In this document: positions 1 through 64,000 of the stretch, one piece after another
Layout: each line of letters begins with the position of its first letter
Position numbering within the stretch: position 1 is the stretch's first letter
Assembly (NCBI GenBank): GCA_039654915.1
Contig: CM077597.1
Location: forward strand, 92,630,001 to 92,694,000
Direction of reading: 5' to 3'
DNA: 64,000 bases
Source: Aquilaria yunnanensis
Lineage: Eukaryota; Streptophyta; Magnoliopsida; Malvales; Thymelaeaceae
Notes under the pieces: generated by a model
Database searches by the model: none
What the model saw: the letters and a program-made list of their open reading frames with translations, nothing else
Told to the model about the DNA's origin: nothing
Program-made: the position numbers and the translations under genes

Positions 1-169
1 TCAACAGTTCAGCTAAACTTCCTCTATAAATAGCCCCCCAAATTTTGTGCTGAACACAGAGAAAATAAGAAAAAAAACTTAGAGCTTCGTTTTGAAAAAA
101 AGGAAAAAATTAGCCTAGGTCCCTGGCCCTCTTCTCTTCCTCTCCAGAAAACCTAAACCTTCTCTGAAT

Positions 170-202
<33 letters not shown>

Positions 203-1825
203 CACCCCCGCGCGCGCACCTCTGCTCCGGAATTCAAAATTCATTTTCAAAAGGTACAACCTCATTTTTTATCCTTCATCTTCTCATATTTATTCATTTT
301 AGTCACTAACCTTTTATTTATTTCTGCAGAATTAACTAATTACTAACTCTCTTTTACATTTTATTTGTTTATTATTGTTATTATTACTAACCTTTAATTA
401 TTGTTGTTATTATTATTATTAACTTACTAATTTACTAACTTTACTAACTTTTATTGTTATTATTGTTAACAACTAACCCAACTAACTTTACTAACTTTTA
501 TTATTGTTATTATTATTGTTATTAAAAACTAATTCTAACAACTAACTTTTATTATCTTTATTATTATTATTATTATAATAATTCATGGAAGGTTATACCT
601 CCTATTTATTTATTTTTAGTGGATGGCCAAAAAGCCCCACTTTATTTATTTGCTTACTATTTATTGATCTTTAACTTTCCTTTATTTACTTTATGTGCTT
701 TTTATTTGTTTATTTATTTATTTGAATATGTTATTTAATTTTTAAAAAAAGTAGAAGGTCAAAAAGCCCCACTTTATTTATTTATTCTTTAATATTCCTT
801 TATTTACTTTATATGTTTTCCTTTTATTTATTTACATGTGTTATTTTATGCATTTTTTTTATGGATGTCTAAACTAAAAAAAAAATCCCCTTTACTTTAC
901 TTTATTTAATTTTCCTTTTATGCCAAAATTTTACTTTATGATAAAATTTATTTCATTTATTTAATAATAAATAAAATCAATAAGTAAATAATAATTAATT
1001 AAAAAAAAAGAAGTTTTATGTGAATAATTAACTTTCTTCATTTTTAAGGCTATCAAAAAAAATCTTTTTCAAACAAAAATCCCCATCCGTCGTTATTTCA
1101 AATCTTCATTATTTTGAAACATCAATTTTTATTTTTTTTCATTAACCTTTTATTAAAATTATTAAAAAATTATAATTGAATAATTCTAAAAATACAACAA
1201 AAAATCAATTCTGTTTTTTTTAAATATATTTTTTAAAAGTAATAATAATTAAAAATTCAAGAAAAATAATAAAATAATAAAATAAAAATTATGACTAAAA
1301 TTCATTAAATAAACAATTAATAAAAAATAATTTCCATATCCGGATGATCCGGCAGGATCTACGGTTTGGAAAATATCAATTTTTTTTTAATTAAATAAAT
1401 TAAATAAATACAAAAGATAAAAATTCATATTTTACGATATAGATTAAATTATTTAAAATTTCACCAAATTCCGTGTCCAAATGACTCGGCAGAGTCCATG
1501 GTTCGGAATCAAAATCTTCCGTGTCCAAATGACTCGGCAGAGTCCATGGTTCGGAAGTATAAAATTTTTACCCGAATTAATTACCAAAATCAACATTTTC
1601 GACTAATTCAGTTAAAATTTCTAAATTAACTGAAAATTATTTAAAAGCAAAGTAAAACAAAAATTAAAATCAACTAAGGTGCCAATTTTGGGCGCTATAA
1701 CAATATTGTTTTAGCGTAACCGTACTCCCGATCCCCGAACTCTCGCAGACCAATTTTAAGGTGACCAATCGACCTAAGAAAACTGATTGGTGGCGACTCC
1801 CGAAAAAGACCCGCACGTTGCCACA
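1..1825 (+). repeat. 5' LTR of the Ogre-like element (left-truncated by window)
   Basis: It matches 11879-13707 base for base wherever I compared them, apart from a poly-T run of 32 against 36. Its end reads GTTGCCACA. The first ~474 bases of the LTR lie left of the window. It holds a TATA box at 25-33, a long T run (171-202), many ATT/TTA-rich stretches, and three copies of a ~40-bp motif (near 1331, 1469 and 1519) built around CAAATGACTCGGCAGAGTCC. Confidence 0.93.
25..33 (+). promoter_or_regulatory. TATA box of the 5' LTR
   Basis: TATAAATAG lies upstream of a leader-like stretch. The identical box is at 11903-11911 in the 3' LTR. It is the probable core promoter for the genomic transcript. 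Confidence 0.7.
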
Positions 1826-1828
1826 GCT

Positions 1829-1846
1829 TGGCGACTCCACTGGGGA
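1829..1846 (+). other. Primer-binding site
   Basis: TGGCGACTCCACTGGGGA begins three bases after the LTR terminal CA. It is absent after the 3' LTR, where flanking copia sequence starts instead. This fixes the element's orientation as + and matches the PBS type seen in Ogre/Tat elements. Confidence 0.82.
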
Positions 1847-2690
1847 ATCCATGTTAGTGAGTCGAGCCTAAAGTTGATTTGTTTTGATTTACTTTGCTTA
1901 TTATGTGGATTTATATGTTATATTTACTTATTCTAAACATGCATAATGCATTCACAATATGAAGCTCTATACCCGAGCTTTCTCAAATCGAACACAATTC
2001 TTTCTAAGCGGAATTGGTGTTGTTGTCCTTGTGAGGCCATGGTCTCCAAGCCTTCACCGGTTTCAAAGTAGCAAAGTAGTGTATTGCCTCCTGAGACGGT
2101 TAGTCTCTGCATGGGCTCACGAAAAGCTACGACTCGAATTAATCCATTCCTTACATTAACCCTAGAGGGTAAGGAATCGGGCTGTCACTATAATTTAGTG
2201 ACGGGATTCAGGAACTATCCCTTGCCTTTTTGATAAGCCACCTTATGCATATAGAACTCCCCACTTAACCATAGAACTGACCATAGAATTTCTACCATTT
2301 TACCAACACCATAAGCATATCCTTGTTATGCTGTGTTGTTACTCTACACTTTTCTTCGTATGGTTTTAACTTGTTTATCCATAATACTTCATGAGTTGTT
2401 AATTGCTATTTAACTTGTTAATAACCTTATTTTTCTTTTGCTATACTTCCGTTCTGTGTAATTATTCTTCATGCATCAAAATCACGCATCAAATTATGCT
2501 AACTTTTTGGTCTTTTTAATAATAACTAGAAGTCTTGAAGTTTCACAATAGTTGATAATCAAGCTCACTCATTGCATACATCAATTACATCAATCACATG
2601 CATATAAAATCTGATAAAAATAATCTCATTGCATGTATTCCATTACATCAATCACGTGCATACAAAGTCTGATAAAAACATAATCTCACA
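1847..2690 (+). other. Untranslated leader of the Ogre-like element, with 60-bp tandem repeats
   Basis: No convincing coding sequence is visible. From about 2572 to 2745 a ~60-bp unit built on CATCAATCACATGCATA and TCTGATAAAAATAATCTC repeats three times with drift. Confidence 0.6.
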
Positions 2691-2769
2691 TTGCATGCAT
2701 GCATTCATTGCATCAATCACATACATGTAGAGTCTAATAAAATAAATCTTACTTTAAAAAGGGGTAAAA

Positions 2770-2996
2770 TTGGACCTCAACGCCAATATCCAACTCGGCT
2801 CCAAACAAGATTAATGGCAGAACAAACTGAAGGACGTCTCATAGATATAGAGTCCAAGATAGAAAATATGGCCGGAGCAATTCCCTCCTCATTACACCAA
2901 AAAATGAAATTCATTTTTGAAGGAAAGTTAATCACAGTCTTTGCTGAAGAAGGCATTCTGCTATCATCTATATCAATAGTAGCAAAGGCCAAGTGA
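2770..2996 (+). pseudogene. Possible gag-pol remnant of an Ogre/Tat element
   Basis: A short open stretch reads like the end of a gag-type coiled segment (RLMAEQTEGRLIDIESKIEN) followed by a segment around MKFIFEGKLITVFAEEG, which recalls the region near the protease of plant Tat/Ogre polyproteins. It ends at a stop codon at 2994-2996, and no neighbouring frame continues the homology. If correct, this is all that is left of the element's replication genes here. The assignment is from memory of family style only and is weak. Confidence 0.33.
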
Positions 2997-3319
2997 CCTT
3001 CTCTTCCAAGTTGGTGTGACCCAAATCCCAAATGTAACTGAAAAGTCTATGGTGCTGAAACTCAAGGTCCAACAGTTGGTCGAGTCTAAGTTGCTAGGCC
3101 ATTATGTGATTGGTAATTGAAAGTGAAGATTTTGAGCTGGAATTACATTAATTTTGGAAGGGCTCCAAGTCAGATCTGACCTAACAGTCCGCACACACTT
3201 TTGAATGACAGGGAATCCTTTGAATAAACTTGTATCTTTGAAAGCTTGCAAAAGTAATTTAATAGTAAAAATCTCCTAGATTTAGTCCAGAATCTAGGGT
3301 GTAGTCTTTGTTAAATGGA

Positions 3320-3640
3320 CACCTGCTATTCTTTTTCTGGTACAACAAAAAGATGTAATGCGTGCATTCTACTACTTTCCATTTTTACACTCTTTGCCAT
3401 TATACTATCCATTAGTGCCATCACACTTTACTTTTTGACAACCGGTAATTCTTTTTGTTCTCCAACAAAAAGATGTTATGTGTGCATTCCACCACTTTTT
3501 AATTCCATTATTACATCTACACATTCCACCAATTTTTACCAAAAATTCAATTATTACACCTACACATTCTACCACTTCTTACCAAAAATTTCGTTTTTAT
3601 ATCCATCTCTCACTCCTTTCCATTATACTATCCATTATTG
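3320..3640 (+). repeat. Degenerate tandem repeat in the internal region
   Basis: A ~125-bp unit built on CAACAAAAAGATGTTATGTG and a CATTCCACCACTTTTT-like string occurs at about 3345 and 3465, with a shorter echo of the second part up to 3580. No coding assignment. Confidence 0.5.
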
Positions 3641-3914
3641 CTATCACACTTTACTTTGAAAACGATACTACTCGTGGGTGAAAATAAAAAGTTAAGGGAG
3701 ATTTAATAGTGGCGATCTTGAAAGTGCTGTCAAATCTAGTAAGAAGGATTTCATATGTTGCACCCCAATTCTCAAAAAAAGAATTCATAGTGGTTATCAA
3801 CATCCTTGCAAGAAGTCTGGGGTTAGCTTCCAAACAAGGTAGCTCTCATATTAAATGACTTCAGTGGCCTCCCAATTCTCACAAATGCTCAATACAAAAA
3901 AAAAATTCTCAGTT

Positions 3915-4360
3915 TTCCACAACACAAATTCCAACAAAGGAAAGAAGTTCCTCCCTTCCATCAAAAGCCATTAAAGGGAAAATCCAAAACAAAAAAAAAG
4001 AGACTGAGAGCAAACACAAGCAGCTAAGGCCACTTGAATCATTTCACTTCAAGAAGGCTATGTTCTCAGTTCTTTGGCAACACAAACTCCGAAAAGAGAA
4101 ATTCATCCCTTCCATCAAAAGACAACAAGGGAAAATTCAAAACCAAAAAGGACTGAGAACAAGCACGAGCAAGCAAGGCCACTTGAGTCATCTCACTTCA
4201 AGAGAGTTATCAAGTATGTCATCACCATAGCTCAAAAAAAAAAAAAAAAAAAAAGGAAACAAAAAAAAACAAAAAAAAAACAAAAAAAAAAAAAAGAAAA
4301 AGGGCTCAAACTAGAGCAAAAGAAAAAAAAAAAAGAAAAAAGTGAGCTATGGATTCTAGA
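3915..4360 (+). repeat. Duplicated ~150-bp unit followed by an A-rich tract
   Basis: A unit containing CCCTTCCATCAAAAG and a GGCCACTTGA string followed by TCACTTCAAGA occurs at about 3925 and 4080. It is followed by A-rich sequence (4230-4340) that opens a lysine-rich reading frame with no sign of real coding. GGGGGCAA-type purine tracts follow near 4435, 4958 and 5022. Such tracts resemble the element's own PPT. Confidence 0.5.
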
Positions 4361-4399
4361 CTGAAAACCTGCAAAGGCGGTTTAGAACACAAAAGCAAC

Positions 4400-5600
4400 C
4401 CTCAAGCCAAGCATACATAAAGACCACGATAGTTGGGGGGCAACAGATGAGGTTTAACTTTCTGGAAAGAGTGGCAAATTGAGGTCATCACTATTGAGTT
4501 TTTCACCATAATCAAATTTACTCACGAGTAGTATTAAAAGACCCTTCTTTCACACCACTCAAACTTAACTTTATTCAGACCTAATATTTACCTCTTGATA
4601 TCATCCGCATTCAGCTAAAAGGCTATCCTTGTGAATCATGTTTCTACCTTATTGCCTTGCACAGTTTATGTCTTCGAGTTGGAAAGAGGAGAATGGCAGG
4701 ATATTTTAATTAAAAACAAAGACCGTAAATTACTTTGTCAAGCTTTGCAAATTGATGAAAGTTTTTCTTTAAGGCCAAACCATTATTCATTAATGTGTGT
4801 AGACTTAAAAGTGAGGAGATAGCTTGAGACTTTCTTTAAGAAGATGTGGTTCTTGTAAGAGAGATTTACGATCAAGTGCCATCACAAAGGTCTAGAAATG
4901 CTCGACCTTCTGTTAAAGGCGAGGTGATACCTTTTTATCCACATAAACACCGTATTCAGGGGGCAAAGTAGTCTCTACGAAGCGTAAGAATAGTACTGCC
5001 AAGAAAGAAACTCAACAGACAAGGGGGCAAGTCTTATGGATCAAAACTTGAGCTTAAGGAAGAGCAATCATTCAGATTATAACATGGGGATAAGTAAGTG
5101 TCGGCACGGTCACAAGAAAAGGAGCAAAGCAGACATTGAAAGTAAAGCCTTTGATGGTATCAAATCCATGACAATGGATGAGTACCCGAAAGAGATATAA
5201 ATTATGAGGCGGGCCAACTTTAAAGAAATTGAGGCCAAAATTCAAAGAACAAGTCAAAGAAAGAGGATTTTGAAAAGAGTTGGGCTTTTGAGGCAGCGAA
5301 CAAAAGCTGAAAAGCATAAAGAGATTCAATGATAGTCCAAGAAGGCCATCACAAAAGAGGATCCAGTAAAACAAAGACATAAAGAACTAGATCCATACAA
5401 AAAAAAAAGCCATTAGTTACACATGCTCTGCATTCATGCATTTCATATCATGCATACATAGCCTTTACATAACAAGGACCAAACGGGAATCACATTCACA
5501 GCACAGTTACAGCAGTATAAGCTGAGATTTCAATGTCATCAGCTCTTACCAATCTATCACTGGAAACACAGCTAATATGCGGGACCAACCCACATCAGGA
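4400..5600 (+). other. Internal spacer of the Ogre-like element, no gene recognised
   Basis: One short open frame at 4631-4822 begins with GTG and resembles nothing I know. The rest has no convincing coding sequence. Three GGGGGC(A) purine tracts are the only notable elements. Confidence 0.4.
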
Positions 5601-5608
5601 ATTCAAGG

Positions 5609-5990
5609 ATAAGGTAGACAATATGTCAAAAGCCTGGCAATCGATTCAATAATTGAGACTACACCTGGAAGGACAGGATTGACGTCAGCTAGTAGTATCC
5701 AAGATAAGAGATAGCTATAGCCAAGGATAAGGCAGATATCAAAAAGGATAAAGTAGACAATATTGTCAAAAGCCTGGCAATTGATTCAATAATCGTGGCT
5801 ACACCTGGAAGGACAAGATTGATGCCAGCTTAGCAGCATCTAAGATAAGAGATAGCTGTGGTCAAAGATAAGGCAGACATCAAGAAATATTGTCGTTGAA
5901 AATTTGTCAAAAGTGGACAATGGATTCAATAGTCAAGGACTGGATCAATGTCATGCCTTACGAGATATCAAAGATAAGAAATATCTATGA
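5609..5990 (+). repeat. Tandem repeat (~140-bp unit, 2.5 copies) upstream of the virus-like ORFs
   Basis: The unit contains GTCAAAAGCCTGGCAAT, a CTACACCTGGAAGGACA string and AAGATAAGAGATAGCT. It occurs at about 5609 and 5748, with a partial, diverged third copy to about 5990. It directly precedes the ORF at 6125. Confidence 0.65.
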
Positions 5991-6124
5991 TACCAAAATA
6001 AAGTAGGATCCACTTTTCCGGTTAAACGGCGGATACGGTACTCCGTGACTCTCAAGTCGGTTCTCTCAGTTGCCCATAATAACTGATTCTTTCCTCTCTT
6101 CTTTCTTTTACTTCCCTCTAGAAA

Positions 6125-6673
6125 ATGGATCCTACTCTTTCTGTCTTACGAAAATATTTTCCTTCTCTCCCAATGAACATTCTCAAAAAGATCTACCAAG
6201 TTCGCTGTGAACGATTAAGAGTTCTGATGCACAAAGGAATCCCTGAAGATGTGCGGTGGTTAATCGAAGCCAAGGTTCGTCTGGCAAGTGAAATCCCAGA
6301 GGCATTTGTGTCTCACATGCCTGGTATAGGCAAAAGCTCTTATGCCAAAAAGCGAAGAGCGAAAAGGTTACAAATCTGCCATAAATGTGGACGGTGGACT
6401 TGTAATACTAAATGTCGTTTTTTAGGGATGATCTCTGATAATCGAGAAGATAAAATACGATTCATTAAGAATGGCCTGAGTAAGGACTCATTGGATGATA
6501 TCCAATTGACTCTTGAGACGCATTCTTGTGGATCTGTGCAACGTGAACTTCTTGGTTTATGGAGCATTTTTCATGAAGAACGAAACCGTTACAGTCCCGG
6601 GAATCTGACTGTAAATGACCCTGTTTGCCAGCTTGTAAGAAAACTGGATGGGAAGCAAATCCTCGACTCATAG
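6125..6673 (+). CDS. Cysteine-rich nucleic-acid-binding protein, betaflexivirus NABP-like (copy 1)
   Basis: A 182-residue ORF starting ATG in a good plant context (GAAAATGG). Residues 71-81 are a basic patch (SSYAKKRRAKR) directly followed by a C4 zinc-finger-like cluster, Cys85, Cys88, Cys93 and Cys97 (CX2CX4CX3C), then a conserved-looking RFIKNGLSK at 112-120. A basic patch plus four cysteines and this downstream block recalls the small cysteine-rich NABP encoded at the 3' end of carlavirus and related betaflexivirus genomes, but the protein is longer at both ends. In those viruses the family binds nucleic acid, and several members suppress RNA silencing or alter host transcription. Any such role here is inference. 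Copy 2 follows at 6963 with identical spacing of motifs. It has no stop, frameshift or intron. It could also be a plant zinc-finger protein of unrelated origin. Confidence 0.62.
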   Translation: MDPTLSVLRKYFPSLPMNILKKIYQVRCERLRVLMHKGIPEDVRWLIEAKVRLASEIPEAFVSHMPGIGKSSYAKKRRAKRLQICHKCGRWTCNTKCRFLGMISDNREDKIRFIKNGLSKDSLDDIQLTLETHSCGSVQRELLGLWSIFHEERNRYSPGNLTVNDPVCQLVRKLDGKQILDS

Positions 6674-6835
6674 AAGCCGTTAATGCCGTTACTAGACGTA
6701 AAGCCAGTGGAAGATGTGAGTCACAGTCACAATTACTGTACATACAGTTTGTTATATTTGGAAAAGTTTACATTTTCTTTTGACAGATGTACATGCTCCC
6801 CTAAGTGTAATCGACACGTTATCCCTTTTCATCAC

Positions 6836-6843
6836 TATAAATG
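6836..6843 (+). promoter_or_regulatory. TATA-like box before NABP-like copy 2
   Basis: TATAAATG lies 120 bases upstream of the ATG at 6963, followed by a pyrimidine-rich leader. The ~95 bases before each NABP-like ATG are homologous between the copies (shared GCGGATA, CCGTGACT and ATAACTGATTC). Copy 1 has no equally clear TATA box. Confidence 0.4.
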
Positions 6844-6962
6844 CGTGTTCTTCCTTCTGATTAAGCAGCGGATAAGATACCCCGTGACTTCTAAATTCGG
6901 TTATTCCAGTAGCTTACAATAACTGATTCATTTCCCTCTTCTCTCAAATTCTTCTCTCATCA

Positions 6963-7469
6963 ATGGATTCTACTCTTTCTACCCTGCGAAAATACTTTCC
7001 TTCTCTTCCAATAAAAGTCCTTAAAAAGATCTACCTTGCTAGATGTGAAAGAATCAGAGTATTTATGCACAAAGGCATTCCTGATAATGTGCGGTGGCTA
7101 ATTGAAGCTAAGGTTCGTTCAGCTGGTGAAGTTCCAGAAGCGTTCTTTCCCCGTATGCCCGGCTTTGGTAAAAGCGCTTATGCCAAAAAAAGAAGAACAA
7201 AGAGGCTAGGCGTTTGTCATAATTGTGGATGGTGGATTTGCGGCAATAAATGTCGTTCTCCAGGAGTGATCACCAGAAATCGTAATGATAGAATAAGATT
7301 CATTAAGAATGGCTTGCGTAAGGAATCTCTAGAAGATATTCGAGAGGTTCTTGAAGCGCATTCTTGCGGAATAGTGCAATTTGAGGTTGTTGGATTATGC
7401 ATAATTTTTCAAAAAGAACAAGATCGTTACAGTCTTGGGAATCTGACCCTAAACGACCCTATTTGCTAG
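6963..7469 (+). CDS. NABP-like protein, tandem copy 2, with early stop
   Basis: A 168-residue ORF aligned to copy 1 over its whole length without an indel. By my count 114 of 168 residues are identical. The basic patch (SAYAKKRRTKR) and the cysteines at 85, 88, 93 and 97 are all kept. It ends at TAG (7467-7469), 14 codons before the point matching the end of copy 1, so its extreme C-terminus is lost. The basic-plus-zinc core is intact and it may still be functional. The two copies sit 838 bp apart start to start, including homologous upstream DNA, so the duplication was a promoter-plus-ORF unit. Keeping the core open after ~32% divergence suggests selection (inference). Confidence 0.58.
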   Translation: MDSTLSTLRKYFPSLPIKVLKKIYLARCERIRVFMHKGIPDNVRWLIEAKVRSAGEVPEAFFPRMPGFGKSAYAKKRRTKRLGVCHNCGWWICGNKCRSPGVITRNRNDRIRFIKNGLRKESLEDIREVLEAHSCGIVQFEVVGLCIIFQKEQDRYSLGNLTLNDPIC

Positions 7470-7578
7470 TTTGTGAGAAAGTTAGATGAGATGCAAATCA
7501 CCGATTCATAGAAAGCATTGAAGCCATTACTGGACGCAAAGCCAGTGGAAGACGAGGATCAAAGTCACGATTACTCTA

Positions 7579-7915
7579 CGTGCTAGCTGTTGCTTTTGAA
7601 ATTTTCCTCCCCTTTCGGCGATAATGTATCCACTCCTAACATGAGCCATGGTTACGATACTGTACATGCTAGCTGTCGCTTTTGAAATTTTCCTTCTCAT
7701 TTGGCAATAATGTACCCACTCCTGACACGGACTACTGTATATAGCTGCCACTTTTGAAATTTTCCTTCTCTTCCGACAATCACGTACCTACTCCTGACAT
7801 AAGCTACAATCGCGACTACTGTATATTTTAGTTGCTTTTGAAATTTTCCTCCTCTTTTAACGATAGTGTACCCATACCTGACCAGAGTCATATTCGTGAC
7901 TACTGTGAATAGCTG
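7579..7915 (+). repeat. Degenerate ~80-bp tandem repeats between NABP copy 2 and LOG
   Basis: Four to five units share a TTTTGAAATTTTCCT core, with GATAATGTATCCACTCCT-like and AGCTGTYGC strings. They start near 7582, 7669, 7741 and 7827, with a partial unit at 7908. The array ends just upstream of the LOG TATA box, so it could act as a repeated upstream promoter element (inference). Confidence 0.65.
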
Positions 7916-7968
7916 GCAATAATGTATCCATTCTTGAAAATAAAATTATTGCCTTCTCTCTTCATCTC

Positions 7969-7978
7969 TATAAATATA
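7969..7978 (+). promoter_or_regulatory. TATA box just upstream of the LOG ORF
   Basis: TATAAATATA is preceded by pyrimidine-rich sequence and ends 30 bases before the LOG ATG at 8009. With a normal 25-35 base TATA-to-start distance the leader would be only a few bases, or transcription could start a little downstream. Confidence 0.5.
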
Positions 7979-8008
7979 TCCTCTTTTCTCACAAGAGTAA
8001 GGATAGGA

Positions 8009-8638
8009 ATGGAGAAAACCTCAACTCGTAAATCCCGAAGTATTTGTGTATTTTCTGGGGCTTTTCCTGGAAAAGATGAAGAATACTTAAAGGCAGCCAA
8101 TCATTTGGGTAGAGTATTAGCTGAGCGTAAAATACATTTAGTTTATGGAGGAGGTAGTGTCGGATTAATGGGAGGCGTAGCATCAGCAGCATCTTTAGGA
8201 GGAAGTCAAGTTCTAGGCATTATCCCAGGACCTTTGAAATTTGTTTCTGGGGGCACGATTGGAGAAGAATTAGTGGTTAAAAATTTGCAAGAGCGTGTAT
8301 TACAAATGCTTTTAAATGCTGATGCTTTTATCGCTCTACCAGGTGGTTTTGGCACATTGGGAGAAGTCTTTCAAATCGCTTCCATGGCCCAACTTAATTT
8401 GCATAAGAAACCCATTGGGCTTTTAAATGTTAACAATTTCTTTATAGGTCTGATAGCTTTTATGGATTATGCTATGCAGAAGAATTTCATATCAAGAGTG
8501 GCACGGCGAATCATAATATCCGCAACAACTGCTGAAGAATTGCTAGATAAAATACAAGCTTTTGTTCCTGAACCAGATCCAGCAATGATTCAGATAGACT
8601 GGACACGACAGTCTTTCCCGACCAGTTCACTCCCATAA
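8009..8638 (+). CDS. LOG-like: LONELY GUY (LOG)-type cytokinin riboside 5'-monophosphate phosphoribohydrolase, intronless, inside the retrotransposon
   Basis: A 209-residue intact ORF. LOG enzymes release active cytokinin base and ribose 5-phosphate from cytokinin nucleotides in the cytosol. Landmarks in order: SICVFSGAFPGK at the N-terminus, the VYGGGSVGLMG nucleotide-binding segment, an ERV segment keeping the catalytic-type Arg, the signature PGGFGTLGE (PGGxGTxxE) with its Glu, KPIGLLNVNNF, and FISRVARRIIISATT near the C-terminus. The length matches plant LOGs. Departures from the plant norm are Ser for Cys in the first motif, LQERV where MHQRK is usual, and Gly before the signature Glu. 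I chose the ATG at 8009 over an upstream in-frame ATG at 7922 because the family's start aligns here and the TATA box lies between them. Plant LOG genes have several introns and this one has none, which fits capture from an mRNA. Confidence 0.9.
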   Translation: MEKTSTRKSRSICVFSGAFPGKDEEYLKAANHLGRVLAERKIHLVYGGGSVGLMGGVASAASLGGSQVLGIIPGPLKFVSGGTIGEELVVKNLQERVLQMLLNADAFIALPGGFGTLGEVFQIASMAQLNLHKKPIGLLNVNNFFIGLIAFMDYAMQKNFISRVARRIIISATTAEELLDKIQAFVPEPDPAMIQIDWTRQSFPTSSLP

Positions 8639-8639
8639 T

Positions 8640-9180
8640 GGTCCTCTACTCATCCTGTTGAAGTATTGTGGAAGAAAGAAGCGATCTGATCCGTTTTTCT
8701 TGTCCTTTAGTTTTATTATCAGCATTTTCTTTCGCGTTTCAATTTTTCCTTTCAGGGAATTTCTTTTTTTTATAATATAGTTTCATCCATGCTGATATTA
8801 AAACCATAGGACAATGCCTTTAGGTTGGAATGGCTGAGTAAAGAGTAATTTTTATTACTCTTGAGACGCATCCTATTAGGTCTACTAGGCATAACATTTT
8901 GGGGTAGTTAAGCTTTAACCTTATTCGGATGACATATCTCACAAGGGAATCTATATTTACTGAAGAAAATATTAGATGAACCTTGAATATTGATTCCAAA
9001 CATCCGTTCCCTTTACATAATTTGTCAGTGTTATTGTCATCATCAAGATTCACTCGTTTTATCGAAGCCTAATTCTTTGCGCTCGCCTATTATGAAAATT
9101 CACACTTTCGAAGAAAATTATTCCAATTTCAATTGCTTTCATATAAATTTCGCTCGAGGTCCTAAGGAAAGCTCCTTAGC
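8640..9180 (+). other. Spacer after LOG, no gene recognised
   Basis: AT-rich sequence between the LOG stop and the minisatellite, probably untranslated. No ORF or repeat of note. Confidence 0.4.
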
Positions 9181-9199
9181 CTCAAAATCAATTTTCATC

Positions 9200-10968
9200 A
9201 TCAGGGTTTTAAGGATGGAACCTTTGCCTCGAAAATAATCAATTTTCATCATCGGGGTTTTAAGGATGGAACCTTTGCCTCGAAAATAATCAATTTTCAT
9301 CATCGGGGTTTTAAGGATGGAACCTTTGCCTCGAAAACAATCAATTTTCATCATCGGGGTTTTAAGGATGGAACCTTTGCCTCGAAAATAATCAATTTTC
9401 ATCATCGGGGTTTTAAGGATGGAACCTTTGCCTCAAAAACAATTAATTTTCATCATCGGGGTTTTAAGGATTGAACATTTGCCTCGAAAACAATCAATTT
9501 TCATCATCGGGGTTTTAAGGATAGAACCTTTGCCTCAAAATCAATCAATCAATCCGAGGTTTTAAGGATGGAACCTTTGCCTCGAGATCAATCAATCAAT
9601 TCGAGGTTTTAAGGATGAAACCTTTACCTCGACATCAATCAATCAATCCGAGGTTTTAAGGATGGAACCTTTGCCTCGAGATCAATCAATCAATTCGAGG
9701 TTTTAAGGATGGAACCTTTGCCTCGACATCAATCAATCAATCCGGGGTTTTAAGGATGGAACCTTTGCCTCAAAAACAATCAATTTTCATCATCGGGGTT
9801 TTAAGGATTGAACCTTTGCCTCGAAAACAATCAATTTTCATCATCGGGGTTTTAAGGATAGAACCTTTGCCTCAAAATCAATCAATCAATCCGAGGTTTT
9901 AAGGATGGAACCTTTGCCTCGAGATCAATCAATCAATTCGAGGTTTTAAGGATGAAACCTTTACCTCGACATCAATCAATCAATCCGAGGTTTTAAGGAT
10001 GGAACCTTTGCTTCGAGATCAATCAATCAATTCGAGGTTTTAAGGATGGAACCTTTACCTCGACATCAATCAATCAATCTGAGGTTTTAAGGATGAAACC
10101 TTTGCCTCGAACTCAATCAATCGTCGAGGTTTTAAGGATGGAACCTTTGCCTCGACATCAATCAATCAATCTGGGGTTTTAAGGATGGAACCTATGCCTC
10201 GAGATCAATTATCAATCCGAGGTTTTAAGGATGGAACCTTTGCCTCGAAAACAATCAATTATCAATCCGAGGTTTTAAGGATGGAACCTTTGCCTCGAAC
10301 TCAATCAATCGTCGAGGTTTTAAGGATGGAACCTTTGCCTCGACATCAATTAATCAATCCGGGGTTTTAAGGATAGAACCTTTGCCTCGAGATCAATCAA
10401 TCAATCCGGGGTTTTAAGGATGGAACCTTTGCCTCCAGATCAATTATCAATCCGAGGTTTTAAGGATGGAACCTTTGCCTCGACATCAATCAATCAATCC
10501 GAGGTTTTAAGGATGGAACCTTTGCCTCGACATCAATCAATCAATCCGGGGTTTTAAGGATGGAACCTTTGCCTCGACATCAATCAATCAATCCGGGGTT
10601 TTAAGGATGGAACCTTTGCCTCGAGATCAATCCATCAATCCGAGGTTTTAAGGATGGAACCTTTGCCTCGAGATCAATCAATCAATCTGAGGTTTTAAGG
10701 ATGGAACCTTTGCCTCGAGATCAATCAATCAATCCGAGGTTTTAAGGATGGAACCTTTGCCTCAAGATCAATCAATCAATCCGAGGTTTTAAGGATGGAA
10801 CCTTTGCCTCGAAAACAATCAATTTTCATTCATCAGGGTTGTAAGGATGGAACCTTTGCCTCGAAATCAATCAATCAATCCGAGGTTTTAAGGATGGAAC
10901 CTTTGCCTCGAAATCAATCAATCAATCCGAGGTTTTAAGGATGGAACCTTTGCCTCGAAAACAAATAA
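9200..10968 (+). repeat. Minisatellite array of about 37 units (~47 bp each)
   Basis: The core GGTTTTAAGGATGGAACCTT followed by TGCCTCGA recurs about 37 times by my count. The linker takes two forms: an AATCAATTTTCATCATCGG type (first ~7 units and a few later) and an ATCAATCAATCAATCCG type (most others). Intermixed variants show higher-order duplication. Each unit contains short inverted parts (AGGTT/AACCT, GAGG/CCTC) that could fold. Hypervariable tandem arrays between the last ORF and the 3' LTR are known in Ogre/Tat elements. Confidence 0.93.
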
Positions 10969-10976
10969 TCAATCAA

Positions 10977-11298
10977 TCAGTCCATCTTACAACGATAGGA
11001 GCTTTCCTATCGTTAGAGGTTCTAAGGACCTTTCCTTAACCTCAAACAAACAATCAATCCATCAGTCCATCTTACAACGATAGGAAATTTCCTATCGTTA
11101 GAAGTTCTAAGGACCTTTCCTTAACCTCAAACAAATAATCAATCAATCAGTCCATCTTACAACGATAGGAGCTTTCCTATCGTTAGAGGTTCTAAGGACC
11201 TTTCCTTAACCTCAAACAAATAATTAATCAATCAGTCCATCTTACAACGATAGGAGCTTTCCTATCGTTAGAGGTTTTAAGGACCTTTCCTTAAACCT
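10977..11298 (+). repeat. Four ~90-bp repeats each holding an 8-bp-stem hairpin
   Basis: Each unit reads TCCATCTTACAA, then CGATAGGAGCTTTCCTATCG, then a block ending CTTTCCTTAACCTCAAACAA. The palindrome CGATAGGA/TCCTATCG with a four-base loop occurs in all four units. In unit 2 the loop is altered to AATT. Confidence 0.88.
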
Positions 11299-11392
11299 TA
11301 CTGTTTGGGCGGCGAGAAGATTCTCAATGCCTACCTAAGCCGGACGAAATTTGGTAACGACTTTGCATACATCATGTCCCATGAAGCATGCA

Positions 11393-11404
11393 AAGGGGGG
11401 CAGC
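11393..11404 (+). other. Polypurine tract before the 3' LTR
   Basis: AAGGGGGG followed by CAGC sits immediately before the TGTTGACACCC start of the 3' LTR. This is the usual plus-strand primer arrangement in Ogre/Tat elements. Confidence 0.78.
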
Positions 11405-12047
11405 TGTTGACACCCAATTTCGTCCGGGTGTTTTAAAATTTTAAAAATTTTTATTAAAAAAAATTAATTTAAAAAAAAATATTACTATTATTATTAAAAA
11501 AATTTAATTAGTTTAAAATATATTTTTGTTTTGTGAAAATTTGATTTAAAATGATATATGTGTGAATATGTGTATGTTTGAAATAAAATAAAATTTCATG
11601 AAAAAAATGACAAAAAATTAAAAGTTTGAGGTAAAAATGACAAAATTGAGAAGTTTTGGGAAAATTTGACAAATTCTAAAAGTTCCAGGAGCATTTGGTA
11701 GTTTGTCACATAAAATTTTGAGTCTGCCGACGTTTCTAGCCCAAATTGACAGAAAACGACAAAATTGTCAAAATCAGAAGCTTCAGGAACTTATCCTGAG
11801 GCTGAGAGACGTAAAGGACTAAAATTGTCATTTTACCAATTTAAGAGATAAGTTTGAAATTTTTTATTAATTTATCCATCAACAGTTCAGCTAAACTTCC
11901 TCTATAAATAGCCCCCCAAATTTTGTGCTGAACACAGAGAAAATAAGAAAAAAAACTTAGAGCTTCGTTTTGAAAAAAAGGAAAAAATTAGCCTAGGTCC
12001 CTGGCCCTCTTCTCTTCCTCTCCAGAAAACCTAAACCTTCTCTGAAT

Positions 12048-12084
<37 letters not shown>

Positions 12085-13707
12085 CACCCCCGCGCGCGCA
12101 CCTCTGCTCCGGAATTCAAAATTCATTTTCAAAAGGTACAACCTCATTTTTTATCCTTCATCTTCTCATATTTATTCATTTTAGTCACTAACCTTTTATT
12201 TATTTCTGCAGAATTAACTAATTACTAACTCTCTTTTACATTTTATTTGTTTATTATTGTTATTATTACTAACCTTTAATTATTGTTGTTATTATTATTA
12301 TTAACTTACTAATTTACTAACTTTACTAACTTTTATTGTTATTATTGTTAACAACTAACCCAACTAACTTTACTAACTTTTATTATTGTTATTATTATTG
12401 TTATTAAAAACTAATTCTAACAACTAACTTTTATTATCTTTATTATTATTATTATTATAATAATTCATGGAAGGTTATACCTCCTATTTATTTATTTTTA
12501 GTGGATGGCCAAAAAGCCCCACTTTATTTATTTGCTTACTATTTATTGATCTTTAACTTTCCTTTATTTACTTTATGTGCTTTTTATTTGTTTATTTATT
12601 TATTTGAATATGTTATTTAATTTTTAAAAAAAGTAGAAGGTCAAAAAGCCCCACTTTATTTATTTATTCTTTAATATTCCTTTATTTACTTTATATGTTT
12701 TCCTTTTATTTATTTACATGTGTTATTTTATGCATTTTTTTTATGGATGTCTAAACTAAAAAAAAAATCCCCTTTACTTTACTTTATTTAATTTTCCTTT
12801 TATGCCAAAATTTTACTTTATGATAAAATTTATTTCATTTATTTAATAATAAATAAAATCAATAAGTAAATAATAATTAATTAAAAAAAAAGAAGTTTTA
12901 TGTGAATAATTAACTTTCTTCATTTTTAAGGCTATCAAAAAAAATCTTTTTCAAACAAAAATCCCCATCCGTCGTTATTTCAAATCTTCATTATTTTGAA
13001 ACATCAATTTTTATTTTTTTTCATTAACCTTTTATTAAAATTATTAAAAAATTATAATTGAATAATTCTAAAAATACAACAAAAAATCAATTCTGTTTTT
13101 TTTAAATATATTTTTTAAAAGTAATAATAATTAAAAATTCAAGAAAAATAATAAAATAATAAAATAAAAATTATGACTAAAATTCATTAAATAAACAATT
13201 AATAAAAAATAATTTCCATATCCGGATGATCCGGCAGGATCTACGGTTTGGAAAATATCAATTTTTTTTTAATTAAATAAATTAAATAAATACAAAAGAT
13301 AAAAATTCATATTTTACGATATAGATTAAATTATTTAAAATTTCACCAAATTCCGTGTCCAAATGACTCGGCAGAGTCCATGGTTCGGAATCAAAATCTT
13401 CCGTGTCCAAATGACTCGGCAGAGTCCATGGTTCGGAAGTATAAAATTTTTACCCGAATTAATTACCAAAATCAACATTTTCGACTAATTCAGTTAAAAT
13501 TTCTAAATTAACTGAAAATTATTTAAAAGCAAAGTAAAACAAAAATTAAAATCAACTAAGGTGCCAATTTTGGGCGCTATAACAATATTGTTTTAGCGTA
13601 ACCGTACTCCCGATCCCCGAACTCTCGCAGACCAATTTTAAGGTGACCAATCGACCTAAGAAAACTGATTGGTGGCGACTCCCGAAAAAGACCCGCACGT
13701 TGCCACA
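11405..13707 (+). repeat. 3' LTR of the Ogre-like element (2303 bp, complete)
   Basis: It begins TGTTGACACCCAATTTCGTC and ends GTTGCCACA, with TG...CA ends. 11879-13707 is the copy of 1-1825, differing only by four extra Ts in the poly-T run as far as I could see. TATA box at 11903-11911. The downstream target duplication would be GGGAT (13708-13712), but the matching copy is outside the window. Confidence 0.95.
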
Positions 13708-13708
13708 G

Positions 13709-14158
13709 GGATACGTATTTTTTATGGGAGATACAGCTTTCACATGGCTATCGAAAAAGCAGCCAATTGTCACACTCTCGACATGTGAAGCAGAATATGT
13801 TGCAGCATCTTGGTGTGTCTGTCATGCAATTTGGGTGAGAAACCTCTTGGGCGAGTTAGGGCAAGAGCAACGTGAGCCAACCGAGATCCGAATTGACAAC
13901 AGATCAGCTATTGAGCTAGCCAAGAATCCGGTGAACCATGAACGAAGCAAACATATTGATGTGCGATTTCATTTCATACAAAGCAAGATAAAAGATGGAA
14001 GTGTGAAACTTAAGCACGTAGCAAGTCATGACCAGGTAGCGGACATATTCACCAAACCGTTGCCTACGGTGTTGTTTGAAAACTACAAAAGGATGATAGG
14101 CATGAAGGATATAAAGGAATTAAGTTTAAGGAGGGGTGTTGGAAATAAACTTAATTAA
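13709..14158 (+). pseudogene. Ty1/copia RNase H C-terminal fragment, split by the Ogre-like insertion
   Basis: Translation from 13709 gives the end of a copia polyprotein: FTWLSKKQPIVTLSTCEAEY, then a DNRSAIELAKNPVNHERSKH segment, then a VADIFTKPLP block and a stop at 14156-14158. These are the hallmark copia RNase H motifs, including the Glu of CEAEY and the Asp of IDN. The reading frame is open, but its N-terminal part must lie beyond the Ogre-like element, left of the window. The frame also runs on upstream into the LTR by chance, which produces an artificial fusion. Confidence 0.92.
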
Positions 14159-14411
14159 GGAGATGAAAGTCTGCAAAATAAAATAGGACAACGGTTGCTG
14201 GCATTAAGAGGAGAAAACGGACAAACGTTGGAATTTGTTTTTAATTAGAATTCTTAAGTTCTATATTTAATAGGTAGTACGTTATTGTTTTGTTACTCTT
14301 ATAAATGATTGTGTTTCAATATGAAAAGATGAGAGTAAGAAATACAAAGAGAAATCTTCTCCACCGAAAAAGCCTTCTTGCACCTAAAGTCATTTTTATC
14401 ATTTCTTAACA
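14137..14411 (+). repeat. 3' LTR of the interrupted copia element
   Basis: It starts TGTTGGAAATAAAC right after a purine tract (AAGGAGGGG) and overlaps the polyprotein stop. It ends at about TTCTTAACA, 275 bp in all. It holds a TATAAATG box near 14300. The 5' LTR is outside the window, so both ends are inferred from one copy. Confidence 0.65.
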
Positions 14412-14412
14412 C

Positions 14413-14625
14413 CCTGAAGGTGAAGCTGAAGGGGAGGCACATGGAGAAGCAGAAGTGGAGAGCGAAGGTGACTTACATGATCTAGAATCTGATCGTAGAG
14501 AAAGTGAGGGTGAAAGAGAGCAAAGCTCCCGAGAAGTATAAGCTATTCGCTTAGAAAATAATATTGTGCGCTGGACTGGAGGGTTGTTAAAAATCCAAAT
14601 GGAACAACTGTATGTCATGCCCTCT
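14413..14625 (+). pseudogene. LEO1/VIP4-like (PAF1 complex) gene fragment
   Basis: Immediately beyond the copia LTR an acidic stretch reads EGEAEGEAHGEAEVESEGD and continues to SEGEREQSSREV, then a stop. It goes on in the same frame with AIRLENNIVRW, and after a frame change with VKNPNGTTVCH. Both parts resemble plant LEO1/VIP4, a subunit of the RNA polymerase II PAF1 complex: the acidic N-terminal region, then the conserved core segment around IRLENNIVRW. About 200 residues that normally separate them are missing. It is a decayed fragment, not a working gene. Confidence 0.6.
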
Positions 14626-14629
14626 ATTT

Positions 14630-16480
14630 TCATTCAGTTCTTTTAAGATCCAGTCCATGTTTTCTGATAGAATTTGGGTAATTTGTCAATTAAACATTAT
14701 GGAGCAATGCTCATTTGCTTTCTATTTTTGTTTGCCCCCTGGACAAGTGACTTGAAAATATTTTGGTGTCATTACCCTACCAATCATCGCGGGGTGCTTT
14801 TTTGTCTTTCTTTGTGACCCCAATTAGAAACTAAGAAGTGCAATTTTAGCAGTTACTTTTGTTGAATGCATTTAATTGACAATGGGGCAGTAGAGCTTTG
14901 GGCATGATCCCACGGTAGAAATGAGCTCTTCATTTCACAGGTAACAACTCAATCCATGCATTTGTGCGTTCAATAAATTGGTTAGCTAAGCCTATTAGGT
15001 TAACTTTTTGTGAACATCAAGCAAATCAAACCAAGAGGGAGAAGCTGCAAAAATAGTGACTAAGGGAGCAAGAGCAGATCAAGGGCAATACTCTTACAAC
15101 CTATATTTCCTGATGTGGATATGCCATATATCACCAGTTCTATTTTTTTTTTTTAAAAAAAAATATATTTTTTCCTTCTTTGTGTACCTGATGAACATAT
15201 TGAAATTACTTGTGGTCACCAGGGTGAGACAAGTCACAAACAAGTTATCCAGGTTTGTGAAAGCCTTCCCTTTCTGTGATTCTGCTACATCTTCTATTTT
15301 TTCTTAGTCGATGATCTGTTTATCTATCGCTGATCTAATTGATGGGTCTTAAATTCCTGATTAAGTTTTTCTTTTTGTTTCCTTATGTCACTATCAATTC
15401 ATTGTATGAAGCGGTAAGCTTTTCATTTTAGCCGTTTATGAAGCCTATTAATTGATGAGTAATCTTACGTAGGGTGCTTAAGTGATAGTGATGTGATCAT
15501 GTTTGCTGAATATATGTTCAAGTGTGCAAATACTTATAAGAAGCTATGAGAAAAAAGCCAAACAGTTGTTTTGACTCTGTCCTAATGGTGGGAGAGATTG
15601 CTACCTCACTCATTATTTTCCTACAAGATATGTAATTGAAATCTTAGATGAAGGCTCTGATTGAGAATAATAAATCCATCAAGTAAAACATCTTGAGAAT
15701 TAGTTATAATCGGTTCACTGACCGTTTGGACCGTATCTGTACTTTTTCTTATGCTTTTTGCTCATGATCTAAAGTTTGATATGTTTTGTTGGCATAAGGG
15801 CTCATGCATCTGTAAGACTCTTTATATTCTCAAACAACCAGAGTTATTGCCGTTTGTTTTTCCCTGCTTACGAACTACCCTCATGTATCCATGAGTTGCT
15901 TGGATACTTGAAAATGAGAAATCTATATTTCTCTTTTGGTTGCCTCATTGGGTTCGATACCATTAGTTTATTTATGAAAATAGTTTTAATCACTTTAACA
16001 TAGGTAAGTGATGGTAATTGAGCAACTTGCACTATACAGTATACACATTGCATCATCATGCTTTGAAATTATCCTGCTGTGAAGTGCTGGCTACAAACCT
16101 AGTGGTTGACAAAATTCTGAAATTTTCGCTACCCAAATGTTTTTTAACTTCTTTTTCTTTATTAGTGTGTTTTGTGTAGTTTCTGTGTCACGCGATACTA
16201 AATTTGGATTTTAACACTCTTCAAATCAGATTCTATACTTGTATGAAGGAGGAAGCAACAGAGGAATCTCAAGGCAAGGAACAGTGCTCAATTTTTATGC
16301 ATCCTTTGTGGTTAAGAGTGCTCAATCTATTTTTTTGCAACTTGCTTCTAAATAAATTGAGGTGTTTTATCTACTAGTAGTATTTTGTAAGAATAGGAAC
16401 CCATTTTCTGTTATAGCTTTAGAATAGATAATGCAAATTCTCTGCTAGGTTTGAGTTCACTAAGATGAAGGAACTTTCAT
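14630..16480. other. No gene recognised
   Basis: AT-rich DNA between the LEO1-like and RPT5-like fragments. Short open frames here have no family signature. It may include decayed introns of the flanking pseudogene. Confidence 0.35.
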
Positions 16481-16494
16481 TTTTATGCAGTCAT

Positions 16495-17555
16495 GTGCTA
16501 GAGTTTTAGCAAAATTTGTACATAATGCTTTTCAGATTGCAAAAGAGAAGTCAGCCTAATGTTATTTTTATTTGTGAGATCGATGCAATTGGTTATAAAC
16601 GTTTTGACAAGTGTGTTATGATTTTTATTTCTTCCATTCTATGCTGCTCTGCATGCCAGCACATTTAAAAGAAGGATCTGTTTCAATGAGATAGCTACTA
16701 ATTAGTAATCTGATACTCATGGATTGTAGTGAAGCGAGTATCGGAAATAGGGAGGTCGAAAGAACAATGTTGGAGGAGTTGCTAAGCCAGCTTGATGGCT
16801 TCAGCAGTGTTGACAACATCAAGGTATGGCAATGCCTCGTGAAAGTTCTGATTGGTTTTATGTTTTTCAAAACCTAGCTTCCTCTACATGGGAAAATAAC
16901 TGATCCATACCTGTTTCAATTTGTTAATACCATGTATTGTAGGTAATTGCAGCAGCCAATCATGTTGGTATTCTAGATCCTGAGATTATGTGTTCTGGCT
17001 GATTAGATCACAAGATTGTGTTTCCACATCCTAGTGAAGAAGCAAGGGCTCAGATTTTGCTGGTATCTCCTACTTATTCCTTTAAGTTGTTGATCTGATG
17101 TACATACTACTGCACACATTCCAAAGTTTGATCATAGTGTACTCATTCGTATGCATATTTTGGTAAATTGAACAGATCCACTCAAGGAAGATGAATGTTC
17201 ACCTGGATGTGAATTTCAAAGAACTTGCTCAAAGAACCGGCGATTTCAATGGTGCACAATGGAAAATATGTTTGCGTTGAAGCTGGTGTGGTGGCTCTTG
17301 GACGTGGTGCAGCCGAGGTGCTCTTCCTCACCAACTATATAAAACCCTTGATGAAATATTTGTCTTTGGATTTCAAATCTACGTATTTGTCATTGAAGTT
17401 TCCAAATGCAACATATAACTGCCTAGATAGTTGTCAGCTGATCATGCTAATTCCCTCTGGTGCTAAAATTTTGCATGGTGCATTTGTAGGTTAACCATGA
17501 GGATTTCAATGAAATTGTGATTCAAGTTCAGGCTAAGAAGAAAGCAAATGCTTAA
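16495..17555 (+). pseudogene. 26S proteasome regulatory ATPase RPT5 (6A) pseudogene, intron-containing
   Basis: Five exon-like blocks in the right order: ~16495-16610 (AKFVHNAFQIAKEK, then ICEIDAIGYKRFD in another frame), ~16722-16823 (NREVERTMLEELLSQLDGF), 16943-17062 (VIAAANHVGILDPEIM, then DHKIVFPHPSEEARAQIL), 17176-17317 ([20 protein letters not shown], then [16 protein letters not shown]), and 17490-17555 (VNHEDFN, then VQAKKKANA and stop). GT/AG borders are kept at most junctions. RPT5 is an AAA ATPase of the proteasome base. Here Walker B Asp is changed (ICEID for IDEID), TGA interrupts at 17000-17002, and frames shift near 16565 and 17262. The N-terminal two thirds are missing. Retained introns mean a genomic duplicate, not a retrocopy. 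Confidence 0.85.
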
Positions 17556-17559
17556 CTTT

Positions 17560-20055
17560 TTTGCTTAGCTGGCCGGAAGCAATTCATTGTGCCTGTGAAA
17601 TTCAGTCTTTTTCCTTGTATAACCTAGATGGTTACAAAGTGTATATAGAATTGCTGTATAGAATAAAATTCAGGATATGACAATAGAAAAGTAGATGTTC
17701 TCTGTATTGTGAGGTGAAGCGTAAGCTTTGCTTGGTAAGGAAGATGAACACGAGGAATGAAAATATGCAATTAATTCAATAGTTGTTCTCAAAAGTAGAT
17801 GAGCTCCATACAATTTTATAATCTCTTTATTCTTTGAAGGTCATTCCATACTTCTCCATTTAAAATTGGATACTTGGTATCGTTTTAAGCGTATGGTAGA
17901 GAACTTGAAAGAAAAGGAAACAAACAGCGTTCATAGCATGTTCATGCAAAAGCTACAAGGAAATGTCACAAAACAAATTTGGAGTTGAGACTTCACTTAG
18001 CTAGTGAAGAGCTCTTGCGTTAAAATCAACGTCTTTGGGGTCAAGTTCCAGCTTCACTAGGAGGGAAAAGTTAAAGAGGAAGAGAGAACTACTCTACGTA
18101 ATGTAGCCGAACTTAAGCTTTTGAGTCAAGCAAACAAAAAAGTATTGATGTGACTTTAGTGCGACAAATGTTATGTCAAGAATCTATACTGTTTAGGATA
18201 GAGAAAAAGGTTGGGGACTAAATATGAAATAGTATAAGTTTTTTTAGGGAAAATTCGTCTATAAAATGACAAAGTCTAACTTAGCTTTGGCTTTTGAATA
18301 TACAGTGAGTAAGAATGGCTTTTCAAATTTTAATTGCTTTTATCTTTGTCTAATCTAAACTAACGGACATTGTGACCTCACAGGCCACAGAAAAGTAAAT
18401 GTTTTAAATCAATAGGACACACACACACACAAATAACAAAAAAAAATATATATATCATTATGCTTCATTCAAACAATTCATGTATTATTATATACTAACA
18501 GTTAAATCACCATTCATATTATACTTTCTACGTATCTCATAAATCATGTCAAGTCCAATATAGGCCTAATCAATTGTCCTTATTTTATTTAATTATTAAA
18601 AAATAGATCAATATTCATTGCAACATTATTATATAGTTGATATTTCTACGTTTTCATGTATACTATTAAAAATTACATAGCAATTTGCTCTAAATAAAGA
18701 AAAAGTCTATCCATTTATATCTAAATTAGTTGCTTTACAATATCATAGATGTCTGTTATGCACGAATCATCATAACAAAACCATAATCTTGTTCACAACA
18801 ATAAAATTTTATTTCTAGATGGTCTTATTAAAATGTCGAGACCTATGGAAACGAGAGCATAGAGAAAATACTTTGGAGTCTAAGATGCAACATTATTGAT
18901 TCCAACAACAACACGCATGTAAATCAAAATGAGAAAGTTGCTAACAATTTTCATTTGGTCAAGTTTTCAGGGCATTAGTTAGATATTTGTTTTAGGTTTT
19001 ATATTAAGGGTAATTGTTAACTTTGAAAATTCAAGTTACAAAAATTAATTATATTCATTATAATTTAAATTAAAATAATTTACTGAGAAATTAATAAATT
19101 TAATAATTTTATGACATCTGTACAATATAATATTGGAAAATTTGTTAATTAATAAATCTAATAATTAATAAATTTTAGCATAATGGATAAATTTATGAGC
19201 CATACTCAATATGATGTTGAAAGAAAATGTTACTTCTTAGATTGTTGGTTTTATTGTAGATTTTTATAATAATATTTCTAAAACATTTGAACGTATACAA
19301 TTTTCTAAAACTCAATATAATTTGGAATCATGTGGCAATGCCAGACATGTAAACTAGTTGAGTCTTAATTTCAAATAACCGAAGGGTAGTGGGTTTTTGT
19401 GGGTAGCAATTCCAACTTCTTGATGGCTTTAGAGCAAATTCATTTTAACTTAAATAAATTTAACCCAAAATAACTTATTTTTTTTTTCATGTCTTTTTTT
19501 TCCAAAACCAATTTTATTTTAAATGTAACATTATGTAGATGTAGTAATTTATTTGAAAATAAATTTTTATGATGTCATTAAATTTTTATGAATTTTTATT
19601 TTTTAAGAATTAAAAAAGTTCATAAAGATTTAATAAGATTATAAAAATTATATTTTAAATGAATTATTTTACCTACATAATATTAGCTTTTGGATGAAAT
19701 TAGTTCAGGGAAAAAATATGTAAAAAAAAAAGCATTATGGATTAAGATAAAATTATTGAATATAACATATTACTGCTTTCACCATTAACAAAAAGCTAGA
19801 AGTTTGAAAAGCCTTTATGTTTTAAAAAATTATATGTGGAGACTGAATGTTATTCTTGTCCAACATTTTTCTTGCCATAACTTATTCAAATAGCTTTTGC
19901 AAAACTATGGGGCCTGCAGGAAGCTCATCGATTTGGTTTGTCATCAATTATTATTGAATCGGAATATTTTTCCATTTTAATTTTAGAACTAAATAAGGGG
20001 ATTTCTCCATCACTGTTCTATTTTGGGGATCTGTTGGGTCTTCTTTTTTTCATTG
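17560..20055. other. AT-rich intergenic DNA, no gene recognised
   Basis: No coding signature on either strand. It contains a short CA run near 18420 and a poly-T run near 19480. Confidence 0.45.
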
Positions 20056-20059
20056 AGCA

Positions 20060-20285
20060 TGTGTGTAATAGGGTGGGTTACATTATAGCTAGGAGGGGCC
20101 TTACGCCAAAGTCCAAACCTAGTCAACAAAATACCTACCTACATCACATGAGCTATTTCTTGGAAAATGATAAGTACTAGGTGCTTATGCTTTAGAACTT
20201 AAGCGTATATATCCACAAAAAGTTTCTCACATTTCTCGCATATGGGATATAGGGTGTTACTCCTTAGCAAGTCTTTTTCTAAATT
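20060..20285 (+). repeat. Dispersed repeat family R1, copy 1
   Basis: It shares the order of motifs seen in copies at 36.7, 49.7 and 56.6-61.8 kb: AGTC near CAACAAAATACCTACC, CACATGAGCTATT, AAGTACTAGGTGCTTATG, a TATATATCCACA box, then CACATTTCTCGCATATGGGA and GGGTGTTAC. Class unknown. Confidence 0.55.
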
Positions 20286-21064
20286 ATTTGCCTCATGTCT
20301 TGAAGTTCGATTACTCGAAATGTATTCCTTTCATCAAAAACTTGTTCAAATAGGTCCATTTATCTATGAAAAATTATTTTCCTTGTATGACTTGTTTAGG
20401 ATTAAAGGAAATAATTGTTGGTTACAGAACCTTGATATAATATCAAAAAAATACTAATATTATTTGTTTAGGTCTAACTAGTTTTAATACCTGGCATTGC
20501 CTCAGTACCAAATTGTGGGGAAAATATGGTTAAATTTAAAATATGAAGTGTATGGATATAAAATAAAAATAAAAATAAAAATTTAAAAACTCAGTATTAT
20601 AATGAGAAAAAAAGCTAGAAATAATAAATAATGTAATGGAAATTTTAAATAAAAAAATATGTAAAAATGTTATTCACCAACACGAATACTTTACAAGTAA
20701 AATAAAGTGGTAGTAATATGTGTTATGATAGTGTATGCAATAGTTTAAATAAAAATATATGATTATACAACTAATAATCATGTGTTATTAGGTAAATTAT
20801 TAAGAATTCATATTCTAGAATGAATAAAAAATTCTACTAATATTGCATATTATTTTAATTTTTATATAGTTCGTAGTAGTAATAGAACATAAATTAGATA
20901 GGAAATTATAGAATGTCTAGATTAAGATAATTATGTAGGACATTACAAAAAAAGTTTAACAGTTAACAAATCTCTGAGTATATTTTAGATGTTAGCATAT
21001 GGTGATGTAAAATTTAATTTTTATACACTGTTTACAAATTTTTTTGATTGAAGAGTGAGAAAAA

Positions 21065-21965
21065 TATATATGTAAGAAAGACAAATTTACAATAGTGTAT
21101 CAGGCTACTAAAATATGTACGAAAAATATAAGAAAAATAAAAAAGAATATGAGTATTTTAAGTATTAGTTTTAATAACATAGTCCTAGCTCTCTAGCATT
21201 GCCAAGGAACACTGAACCTAGTTGCACTCCCCTAAACTGTTAATTGTATCTTGTATTTCTATAAGTCTTGAGAAACAAGTAAGTTCCCCCACATACTTTA
21301 GAACATCTTATTAAAAGAAGGAATATAGCTACATTAAGGTGTTCAAAACGTATGTTTTGGTATAAGTTAAATCAAATATAAGACTAAGTATAATTGGCCT
21401 AACTTGCCCCTACTAATGGAGATGATAAAAATAAATGTACTGTTCCTACCCCACCCGAACCCAACCACTTGAACTCGACCTTACGCGCAAAGCTTTGAAA
21501 AGGTTATGGGTTAAACCATTTTACTTGAAAATGTAAGAAAACAGATTTATTGTGGAGTACCAAGCTACTGAAATTTGTATGGGAAATATAAGAAAAATAA
21601 AAAAATAGTATGAGTATTTTAGGTATTAGTTCCAAAAACATAGTTTTTACCCTTTAGCGCAGCTACTGCCAAGGGACATGGGTCCAATTATCACTTCCCC
21701 TAATTGCCAATTTTGTCTCATATGCCCTCCAGGTTATGAGAAACTGGCAAGTTTTCCCTTATATTTTACATAATAAAAGAAACATAACCACATTAAGACT
21801 TCAAATGGTAGGTTTTGGCATAGGATAAATCAAATACCACTATAAAATAAAGTATAAGTGCTGAGCTTGCCCCCTAACCTTCCTAAACCAGGCCACTATA
21901 ACTTGACCAAACCGTCAAAGCTTTGAGGAGGTTATAGGTTTAACTAATTCTACTGTATCCTAGCC
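21065..21965 (+). repeat. Tandem duplication of a ~460-bp AT-rich unit
   Basis: Unit 1 (about 21070-21530) and unit 2 (about 21535-21965) share many strings, such as AATATAAGAAAAATAAAAAA, ATGAGTATTTTA with GTATTAGTT, CATTAAG, and CTAAGTATAA/AAAGTATAA. I estimate ~75-80% identity with small indels. No coding content. Confidence 0.65.
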
Positions 21966-21969
21966 CTCA

Positions 21970-24900
21970 TAAATTAGTATATTTATTTTTTAAAAATTTT
22001 TTATCTCAAAATAAAGTCATAATCTAGTGTAAATCTTTTTATGTTACTTTATTTTATACATTTTTGTTTATCAATTATTTGTAGACATAAATATTTTTTA
22101 AAACATAAATAAAATATATAGATAAAAGGACATTTTATGTGTGTGTGTGTGTGTACCCCAGATGGATAAGCGTGTATTACCCACCTATTAGTGGGAGCTG
22201 GGTATGAATTCAGTTACATGTTGAGATGGTTTGGATTTAGCGATACCCTTCCTGAACCTCCCTATTCACATCTTTATCTATGAGAAAGACTCATTACCAT
22301 GATCGGCCTCACCCACCCCCTCAACAAGTACTAAAAAAACTTTCTACCAAAATAAATACATTCTTTATATCAAAAGATTTGTAGTCTAATAAAAATGTTG
22401 TTATTTTTTTTCAAAGAAAAAATGTTTATTACTTTTCAAGATGATTATTTAAAAAATCAATTATCCGTTACATATGCTAGGGTTCTAGTCGAGCTGTGCT
22501 GAGCCATGCCAAGCTCGAACACCCTTAGCTTGAGCTTGATTGAAGCTTTTCATAAAAATCACAATATGATAGTAATAATATATTAGGTGAATCCCAACTA
22601 TTGGACAATTTCTATTTCAAAAAGTTGATAATTATAACAATTAATAGGCACATAAATAAATAAAGGGGAAGTTGATTTCAAATTCTATGGCTAAGAGTAC
22701 AAATACCTAGCTAGGCATTGAGTATTAATAAAAAAGTTGTAAACAATAATTTTTATAGTAAAATTAATCTAATATAGATAATTATAATTAATAAATAGAA
22801 ATAAAAAGATTTGACATATTCATTAAAGAAAATGACTTAACCTAAAAAATTTAACCTGGCCTTAATTTTTTTATTACAATTTATGTTTGAGCATATTCCA
22901 GATATAAAATTATCATAAATTAATTAACCCTTAGTATAGTGCTAGCTTATTTCTTTAATTATTATTTTTTTAGAAAAAAACTTTTAAAGAAAAAATAATA
23001 AATTTCAAGTTAACATAAAAAGGCTCCAATTGAGTGTCATGTATATTTTTGGTGAATAAACATGATTGAGTGATGAAAATAATAGGGACACCATTTAATG
23101 TAAAATATATTTATAAATTTAAAATGAAAAATACAATAACAATTGAAAAAATAGAAGATAACAAAAAATTTTAAGAGTAACCTACCACACCACAAAAAAA
23201 TATTAAAATATTGAATGAAAAGAAAAAAATGGAACAAAAACATGTCCAGTATTGTCTATTAGTTTATATTTTGTTTTTAGTATGTACTTATATATGTGAG
23301 AAATATTACAATAGGAATGAAAAAGTCTAAGATGTAATAAATATAATAATATTAACACAAATCATAATGGAGTTTACTTTTTTGTATAATGCATAGTTGA
23401 CCAAACCAATTTAAAACAAGAAAAATGCGATCGTTAATTTGATGTGTTGGTTTAACAAAAAAAAAGCTGAATTTTGAAAATCATGCAAGAATTTTGTATT
23501 GAATTCAAACCTTTATGATTGAATAAAAAACTAATGCCTTGCACCATTGAGAATAATAAAACTATTTTTGATAAGTGTTAAAGTATTTTCTATATTTTTC
23601 TGAAATGAATTAAATGTTAATAAACGTCAATTTGATTTTATTTTGGAAACAATTAACGTTGACATTCCCTGATTCAAATTTACAATTATTTAAAAAATTA
23701 ATTGTTTTCATTTTATGGAAATAGGTGCTAATGGATGTGATCTTTTTATTTTAGATAACAAAATGTTTCCTCATGAAAAAATCATTCTTGTTACGTAAAA
23801 TATGTTACCTATTAAATTTTTATAATATAGAAGTGGAATGAATGTTTTATAATAAATATTAAAAGTTATGATATTTTTGTCAAAATTATTCTTTACTAAT
23901 TGCATTATACGAATAGGATTTCGAAGAGCTTTCCTTTTTGTGTGAAATTAATATACTAATTTATCTGAGAAAATATGCCACAAGTATTTATTTTAAATAT
24001 GTTAGTTTGTGAGAGATTGTGAGGAAGGCAAAGGAATAATGAAAATTTTGTTTCCAAAAGCATTAAGATGGATATTTTTGGTACCAAAATTATAAAATCA
24101 TGATACTGATTAGTAAAAGAAAAAGTATACAAGAAAAATGCCTTTTACAGTGACAACATGACCATTATACTTTTATGGGCTTTGTATAATTATATTTATT
24201 ATAGGTTAAACTTACTAAATAGTGTAATTACAGTAATAATAATTTATGAGTTTACAAAATAAAAATGACACACTTAGAAGATGTAAAAAATGGAAAAGTA
24301 ACATATTATCAAATATAAATAAGAAATTAACATATAACTATTATACAACATAGAATTTTTTTTCTTCTTTCTTATCCCCCATCAACTCATCTCCATATTT
24401 CTATCTCGTCTTTATATCTTCAATAACATAGCTTTCAAGTTTGTCATTTGTTATAAAAGTGGTGAAAATCAATATTTTTTAAAGGAAGATTCAATAATAT
24501 AGTTAAAATTTAGTTAGAATTGCAATTTAAAAGACAAAATTTCATAATTTGAATCTTAAAAATAAATAAAATGAGAATTTCTTAGGACTGATATATCACT
24601 ACATAATAATATTGTGTTAATCAAAATAGATTTCCAAAAAGAAAGAATACACAAACACACATGCACTATGAAAAAAAAAATGTTATTCAATTGATTATTA
24701 TACATATATAGTACCTATAACAAATTGCTCTTAGATTAATTTCATCTTTTATTCTTGAAATATTAATATCCAACATTTATCTTGCTAGTTGACCAAAAGG
24801 TGTGGTTTAACAATTAGTAATTGGATTTTTCTCTTACAAAAAAAAAACATTAGAATTTTTTAATCTTTCAATTGCCACGTTTATCGATCTGGTTACACAA

Positions 24901-25100
24901 AATTGATAGTATTTATTGGTCTCATATAAATATTTATGGTCTCATATGAACAATGGGCAAGCTTATAAACTTTTCATGACATATAATGGATAAAATGGAA
25001 AGATTGTAAAACTTCAATGGCAAAATCAACAGAAATAAAAAAATAAGGAGCTAATTAGTTACAAGAAAAAACTTAAGAGTCAAAAAGGCCATTTTAGCCT
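21970..25100. other. AT-rich intergenic DNA, no gene recognised
   Basis: A GT microsatellite lies at 22139-22153. No coding signature. The region ends at the probable promoter and first exon of the eEF2 paralogue. Confidence 0.45.
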
Positions 25101-25109
25101 CTTTAATCC

Positions 25110-25686
25110 TTGGCTTGGAAAGAACGAAAACCATACCACCCGGCGCTCAAAAACCCCAAATTATCTTACATTCCCACCATTTTCGTTTCTTGCTTGCTAC
25201 CGGTCGAGTGTTTTTTGCTTCTCTGGCAACCAGCAGTGTAAGATTTGCTCCTCCTTTCTCATACATTCAGATATCTCTGCTTTTCATTGTGTTGGAGTCC
25301 TGTTTTACGTCTTAAATCTTGAGCGACAACTTCACTTCTCTACTTTTCTTTCCGTCTTGCTTGCCTGCTGATTTGATTGATTTCGACCTTGCTTCCTATT
25401 TTATGCTACTTATTGAGCTACCGATTGAGCTGTTTTCTACTTTCTTTAAAAGTGAAATCAGCAAGTCTGTGTTCGCCGCGAGAGTTTACGCTCGTTGTTG
25501 GTGATATTTTGGGTGCAAGTTTTAGACTAAGTTTATTCTTGCTTTTTTATATGGTTTTCTTGCTTCTTGGAGCTATTGATTAAGCCTTGTTCTTGCCATA
25601 GTTGATGAGTTGAGGGATTGCCAGCTCATGGACATGTATTTTGTAGGTGGCTTAAGTGTTTACGGTGGCAGCATTTGGAATCCCAG
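25110..25686 (+). other. Probable 5' UTR exons of the eEF2 paralogue
   Basis: A likely first non-coding exon ends near CCAGCAGT|GTAAGA (~25240). An intron then ends at TTTTGTAG (~25647), and a second exon segment carries the ATG at 25687. The boundaries come from splice-site look only. Confidence 0.45.
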
Positions 25687-28600
25687 ATGGTACGGCTATC
25701 TTTTATGTTAATCTCTTGAGTTTTTTGAATTCTTGTGTCTTGTTTAGTGTTTAGTTGTGATGCATTGTTTTTTTATACATAGGTGATGTTTACGGTTGAG
25801 GGAATGAGAAGACTCATGGAAAATAAACATAATATCCGTAATTTGTGTGTCATTGGACATATTGACCATGGTATGAATCTTATCATCTTTTGCGTGGTTC
25901 TCTTTTACTAGATGCATACAGAGTACTTCCTCTGTAATGTTTTGCTTTTTCTGGTACATTATGGTACAGAGTACTGGTTGATGCTAGATGCAAGTGTAGT
26001 CCCCTACTAACACACAATACAAAACAAAATTTTCTGGCCTTTTTGCTTATTATTTGTTTTCTGCTAAGTGTCTATAAGCTCTTGATGTGTATTATTTTGG
26101 TCACCTACATGTAGGAACATGTAGATCGTTTGGTATAATCTTCCTTTTTTGTGTTTTCATTTTAAGGACTTCACTCAAATTATGAAGTTCATACTTCCAA
26201 TTTTTTCACGTGGTTTCTCATTTTCCTGTTTTGTTTTCAAGAAACTGAGCAAGACCAAAGCTGCAGATAGGAAATAGGTTGCAGTAGAGGGGCTGTTCTG
26301 TTAGAGAGAATTTTTATATTTTGCTTTCACAATTTTTTGAGGACTTGGGTGCACTGCTTTCTGGTTTCAAGAAACTAAGAGGACAATCAAAAGATATTTG
26401 TGGTTTAGCTCAGTTCTCCTGATCTTAGCAAAGAAAGTCTTCAACATCCGTGAAAAATATTGAGTTTCACTTTCACTGAAGGAATTTTCCAGGAAAAGAA
26501 ACTATCCTCGACTAGACAGGCCATTTATTATTCTGCTATTTAATTCCCTCTTCATCATTCATGATGTTCTGCTATTTCATTTGCTTGTTTATCACTCATG
26601 GTGGAAGAACTATCTTCATCTATTGTGTAAATCTGTCAACCAGAGAAGAAAGGTTTTCCACCATACTCTACAATGTTCCACCATACTCTACAATGTTCTC
26701 ATACTGTTCTGACAATTCACAGGAAAGTCAACACTTATCACTTCCCTTGTGGCTGGTGCTGGTATCCTTGCACAAGAATTCCCTGGTCAGGTTAGGATGA
26801 AAGGAACCCGACAGGGTGAGGCTGAAGAGGGTGCTACAATCAAGTCTACTGGTGTATCTCTCTATTATGAAATGAGTGACGAGTCTATGAAGAATTACGA
26901 GGGACAGAGACAGGGCAATGAGTATCTCATAAATCTTATTGACTCACCTGGGCATGTGGACTTTTCATCTGAAGTCACTGCTGCTCTTCGGATTACTGAT
27001 GGTGCTCTCGTGGTTGTAGACTGTGTGGAAGGTGTTCGTGTCCAGACGGGGAATGTGATCCGACAAGCACTTGGTGAGAGGATCAGGCCTGTCCTAACTG
27101 TTAACAAGTTGGACAAGTGCTTCATCGAGCTTCAGGTAGATGGAGAGGAGGCCTACCAGACGTTCCAGAGGGTCATTGAGGACGCAAATGTGGTTATTGC
27201 CACTTATGACGACCCCTTTCTTGGAGATGTTCAGGTCTACCCTGAGAAAGGAACGGTTGCATTCTCTTCTGGGTTGCATGGTTGGGCTTTCACTTTGAAC
27301 AACTTCGCAAAGATGTATGCCTCCAAATTTGGAGTTGATGAGACAAAGCTGGTGGAAAGACTGTGGGGTGACAACTTCTTTGACCCAGATACAAAGAAGT
27401 GGACCACCAAAAGCACCGGGTCTCCGAAATGCAAGCGTGGGTTTGTTCAGTTTTGCTATGAACCCATCAAGAAGATTATCAACACCTGCATGAATGGCCC
27501 AAAAGAGAAGCTGTGGGAAATGTTGGAAAAACTGGGCGTGACGATGAACTCTGGAGAGAAGGATTTGATGGGCAAGCATCTTATGAAGCGTGTCATGCAG
27601 AACTGGCTTCCTGCAAGCTGTGCTGTGCTTGAAATGATGATATATCATCTCCCCTCACCTGCTAAGGCCCAGGAATACCGTGTTGAGAACCTTTATGAAG
27701 GTCCCCTAGATGATCATTATGCAACAGCTATTCGGGATTGTGACCCTGAGGGTCCATTGATGCTTTACGTTTCAAAGATGATTCCTGCATCTATTCCTGC
27801 ATCTGAAAAGGGTAGATTTTTTGCTTTTGGTCGTGTGTTTGCTGGTAAGGTTGCAACTGGGATGAAAGTGAGGATCATGGGACCAAATTACGTCCCTGGG
27901 GAGAAAAGGGATTTATATGTAAAGAACATCCAGAGGACTGTTATCTGGATGGGAAAGAAGCAGCAAACGGTCGAATATGTTCCGTGTGGCAACGTTGTTG
28001 GCATGGTTGGCTTGGACCAATTTATTACAAAGAATGCCACTCTTACTGGTGAAAAGGAAGCTGATGCTTGTCCTATCAAAGCAATGAAGTTCTCTGTTTC
28101 TCCTGTTGTACGTGTGGCTGTTCAGTGCAAGGTAGCAGCAGATCTTCCCAAGCTTGTGGAAGGCCTCAGGAGTTTGGCAAAGTCTGATCCTATGGTTGTG
28201 TGTACAATTGAGGAGTCTGGAGAGTACGTCATCGCCGGTGCAGGCCAACTGCACTTGAAGACCTGTTTGAAGGACTTGCGAGACGATTTCGTGGGAGGAG
28301 CTGAGATCATACACTCTGAACCTGCTGTGTCATTCCGTGAGACTGTCCTTGAGAGGTCTTCCAGGACTGTGATGTGCAGAACTCCAAATAAGCTCAACCG
28401 TATATTCATGGAGGCTCGTCCAATGGAGGAGGGTCTTGCAGAGGCTATTGATGAGGGTCGTATTGGACCCAGGGATGATCCTAAAGTCTGGTCAAGGATC
28501 TTGTCAGAGGAGTTTGGCTGGGATAAGGATCTTGCAAAGAAGATTTGGTGTTTTGGTCCTGAAACTACCGGTCCCAACATGGTTGTGGATAAGTGCAGGG

Positions 28601-29175
28601 GAGTCCAGTACTTGAATGGGATAAAGGATTCTGTGGTTGCTGGGTTCCAATTGGCATCAAAGGGAGGCGTCCTAGCAGGGGAGAACATGAGGGGTATATG
28701 CTTTGATATATGTGATGCCATCCTGCATGCTGATGCTATTAAGAGAGGTGGTAATCAGGTCGTTCCCACTGTTAGGAGGGCTATACATGCTTCCCAGCTG
28801 ACTGCCAAGCCAAGGGTTCTTGAACCTGTGTATTTGGTGGAGATCCAGACCCCAGAGCACGCTCTTGGTGCTATTAAGAACGTTGTCCATATGAGCCGAG
28901 GGCATGTGTTTGAGGAAACGCGGAGGCCAGGTTCCCCGTTGTGCAAAATTATGGCTTACCTTCCCGTTGTCGAGTCATTTGGATTCCCAGGCACGTTGTG
29001 GGCTGCTACATCTGGCCAGGCCTTTCCACAGTTTGTATTTGATCACTGGGCCTTGATGCCGTCTGATCCTTTTGAGCCCACTTCCCAAGCTGGGGTCTTG
29101 GTTGCTAAAACACGGATGAGGAAGGGCTTGAAGGAGCAGATACCTCCAATTTCCAAATACGAGGATGAGATGTGA
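25687..29175 (+). CDS. Diverged translation elongation factor 2 (eEF2) paralogue
   Basis: Three coding exons: ATG alone at 25687-25689 (followed by GT), 25783-25870, and 26723-29175. Joined they give 847 codons against 843 in normal plant eEF2. The extra four come from a 12-base tandem repeat encoding IPAS twice (27781-27804). eEF2 is the GTPase that drives ribosome translocation. G1 (GHIDHGKST, residues 26-34), G3 (DSPGH) and G4 (NKLD) are intact, and domains II-V follow in order to the usual C-terminus. Odd points: switch I reads [13 protein letters not shown] where plants have TRxDEAERGITI. In domain [11 protein letters not shown] has Lys704 where the diphthamide-precursor His is otherwise nearly universal. 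Many near-invariant residues are changed, yet there is no stop or frameshift over 2.5 kb. It is either a specialised paralogue or a gene early in decay. Confidence 0.9.
28741..28743 (+). other. Diphthamide His position replaced by Lys (AAG) in the eEF2 paralogue
   Basis: The codon for residue 704 is AAG. In eukaryotic eEF2 the matching His of the motif IHRGGGQ is converted to diphthamide. Here the motif reads IKRGGNQ, so this protein cannot carry the modification. Confidence 0.88.
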
Positions 29176-29179
29176 TTTT

Positions 29180-30935
29180 TTGTTTCTGTCGTTCGCTAGG
29201 TGATGGAATCTGAGTCTGACGTCTAGCTCTAGCCTACTAGAAGAAGTACAGTCTACTAATACCGCTACTGTTTTAGGTGCCTTTTTCTCTGTTGGAGAGT
29301 ATACTGAAAGTGTTAGTATGGCATTTGCATCCATCTTTGTGTCTACATTTTCCTTCTTTCGTGATTTGTGGTGCCTCTCTGCCGGTTAATTGACGTAGAG
29401 CCTGTGGTGCTTTCGGCTATTGGCCGCCGATAGCTATTTACTGTTGCTTTTTTAGCTGGTCTTTGTTGCTTCAAACTTGTTTTCGCCGGTAATCTTATTA
29501 CTTAGGTCAATATCCCATGCACTGCGTAAACGGAAAAAACGTAATTTTGCCAGATGAGGAAGTTTCTTCCCAGTACATTATTTCAAATGAAGCAGCTGGC
29601 TTTATAGCCTTACAGAAGCAACGGCGCCACATCTAAAACGATGTCTATAAACGTACGTGATAGCTAAGAAAACAATTGAAACTAGCACTTATCCGTATTG
29701 TTGAAAGGATAACTTAAGAATCAAGCAAGAATCCTAACACATTGTCAGTGTAATTTTTTTTTTCTTCATCAGCAGTTTATTTTGTTTGGACACGAGGTGA
29801 AAGTTAATATCAATGATACCAGCATTTGCGCGTAGAGCGCTGTGTCAAACTCCTCCACCTTAACTAGTAGTTTGGATGGTTCCTAATAAATTTGTTTCTA
29901 ATATTTTTCTGAGTTCAATCGATTATTATTATTATTATTTTTTTTACTTTGGACATGGTCATATTCATGGTACCAATCACTCTTGCAGGTCTCGCAATGA
30001 AAATATTTTCATAAATAAATGAGATTGTGTGTTATTTGTATAGAAAAGTGTAAGCAATCCCAATTTTGAAAATGTCAAATATTGTTGTAGAGAAGATGTG
30101 TACAGTTATTTGCATGCCAAGAAAGTAATATCACACTTCAACTTAGCTAACGTGGCTTTAGACATGACAATGCTTGAAAATTAGAAAGTAAAAAGGGCAA
30201 ATAACCCACCTAAGTTATTGTCATGCAAATTATTCACTATTGCTCTTTTACAGTTAAGTGCACCAAATAACATTTTCATTCGAGTGAAATTCAATTCTAA
30301 ATTAGCCACTTATAGAACTAACGGAGGTTGTATTTCATTTGTTTTATATATAACATATCTATTAAGTGTGATGGATGGTAGAAATAAAAAATAAATAAGA
30401 CAATTTAATCATCCTCTTACCTAAATTGCACGTACAATTTTATTCTTAAACTTTGTTCACTGATGCACATAGGTCCCGAATACTAATTGATATAATACAT
30501 TAATTGTTTTGAGGTGTGTGTTGTTTTCTTTTTCATTATTATTGTTACTTCTTGTATCTTGGACATTGTAAAGAATGGTTACAAGTGATATAATAGTGCG
30601 CCGTCTACCTATATAGCACCTTGCCCTTTCTAATCCAAGCGTTTAATTAATTGCGAAAGGGTGAAATTTTTTACATAAATTATTATCACAAATTAATTCT
30701 ATGCAAAAAATTACCCGCAAGAAAATAATTTTATTATTAATATAGGAATTTTTTTTTTCCTAATCCAATGGATTGATGCCACCAAAGTTGGCTGCCACTA
30801 ACTTTTGTACGCTAAAATAGATAGATCCCCAAAGCGATAAGGATTGCGTTGACGAGTCAGATAACTTGCGGAATTCCTTTTGCCGGAAGAAGAAGAGATA
30901 CCTTATTAGTTTCGGCTACAAAAATTTCACGAGTT
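29180..30935. other. 3' UTR of the eEF2 paralogue and intergenic DNA
   Basis: The first few hundred bases after the stop are the likely 3' UTR. No further gene is recognised before the F-box promoter. Confidence 0.45.
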
Positions 30936-30943
30936 TATGACTC

Positions 30944-30952
30944 TTTATATAG
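30944..30952 (+). promoter_or_regulatory. TATA-like box of the F-box gene
   Basis: TTTATATAG within GACTCTTTATATAG lies 141 bases before the ATG. The dead paralogue has the similar AACTCTTTATAT at 52026-52036, so the promoter was duplicated with the gene. Confidence 0.5.
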
Positions 30953-31092
30953 ATTTTAATTTCGTTTCATTAGGTCTCGAGGAAGAAGGGAAAAACTTGT
31001 GTCCCTCCGCCGCCGTATTTTCGTTCAAGATTGCCAGCCAGCAAAGATAAGTTTGACAGGCGCAACAAGCGGAAGCAAAAGAAGTTGTGCCA

Positions 31093-32205
31093 ATGGAGGA
31101 GGATGATTTTAGGCTATGTGATCTTCCCGATGAGATTGTGATCCACATCCTCGACAGACTCAATTCCGTGGCGAGAGTTCGTTTCGCTGCTGTTTGCAGG
31201 GCCTGGAAACTTCTGCTTCGTAGGCTTCTCCCACTTCTCGCAGAGCCAAAAGAGCTCCCATGGTTTATAACAGGAGGGCAAGACAAGAAGGGCCACTGCA
31301 TCGTTCTTCAACAGACATGTTCTCGTAACAACCAACTGGAAGCCTGCACCAAAATCAAGCGCACCTTGAAGCAAGAGTTGCTCGACGCAATCCCACCAGC
31401 CAGAGCAGAACGCAGTGGGTTTGAGCATGGTACAAGTTCCGGTTGGGTTGTTTTTTATTTCATGGACCAGCCTCGTCCTGCTCTCTGCTTGTACTCCCCT
31501 TTCACTGAGAAACTTATCTATCTGCCACCTGGTTTGCCTCGTTGTTACAAGGGGCTCGCGATGTCCCATCCTCCAACTTGTTCCGATTGTGTCTTTTTCG
31601 CCTTTTCGGATTGCTGGTCGGAGATGTGTACTTACACATGGCGCCCTGGTGACAAGAATTGGACGAAGCATGACCTTGACATTGTTTGTGATATGATTCG
31701 TACGGCACCCACATTGGAGAGTTTGATGTTTCTTGAAGGAAGCTTCTATTGCCTATTTCGTAGTGGTCATCTGTTGGCCTTCAAGGTCGCTGACAAATCG
31801 TGGAAACTGTTGACGGATTCTAGGCCATCAGAAGCTCTTTATGACTTCTCTTGTAGATATTATGAATTGGCTGAATGTGATGGCGATATCATACTGGTGG
31901 CCTACGCTTGCCTGTCACAAAATTGCCGTTGTAGTGCGTGGAAGTACGAGTGGGCGGAGAGGAGCTGGAGGAAGATCAACAATTTGGGTGGACGGGTGTT
32001 ATTTGTCAACCAGGGACCATGCTCCAAGAGCATGGCGGTTCCAGCAGTCGGAGAGCTGCAAGGTTTGGCCGATAGGATCTATTGCTCTTATGATGGGCAT
32101 CTCCAGACGTATTTTTCATTGCGGGATGGGAAGTTCCATTGCTATAATTTTTCTATTAGTTATGCATATTTGTATTGGATTACACCCCCACCGTTACAAG
32201 TTTGA
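31093..32205 (+). CDS. F-box protein with DUF295-type C-terminal region
   Basis: A 370-residue single-exon ORF starting at ATG 31093. An upstream in-frame GTG is not needed. Residues ~6-50 form an F-box (LCDLPDEIVIHILDRL, then VRFAAVCRAWKLLL), which binds SKP1 and places the protein in an SCF ubiquitin ligase. The C-terminal part has the repeated beta-strand look of plant DUF295/kelch-like substrate-recognition regions: LCLYSPFTEKLIYLPPGLP, SGHLLAFKVADKSWKLL, ELAECDGDIILVAYA, and SWRKINNLGGRVLFV. The substrate is unknown. It is intact and has a broken relative at 52081, as expected for this fast birth-and-death family. Confidence 0.87.
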   Translation: MEEDDFRLCDLPDEIVIHILDRLNSVARVRFAAVCRAWKLLLRRLLPLLAEPKELPWFITGGQDKKGHCIVLQQTCSRNNQLEACTKIKRTLKQELLDAIPPARAERSGFEHGTSSGWVVFYFMDQPRPALCLYSPFTEKLIYLPPGLPRCYKGLAMSHPPTCSDCVFFAFSDCWSEMCTYTWRPGDKNWTKHDLDIVCDMIRTAPTLESLMFLEGSFYCLFRSGHLLAFKVADKSWKLLTDSRPSEALYDFSCRYYELAECDGDIILVAYACLSQNCRCSAWKYEWAERSWRKINNLGGRVLFVNQGPCSKSMAVPAVGELQGLADRIYCSYDGHLQTYFSLRDGKFHCYNFSISYAYLYWITPPPLQV

Positions 32206-32209
32206 AGCT

Positions 32210-35130
32210 GCATTTAGGTCCAAATTAAGCAGAGTATAATGAAATTATATATGGTTTTCTAGATATTTAAGAACTTTTTTAGATATTGAGATTTTCCTCT
32301 TCATTTTTTTTCTATAGTTCCTGCACAAATAGAGCCCAACAGTAATTCGGGATAAATAGGTCATGCTCCATGACTCATGGAAGTCTGCATATTTGTGTTG
32401 GCTTGACAAAAATATCTTTTTTCCTAATATCTACTGCAGAGGCTACATCCTTGTAAAGACATATATATTTGTTTAAAAAATTAACCAAATATCTAATGCT
32501 TTACCCTTAAAAATAAAAATATTATTTCCCGTTAAAATTCATCTTTAAAAGTTTCTAAATATTTTAAAGACTTATTCAATTTAAATTTAAATGTAAAGCA
32601 TATATATTTAATGAATATTATAGAAGTACTTTATTTTGAAAAAAAAATAAAATTTAATAACTTACTTCAAATTAAAACTAAAGATTACTCAAAATAATAT
32701 TTATTTCCACATATATTACTAAAAATTAACTCAAAGAATTTTTATTTAGATGGTCATATTCTTTTTAGCACTTGGAAATTTACAAGAGCATAATAGGAGA
32801 TATACTCTCTTTAAATAGTTGTATTATAGTTTAAAGTTTAGCTTTTGATAAATTCAAAATAAGAGATTTTTTTCTACATAAATAATTGAAATTTTAAACC
32901 TTATCCCTTTCATGATTAGAGAGATTTATTCAAAATAGTAACCTAATAATGACTAGCTTATCTACTTCATAATTATAGATGTTTATTTAAAATTGTAGCC
33001 TACCCTACCTTAATAACACCGTTAGCTTCATCCTTAGTGATGGACACCCACCCTAGTGGATGATATAACACCTCCAAATACCCACAGGTATTATTTAATC
33101 CACTCCTTCATAGGCTAGGATCACAATTAACTTTATTGGAAAAATTATAAAAATCCACATATACAATGATTTTCAGTGAAAGTGCCTGTGAATTCAGTAA
33201 GATGATACTTAGCTTCCTCTCTCACTATCTGTTGCATAAATGGAAACCTTAAGAATGCTTTGCTTGTTCCTCAATCGGACTGGTCCGTTAATCCGTTGCA
33301 TGCCTAATTTTTTCTATTTCCTTCCATCTTCCTTCTCCGTATGTAATAGTAACAGACCTTCATCTGACTCCAAATTCGTGCACCATCATCATCAGTGTCA
33401 TTCATTTTACCTTCCCATCCTCTTGAATTTTTTTAGGTCCCACATCTAAAGTCACTCGATCACATTCATCATCCTTGCTTTTACAATGTCCCCTATCCAT
33501 ACATTCATCTCTGCAAACCTATGTTGACTAAAGTGGTGTCCGCAAACTCCACATTTATTTGAAAAACGTAAGTACAAAGTGCATAAAATTATGTGCAGAC
33601 CTCACTTTAATTTTATATTAGATCCCATTATTTCAAATAATTAAAAATCTAGCAAAAAAAAAAAACACATTAATATACTTACAGAAAATATCTAATGTTT
33701 TACCTAAAAAAGTAACAATATTATTTCTTGTTAAAATTCATCGTTGAAGTTTCTAAATGATTTTAAAGACTTATTCAATTTAAATTTAAATATAAAGCGC
33801 ATGTGTTTAGTGAAGACTATAGAAGTAATTTATTTCAAAAATAAATAAAATTTAAAAAATTACTTCAAATTAAAAATAAAATTTACACAAAATAATATTT
33901 ATTTCTATATATACTATTAGGAATTAAGTAAAAGAATTTTTATTTAGATGGTCATATTCTTTTTAACACTCAGAAATTTGAAAAAGCATGGTTATAGGAG
34001 ATATATATTATCTTTAAATAGTTGTATTATAGCTTAAAGTTTAGCTTTTAATCAATTCAAATTTTAGACCGATTGTAACTTAGGTTTATATATGGGCTCC
34101 ACTTTAGAAATACCCTAAATCCGTCATTGCAGCTTGTTTGTTGAAATCATCAGCAGTCACACTAATGAATAGGTGATAGAGTTAAGAATCTTCTTCCAAC
34201 ACCTGAAGGCATTATTTGTGCTCAACACTAATTCAGTAATATTTTCCCGACTTCTACCATAATGAGAGAATTTGCCTAACGACCATTGTACAACAATTTC
34301 TGGTTCTACTAGAAGTAAAAGAAGCTTCAACAATCGAAGTCATGAATGAATTTATGCATGCTATTCACCAAAAGATAACTAGGAAGAGTTTTTTCAAAGC
34401 ATTTCTTTTATTCGCTCCAAGATTAAGTAGATCACTTTTGCAATTTTGTTTCTGGAAAATTCTTATGCTTAAATTGAAGTTTGGCTATGGAGTCTGAGAG
34501 TCTTTTCCACATGTATGTACGCAATATACACCTCCTTGTAACTTTCTAAGACACTTGTCTCTTTGGAAAATGAGAGATTTTTTCCCATAGAAATAATTAA
34601 AATCTTAAACCTTATACTCCTTCCGTCCCAAAAGTTTTGCTCCATTTGTTTTTAGTAATTAATCTATAATTTTTTATTTTTAATATTTTAATATATAAAT
34701 AAAAAATATTTGTATATGAATGATAATTCAAGATATGTAGTTTCTAAATATATATATTTTTTATTTTTTCTAACAAACAATAATACAAATAAAATTAAGT
34801 CAAAATATAACAAAAAGTCAAATGTATCAAAACTTTTAGGACGGAGGGAGTATTTTTTATGATCAGGGAGATTTATTTAAAATAGTAACTTAATAATGAC
34901 TATCTTTTCTACTTCATAATTATAGATATTTACTTAAAATGATAACTCATCCTACCCTAATAATAACTAACACCATTACCTTCACCGCTGGTGGTGAACA
35001 CGCACTCTAGTGGATGGTATAACACCTCTAAATACCCAAAGTTAAGGTTGATCTAATCATAGATCACTATTCTTTAATCCACTCCTTGATAAGCCGGGAG
35101 GACAATTAATTTTATAGGACAAATTATAGA
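32210..35130. repeat. Diverged direct duplication in AT-rich DNA
   Basis: About 32480-32865 matches 33685-34065 (shared TTTTTATTTAGATGGTCATA, AAATAGTTGTATTATAG), and 32880-33155 matches 34586-35135 once a MITE is removed (shared CCACTCCTT, ACTTCATAATTATAGAT). No gene is recognised. An open frame at 33240-33449 has no family signature. Confidence 0.65.
34617..34850. mobile_element. Stowaway-type MITE (234 bp, TA target duplication)
   Basis: The inverted ends CTCCTTCCGTCCCAAAA and TTTTAGGACGGAGGGAG are flanked by TA on both sides (34615-34616 and 34851-34852). These are the standard Stowaway (Tc1/mariner-derived) ends. The paralogous stretch near 32897 lacks it and shows the empty site. Confidence 0.93.
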
Positions 35131-35917
35131 AATCCACCTGAGGTTTGACTTAACCTATACTTTACCACCTCTATTTTAAGAAACTACACTTTACCCCTAT
35201 TCCCTTTATACTGTCTGATAACAACTTCTTAATTTCTAATTTAAATTATTTTGTAATTATGTTTCATTAATTTTAAAATTTTTTATATTTTTTAATGTCA
35301 ATTTACATTCACAAAATACTGATTTGCATTTACAAAGAGAAAGTTGTATTAAAGAAAAATTGATAATTAAAATTTCTTTTAATTGTGAAAAAATATTGAA
35401 GAAATTGAAATTATTGGAAGATAGCTATCGTATAGTTTAAATTAAGGTTTTAAGTTGGCATGTAATACAAGCAGAGACAAAGTGTAGGTTTTTAAAAGTA
35501 GGGAGAGCAAAGTTAGGTTAGATCAAACCAAAGAGGATCTTTTTGTAAGTTTCCCGATTTTATTTAGTAATTTGTAATTAAGAAATTCAATTTTCAATAA
35601 TAAAAACAATCTTTTGCAATGAAAATTCCCAAGGACAGTTATGTGCAAATCAAATAGATGAATCATTAATAATCTACGCAGAATTTATTGCAGGTTTGAA
35701 TAATGAAGGTATAATTTTTTTTAATTGTTTACATTTATAAAAAATTGTTAAAATGTTATGGATTAAAAAATATTTCATGAGTAGCTCAAGTGTTTTAAAA
35801 AAGTTCAGACATTTGAAAGTTGTTAGTAGATAGTTGGATAACAGAAAATACACAACATAAAACTAAAGTATTGTATTTGGGATTTCTATATAAACTTAGG
35901 CATACCTTAGGAAAAGC

Positions 35918-36250
35918 TCCAAGAGCCTGGCAGTTGCAGTAGTTTGAGAGTTGGAAGGTTTGGCGGATCGGATCTATTGCTCTTGGGATGGGCGCCTAAA
36001 AAACTATTTTTCATTTGCGGGATGGGAAGTTCCATTGTTATTGTGATTCCAGTTCAGGATATTTGTATTGGATTTCAACCTCCACCGTAACAAGTTTGGA
36101 GCTGCATTAGGACCAACTTGAGTAGAATATGATGAAATTATATAATAGTTTTCTAGGTATTTAAGATCTTTTTAGATATGGAAATTTTCCTTTTCACCTT
36201 TTTCTCCAATAGTTCCTGTGTATGTATTAGTCTTTATATCTTTATATTGT
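35918..36250 (+). pseudogene. 3' fragment of an F-box/DUF295 gene
   Basis: It matches the last ~60 codons and 3' UTR of the intact gene (32020-32320): AAGCTCCAAGAGC, GGATGGGAAGTTCCATTG, TATTTGTATTGGATT, then AGTAGAATATGATGAAATTA. Frames are broken and the 5' two thirds are absent. Confidence 0.8.
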
Positions 36251-36699
36251 GGACGTATGTGTAACTCCACATAGATTCCAACAGCAATGAGGGATAAATA
36301 AGACATGGAAGTTGACATGTTTGTGTTGGCTTGACAAAAATACCTTTTTCCTAATATCTACGTCACCGCAACAACTACATCTATGTCAAATGATAACTCT
36401 CTTCATCAATCTAGTATTATATTTGGGAATATAGTGGCAGCTTCCTTGTCAAAACCACCAGCCAGTTGCACTGATAAACGGGTGATAGAGTCAATTAAGA
36501 ATCTTCATCCAACACTTGAAGGTACTGTTTGTGCTCAACACTAAGTAATAGTAGTTTCCTCGACTTCTACCACGATGACAGAATCTGTACACTGTACAAC
36601 AATTTTTAGTTTTACTCCTAGAAGAAAAAAAAGCTTCAACAATTGAAGCTGTGGATGGGTTTACGTGTGCTATTCACCAAATGTGCATCTCCCATGCCA

Positions 36700-36845
36700 C
36701 ATGAGCTATTATTTATGAAAATAATAAGCATTAGGTAATCAAACCCTTCAACTTAGAGTTACACACACATACAAACGCGCGCACACACATACACACATAG
36801 ACTTCCCATATAGAATATAAGGTGTTATGGTTATCTATACAAGTA
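36700..36845 (+). repeat. Dispersed repeat family R1, copy 2 (degraded)
   Basis: Contains CCACATGAGCTATTATTTAT, AATAAGCATTAGGTAAT, a CA-rich microsatellite and ACTTCCCATATAGAATATAA, then GGTGTTATGG. Confidence 0.5.
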
Positions 36846-37384
36846 TAAATTATTAGGGCCTTGGAACCCTTAAAAGTAGATCACCTCAACCGACTCAAAC
36901 TCAAATTGATCATACAATAGAAGGCTTACAAGCTGGTACTATTTTGTTTAACTTTGATTGTTGTTGGACATCTATAACAATCAAGAAAGGTTTGTGGATG
37001 CTATACAAATGTAATTTGCTATGTTTACTCTATTGACAAATAGAATCAAATGGTGTGGACTCTTCAAAATTTTGGAAAATTGGTGGTTGGTAATTGCAAG
37101 TGGTGGTGGGAAAACTCTAAAAGTGACATCAATAAGTCGAGAAAGATCTAGCACCATGTCCGAGGTGGCACCACTTATGAACTTATGAAGAATGAGATAG
37201 CATTTTCACAAAATGAGCAAAATTGAGAAGTTTTCTTATTTACATCCTTAATAAAATTATTTTTTTAAAAGAATATTATGTATTGAAATTCTTGCTTAAC
37301 CACCAATTCTTATCCACTTTTCAAACTGATCCTAAAACATCAAATTTTTTTATTTAACCACTGCATTTTCTCTTGGTATCTATA

Positions 37385-40300
37385 GAATTCTAGGTCATGC
37401 ACTAGATGAACCTTGAAAGGAAACGAAAAACACAAGTAAATAAAAAGGAGACATGCAAGCAAACAAGAGTAATCAAGCACTTGATATCCAAAGTGGAACC
37501 AAACAACTATCCCTAGCAAGGACACAAAAAACTTTGTTGTGAGCATAAGAGTTTTAAATTTATAACCTTCAATTCACTCACAAGTTTACGATGTTATTGT
37601 CATTCCAAGAGATAGATTTGGTTCTAACTTAAGCAATCATTACCAAATACTCAATTAACTAAGCTTAATTGAGAGCAAATGTTGTAGATTCTAGGTTGAA
37701 ATGAAGAAGAGTAAAAATGCAAATATGGAGATGTAATGCAATGGAATTGAAAATGCTTATTACATTAATTAGAACTAGCTTGGATTGAAATAACTTATGA
37801 ACTAACCAAACCCCCTCGGATGGTACAATTTAAGCCACCTAAGTTATATTGAGGAACTATGGTTGCCACTGCATAGTGTGGTGTGGGGATTCTAAAATCA
37901 TAGCCTTTCTTTCTCAAGAACAAGTCTTTCTTACCTATAATCTAAATATGAGTCTTCTTTAACCTCACAAGTTAAACTAATGTGGATCAAGACCTAACTC
38001 TTAGACAACACCTCATGGGTAGCTTGATTATCTCTAATTCAAGCAACCCACTAAGTGAGTTCCTCCTTAGTTTTACCGTACTTTCCTCTTTCTCAAGACT
38101 ACGATGTGATTTTGATGCATGTATGAGGCCATCAATCACACACATGAATAAGTTTAAAAGAAGAACAACACAAGAGTAACTCCCATAAATTTCCTCAAAA
38201 TAACATTAAGTAGAAAATGTTAGGAGTACATCCTAGAGAGCTTAAAAAAACTACTCCATAATTGAGCTAAGAACATCCATATAAATAAGCTATCCAATGT
38301 CCATGAAAATACAAATGAAAATATAGAAGAAGTGTAAAGGCTCTCTTAGTATTTCCTCTACATTAAATGTTGAGGTAAGTAAATCCCAAGTTATTTCCCT
38401 CAAATAAGTTTTATTAAGCAAGGAAAGCAAGCTAAGTAAGGTTAAATTGAGTTCCAAAGTGTAATTGGTACCTAAAGGGCAAGGAGGGCAAAATGATAAT
38501 TTTGACCCAAGTCAGTGGCATGACCGTAGTTTTAGTAAAATTTGGTTCATGCAAGTGTTTTGAGCTAATTGATTTAAGACCATAAGCGTTTATAGCCATT
38601 TGGACAAAAAATGAAAGTTAAGGGTGAAAAATGCACTAAGTGAGAAATTAAACTATTATGTCTTATAATGGCTTAAGTGACCTAAGGGTAAAGTGTTTGG
38701 GTAAGAAAAATGTTTATTTGGGATCAAGGAGTGATGGTGTGGGTAGTGTTTAAGTGGCCTAAATGATGCAAAGTTAAGTTTGGGGGCCAAAGTGACAAAT
38801 GGAAGAGAGGTTGGCTATAAAATGGAGGACATGACACTATTCATCATATCCCCCATTTGCCATTTTCATAGCTCTCTCTCCTCCATAGCTATCCACCTCC
38901 AAACCTCCCAACTCACTCAAGTGTCCATAAAAATCGAAGGTCCCAAAGCCATCCCAACAAGCCCTTATAGCTTGTTTTTGGTGGAATTGGTGCATTTGGA
39001 GTTGTTCTTGCAAGTTTTTGGTTCAAACCCAGAGGTAAACATCTTTGATCCTTATGGGTTAGTTCTAAACTTGTTAATGGTTAGAAATGGTCTTAACTTC
39101 ATGCTCTTTGGTGTCCAATTTGGTTGATTTTAAGCTTCGAACTCAAAAAAACTCATTGAAGCTCGAGTGTATTCATTGCTTGTTTCTTGGTTTCAAGATG
39201 ATTGAGGTAAGGAATTTAAGTTAATTCAGCTCAAATAATGCATAGATACATAGTATTATGAGTGGCAATGAAGTAGAAACAAGACCCATGTGAATTGGAC
39301 TTAGGATGGGAAAGTTTGAGCAAATTTTGTGCAAGTTCGCACGTTGTCGCACAATGCTGTAAATGCATTGGCAACGCGTTGCCGTTGGTGACTTCATTTG
39401 GTGATGCATTGCCATTGGTGACGCGAACTAGAGATGCATTGCCGTTAGATGTCAGGACTTCAGAGCGTTGATGCCTTTGGCGACATGTCGCCAATAGCAT
39501 CGCCAAGGCATTAGTCCCCTAAGCTGGGGGCATCCTGAGAATGTCTCAAATTCTCAGTTATCATCCCTATGCTAATTTAAGATGTTCTGTAGCCTCGGTT
39601 GGGTCAATAACTCATTCCTAAGTTGGGAATTATATACATTATTTAAGTGGTAGCTAAGTGGTATGGTCAAGGTAAGGTAAGGAATGATGGCTAAGGAAGT
39701 TAAAGTACTTAAGTTGCCAAGTGAGCATTAAGGGGATTAAGGCGGGTTTCAGACTCTTCGTTGGCCCAAGTGGGAGGTCTTAGACCTTTGGGCATTCAAA
39801 AGGAAACCTAAGAGAATCCCAACCAAACTTTATGGTTTGGTAAGTAAGCCACAAAGAAGCCCTAAGTTAAGCTTGAAGAGCTTGGTAAGTTGAACCACAT
39901 AAGGCAGTTACCCTACACAATAAGTTAAGGGAAGAGATGGGTGAGGAAGGAGTAAGAGGTGGCTTACTCTAAGTAGCCCGTTAAGGCGGGCAAGGTTTGA
40001 GTAAGTGATGACTTACTCTAAGGCGCCCATAAGAGGTCTTCATGGGGTTAGTTAAGTGCTAGTATAGGATACAAGGGCCAGTATCCAAGTATCCCAGCCG
40101 TAAGAGCTCACGGCAAGTCTAGCACCTACGGGTGTAAGGAAGTCCGAGGTGCATGTGCATGTACATATTTCATTCATCATCCATCTATCCATCCATCCAT
40201 CCATCATTTGCATTATTTGTTGTTCTTTTCTTGTTTCTGATTATGGCGGTTGCTTGCTATTTTGTTTGCATTTTATATATATGCATATATTTATATGCTT

Positions 40301-41668
40301 GCATTGTTTTTCACTGCAGGTACCAAATCCTTTACTGAGTACTGTAGAGTACTTACCTCTTTAGTGTTGTGCAAGTTAAGCAAGCTAGTTGGGCTTAACA
40401 GTTAGTAAGGGACAATTGTTAAAACTAAGTTTTATTGGTTTAAAAGTATTCTCTAAGTAGGAAACTCTAAGTTTCTAAGTTACTTATGGCATAAGCTAGT
40501 ACTGACCAAAGTGTTTGCCTTACAGTTGGAGGCTAAGTGAGTACAAGGAAAGTATGGCTCATCACTTGAAGCTAGCTTGCTTGGGTGAAAAGCTAAGGAT
40601 GTATCTTAGTAGATATAAGCTGCTTCTTCTAAATGTATGGTAATTTCATACATAGATTGCCTCTACTAGTGTCTAGGGTTGCATTTGGGTGCATATAAGT
40701 TTGAGATGTATGCGCATAGTTGTTACTTAAAGTTAAAGCAACTAAAGTTTTAAGTCTTGGCTTGTTTTAAACTAGGTTTTCATTAGCTGCCGCGGCTCTA
40801 TTTTCAATGATATTTTAATTTAATTGTTATTGCATAGCTAGGACAATGCATGCATATTTCCTATGCAAGGTAGGCTAAGTAACTAGTTGTACGTAATGAT
40901 TTAAGCTACTTCTGAAGAAATAACTAGCTAGTTGTAACCTAAGTGGGATCATAGTTTCCAAAGAGGATACCAGTGTTATCAATTTAGGGCATTAGGGCTC
41001 TATTCCGTCATAAGAAGAACCCATGAAGACCCCTCAGAAGACTAGCTTCCTAGCTCCTAAAATATTGTTCCCAAGCTCCTCCAAGAGTTGACAATGATGG
41101 CTCATAAAGATGCAAGAAGATGAGGGTGAATATGAAGATGAAGGTGGAAAACCTAGCCCTTGTTCAAGAAGTTCCAGTTGCTAAAATTAGTTTTAGCTCC
41201 CAAATGTTTTTTGGGTCTCACCCAAATCTTTGGATAAGATCCCTCTTCCAATAGCAAGCTAAATTCAAATATACGGATGGGGCACCACATTTTTCCAGAA
41301 GTAGTGGTGCTACATCACTAAATCAAGGGAAAAGGTGGTATTGTGTTGCCAAAAGTGTCAAACAGCGATGTTGTATCATCGCCCCCTAGCACCGCATCAC
41401 CAATCAACATCTGAGTTTGAGAGACTCCATAACATTGGTGTTGTGTCGCTAAAGAGCAGCAGCGAGTCACCAATGATAATTTGCTATGTTGACCTTTTAT
41501 GCCCAAATTTTGCTCAACTTGCTCTCATTTTGCTCTGGCACTTCAATAATACTCTCCAACCAACACAAAGATGGAATAACACAAAAAAATAATAAAAAAT
41601 GTTGAGCGAGTTGATATAAATTAAAGGTCAAAGTTGACGAAAGTCAAATAGTTTGACCAACAGTATAT
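37385..41668. other. Insertion-like spacer between duplicate blocks A and B, probably containing LTR-derived sequence
   Basis: No protein-coding family is seen. From about 38460 to 40400 the style changes: a GCTATAAAATGG TATA box (38813-38824), then a pyrimidine-rich leader with CTCTCTCTCCTCCAT, then GC-richer DNA, as in plant gypsy LTRs. Around 39360-39500 a short motif (GCATTGCCGTTGGTGAC and variants) repeats several times. I could not find a matching second LTR or a target duplication, so a solo LTR is a guess. Confidence 0.35.
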
Positions 41669-41669
41669 G

Positions 41670-42065
41670 CACATAACACCTACACTTTGCCGTCTCTATA
41701 TTAAAAAAACTACACTTTACCCCCTTCCCCCGCTCTTTTTACATTGTCTGGCAACAACTTCTTTAACCTCTAATTTAAACTGTACGGTAACTATGTTCCA
41801 ATAATTTCAAAATTTTTGATACTTTCTTCAATGTTAATTTTCATTTTAAAAATATTGATTGGCATTTACAAATAGAAATTTGTATTTATAGAAAATAAAA
41901 AATTTGATAATTTAAAATGTTTATTAATTATAAAAAATTTTAGAGAGATTGAAATTATTAAAAGATAACTATCGTATATCTTAAAGTAGTGTTTCAGAAA
42001 CTATTGTTGGACAACGTAAAACAAGCAAAGGCAAAGTGTATGTTTTAAAAAGTAAGGAGCATAAG
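41670..42065. repeat. Duplicated block, copy B, left part
   Basis: Matches 35150-35525. It is cut at ATAAG (42061-42065) by the insertion of the 7.25-kb element and resumes at 49316. Confidence 0.7.
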
Positions 42066-42992
42066 TGATAGCGCGTCGTACGCCATCGTTTGTGTTCCCA
42101 CCGTGGCTACACGACGGGGGTGGCAGGGACCTCCTGTAAAACGTCGCAGGTCGCCGTCCAATGATGGATAGCGGTGGCCGTGAAGGATTCTGGTGCTGGA
42201 GAGAACTTGAACAGTGGACGTCCCTAAGCAGTCCGGCCTAAAACATACAGAAAACAGGGGTTAGGAGGTCCCCGGAGTGGTTTTCCGGGGAGGAGCCTCC
42301 GACGCCCAAGTCAGTGCCTCTAAATGACAAAGAGTGAGCCTAAAATAGACTTGTAGAGCATTTTTCTCCGGCATGCCCATGAGGGAAAGAATCTCGCCGG
42401 AGGCGTTTTTCTGGCATGTCTTTGAGGAAGGCTAGGATTCTGGAGACCTCTCAAAGCCCCTGTCTGGCCCCCAAAAGTGCCCAAAAAGCCCCCTTTACCC
42501 AGAGCCTCTCTTGTGGTAAATAGGGAAAATGAACCCCTCTGATGGTGACACGTGTATAGGCCGATGCCATTCGTACCTCTGAGCAGAAAAGTGACCAGCT
42601 GTGTGCAGGCTTTCTCGAACAGTGGTTTGTCGAGAAGCACGCCTCAGTGTGCCAGAGCACGGGCTACAGTGGCCTGTCAGAAGCTCGAGGTCAATGTCTA
42701 GTGCGTACGGGCGAATATGTCAGAGACTCCTTAGCATCGCCCATCACTCCTCCGAGGTCCCTTCAGCCGACGTTACCCTTTAGGGAAACAAGCAGGGATC
42801 TCTCCCCGGGGTGATACCGTTTCTTCGGGGTTATGCATTCTTCCGAAGTTGGTTCATTCGTCCTCTGACGGAGAGGCGACATGGTAATTTTCTGAGGTTG
42901 GTACGATGGGGCTTCCGAGGTCGCATATGTCGGGCGTTTGGCCACCCTCTTCTCCAAAGTCAGTGGCCAGGGCGATATCACTTTGGCTATCA
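42066..42992 (-). repeat. 3' LTR of the Tat-like element (left copy)
   Basis: 927 bp. On the minus strand it starts TGATAGCC and ends GCGCTATCA. Open frames inside it recur in the other LTR only because the LTRs are copies. Confidence 0.93.
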
Positions 42993-43010
42993 CATGCCCC
43001 CTCCCGGAGA
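42993..43010 (-). other. Polypurine tract of the Tat-like element
   Basis: On the minus strand the sequence just before the 3' LTR reads CCGGGAGGGGGCATG. A related GAGG-rich string sits at the same place beside the LTR at 62662. Confidence 0.65.
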
Positions 43011-43734
43011 GCCGGAGCAGGGGCTTCGGCTTTGTTTTCAAGAAGGTTTTTCCACCGGCCTGGCGTTTGAATCTTTTCTTGGAAATTGGCCTTGTTTCAG
43101 AAGTCGCTTCCTCGGAGCCGAGGTACCGCTCCTCGGGTTTTTTGGGCGTCCTCAGAATGTCCGTCACTTTTTTCTTTTTGCTTTTTCTGCCACGAGCCTG
43201 CGAATCGTCGCGTCCTTTGGCCAGGCGTGTCATTCATGGGCGTCGTGCCTGGGTTTTCGCGATGTTAGAGGGACATGCCCCAGTTCCCCGCGCTGTGTGA
43301 CGCGTGCACGCTGTTGGATGGTGAAGCAGTTATGCTTTACTTCGGAAAGCCGAAGTGTGACTTCGGCTCGTAACCCTTTCGGGAGCACTTTCGGAGGATC
43401 CAGCTTATATCATTTGCAAAGAAGTACTTCACCATTTTAAGGGCGTAGTTGACTCGGGCGGATGTCACATACTTGCCTTTCGACGTCGCCGAGATTTCCA
43501 ACCCTTTTTGCCTTAAGTCAGTGGGCTGTCATGCCTTGAAATTGGGCATGTCAATTTGGGGATGTACCCTAATCTTCAGGATATAAGGAAATATGCCCTA
43601 GTTTCTCGCAACGGTTGACACGTGGCAAGCGTTGATTTGTATGGCACGGCTTTTTGCGTGAGAAGGATAATTATGGTGACGTTTCGCTCCCACGCAGTAG
43701 TTATGACGCTTTTTCGACTGCCCTTTCCTGCTTC

Positions 43735-43742
43735 TATATAAG
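43735..43742 (+). promoter_or_regulatory. TATA box of the antisense ORF
   Basis: TATATAAG is followed by a pyrimidine-rich leader. It lies ~60 bases after an ATGGTGACGTTTCGC block that is also found (ATGGCGACGTTTCGC) before the TATATATATG of the right-hand element at 63081. The arrangement is conserved between two diverged elements, supporting a real promoter directed opposite to the element's own transcription. Confidence 0.55.
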
Positions 43743-44065
43743 CTTCCCCTTGCCATTCTTCTCATTTGCCTTTTCTTTACTCTCACTTTTGCTCTCGCTT
43801 TCTCTCGCCTTTTCATTTCTTTGAGCGGCGGTCTGCACGGCGGAGCGATTTCCGGCCATTATTTACGACGGCATCCAGGAATCCTGATTTTGGCAAGGCT
43901 TTTCGTGAGTGCCTTTCTCGGGAAGTCGTATTTTTTCAGTTTTTGCTAACGTTTTTCCTTTCTTCCCGGAAGCTCTTTTTCTGGTTAACCGCTTTGGGAC
44001 TCACATCCTTGGCTTGAGTGGCTTTTTTTGGACTCATACTGACGCTTTTTCCCCTTTTTTCAGAG

Positions 44066-45705
44066 ATGGCTGACGATTCTGCCGCCTACTACAAGAGTAT
44101 CTTCCTTGGTCAGGTAGAGAAGGGAGAACAATCAAAGAAAAGTGGCTCCAAAAGACGTAAGTCTACTGGGAGCGGACCATCTTCGGCCAAGAAGTCAAAG
44201 AAGAGAGCCCTTACTCCACCTTCGGAAGATGTGGTGGAGGTCGATGAAGTTATTGCTACTTCCACTGACATTACCGCAACCTTGGCCATGGTTGATGTCA
44301 CTCCGATATCCTCCAGAGTTCCTGACCCCTCCGGAGTGGCTGCGACATTTTCTGCTGCAGCCGAGGTGCCCGCCTTGGTGCCTGCCGGGGTGGTCATTCT
44401 TTTCACTCCGTCGAGCCCCACCTCGTCGGTGAAGCTCTTAGGCTCTTTGCCTAAGAGTCCTCCTGCTAAAAAGCTGGAGAGACGTCGCAAGGATAAAGGC
44501 AAGCATACTCCGGCCTTTGCGGAGGAGGCAACCGGGGTTGCGCCAGGTTTGCGTCAAATGCTTTCTTATAACTTATGTTTTCAAGGAGTCCTCTCTGATT
44601 CACGCCCCTCCGTTTTGCAGAGAACCAACGGGCCCACGTATGGATGGTTGATCATGCCTGAAGAAGGGCTCTTCGGGACTCCCTTCTCCCAAAAAATAAA
44701 GTTCCGAGGGAGCCATTTTGGTCTTTCACGGAGGACATGAACTTGTTCTCCGGGGATTGCCGAGAGATGGCTCCCCAGATGGCGAGGGGTATTCTCACCG
44801 AGGCTTCCCAAATGGCGGTTGCTGAGGAATGTGCTTCTGGAGATATCCTCGCTGCCAGAGTTTCTGAGCACGCCGCTCAGGTAATCCTTTTGGCCTCCTC
44901 TTTTTTGCCCAAGTGTTTTGCCTTCCCTTATGCTTCTTTTACTGAGGATTTTCTCCTTCTCTTTTTGCAGCTTTTGGGGTACAGCGAGCACCTCTAAGTT
45001 TGGGCGGCAGAGCAGTTTTCTGCCCGAGCTTAGGCCGAAAGTGAACTGGAGAAGGCCAGGCTCTTCTGTGCTAACTCGGACCTAGCCAATGTCGAGTTAA
45101 GGCGCATAGCCAGGGAAAAGGTGGCTCTGCTCCGGGATGAGTTCCTGATAGGCCAAACGGACCTTCTGAAGGACTTTTCCAGTAAAATGCACGACCTTGG
45201 TGAGGAGGCTGTGCGCTTGTCTTCGGCCAATGAGGCTATTCAGAAGGAAAAGGAAGAAAAAGCTGCCCTTCTGCAAAGAACTCTTGCCGAAAAGGCGGCT
45301 CTTCAAGCCAGGGTCTATTTTCTGAGGAGGAGTGCGGCAAAGAGGAGGAACGCGAAGGGATTGGTGCGGAGGATTGCCAATCTTAAGAAGGAGATTCTAG
45401 GTCTCGAGAAAAAGGTTGTTGGTCTTGAGAACGAGGCGGACACGCTGGACGTCGAAAGGGACAAAGCCGTCCAAATGTCAAAGGTATCCTTTCAGGACGG
45501 CTTTTGTCTAGCTCGCCATCAGTTTCTCCAACGATACCCAGACCTTGAGACCTCCATTCTTTCGGCCCTGGATATTCCCGAGGGTCCCCGGTGGACTTGG
45601 TCGAAAGCTGATCACCACAACTTGCCACCTGCTCCTCTACCTGCGCCAAAGACGACGGCTAGAGATACGGGAGCTGGAACTTCTCGCGTCGCTGGGGATG
45701 CTTAG
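44066..45705 (+). pseudogene. Antisense additional ORF (aORF) of the Tat-like element, damaged
   Basis: Apparent exons run opposite to the element. 44066-~44550 (MADDSAAYYKSIFLG, then lysine/serine-rich KKSGSKRRKSTGSG and Pro/Ala-rich sequence) follows an acceptor-like TTTTTTCAG. Then come ~44623-44880 (containing EDMNLFSGDCREMAPQMARG and EHAAQ|GT) and ~44971-45705, a long coiled coil (LLRDEFLIGQTDLLKD, ALLQRTLAEKAALQARV, LKKEILGLEKKVVGLENEAD) ending GTSRVAGDA. Stops interrupt the third part near 44995 and 45032, and the usual N-terminal Transposase_28-type domain is absent. Antisense aORFs between pol and the 3' LTR are known in Tat elements. Their function is unknown. Confidence 0.6.
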
Positions 45706-45709
45706 ATAT

Positions 45710-48387
45710 CCTAGGGTTTTTTGTTTTCGTGCTCTTCTTGTACTCCTCTTGTATCAAAGACCTTTTTTAATGGATTTCTTCTTTATTTCTTCACTTTGAG
45801 CAATTTTTTGTTTTCCAGTTGCCCTGGCTACTTTCGGCTAAGGGACTTCGGGAAACCATTCCCTGGCCTTTCTGCAGGCCGACCTTGTTTTTTCGGCTAT
45901 CAAAGACTTTTCAGGTGAACACTAGATTGTCTTTGATGAACGCCGTGCTGACCTTCTTTTTAGAGAAGGAAAATGTATCCTTTGAGCATGCGTGCTTCAG
46001 CCTTGTTCAGCGGGTAACTTGTGCAGGAGAAAAGAGAAATTTCTTAAGTACAACCTGCTTACCTAAAAATTCTAAGTATAGAACGAAATTCTAAGTATAG
46101 CACTCTTCTGGGATATTTCTCAATTTTCTCCCTTTGATGCTGCCAAGCTGATAATGCCCTTTTTCGGACCTTGCCCTTCATTAAGCGAGGTCCTTTTTCA
46201 GTGGCCGAAGTTTTTCCTTTAAGGTAGCCCTCGAAGTTCTGTCTTGGCCCTTCAGAGAATAGGACCTCCTTTTGGTGTTCAGCGCACTTTCGCGCCTACG
46301 ACCACCCTTTACGGAGAAAACACTTCTCCACTCCGGAACTCATTCACGCTTCGGGGAGTGGCTCGAGCTTGGCTCCCCATTTCGAGGCTACTTCTTTCTT
46401 TGCCGAGCATTCCTCCCGAGCTTGTTCTCTTTTTGGTGGTCGATTTTAATCGCCAAATCGGGACGCGAGGTCCTCTTTCTTAGCGGCCGAAGTTCTTCTC
46501 CGAAGTAATTTGGTTTTTGGCCTTTCGGAGAACGTGATCTGCTTTTGGCGTTTGGCGCGATTTTGCGCCCACGGCCGCCTTTTCGGGGAAGGCATTTCTC
46601 CTGAGCTCGTTCATGCTCCAAGGGGTGGCTCGGGTTTGGTTGCCAAACCGAGGTTACTTCCTCTTTCCGCCGAATCACTTGCGTTTCCCTTGGTAGCTGT
46701 ATTGCTCCAAGTGGAAACTGGTCTTTGCAGGGGAGTAAGGTTTTTTGGGAAGTTTGTCTGATAATTCCTAATTTTACCAAGGAATTTTCTCGGCTATTCT
46801 GGGTCTTCTCCCCTCTGCCTTTCCCAAACTTTACGTAGTTCCTTGTGCGTACTTGTATTTGGGGCTCCACTTCGGGGGCTTCACTTTCTTGTTGCCTCAG
46901 AACTAAGCTGGTGAACCGAAATGCCATTTCACTCTCCGAAGTAAATGGCGAACTTTTTGGCCTCCTTTGTCTAAAGACTGAAGCCGTTATGCTGAAGACA
47001 TTAATATGCCATCTTCGTGTACTATGTTCCTTTAAGTAGGCATTTGTATACCTTTTGCCTGCTTAATTAGTAGGGGTTTCACGAAACGAGGTGGTTTACC
47101 ACTTTCTCGTAGTACTTCACCTCAGGCGTTGTTGGCAGTGGACCATATTTGCCCCCCTTTTTTGGCTAAGGGCCATCTCTCGGGTTACCTACCCCGACGG
47201 AAGTTTTTTGGGTATTTTATTTCGAAAGCAGTCTTTCGGGTGCTGGTGCATTTTTTGGCCATTCTCGTCCTTCTCGGACGTGTTTATTTGCACCTCTTTT
47301 TGCGCATTGTTCTGCACCTTTTTCTGCCGATGCTTTTTTATAACGGCCCTTAGCTTTCTTTCCGACATTGTTCCTTTTCAATCAAGGAAGACTGTCCGGA
47401 ACATTTTCTGTACTTTTTGCCATTTCATAAAGATTTTCAGGATTCTTGGAAGATGCCTCTTTGTGGGGCATTTTTCCTTCCCTTGTCCTAGGTTTTTGCC
47501 CCTAGGTGATTCAGCACTTCATCAACCGAATACGCTATCTCAGGTGACTTCCCCCGCCCCGGGCCTCCAAGGTACCATTCCCATGCCGCAGCGTTTTTGC
47601 GCCTAGGATTTCTTCGGCCGGGAGTTTCTTCTTTTGGCTTTCGCCTATGTTCGGTCTTCGTTGGATTACCGCTTTTTCTGTTTCTGGTCTTCCGGCAATA
47701 ATCTGCTAGCGCCTGGGATTATAATGCCCCTCTGGGCTTGTACGCGATGTACTATCTTTGGAGTTCGGTGCACTTGCCCGATTACCCTATTCCTTCTGTA
47801 GTCGCTCGTGGGCGACTCCCTTGGAGCAGGATCATAGCCTTTTGCCTGTTTTTAATATCAATGCGCAGGCATCCCCTCAGGGTAGTGGTCTCGGTGTCAT
47901 TTTCTGAGGAACAACAACCTTCCATTGGCCCGAACTCTTTCAACCGGGGGGGGGGGGGTGGGGGTCTGGATAGCACCAATTCTACCTTTCCCGTCCGTCT
48001 TGTTGCAAAGGGAAACATATCTTTTGGGTATTCATCCCACTATTCTCTGTTTCCCCCCAAACTCATAGATCTCCAGCATTTCCCTTCGTCGAAGGGGTGG
48101 AGAGAGGGGGGGTAGGAGGGGGTACCTCGGCTAGATATTTGCACACGAACATCTTCGGCCTACCCGCTGTAGTACTTCGACCACGGCGACGCGTGGGAAA
48201 TTATGTAGGAAAGCCACAGCGATATCTGGAGGATGATCATCTCCGGGATGGGAGGTCCCTATTTTTTAATTGTTCGGCCGCCGGGCGAGTCTCTGGCGCG
48301 GACGGGGGCCTCAGGGAGCCTTTTGTCCTTAGAACGCTGAGTTTTTGACCACGGCTGCCTGGAAAAGTTCCCACAGACGGCGCCAAA
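45710..48387 (-). other. Interior of the Tat-like element without recognisable genes
   Basis: GC-richer than its surroundings and studded with open but meaningless frames on both strands. A ~275-bp unit occurs twice (about 46247 and 46521, with shared CTTTTGG, TTTCGCGCC/TTTTGCGCC and GGGGAGTGGCTCG-like strings). A 13-G run lies near 47946. This is where gag-pol would be expected. Confidence 0.55.
48369..48387 (-). other. Primer-binding site of the Tat-like element
   Basis: On the minus strand TTTGGCGCCGTCTGTGGGA follows the 5' LTR directly. It fixes the element as minus-strand. Confidence 0.8.
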
Positions 48388-49315
48388 TGATAGCGCGTCG
48401 TACGCCATCGTTTGTGTTCCCACCGTGGCTACACGACGGGGGTGGCAGGGACCTCCTGTAAAACATCGCAGGTCACCGTCCGATGATGGATAGCGGTGGC
48501 CGTGAAGGATTTCTGGTGCTGGAGAGAACTTGAACAGTGGACGTCCCCAAGCAGTCCGGCCTGAAACATACAGAAAACAGGGGTTAGGAGGTCCCCGGAG
48601 TGGTTTTCCGGGGAGGAGCCTCCGACGCCCATGTCAGTGCCTCTAAATGACAAAGAGTGAGCCTAAAATAGACTTGCAGGGCATTTTTCTCTGGCATGCC
48701 CATGAGGGAAAGAATCTCGCCGGAGGCGTTTTTCTGGCATGTCTTTGAGGAAGGCTAGGATTCTGGAGACCTCTCAAAGCCCCTGTCTGGCCCCCAAAAG
48801 TGCCCAAAAAGCCCCTTTTACCCAGAGCCTCTCTTGTGGTAAATAGGGAAAATGGACCCCTATAATGGTGACACGTGTATGGGCGGATGCCATTCGTACC
48901 TCTGAGCAGAAAAGTGACCAGCTGTGTGCAGGCTTTCTCGAACAGTGGTTTGTCGAGAAGCACGCCTTAGTGTGCCAGAGCACGGGCTACAGTGGCCTGT
49001 CAGAAGCTCGAGGTCAACGTCTAGTGCGTACGGGCGAATATGTCAGAGACTCCTTAGCATCGCCCATCGCTCATCCGAGGTCCCTTCAGCCGACGTTACC
49101 CTTTAGGGGAACAAGCAGGGATCTCTCCCCGGGGTGATACCGTTTCTTTGGGGTTATGCATTCTTTCGAAGTTGGTTCATTCGTCCTCTGACGGAGAGGC
49201 GACATGGTAATTTTCCGAGGTTGGTACGATGGGGCTTCCGAGGTCGCATATGTAGGGCGTTTGGCCACCCTCTTCTCTGAAGTCAGTGGCCAGGCCGATA
49301 GCACTTTGGCTATCA
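48388..49315 (-). repeat. 5' LTR of the Tat-like element (right copy)
   Basis: 928 bp, a copy of 42066-42992 with about 30 differences, mostly transitions, and one single-base indel that I saw. Confidence 0.93.
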
Positions 49316-49320
49316 ATAAG

Positions 49321-50335
49321 TATAGACCAAAGAGAGGTTTTTGTAAGTTTCTCGATTGTATTTAGTAATTTGTAATTAAGAAATTCAACTTGCAGTAATA
49401 AAAACAATCTTTTGCAATGAAAATTCTCAAGCCCAATTGTATGCAAATCAAATAGATGAATTAGTAGTAATCTGCCCACACTTTATTGCTGGTTTGAATA
49501 ATGAAGGTATAAATTTTTTTATTGATTACATTTATAAAATGTTAAAATGTTATGAATTCAAAAGTCTATCATGATTAGTTCAAGTGTTTTAAAAAGTTTA
49601 GACATTTGAAAGTTGTTAGTAGATAATTGGATACAAGATAATACACAACATAAAACTAGGGTATTGTATTTGGGATTTCAGCTTAAACTTGGGCATTCAC
49701 TGTAACTTATGAACGTACACGTTTCATGTTACATGGGCTATACTTTGGAAAAATAATAAGCATTAGTTAATCAAACCCTTCAACTTGTACTTATATATAT
49801 AAAAATAAAAAAATTAAAAGACTTCCATATAGAATATAAGTTGTTATGAATATCAAGATGAGTATAAATTATTAGCTACCTTAGAAGCCTAAAGCCTTAA
49901 AAGTAGATAGCCTCAGCCCAACCCCAACTTGATCATACAATAAAAGGCTTGCAAATTGGATCAGTTTAGTTTAATTTCGATGGTTGTTGAACATCCATAA
50001 GAATTTAGATAGGTTGTTCCAAAATTTGGAAAATATGTAGTTGGCAATTGCAAGCTATGGAGGGGGAACTTTGGAAAACAACATCAATAAGCCAAGAAAG
50101 ATCTAACACTATGGTTGAGTTGGCAACAATTATAGACTCATGCAGAATGAGAGTGTTTTCACAAAATGAGTCAAATTGTGAAGTTTTTCTTATTTGTCTC
50201 CTTAATAAAAAATGGTTTTTTAAGAAAAAATAATTATGCAGTGACGTTTTTGTTTAACCCTTAATCCTTAACTACTTTTAAAACTGATCCTCAAACTTCA
50301 AATTTATTTATTTAACACTACATTTTCTCTTGGTA
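49321..50335. repeat. Duplicated block, copy B, right part
   Basis: Matches 35530-35905 and then 36690-37384. It includes a degraded copy of the dispersed repeat R1 at 49725-49860. It lacks the F-box 3' fragment found in copy A. Confidence 0.72.
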
Positions 50336-50652
50336 TCTTTAAGCAACTTTTGGCATCTTAGTCTCCAAAATTTTGATTGATTTTTGTATGCATCTTAAAA
50401 CCTTTGAACTTAAAATCTAGGCCACTAGATCATCTCTGTAGGATTTCCAAAATCATAATTACATCCCTAATCTTTTTTATTTTGCTAAAATTATTACCTG
50501 AAAGCTCCTTCAATTAATTGTTTCAAATCAAAGCTTAACATCTAAAGAAACCCTGGATAAAAATTTCAATTCCTAGGTTGTATTCCTTGGACATAGAGCA
50601 ACCAATTATAAAAAAATCACTTATTTTCTTTCAATTTTTTTTTTTAAAAATA

Positions 50653-50885
50653 CTTCTTCCATCCCACTATCTTTGCTATATTTGACTTTTTTTAATAGCC
50701 TAACTTGAATTTATTCATATTATTGTTTGTTAGAAAAATAAAAAAAAAACATAGTTAGAAACTATAGGTCTTGGTTTATCATTCATATATAAAGGTTTTC
50801 CATTTATATACTAAAATATTAAAAATATAAAATCATAGATTAATTACTGAAAAGTGAATGGTGTAAAGAATTTGGGACGAGAGAT
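50653..50885. mobile_element. Degraded Stowaway MITE, same family as 34617-34850, inverted
   Basis: The ends (CTTCTTCCATCCCA and TTTGGGACGAGAGAT) are flanked by TA. The interior matches the reverse complement of the MITE at 34617: TATTGTTTGTTAGAAAAA, ATCATTCATATA, and TATAAAATCATAGATTAATT with TACT. The paralogous site near 55065 lacks it. Confidence 0.8.
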
Positions 50886-50916
50886 TAATTTCATTTGGAA
50901 GCGTACTTTATTTACT

Positions 50917-51298
50917 CCTGGTAGGAAACAAGCCAAAATTTAGGGCCCAAAGCTAATAAAGAGCTCTTACTGGGGGCCTAAATAGACCTGCAAGGGAACT
51001 TCATCATAGATGGAAATAGTATTCCATAATTACAGGATAAACTATGAGATTCCTATCCCATGACAAATTTCTGGGAGTTTCTCTTAGCTATATAAACCCT
51101 TCAAACCATCAATCCTGAGGAACGACGCTCTAGCTCTTCTCTTTCTCGCTCTCTCTCTCTGCTACTCTTCACTAGAAGTCTGACTTGAGTATCATAGGGT
51201 TTCCTTCAGAGACACATCTCTAAGCCCTGACGCTATCTTTGTGCACATGTTACCAGTCCGTGATTCACCAAACTTTTGGGCCAGACCTACACAATCCC
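50917..51298 (+). mobile_element. LTR-like insertion (~380 bp), probable solo LTR or TRIM fragment
   Basis: It is flanked by ATTTACT on both sides (50910-50916 and 51299-51305). The paralogous stretch near 55087 has one ATTTACT and no insert. It contains a CTATATAAACCC TATA box near 51088, a CT-rich leader, and a GTCCGTGATTCACCAAACTT stretch similar in style to the U5 end of plant gypsy LTRs. The exact termini do not give a clean TG...CA with a 5-bp duplication. Confidence 0.5.
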
Positions 51299-51309
51299 AT
51301 TTACTATTA

Positions 51310-52010
51310 ACTTCAAACAATGCATTCGGAAGACAAGAACATGTCCATTTGAATTTATTTTATTTTTAACATAAATATCAGACTTAAATGGTTAAATTTG
51401 TTGATGATGCCCAAGATGATGTTAATTTAGTTTGTTTTTCAATTATTTTTTTGATAAGAATTATTTTCTTAATAATTTTTATTTAGCATTGAAATATTTA
51501 TGTTATTTTCTCACTACAATTTAAAATATTGTGGTAACATCGGGTATGTAAATTAATTTTTATTTAGAAAGAGGAAATCCCCAAAAAATTTAGGATTTGA
51601 ACCTTGCTTATTATAAAACATTGTGCATCCTATACTACATAACAAATTCTTCTTAATTAATACTCTTTCACAAGGAAGTAATGCAGATTTGATGCCAGCC
51701 TGCCACCCAATCCAAAACTGTTAGGTGTTCAAGTAAAATATGGACATCCCACAAGGATTGACTTAGGCTCCGTTTGGCATTAGTGTCAGTAATTTGCATT
51801 AGAGTTCTGCAAAAGTTATCCAATGGTAGCTTTTAACTTTTAGTTTCAGTGTTTTCATCTTAACCATTAATAAATTATCCAAAATTTTAATGCTGATTAT
51901 GAAAGCTGTCCCAAACGGGGCCTTAACCAGTGCGATATATATCTTTAAAAAATTCCTTGGGGTGCAAGTAAAAGAAATTAGATATCCTATTAATTTTGGT
52001 TAAAAAAGTC
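51310..52010. other. AT-rich DNA, no gene recognised
   Basis: The first 100 bases duplicate 55090-55190 (CTTAAATGGTTAAATTTGTT). The remainder has no coding signature. Confidence 0.45.
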
Positions 52011-52080
52011 TCCTTACTATATATAACTCTTTATATCGATCGAATGCTGTTCCTCCGTGGTTTGATTCAAGACCGCAAGT

Positions 52081-53145
52081 TTGGCAGTGAGGGACGAAGG
52101 GAATGAGTGTTTCAGGCTCTGTGACCTTCCCGATGAGATTGTGATTCACATTCTCAACAGACTCAGTTCCACAGCGAGGGTTCGCTTCTCTGCGGTTTGC
52201 ACAACTTGGAAGCTTCTGCTCCGTAGCCTTCTCCCATTTCACGCAGAGGCAAAAGAGGTCCCATGGTTTGTAACCGTCTACATCGGGAGCCAGTCCATGG
52301 TTCTTCACCAGACATGTTTAGGATAACTTCGGCGGAAGCCCTGTACCAAAATCAAGCCAAAATGGACCACTATGTGTGTGGCTCTAGCACAAACTTCGGT
52401 TGGGTTGTTTTAGAAAGCATAGCCATGCCTCTCTGCTTGTACTCCCCTTTCACAGATAAATTCATCTATCTGCCTCCTGGTTTGCCTCTTTTTGTTAGAA
52501 ATTCGCCATGAATCATCCACCAACTTGTTCACATTGTGTCTTTTTCGCTTTTGGTGATTGCAGCTCGGAGGTGTGTGCTTACACTTGCTGCTTTGGTGAC
52601 AAGAATTGGAAGAAGCATGACATTGACATTGTTTTTTAGAGCATTCGTGGGCAACCAATGTTGGAGAGTTTAATGTTTCTTAAAGGAATATTCTATTGCT
52701 TGTTTTACAGTGGCCAGCTGGTGGCCTTTAAGGTCGTTGACAAATCTTGGAAACTGTTGGCAGATTCTAAGCCATCAGAAGCTAATACGCCATACTCCTC
52801 TTGTACATTTTTTCAGTTGGCTGAATGTGATGGCGATATCTTATTGGTGGCCTACTTTTGCATGTCAGTAGATTGTGGTTGCAGTGTGTGGAAGTACGAG
52901 TGGGCGGAGAGGGGTTGGAGGAAGATGAACAATTTGGGTGGACGGGTGTTATTTCTCAGCCTCAAAAGCTCCAGGAATGTGACGGTTGCAGCACACGGGG
53001 AGCTGGAAGGTTGGCCGATAAGATTTCTTGCCTTTTGCTTAGGCAGCCGATAGGTTATCTTTCATTGCGGGACCGGAAGTTCCATTCCGGTAGAGATTAT
53101 GATTATGGGGTTCGGTATTGGATTACGCCACCTTTACAAATTTGA
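52081..53145 (+). pseudogene. F-box/DUF295 pseudogene, paralogue of the gene at 31093
   Basis: It is colinear with the intact gene from LCDLPDEIVIHILNRL to YWITPPLQI. The initiation codon position is GTG (52087), with no in-frame ATG before the F-box. Stops occur at 52324-52326 (after LHQTCLG) and in DIVF* near 52637, and frames change near 52340, 52500 and 53020. Conserved islands remain: FRLCDLPDEIVIHI, WVVLESIAMPLCLYSPFTDK, LVAFKVVDKSWKLLAD, ECDGDILLVAYF, WRKMNNLGGRVLF. The promoter region (TATA-like at 52030) was duplicated as well. Confidence 0.92.
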
Positions 53146-53149
53146 AGCT

Positions 53150-54175
53150 GCATTTAGGACCAATTTGGGCAAAATATGATGAAATTATATAATGGTTTGC
53201 TGGAGAGATTTAAGACCCTTTTCAAATATGGATATTTTCCTTTTCGAGTAATGATTATACAAACTAAACTTATGCCATAAGCCATTCTCCCACTATATTA
53301 CTATAGTTTCTTCGGTCTCTAAATTATCAAAATTGACATTAGGTGATGCGTTATAATTTTTCAGAAATTACGAGTCATGCCACTGTGTCCAATTTTCTCA
53401 AAATTTCAAATCATGTCATTTGATATATACAACCAGGGGGAAATAGAAGCTTTCAAAGCCACTCTTACAACTTCCTCTACAAGATTTTGATTTCCGGTTA
53501 CTGTCCATCCTTCCTCTTCTGTTTGTCATGCTCTTTGCTTGCAATTTCTTTGTTTTCTACTATATGTCCTGCTACGAAAGACGATCGTAGTAGACTAAAA
53601 CCCTAATCTATAGAAATTGGCTGCGCTCAGCTTCTAAGCCTTCAATAAGAAGATTTTTCGACAAAATCGACAAATCTTAACATGGAAAGACCACGCGATA
53701 AAGAAACACTTGGCAAGGAATTGTATGCACTTTTTCTCTCATAGACCTCTTCATCTGATCTCTTCTTGTCTGTTATTTGCTACTAAAAGTCTTCTTACAC
53801 CATTTTTTTTCTTGAATGAGTGTAATCAGAGAAAGAAAGAAGAAACAAACACCTAAATTACAAAAACAGGAAAAAGGAAAGAAAATAAAATCATATCGGT
53901 AACTAAAACTAGAAACATCTTTGGGGAAGAAAAAAACATCTATTAAGTTTGAAGAAATGAAAGCTGAAAGGTATTTGATTATGTTTGTGTTTGTCGTTTT
54001 ACTAGCCTCTGTATTTTTTTTAATTTCTGAAAGTATTTGTTCTTTTCCACTTTCATTTTGTTCCTTTATAAGTAACTGTTTTTTCTCTTAAATGACTCTC
54101 TTTGCTATTTTTAGTCCAAGTGCTTTTTTGTTTATTTGTTCTAATTTATTCTTTTAGGAGTCTCTTTGTGTACCT
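53150..54175. other. No gene recognised
   Basis: GC content rises slightly at 53440-53720, with ATGGAAAGACCACGCG near 53682, which looks like a decayed 5' exon but cannot be assigned. The remainder is AT-rich. Confidence 0.3.
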
Positions 54176-54177
54176 TT

Positions 54178-54390
54178 GAGCATTTAGGGCCAATTTGAGC
54201 AGAATATGATGAAATTATATAATGATTTTCTAGATATTTAAGACCCTTCTAGATATGGAGATTTTCCTTTTCACTTGTTTCTTCTATAGTTCCTATGTAT
54301 GTATTAATCTTTATATCTTTATATTGTGGATGTACTAGCAACTCCACATAGATTCCAACACTAACTAGGGATAAATAGGTCATGGAAGTC
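54178..54390 (+). pseudogene. F-box gene 3'-flank fragment
   Basis: GCATTTAGGGCCAATTTGAG, then AGAATATGATGAAATTATAT and TTTTCTAGATATTTAAGA, match the 3' UTRs at 32210 and 36110. No coding part remains. Confidence 0.75.
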
Positions 54391-54935
54391 TAGGGATGTC
54401 AATGGATGCCCAATTCGACGAACATCCGGTTGCATCTAATCTGATGGGTTGGGTTTTTTTCGCAATTGATCTGGTTTGGGTCAGATATGATTTTTCTTTT
54501 TTCACCCGCCATTGGGTTTGGGTAGAATATGGGTTTAGGGTTCACCCACTCCACATTCGACCCATATATATTTGTGTGCACGTGTGTATAACATATTAGT
54601 ATTAGTTATGTGATGAAAATAAAAGTATAATGGATAAGTTATATAGAAATAAAAACAAACATGGGTTGCTTTAATAGATAAGCTTTTGAAATGTTTTTAA
54701 TAGTAACAAATGTAAGATTAGACATGGTATGACTTAATAAAATTGTAGTTATGGAGATGTGGTGGGTTGTTAGGTTTTACGCGACCCAACCCATCTAAAA
54801 ATGGGTACGATATAGATGTAAAAATTATCCAGCCAACGAGTAATGGGTAGAATGCAGATAGAGCGTTCAAGGTTACAGGGAGGATATGGGAATACCCCCA
54901 TCTAACCCAAATCCGACTCATTGATATAGAGTGGA
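54391..54935. mobile_element. Possible hAT-like MITE
   Basis: It starts TAGGGATGTCAATGGATGCC inside an F-box 3'-flank duplicate and ends in a degenerate inverted match (TCATTGATATAGAG). The interior is rich in GGGTT/AACCC strings (GATGGGTTGGG, GGGTTCACCC, CGACCCAACCCATC), typical of small non-autonomous plant DNA elements. An 8-bp target duplication could not be confirmed. Confidence 0.4.
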
Positions 54936-54959
54936 CATGGTTTCTTCCTAAAAAAAAAA

Positions 54960-55195
54960 ATAAAAGCTTGATAAAAATTTCAATTCTTAGGTTTTATTCG
55001 TTGGACATAGAGTAACCAATTACAAATAAGTCACTTATTTTCTTTCATTTTTTGTTGACAATTAATTTCATTCGAAGGCATACTCTATTTACTTCAAACA
55101 GTGCATGTGGAAGACAAGGACTTATCCACTTGAATTTTTGTTTTTTTAAGATAAATATCCTACTTAAATGGTTAAATTTGTTCTACTATAAAAAA
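54960..55195. repeat. Duplicate of 50555-51410 without insertions
   Basis: It matches 50555-50640, 50886-50916 and 51306-51410 in order. It therefore provides the empty site for both the MITE and the LTR-like insertion. Shared strings include TAAAAATTTCAATTC, CACTTATTTTCTTTC, ATTAATTTCATT and GGAAGACAAG. Confidence 0.8.
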
Positions 55196-55199
55196 TATC

Positions 55200-55955
55200 T
55201 TTGAATATAAAATTTTTTCAATTAAGGTTTTTTTTCAAACTTGGATGAATATATACTTTGAAAGCTTAGGTATTTGGTCCATCTTAGAGCAATTATATGA
55301 TTCATGTATGACTCAAACACATATTGTGAGAAGATAAAAAAAAATTATTATTGTTGCAAAGGCCATCTTGAAAAAATTTAGGGAAAAATTCTTGGCTCCT
55401 AGGATTAGTTGCTTATATTATAATAAATTTTAATTTTAACAGCAATTTTTTTAACATTTTCCAATGTTTTAAAATGTTGGAAAATTTATAAGATTTATTT
55501 TTCCCACATGGTCATCCATTTTAATATTGTAACACAAATTTTTATTCTTTGCAACTATTGACTCTTTTTCTATACTGAATAATATTAAGCATTATTTTCA
55601 TTTTTATTATTTTGTTTGGGGCCAATCAAATCTTATGAGTTGTATCAAAGTACTATTATGCATGAATTGTTTTTAGGCTTTAATTTTTTGGAAAAATCAT
55701 TACTTTAACCACCAAATTTAGTTAAATTTAACAAATACACCCTCAAGTTTTGATAAATGCTTTCAAACATGATTTTGGGTCAATTAAATTCATCTTTATT
55801 TTGTTTGCCATTCTAATTATAATAATAATAATACTTAAAACTTATAATCTTTAATTAGTAGTTATTTATACACTAAAAATTAATAATATTATTATAAATT
55901 TTTAATTTTATTTATAAAAAATTAAAATTTTTAATAGAAGTTTTTTTTGCAATGG
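55200..55955. other. AT-rich intergenic DNA, no gene recognised
   Basis: No coding signature and no repeat assigned. Confidence 0.4.
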
Positions 55956-56340
55956 TAAGCCTTATAGAAATTTAAACCCTTGGTTTCATCTGTACGAATT
56001 GGGACCTCATACTATCAAGTGGAATTAGAGTTAGGTGGCTGACTTGGCCTACTTATTAGAAAGTTGTAAGGTTTCATGAATGCTCTAACTTGAAGCTTTA
56101 GGGTTTAAATGATACACTTGAAAAAAGTAGATGGTTGTTTGAAGTTAATCAATCCAAAATGACTTATTCTTATTTTTATGGGATTTTTATATGAAACTAA
56201 TATCATTTGATAACTAATCCTATATATGTATAATTACTTATTGAATAACATTTTTGTAGTGCAATTACTATGAATTTTTTACTTATTCAACATAAAAGAT
56301 TAATTAAAATTCAGCTACAGCATAAAAATGTTATTCAATG

Positions 56341-56341
<1 letters not shown>

Positions 56342-56403
<62 letters not shown>
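56342..56403. repeat. (ATT)n microsatellite, ~20 units
   Basis: A perfect ATT run. The matching site in the right copy (60100-60117) has only about five units and one change. Confidence 0.95.
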
Positions 56404-56406
<3 letters not shown>

Positions 56407-56574
56407 GTATTAATTTTAGATAATATTGATTCCAAACAAAAAAAACCACAAAAACATATTTGGATTAATCTGACTTAATGCTAAATGAATTGGACCTTTA
56501 TCTTAGTGCTTAAGTTTAAGCTTTTTTTGGTTGATGTTCTATGCTTTGATCCTCTTCTTACAAGTTAGTTTTGT

Positions 56575-57095
56575 AATGACGCAAGTCTAGAACCAATCAA
56601 CAAAACAACTATACCCACACCAAATGAGCTATTCTTTGGAAAAAAATTAGCGCTAGGTTCTTGTGCTCTGGAACTTGAGCCGATATATCCACATAAGACA
56701 TCTTACATTTCTCCCACGTGGGATATATGGGTGTTACAAACTTCCCCCTATATACGCAACGTCCCCATCGGGGTAGTCTCCTAGACTAGCAACCTTTCTA
56801 ATCGGATTACTTGGCCCCGGTTAAGTAACCTTTCTAATCTAAGATCAGCGAGTAGATGATGCATGTGCAAACTCAGTGTGTTGTATCATCATGGTTTCGA
56901 ATTAGCTTTAATAACATCTGTAATGACCCAAGTCTAAAACCGGTCAACGGAACACCTGTCCATACCACATAGGCTATCCATTGAAAAAGGTCAAGTGCTA
57001 GGTGCTTAACTACTTGTGCTTTGAAAGTAGAGTCTATATATCCACATAAAGATTTTCACATTTCTCTCATGTAAGATATCGGCGTGTTACAAATT
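56575..57095 (+). repeat. Dispersed repeat family R1, two copies
   Basis: Copies at about 56575-56745 and 56920-57095. Order of motifs: ACCCAAGTCTA, a CAAAACACC-like box, CCACACCACATGAGCTATT-type, a GTGCTCTGGAACTTGAG-type box, TATATCCACATAA, CACATTTCTC, and GGTGTTACAAA. Between them is a CTTCCCCCTATAT block with CTAGACTAGCAACCTTTCTA. Confidence 0.7.
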
Positions 57096-57774
57096 TTATA
57101 TGCTAATAATTGTTTGACCTACACAGATTTTAATTTTTTTAGAGCCAATCAAATCTTAAAAGTTGTTTAAAAAATTAGAAATAATTTTTGTTTGAATATT
57201 ATATATCGTGGTTGAAGTTCATAGCCTAGAATTAGTTTTGTAGTCGTTAAGAGATGAAGTTAATGATTTTATGTTGTGATTGCAAGTTTTTATTTTATCT
57301 GAGATTAAGAATATTAAAAAGTTTGGAGGTTTATATGTTCAAAAATTATAATTAAATTTCATTTTTTTATATCTTAATTGCAATTTTGATAGTATAAGGG
57401 ATTATATGGCAAAAGAAGAAGTTGGAGGACAGATGATGAGCTTGAGTAAAACAAAATAGGAAAAACCATGTTGGATCAAAATTTTATTTATTTTTATCCA
57501 AAATATGATTTTTTTTGTGTTTATCATTTTTTCATTGTTGTAATACTGAATTCCTATACTTTCATATTTGAAATTGATACAGAAAATTCTTTAAACATGA
57601 AACATATTTTAAGAATTTTTAATTTTTTTAAAATAGTAACATATATTCAATTTATGAAGTTAATGTTTCCCTTTATTTGATTAGTCATAATTTTAATGTA
57701 TTTTTAATATTTAAAGTTTAAACACATTTGTTCCATTTAAAAATTCTTTATATTAGGAAAATAATATTAGTATT

Positions 57775-58210
57775 TGAAAAGGATGAGTGTCAAGTGTTTA
57801 TGTTTTGAAACTTATGTCTACATATCTATATAAGGCTTCCACATTTCTCACATGTGAGATATGGGGGTGTTACAAACTTCTTCCCCCTTTTATATACTCA
57901 ATGTTGTTGTTGGACTCACTCATATTACACATTCGCTAGCCAAGTAACCTCTCTAATTCATGATCAATCTCGATAGACAGTACATGTACATATCCAGTAT
58001 GTCACAACATCGCAGTCCTCAGTCAGCTCTGATACCATCTATAATAACTCAAGTCCAAAACCGATGACTAAAACACTTGCCCACATCACATAGGTTATTC
58101 TTTGTGAAAAAGATAAATATTACATACTTATATTCTGGAGCTTATGTTTATATATCTACATAAGACTTCCCACATTTTTTTCATGTGGAATATGAGGGTT
58201 TTGCATCTTT
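57775..58210 (+). repeat. Dispersed repeat family R1, two more copies
   Basis: About 57775-57885 (3' half only) and 58045-58210 (complete), separated by a GATACCATCTATAATAACTC junction. The spacing matches the previous pair. Confidence 0.65.
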
Positions 58211-58845
58211 AATTTATATGACTATTAAACATGTCTAAAAAAAGATGTTTATCAATTTATTTACTTTTCAAACATTAAATGTTTTTATTAAAATCTAAAA
58301 GCACAACTTAATATGTGTGTGTGTATGTATGTTTATATTTGTATATTTATATCTATAGAATAAAAAGTGCAAAAATATAAAATGACTAAATGTTAAATTA
58401 TAAGTTATTTGTTTTCCTTTTAGGTATTAGAAACTTATTCTATTTTAAGAAGTTTATTTTCACATGGTTAACTAATTATATTATAAGAATAATGAGTAAG
58501 AATAGGTTTTCAAAACTCAGTGATGTGAGTATAATTTTTAAATCAATTGACCTCGACCTTTGGAACAATCACATTAACTCGATCATATGCTTGCTTTTTT
58601 TAATAATGTATAGTTACTATGTCATTGGAAAAATACAATGTTTATTTACAATGTCTATACTTTGACATTATGGCTCATATTTATGTCATACTATTAATTT
58701 TAAGTTTCACGCTAAGGAGAGAAAATTTAACAGCTTTGATAAGATATTAAAAGTATGACGATAAAATTTTGATAAGTACTCTAGCATCACAAATAAAAAA
58801 AATTTTCAATTTTTTTGTAACCATTGTTACCTATAGCATGTTCTA

Positions 58846-58897
<52 letters not shown>

Positions 58898-59714
58898 AAA
58901 TAAAAATTAAATACAATTAACAATCTTTTATAATGAATGACACAAATGAGAATAGTTATGATAAAATATTATAATAAAAAATTATAAAAAATAGAAAAAT
59001 GAAACTAATAAGAAATATATCTAAACTAAAGAAATATAAAATTATTATTGCTATTATTTATTTTGAAAAATATAATTAGAATTATAGTTAGTTGAGTGGA
59101 AAATAACTTAATATTTTGATTCACTTGCAACGCACGTGTGCATATACTAGTATATAAATGTCCACAGTCCCCACCATTATTTTTCATTGGATCCCACCAT
59201 TCCAAATAAAAATCTAGAAAAAAAGGCAAATGCAATATTATCTTCCCAAAAGGTATTTATTGATATATATGTACACACATGCACCTTAAATGCTACATTA
59301 GCTTTTGTATTTTATTTAATTGTTTAGTTAACACTCAAATTATGAGTTAGCCTATAGTCAATTAAACTTCACAAATCAAGTTAAGTTCAAAATTTTCAAA
59401 TAAGTTACACTAATCCTTAATAGAAGTGTTAATGTCATCAAAGAAATATATTATTCTCTATTTGTTTTTAGTGTAAAATTATAAAATTTTCCATGTTTGG
59501 GTTTTTTTACTCCAAAAAAATTAAAATTGGCATATTTATAGGAAGTCACCCTTGAAACGTAGGACACAAGTTTTAAAATTTTTTAAATTTAACTAAATAT
59601 CTAGTATTTTACTTAAATATACAATAATATTTATTTTTTAAAATTCATTATTTTTAAAGTTTCTAAAAAATATTAAAGGCTTACTTAATTTAAAGTAATT
59701 TTATAATTTACACC
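58211..59714. other. AT-rich DNA, no gene recognised
   Basis: A second (ATT)n run lies at 58848-58895. Part of 59570-59700 resembles the repeat at 32480/33690 (AAATATCTAGTATTTTACTT). No coding signature. Confidence 0.4.
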
Positions 59715-61813
59715 TTATAGAAATTTAAACCTTTGGCTTCATTTATACTAATAGGGGCCTCTTAGTGTCAAGTGGAATTAGAGTTATGCAGTCGACTTAG
59801 CCTATTTATTAGAGAGTTATAAGGCTTCATGAATGCTCTAACTTGAAGCTTGAAGGTTTAAATGATACATTTGAAAAAAAATAGATGGTTTTTTTGAAGT
59901 TAATTAGTAAAAGATTATTTATTTTTATTTTTTTGAGATTGTTATATGAAACTAATATCATTTGATAACTAATCCTATATGTGTATAATAATTTATTGAA
60001 TAACATTTTTATAGACTAATTGCTATGATTTTTTCTCTTATTCAACATAAAAGATTGCTCAAAATTAAACTACACTATAAAAATGTTATTCAATGCATTA
60101 TTATTATTATTATCATTTATAGTATTAATTTTAGATAATATTGATTCCAAACAAAAAAAAATAAAAACATATTTAGATTAATCTGACTTAATGATAAATG
60201 AATTGGATCTTTATCTTAATGGTTAAGTTTAAGCATTTTTTTTGTTGATGTTCTATGTTTCAATCCTTTTCTTACAAGTTAGTTTTGCAACGACTCAACT
60301 TTAGAACCAGTCAATGGAACACCTGCCCATACTACATGGGTTATCATTTGAAAAAATATTAATGCGAGTTCCTTGTGCTCTGGGACTTTAGCCTATATAT
60401 TCATTTAAGGCTTCCCACATTTCTCCCATATAGGATAAGTGGGTGTTACAAACTTCCTCTTATATGGTCAATCGGATTGTGGTTCCTTAGACTAGCAACC
60501 TCTCTAATTGGATTACCTGGCCGCTAATCCAATATCAGCCCAGTAGATGATGCATGTGCACGCCCAATGTGTTATATCATCATGGTCTCGAGTTGGCTCT
60601 GATACCATCTGTAGTGACCTAAGTCTAAAATAAGTCAACGAAATATCTGCCCACACCACATGGGTTATCTGTTGAAAAAGGTTAAGTGTTAGTGTCTGTG
60701 CTCTGGAACTAGAGACTATATATCCACATAAAGTTTCTTACATCACTCTCATGTAAGATATAGGCGTGTTACATGTTTTATATGCTAATAATTGTTTGAC
60801 CTACACAAATTTTTAATTTTTTTAGAGCCAATCAAATCTTAAAAGTTGTTTAAAAAATTTGAAATAATTTTTTTAATATTATATATCATGGTTGAAGCTC
60901 ATAGCCTAGAATTAGTTTTGGAGTCATTAAAAGATAAGGTTAATAATTTTATTTTGTATTTGCAAGTTTTTATTTTATCTAAGATTAAGAAAATTAAAAA
61001 GTTAGAGGTTTATATGTTCCAAAACTAAAATTAAATTGCATATTTTTATATCTTGACTACAGGTTTTGACCATAAAAGGGATTATACGACAAAAGAAGAA
61101 GTTGGAGGACATATGATAAGTTTTAGTAAAATAAAAAACCATGTTGGATCAAAATTTTATATATTTTTATCCAAAATATGATTTTTTTTGTGTTTATCAA
61201 TTTTTCATTGTTGTAATATTGAATTCCTATACTTTCATATTTGGCATTGATACACAAAATTCTTTAAACATGAAACATATTTTAAGAATTTCTAATTTTT
61301 TAAAAATAGTAGCATTATATTCAATTTACTAAGTTAATATTTTCTTTATTTGATTAATCATACTTTTAATGTATTTATAATATTTAAAATTTAAACACAT
61401 TTTTTTCATTTATAAATTCTTTATGTTAGGATAATAAGATTAGTATTTGAAAAGGATAAGTGCAAAGTGTTTATGTTCTAAAACATGTGCCTATATATCC
61501 ACATAAGAATTTCCACATTTCTCTCATATGGGATATGAGGGTGTTATAACCCTCCTTTATTTACCCAATTTTCTTGTTGGGGTCACTCGGATTGCATGGC
61601 CCTTAGCCAAGTAATCTCTCTAATCTAGGATCAATCCTGATAGACGATGTTGTACATACCTAGCATGTCACGTCTTTGTAGTCCCGGTTAGCTTTGATAA
61701 ATACCATCTGTGATAACCCAAGTCTAATACCGGTTAACAAAACACCTACCCACATCACATGAGTTATCTTTTATGAAAAGGATAAGTGCTAGATACTTAT
61801 GTTTTAAAACTTG
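59715..61813. repeat. ~2.1-kb direct duplication, right copy, cut by the second Tat-like element
   Basis: Colinear with 55960-58145. It includes R1 copies at about 60290-60455, 60610-60775, 61455-61560 and 61715-61813. The last copy stops abruptly where the LTR begins at 61814. Confidence 0.85.
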
Positions 61814-62662
61814 TGATGCCCTCCAGCATCTTTGTCTGATGACATGGTGAACTCCGAGGGAGCTTCCGAGGAGGGGGGACGTCTTGCTGAGATATTCCCC
61901 AGGTGGGAAAATACCTGAAAGGCTCAGAAAAAAGGGTTAGGAGGTCCCCGGGGTGCTTTTCCGGGGAGGAGCCTCCGACGCCCAAGTTAGTGCCCTGAAA
62001 GTGAGTAAAGTAGGAACACTAGAGGGGTGTAAGAGCTGGCCTGTATAAGTTTTCTGCTATGCGCGAGGGCTGATCACAGGATCCTTTGCCAAGTCCTATT
62101 TCCCAGTATTTATAGAAGTACCTGGCCCGTTCAGATCCTGACACGTGTTCGGTCGGATCCTCTCTGTGCTTTTTGGGCGTAGGGAACAGGTAGCCGTTTG
62201 TAGGCTCCTGGTTTTGTGGCTAAGATGGGACTTGGACGGCGTCAGCGCGTCAGGCCGCCGTTTCAGGCGGCGTGCGGGCTTCCTGTCAGAGGCTCCTTAA
62301 ATGCTCATGCCGTACTCCCGAGGTCCTTTGGGCGAGGTCGCCCCTTGGTACGGACACCCTTTCTCGGGGATCACACTGGTGGCTCGGGGAGTTTTCTAGC
62401 TCGGGAGTTCTGTCTTCGGGGGAATCTCTCCTGCTCTTAGTAGCTGGCTCTTTGCTCCGGAAGACGATATATTCGGTTTCCCGAGGGAGTCAGCAACACA
62501 TTTAAATGATCCTGGCGTTTCAGCCGAAGTGCTTACTTCGTTGTGCTCGATTCCGCTTCTGCTGAGGTCGTTGGCAATGCTTCCTTCCGAGCTACGTCAG
62601 GTTCCCCAGACAAACCTTCGGGGAAGTATGTACTGGAAGAGGCGAAAGCCCTTCGGCTATCA
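61814..62662 (-). repeat. 3' LTR of the second Tat-like element
   Basis: 849 bp. On the + strand it starts TGATGCCC and ends GGCTATCA. The 5 bases before it are ACTTG. The matching target duplication is outside the window. Confidence 0.72.
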
Positions 62663-63080
62663 CAGGCCCTCCTCGAAAAGCCGAAATGGAAACTTCGGTT
62701 TGTTCGCTTCCTGAGGGTTCCTCTTTGGGCTTTAAGCGTAGCGCTTGTTCCGAAGACAGACCTTTCGTCTGAAGACGTAAGCTTTTCTACCACAACCTGT
62801 CTGTTGGTGTCTTCGAAGTAACCTGCTTTCCAGCTTTTTAGGTCCGCGCCACGTCATGTGCCAGGAATAGGTGTGTCAGTCTGGAACGACGTGCTTGAGG
62901 ATGAGGAGTGTTAGGATACGCATCCCCCTTTTGGCGCGATGGTTGACATGTGGCAGCCAGTCATTGGTGGGGATTGTGTTGTAACGGCAGGCGCGCCTTT
63001 TTAGGCACAAAAGAGCAGTTATGGCGACGTTTCGCCTTCGCAGAGCACTTATGATGCCGGTTCGCCTACCTCCCTCGGCC

Positions 63081-63090
63081 TATATATATG
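63081..63090 (+). promoter_or_regulatory. TATA box of the second element's antisense ORF
   Basis: TATATATATG lies 250 bases before the ATG at 63333, after GTTATGGCGACGTTTCGCC. The matching arrangement is at 43673-43742 in the first element. Confidence 0.5.
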
Positions 63091-63332
63091 CTTGTTCCGT
63101 CATTTGTTCTCTTTTGCTTTTACTTTTGCTCTGGTTTTCCTTCTGCTTTCTCCTGCTTTTCACGGCGGTTCTTTCTCCTGAGCTTTTTTCCGGCCACCTT
63201 TCACGACGGCGTCTTCACACACAGATTTCGGCAAGAGTTTTGGTGGGTTTTGATTTCCAGAACTCTTTGTTTTTTCAAAGTTTTTCCAAAGTTCATTTTT
63301 TCCTTTTTCCGAGCTCATTTTTCAGCCAAAAA

Positions 63333-63884
63333 ATGCCTATTCCTGAGAGTTGGCAACCTCTTTTGTACCATCCTTGCTGCACTACTCCCGAAAAATTATC
63401 AAGGTGGAAGAAAAAAATTTTCCTCCCTTCGTACGCTGTTACGAGGTTGCCGCGTCCTGACCATTACAGCTTCTCAAACCATAGCAATGAGGTTATCTCT
63501 TTCCGAGCTCAGCTGAAAGCCGGACTTCGGTACCCCCATCCGGAGTTGATTTGCGAGTTTTGCAGATTTCATGGCATTGCCGTAAATCAACTCCCTCCGA
63601 ACTCGTACTGCTATTTCAACGCCTTCCTCTGTATGTGTGGCGTTTTCAAAATAAAGCCCCACTTCGTTATTTTTATGCAGTACTACAAGCTCTACGTGGT
63701 CCCGAAGGGTGGCTTTTACTTCATGCTACCTCGGGGATCCGGGAGCAAAAAGTATATGTTCACCTTCGCCACCAAGGACAGCTGGCGAGGGTGGCAAAAA
63801 AAGTTTTTCTTTCTGAAGATGGAAGAGGCCTGGTCGCACGTTCCGACCAAGTGGCTTAGGGAAGGCTGGAGGATGACGTCATAG
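63333..63884 (+). CDS. Antisense ORF of a Tat-like element, N-terminal domain (Transposase_28-like)
   Basis: 183 residues from the ATG at 63333 (MPIPESWQPLLY). The centre (ISFRAQLKAGLRYPHPELIC, then HGIAVNQLPPNSYCYFNAFL) matches the style of the domain called 'putative gypsy type transposon' (Transposase_28), known from plant Tat elements. FYFMLPRG and KDSWRGWQKKFFF follow, as usual. The frame ends at TAG (63882-63884), but a frame one base over continues with DPRMLLTRELAPEFTDFDRR to the window edge, so a one-base slip or a splice near 63860 is likely. It runs antisense to the element and its function is unknown. An upstream open extension from 63021 lies in the leader and is not counted. Confidence 0.7.
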   Translation: MPIPESWQPLLYHPCCTTPEKLSRWKKKIFLPSYAVTRLPRPDHYSFSNHSNEVISFRAQLKAGLRYPHPELICEFCRFHGIAVNQLPPNSYCYFNAFLCMCGVFKIKPHFVIFMQYYKLYVVPKGGFYFMLPRGSGSKKYMFTFATKDSWRGWQKKFFFLKMEEAWSHVPTKWLREGWRMTS

Positions 63885-64000
63885 ATCCGAGGATGTTGCT
63901 GACTCGAGAGTTGGCTCCTGAATTCACGGATTTCGACAGACGTATCCGAGCCATCGTTGACTGGGGTCCCGAGGTCCCTTCGCGTTCTCTTTACCCCTTC

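Follow-up and report, generated by a model that had tools for sequence, protein, structure and literature searches.

Predicted homologues of flexivirus nucleic-acid-binding proteins and a LONELY GUY-like gene carried by a young LTR retrotransposon of Aquilaria yunnanensis

LONELY GUY (LOG) enzymes activate cytokinin, and LOGL4 was reportedly noticed in Athila-like elements by Steinbauerova et al. in 2011. For Citrus and Populus, Gypsy elements with LOG/YgdH domains have been described, as have elements with a G-patch in several species (PMC9289625, in part); genes for nucleic-acid-binding proteins (NABPs) are not mentioned alongside the LOG/YgdH elements in sections 12 and 17 of that paper. 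The extra ORFs of Ogre/Retand elements include those for the plant mobile domain and for Transposase_28 (PMC6317226 and PMC11963269, parts of each). The element family described here is, like the Citrus and Populus elements, of Gypsy type with an additional ORF for a LOG-type protein, but its LOG gene lies behind NABP genes and has a conserved TATA box. The family shares with Ogre/Retand the presence of extra ORFs and tandem arrays in a long internal region, as well as an additional RNase H that precedes the integrase, and differs in that its extra ORFs are in sense orientation, follow pol and represent different protein families. While the Retand set treated in the relevant part of PMC11963269 has LTRs of 315-1194 bp and an antisense TRP28, the LTRs found here measure 2.3 kb and the extra ORFs are sense. 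An earlier note on this DNA, made from its letters only, knew of no described Ogre/Tat element with such cargo. For NABP this agrees with our literature search, which covered few subscription papers and showed no report of an NABP in a retrotransposon among the titles and abstract openings listed; it does not hold for the neighbouring LOG gene, since LOG is already known as cargo of plant Gypsy elements (PMC9289625, in the sections named above).

The window, i.e. the whole stretch of 64,000 nt that was analysed (assembly GCA_039654915.1, contig CM077597.1, positions 92,630,001 to 92,694,000), contains a complete LTR retrotransposon insertion of 14,181 bp with TG...CA ends and a 5-bp target duplication, as determined by comparison of the LTRs and of the target site duplication (TSD; Table 1). 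The first 474 bases of the 5′ LTR lie upstream of the window (genomic C5:92629527-92630000), and the part inside it was 99.78% identical to positions 11879-13708 when the window was compared with itself. Both ORFs that the earlier note had assigned to one retrotransposon do lie inside this element, between two 2299-bp LTRs with GGGAT on either side. Indels are the sole differences between the LTRs (0 substitutions), and the insertion is thus very recent. The putative primer binding site is presumably that for tRNA-Arg. The ORF lists of the window element contained no gag-pol ORF, and this copy is therefore most likely a non-autonomous derivative. A fragment at 2676-2996 had no Pfam match of its own; by eye, it has MAGAIPSSLHQKMKF.. 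in common with the G-patch ORF of a relative, L028. Matches to positions 5400-6010 were present in the fetched relatives as well, and the 140-bp GATAAG repeats located there (5605-5931) could be an enhancer of the cassette. The element seems to have inserted into a Copia-type RNase H-like remnant (ORF 13643-14158), recognized by eye in a stretch that gave no Pfam match.

Table 1. Features of the retrotransposon, in window coordinates
Feature	Position	Strand	Description
5′ LTR	1..1825 in window; full span -473..1825	+	2299 bp, TG...CA
Putative primer binding site TGGCGACTCCACTGGGGA	1829..1846	+	Basis: sequence
Remnant, protease/G-patch part of lost polyprotein	2676..2996	+	By eye
2.3 copies of 140-bp repeat, five GATAAG motifs	5605..5931	+	Upstream of NABP-1
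NABP-1	6125..6673	+	182-aa zinc-finger protein, intact
NABP-2	6963..7469	+	168 aa, paralogue of NABP-1
Four diverged copies of 70-bp repeat	7572..7883	+	Between NABP-2 and LOG
TATA box CTATAAATA	7969..7978	+	About 30-40 nt upstream of LOG start
LOG	8009..8638	+	209 aa, LONELY GUY-like phosphoribohydrolase, no intron
3′ tandem arrays, 47-bp unit x37 and 85-bp unit x4	9200..11294	+	
3′ LTR	11409-13707	+	2299 bp; from LTR comparison
Target site duplication GGGAT	13708..13712	+	Identical five bases abut 5′ LTR start

The two tandem ORFs were found exactly where the earlier note had located them, both on the plus strand, and were named NABP-1 and NABP-2. Codon-by-codon comparison gave the 68% identity, without gaps over 168 codons, that had been claimed. 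The basic YAKKRR patch followed by CX2CX4CX3C was likewise present in both, as YAKKRRAK and C85-x2-C88-x4-C93-x3-C97 in NABP-1, and as YAKKRRTK with the same cysteine spacing in NABP-2. The stop of NABP-2 falls at codon 169, 14 residues short of the usual end of the family. The substitution analysis that the note had called for gave a dN/dS of 0.23 (dS 0.86, dN 0.20; 168 codons), which indicates an old duplication kept by purifying selection. The DNA similarity continues into the leader and the 3′ flank (6016-6741 versus 6855-7579, 75%), so the duplicated segment was larger than the ORF. An alignment of 88 family members was built from the two window ORFs and 86 of 120 listed database proteins, the other 34 being mainly short or fused. 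All four cysteines were conserved in 77 of the 88 and the basic patch pattern in 81. In a quick tree every paralogue formed a single group; of the database proteins, P0001 fell within that of NABP-1, and P0003 was placed next to NABP-2.

The kinship with flexivirus NABPs that had been proposed was supported by the Pfam search suggested at the time, in which two viral models matched. NABP-1 exceeded the Pfam cut-offs of both Viral_NABP (PF05515; 30.8 versus 23 bits) and Carla_C4 (PF01623; 27.7 versus 20.9), while NABP-2 passed the former (25.1 versus 23 bits) and narrowly missed the latter (20.0 versus 20.9). Each model was matched by 83 of the 88 aligned members at E<=0.01, all of five NABPs that were scanned passed both cut-offs, and in a search of the genome with Viral_NABP the best 150 scored matches all lay above the Pfam cut-off. 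None of 10 shuffled sequences matched Viral_NABP or Carla_C4, five of them having been shuffled with the cysteines fixed in place and the composition preserved per 10 residues, and the Viral_NABP search of 14 control genomes returned no match in any. These two controls rule out a chance zinc finger. A closer match to a plant zinc-finger family had been named as one result that would tell against the kinship. The Pfam scan of the 88 members yielded, apart from the viral models, three families with one member each and no zinc-finger family, and a PDB sequence search gave nothing below E 0.3; with none in Pfam or among the solved structures, a plant zinc-finger family is ruled out. NABP had no match in NCBIfam, NABP-1 (the sole protein tried) had none in PHROGs, and no relative was found in a viral contig collection searched with NABP-1, with the alignment A1 and with A3, a slice covering the zinc finger.

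Structural comparison was less informative. The AlphaFold model obtained from the 88 sequences was weak (pLDDT 65, pTM 0.30), so that ranks in BFVD are supportive at most. With this model (pLDDT 65) as query, the top 10 BFVD matches had E values of 0.07-0.9, none reaching 0.001, and TM-scores of about 0.2, which amounts to a lean rather than proof. Seven of these weak matches (E 0.07-0.9) were annotated as nucleic-acid-binding protein or as RNA silencing suppressor; the other three were a 15-kDa Cherry mottle leaf virus protein and the ‘HP’ of Gymnadenia betaflexivirus 1, both small proteins of other betaflexiviruses, and an unnamed protein. The top 10 lean towards flexivirus proteins, but no match is significant by itself.

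Judged by their profile matches, the NABP genes are homologues of flexivirus NABPs and, because they lie inside an LTR retrotransposon with a TSD, not viral genes in situ. The match covers about 90 residues holding the basic patch and the cysteine cluster. The genes differ from viral NABPs in the length of 182 aa, the CX2CX4CX3C spacing, the tandem copies, the N- and C-terminal parts beyond the match and the chromosomal LTR retrotransposon that carries them. The 182-aa architecture, the paralogues and the dS of 0.86 point to long residence and rule out a fresh viral insertion.

Other copies of the element were sought, as the earlier note had advised, and the cassette was present at all the places inspected (10 of 10 and 4 of 4). 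The first 10 were hand-picked from the list of Viral_NABP matches; at each, NABP genes were followed by LOG in constant order and strand. The number of NABP genes was two at two places, three at seven and four at one, and the LOG match was fragmented at two. LTR matches flanked the genes on both sides at four places; at four others they were confined to the 5′ side and at two to the 3′ side, some fetched stretches ending short of where the LTRs would come. In the relative L028 (C7:33752300-33762299) the cassette is preceded by protease, G-patch, RT, RNase H and integrase, and two gag-like ORFs had no Pfam match; another relative, L011, carries a Retrotrans_gag domain. In a third, L023, where pol is rearranged, an extra RNase H (RVT_3) precedes H2C2 and rve (integrase) in one ORF. 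An additional RNase H ahead of the integrase is a criterion of the Tat clade (PMC6317226, in part) and fits Ogre/Retand. By this domain order the element family is a Tat-clade (Ogre-like) LTR retrotransposon, as the earlier note had implied, the placement coming from relatives since the window copy itself lacks pol. The pol pieces of L023 (G000:C5:11856000-11865999) are mutually inverted beside the cassette, this copy being either rearranged or nested.

With the L028 integrase as query, 25,304 first-look candidates were obtained, and the best 126, which were scored, lay mostly in 1144-aa open frames. Four places were chosen from these by integrase alone and 6 kb were read downstream; NABP genes (three, three, two and three) and LOG followed the integrase at all four, each as a gapless near-full-length tblastn match. 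With the exception of the third NABP gene of L043 (148 aa), all NABPs appeared in the ORF list as complete frames from ATG to stop, and LOG was a complete frame at three of the four, with 156 aa in L043. Copies with an open integrase frame are taken to be autonomous, the regions read being the integrase and the 6 kb downstream. Since NABP and LOG occur in both sets of other places (10 of 10 and 4 of 4), a lone capture in one copy is ruled out.

The LOG gene, which follows NABP-2, had not been part of the earlier finding. Its product matched Lysine_decarbox (E 8e-30) and, above cut-off, TIGR00730, and shared 46-47% identity with two LOG-type proteins of Arabidopsis whose structures have been solved. 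The motif PGGxGTxxE is kept as PGGFGTLGE, together with the conserved arginine. The lysine after this arginine is missing, as in most of 120 listed relatives, and so is the tryptophan of TWAQL, which 117 of the 120 retain. The protein scored 97.4 bits, far under the 300-bit cut-off of the NCBIfam LOG equivalog (NF058542), a cut-off that comes from a library built for bacterial and archaeal annotation. Owing to the lost lysine and tryptophan and the low equivalog score, enzymatic activity of the predicted LOG is not assured. A TATAAA or TATATA motif was found within 110 nt upstream of LOG at all 19 places (one being the window copy), and the LOG-upstream sequences displayed all contain TATAAATA. 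Neither NABP-1 (0 of 13) nor the middle NABP gene (0 of 8) had a TATA motif within 110 nt.

The family is a large one. First-look searches of the genome yielded 8,237 candidates for NABP-1, of which the best 150 were 97-100% identical (own place included) and one had a stop, and 3,662 for LOG, of which the best 150 were 98-100% identical and none had a stop. First-look candidates are unconfirmed copies, and these open-frame fractions hold for the best-scoring copies only, so that they carry no information on the decay of the remaining ones. Among the fetched copies, stops were present in 6 of 11 distinct sequences of NABP-1, 6 of 20 of NABP-2, 3 of 8 of the middle gene and 4 of 17 of LOG. Substitution ratios were calculated from gapless near-full-length matches, skipping stop codons. 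At dS 0.2-0.4, dN/dS was 0.21 for NABP-1 and 0.27 for NABP-2; close pairs gave 0.50 and 0.41, higher values being expected from decay after insertion. NABP-2 showed 0.22-0.27 at places picked by LOG, and the middle paralogue 0.79-0.96 among eight copies, a relaxed ratio. For LOG, only places not picked by LOG were used, because the full set includes copies picked by LOG similarity; dN/dS there was 0.34, 0.22 and 0.17 with rising dS, the last value being a single pair. Comparison of the four integrase-bearing copies with the others (L001-L028) gave 0.23 for NABP-1, 0.40 for the middle gene, 0.25 for NABP-2 and 0.21 for LOG. Purifying selection acts on NABP-1, NABP-2 and LOG, which were amplified together with the element. 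That the ORFs are functionless passengers, open merely through the youth of the copies, is very improbable. The shortened NABP-2 of the window copy, the stops in several copies and the seemingly relaxed middle paralogue speak for this, but it is disfavoured by the substitution ratios as estimated (about 0.2-0.28 between lineages at dS 0.2-0.4), and against it also stand the open frames in 149 NABP-1 and 150 LOG sequences, from sets selected as the best-scoring 150 of each, and the occurrence of relatives in several eudicot genera.

NABP and LOG most likely form a selected accessory module, in which NABP would counter silencing or alter host transcription and LOG would raise cytokinin, and the conservation of the cassette together with its apparent selection suggests that the element uses these genes to manage its host. 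NABP would enter the nucleus through the basic patch and bind RNA or DNA with its zinc finger. By analogy with its viral relatives it might protect the element by suppressing silencing, by reprogramming host transcription, or both. LOG would raise active cytokinin locally, so that cells keep dividing; dividing cells would favour expression of the element and its passage through the germ line, with more heritable insertions. Copies of the window type would take gag-pol in trans and still supply the accessory proteins. Counting against such functions, which we infer, are the stops in some copies, the relaxed middle paralogue, the weak fold model, the altered LOG residues and low equivalog score, and the missing TATA motif near NABP-1 and the middle gene. 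We give an even chance to the full reading, namely that the window element is a young gag-pol-less member of a Tat-clade family whose selected NABP-LOG cassette would protect the element and raise cytokinin. A functional parallel may be VANC of the VANDAL elements, an element-encoded anti-silencing protein such as NABP is proposed to be; VANDAL, however, is a DNA transposon and VANC acts by DNA hypomethylation (PMC13317346, in part). The likeness would be a functional one.

NABP could instead serve mainly the life cycle of the element itself, as an RNA chaperone, a packaging or regulatory factor or a second nucleocapsid-like protein, and not act on host silencing. The basic patch and cysteine cluster would suit RNA binding, the NABP genes lie downstream of the integrase at the four places chosen by it, and the extra ORFs of Retand are thought to be regulatory (PMC11963269, in part). 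We consider this somewhat unlikely, as the relative L011 has a separate gag domain and the closest profiles are those of viral NABPs, a group that includes silencing suppressors: the NaBP of SPCFV has been reported as such, as has the CRP of CYVCV for single-stranded triggers (PMC12172455, in part). According to the same source, p12 of chrysanthemum virus B (CVB) suppresses silencing weakly and is a transcription factor that induces hyperplasia, which lends some weight to the idea that NABP is a nuclear transcription factor driving proliferation together with LOG, suppression being minor or absent. LOG adjoins the NABP genes at all 10 + 4 places examined, as this idea would have it; with the neighbourhood of the LOG active site altered, we regard it as unlikely.

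If NABP, as an accessory protein of the element, does suppress silencing, a retrotransposon and RNA viruses would share one family of counter-defence proteins, and it would become testable how certain plant elements multiply to high copy numbers despite silencing. Combined with a cytokinin-activating enzyme, it would exemplify an endogenous element that alters the hormone state for its own spread.

The family extends beyond this genome. A database search with NABP gave 241 candidates, of which 214 were relatives at E<=0.01; 120 of these were listed, and the named sources include Populus, Xanthoceras, Rhamnella and Orobanche. Among the relatives of LOG, Reevesia pubescens was represented by many proteins, and Paulownia and Populus by some. 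The two lists were tied by six coincidences of contigs with the same source and size, three of them on contigs of at least 1500 bp (8723, 4511 and 2128) versus a mean of 0.33 in offset controls. These matching contig sizes, the sole basis for the comparison, suggest that the cassette is common to other plant genomes. A predicted protein of Rhamnella rubrinervis, P0063, fuses what looks by eye like a Gypsy polyprotein segment to NABP, and is listed by one source as a reverse transcriptase domain protein, in agreement with a position of NABP near pol in another plant. Eudicot proteins annotated as ‘hypothetical’, ‘Viral nucleic acid binding’ or ‘LOGL’ may be retrotransposon genes. More tentatively, and with rather more doubt than confidence, a eudicot Tat lineage may long ago have exchanged a suppressor or transcription-factor gene with RNA viruses, duplicated it and joined it to a captured cytokinin-activating enzyme, giving a two-part, virus-like programme of host manipulation in which silencing would be disarmed and proliferation induced, in trans for a large family. 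The finding raises the question of the origin of flexivirus NABPs, that is, whether the gene passed from viruses to elements or the reverse.

Several other features were observed in the window. An 820-codon open frame at 26713-29175 resembles elongation factor 2 by eye and is probably a host gene beside a repeat-rich stretch. An F-box-like ORF, also recognized by eye, is present at 31057-32205 and 52110-53245, with diverged partial copies of about 77-87% identity elsewhere in the 31-54 kb region, perhaps a local gene cluster. Finally, a 931-bp direct repeat (42063-42992 versus 48385-49315) is 97% identical, with starts 6.3 kb apart and ORFs in between, and possibly represents the LTRs of another young element.
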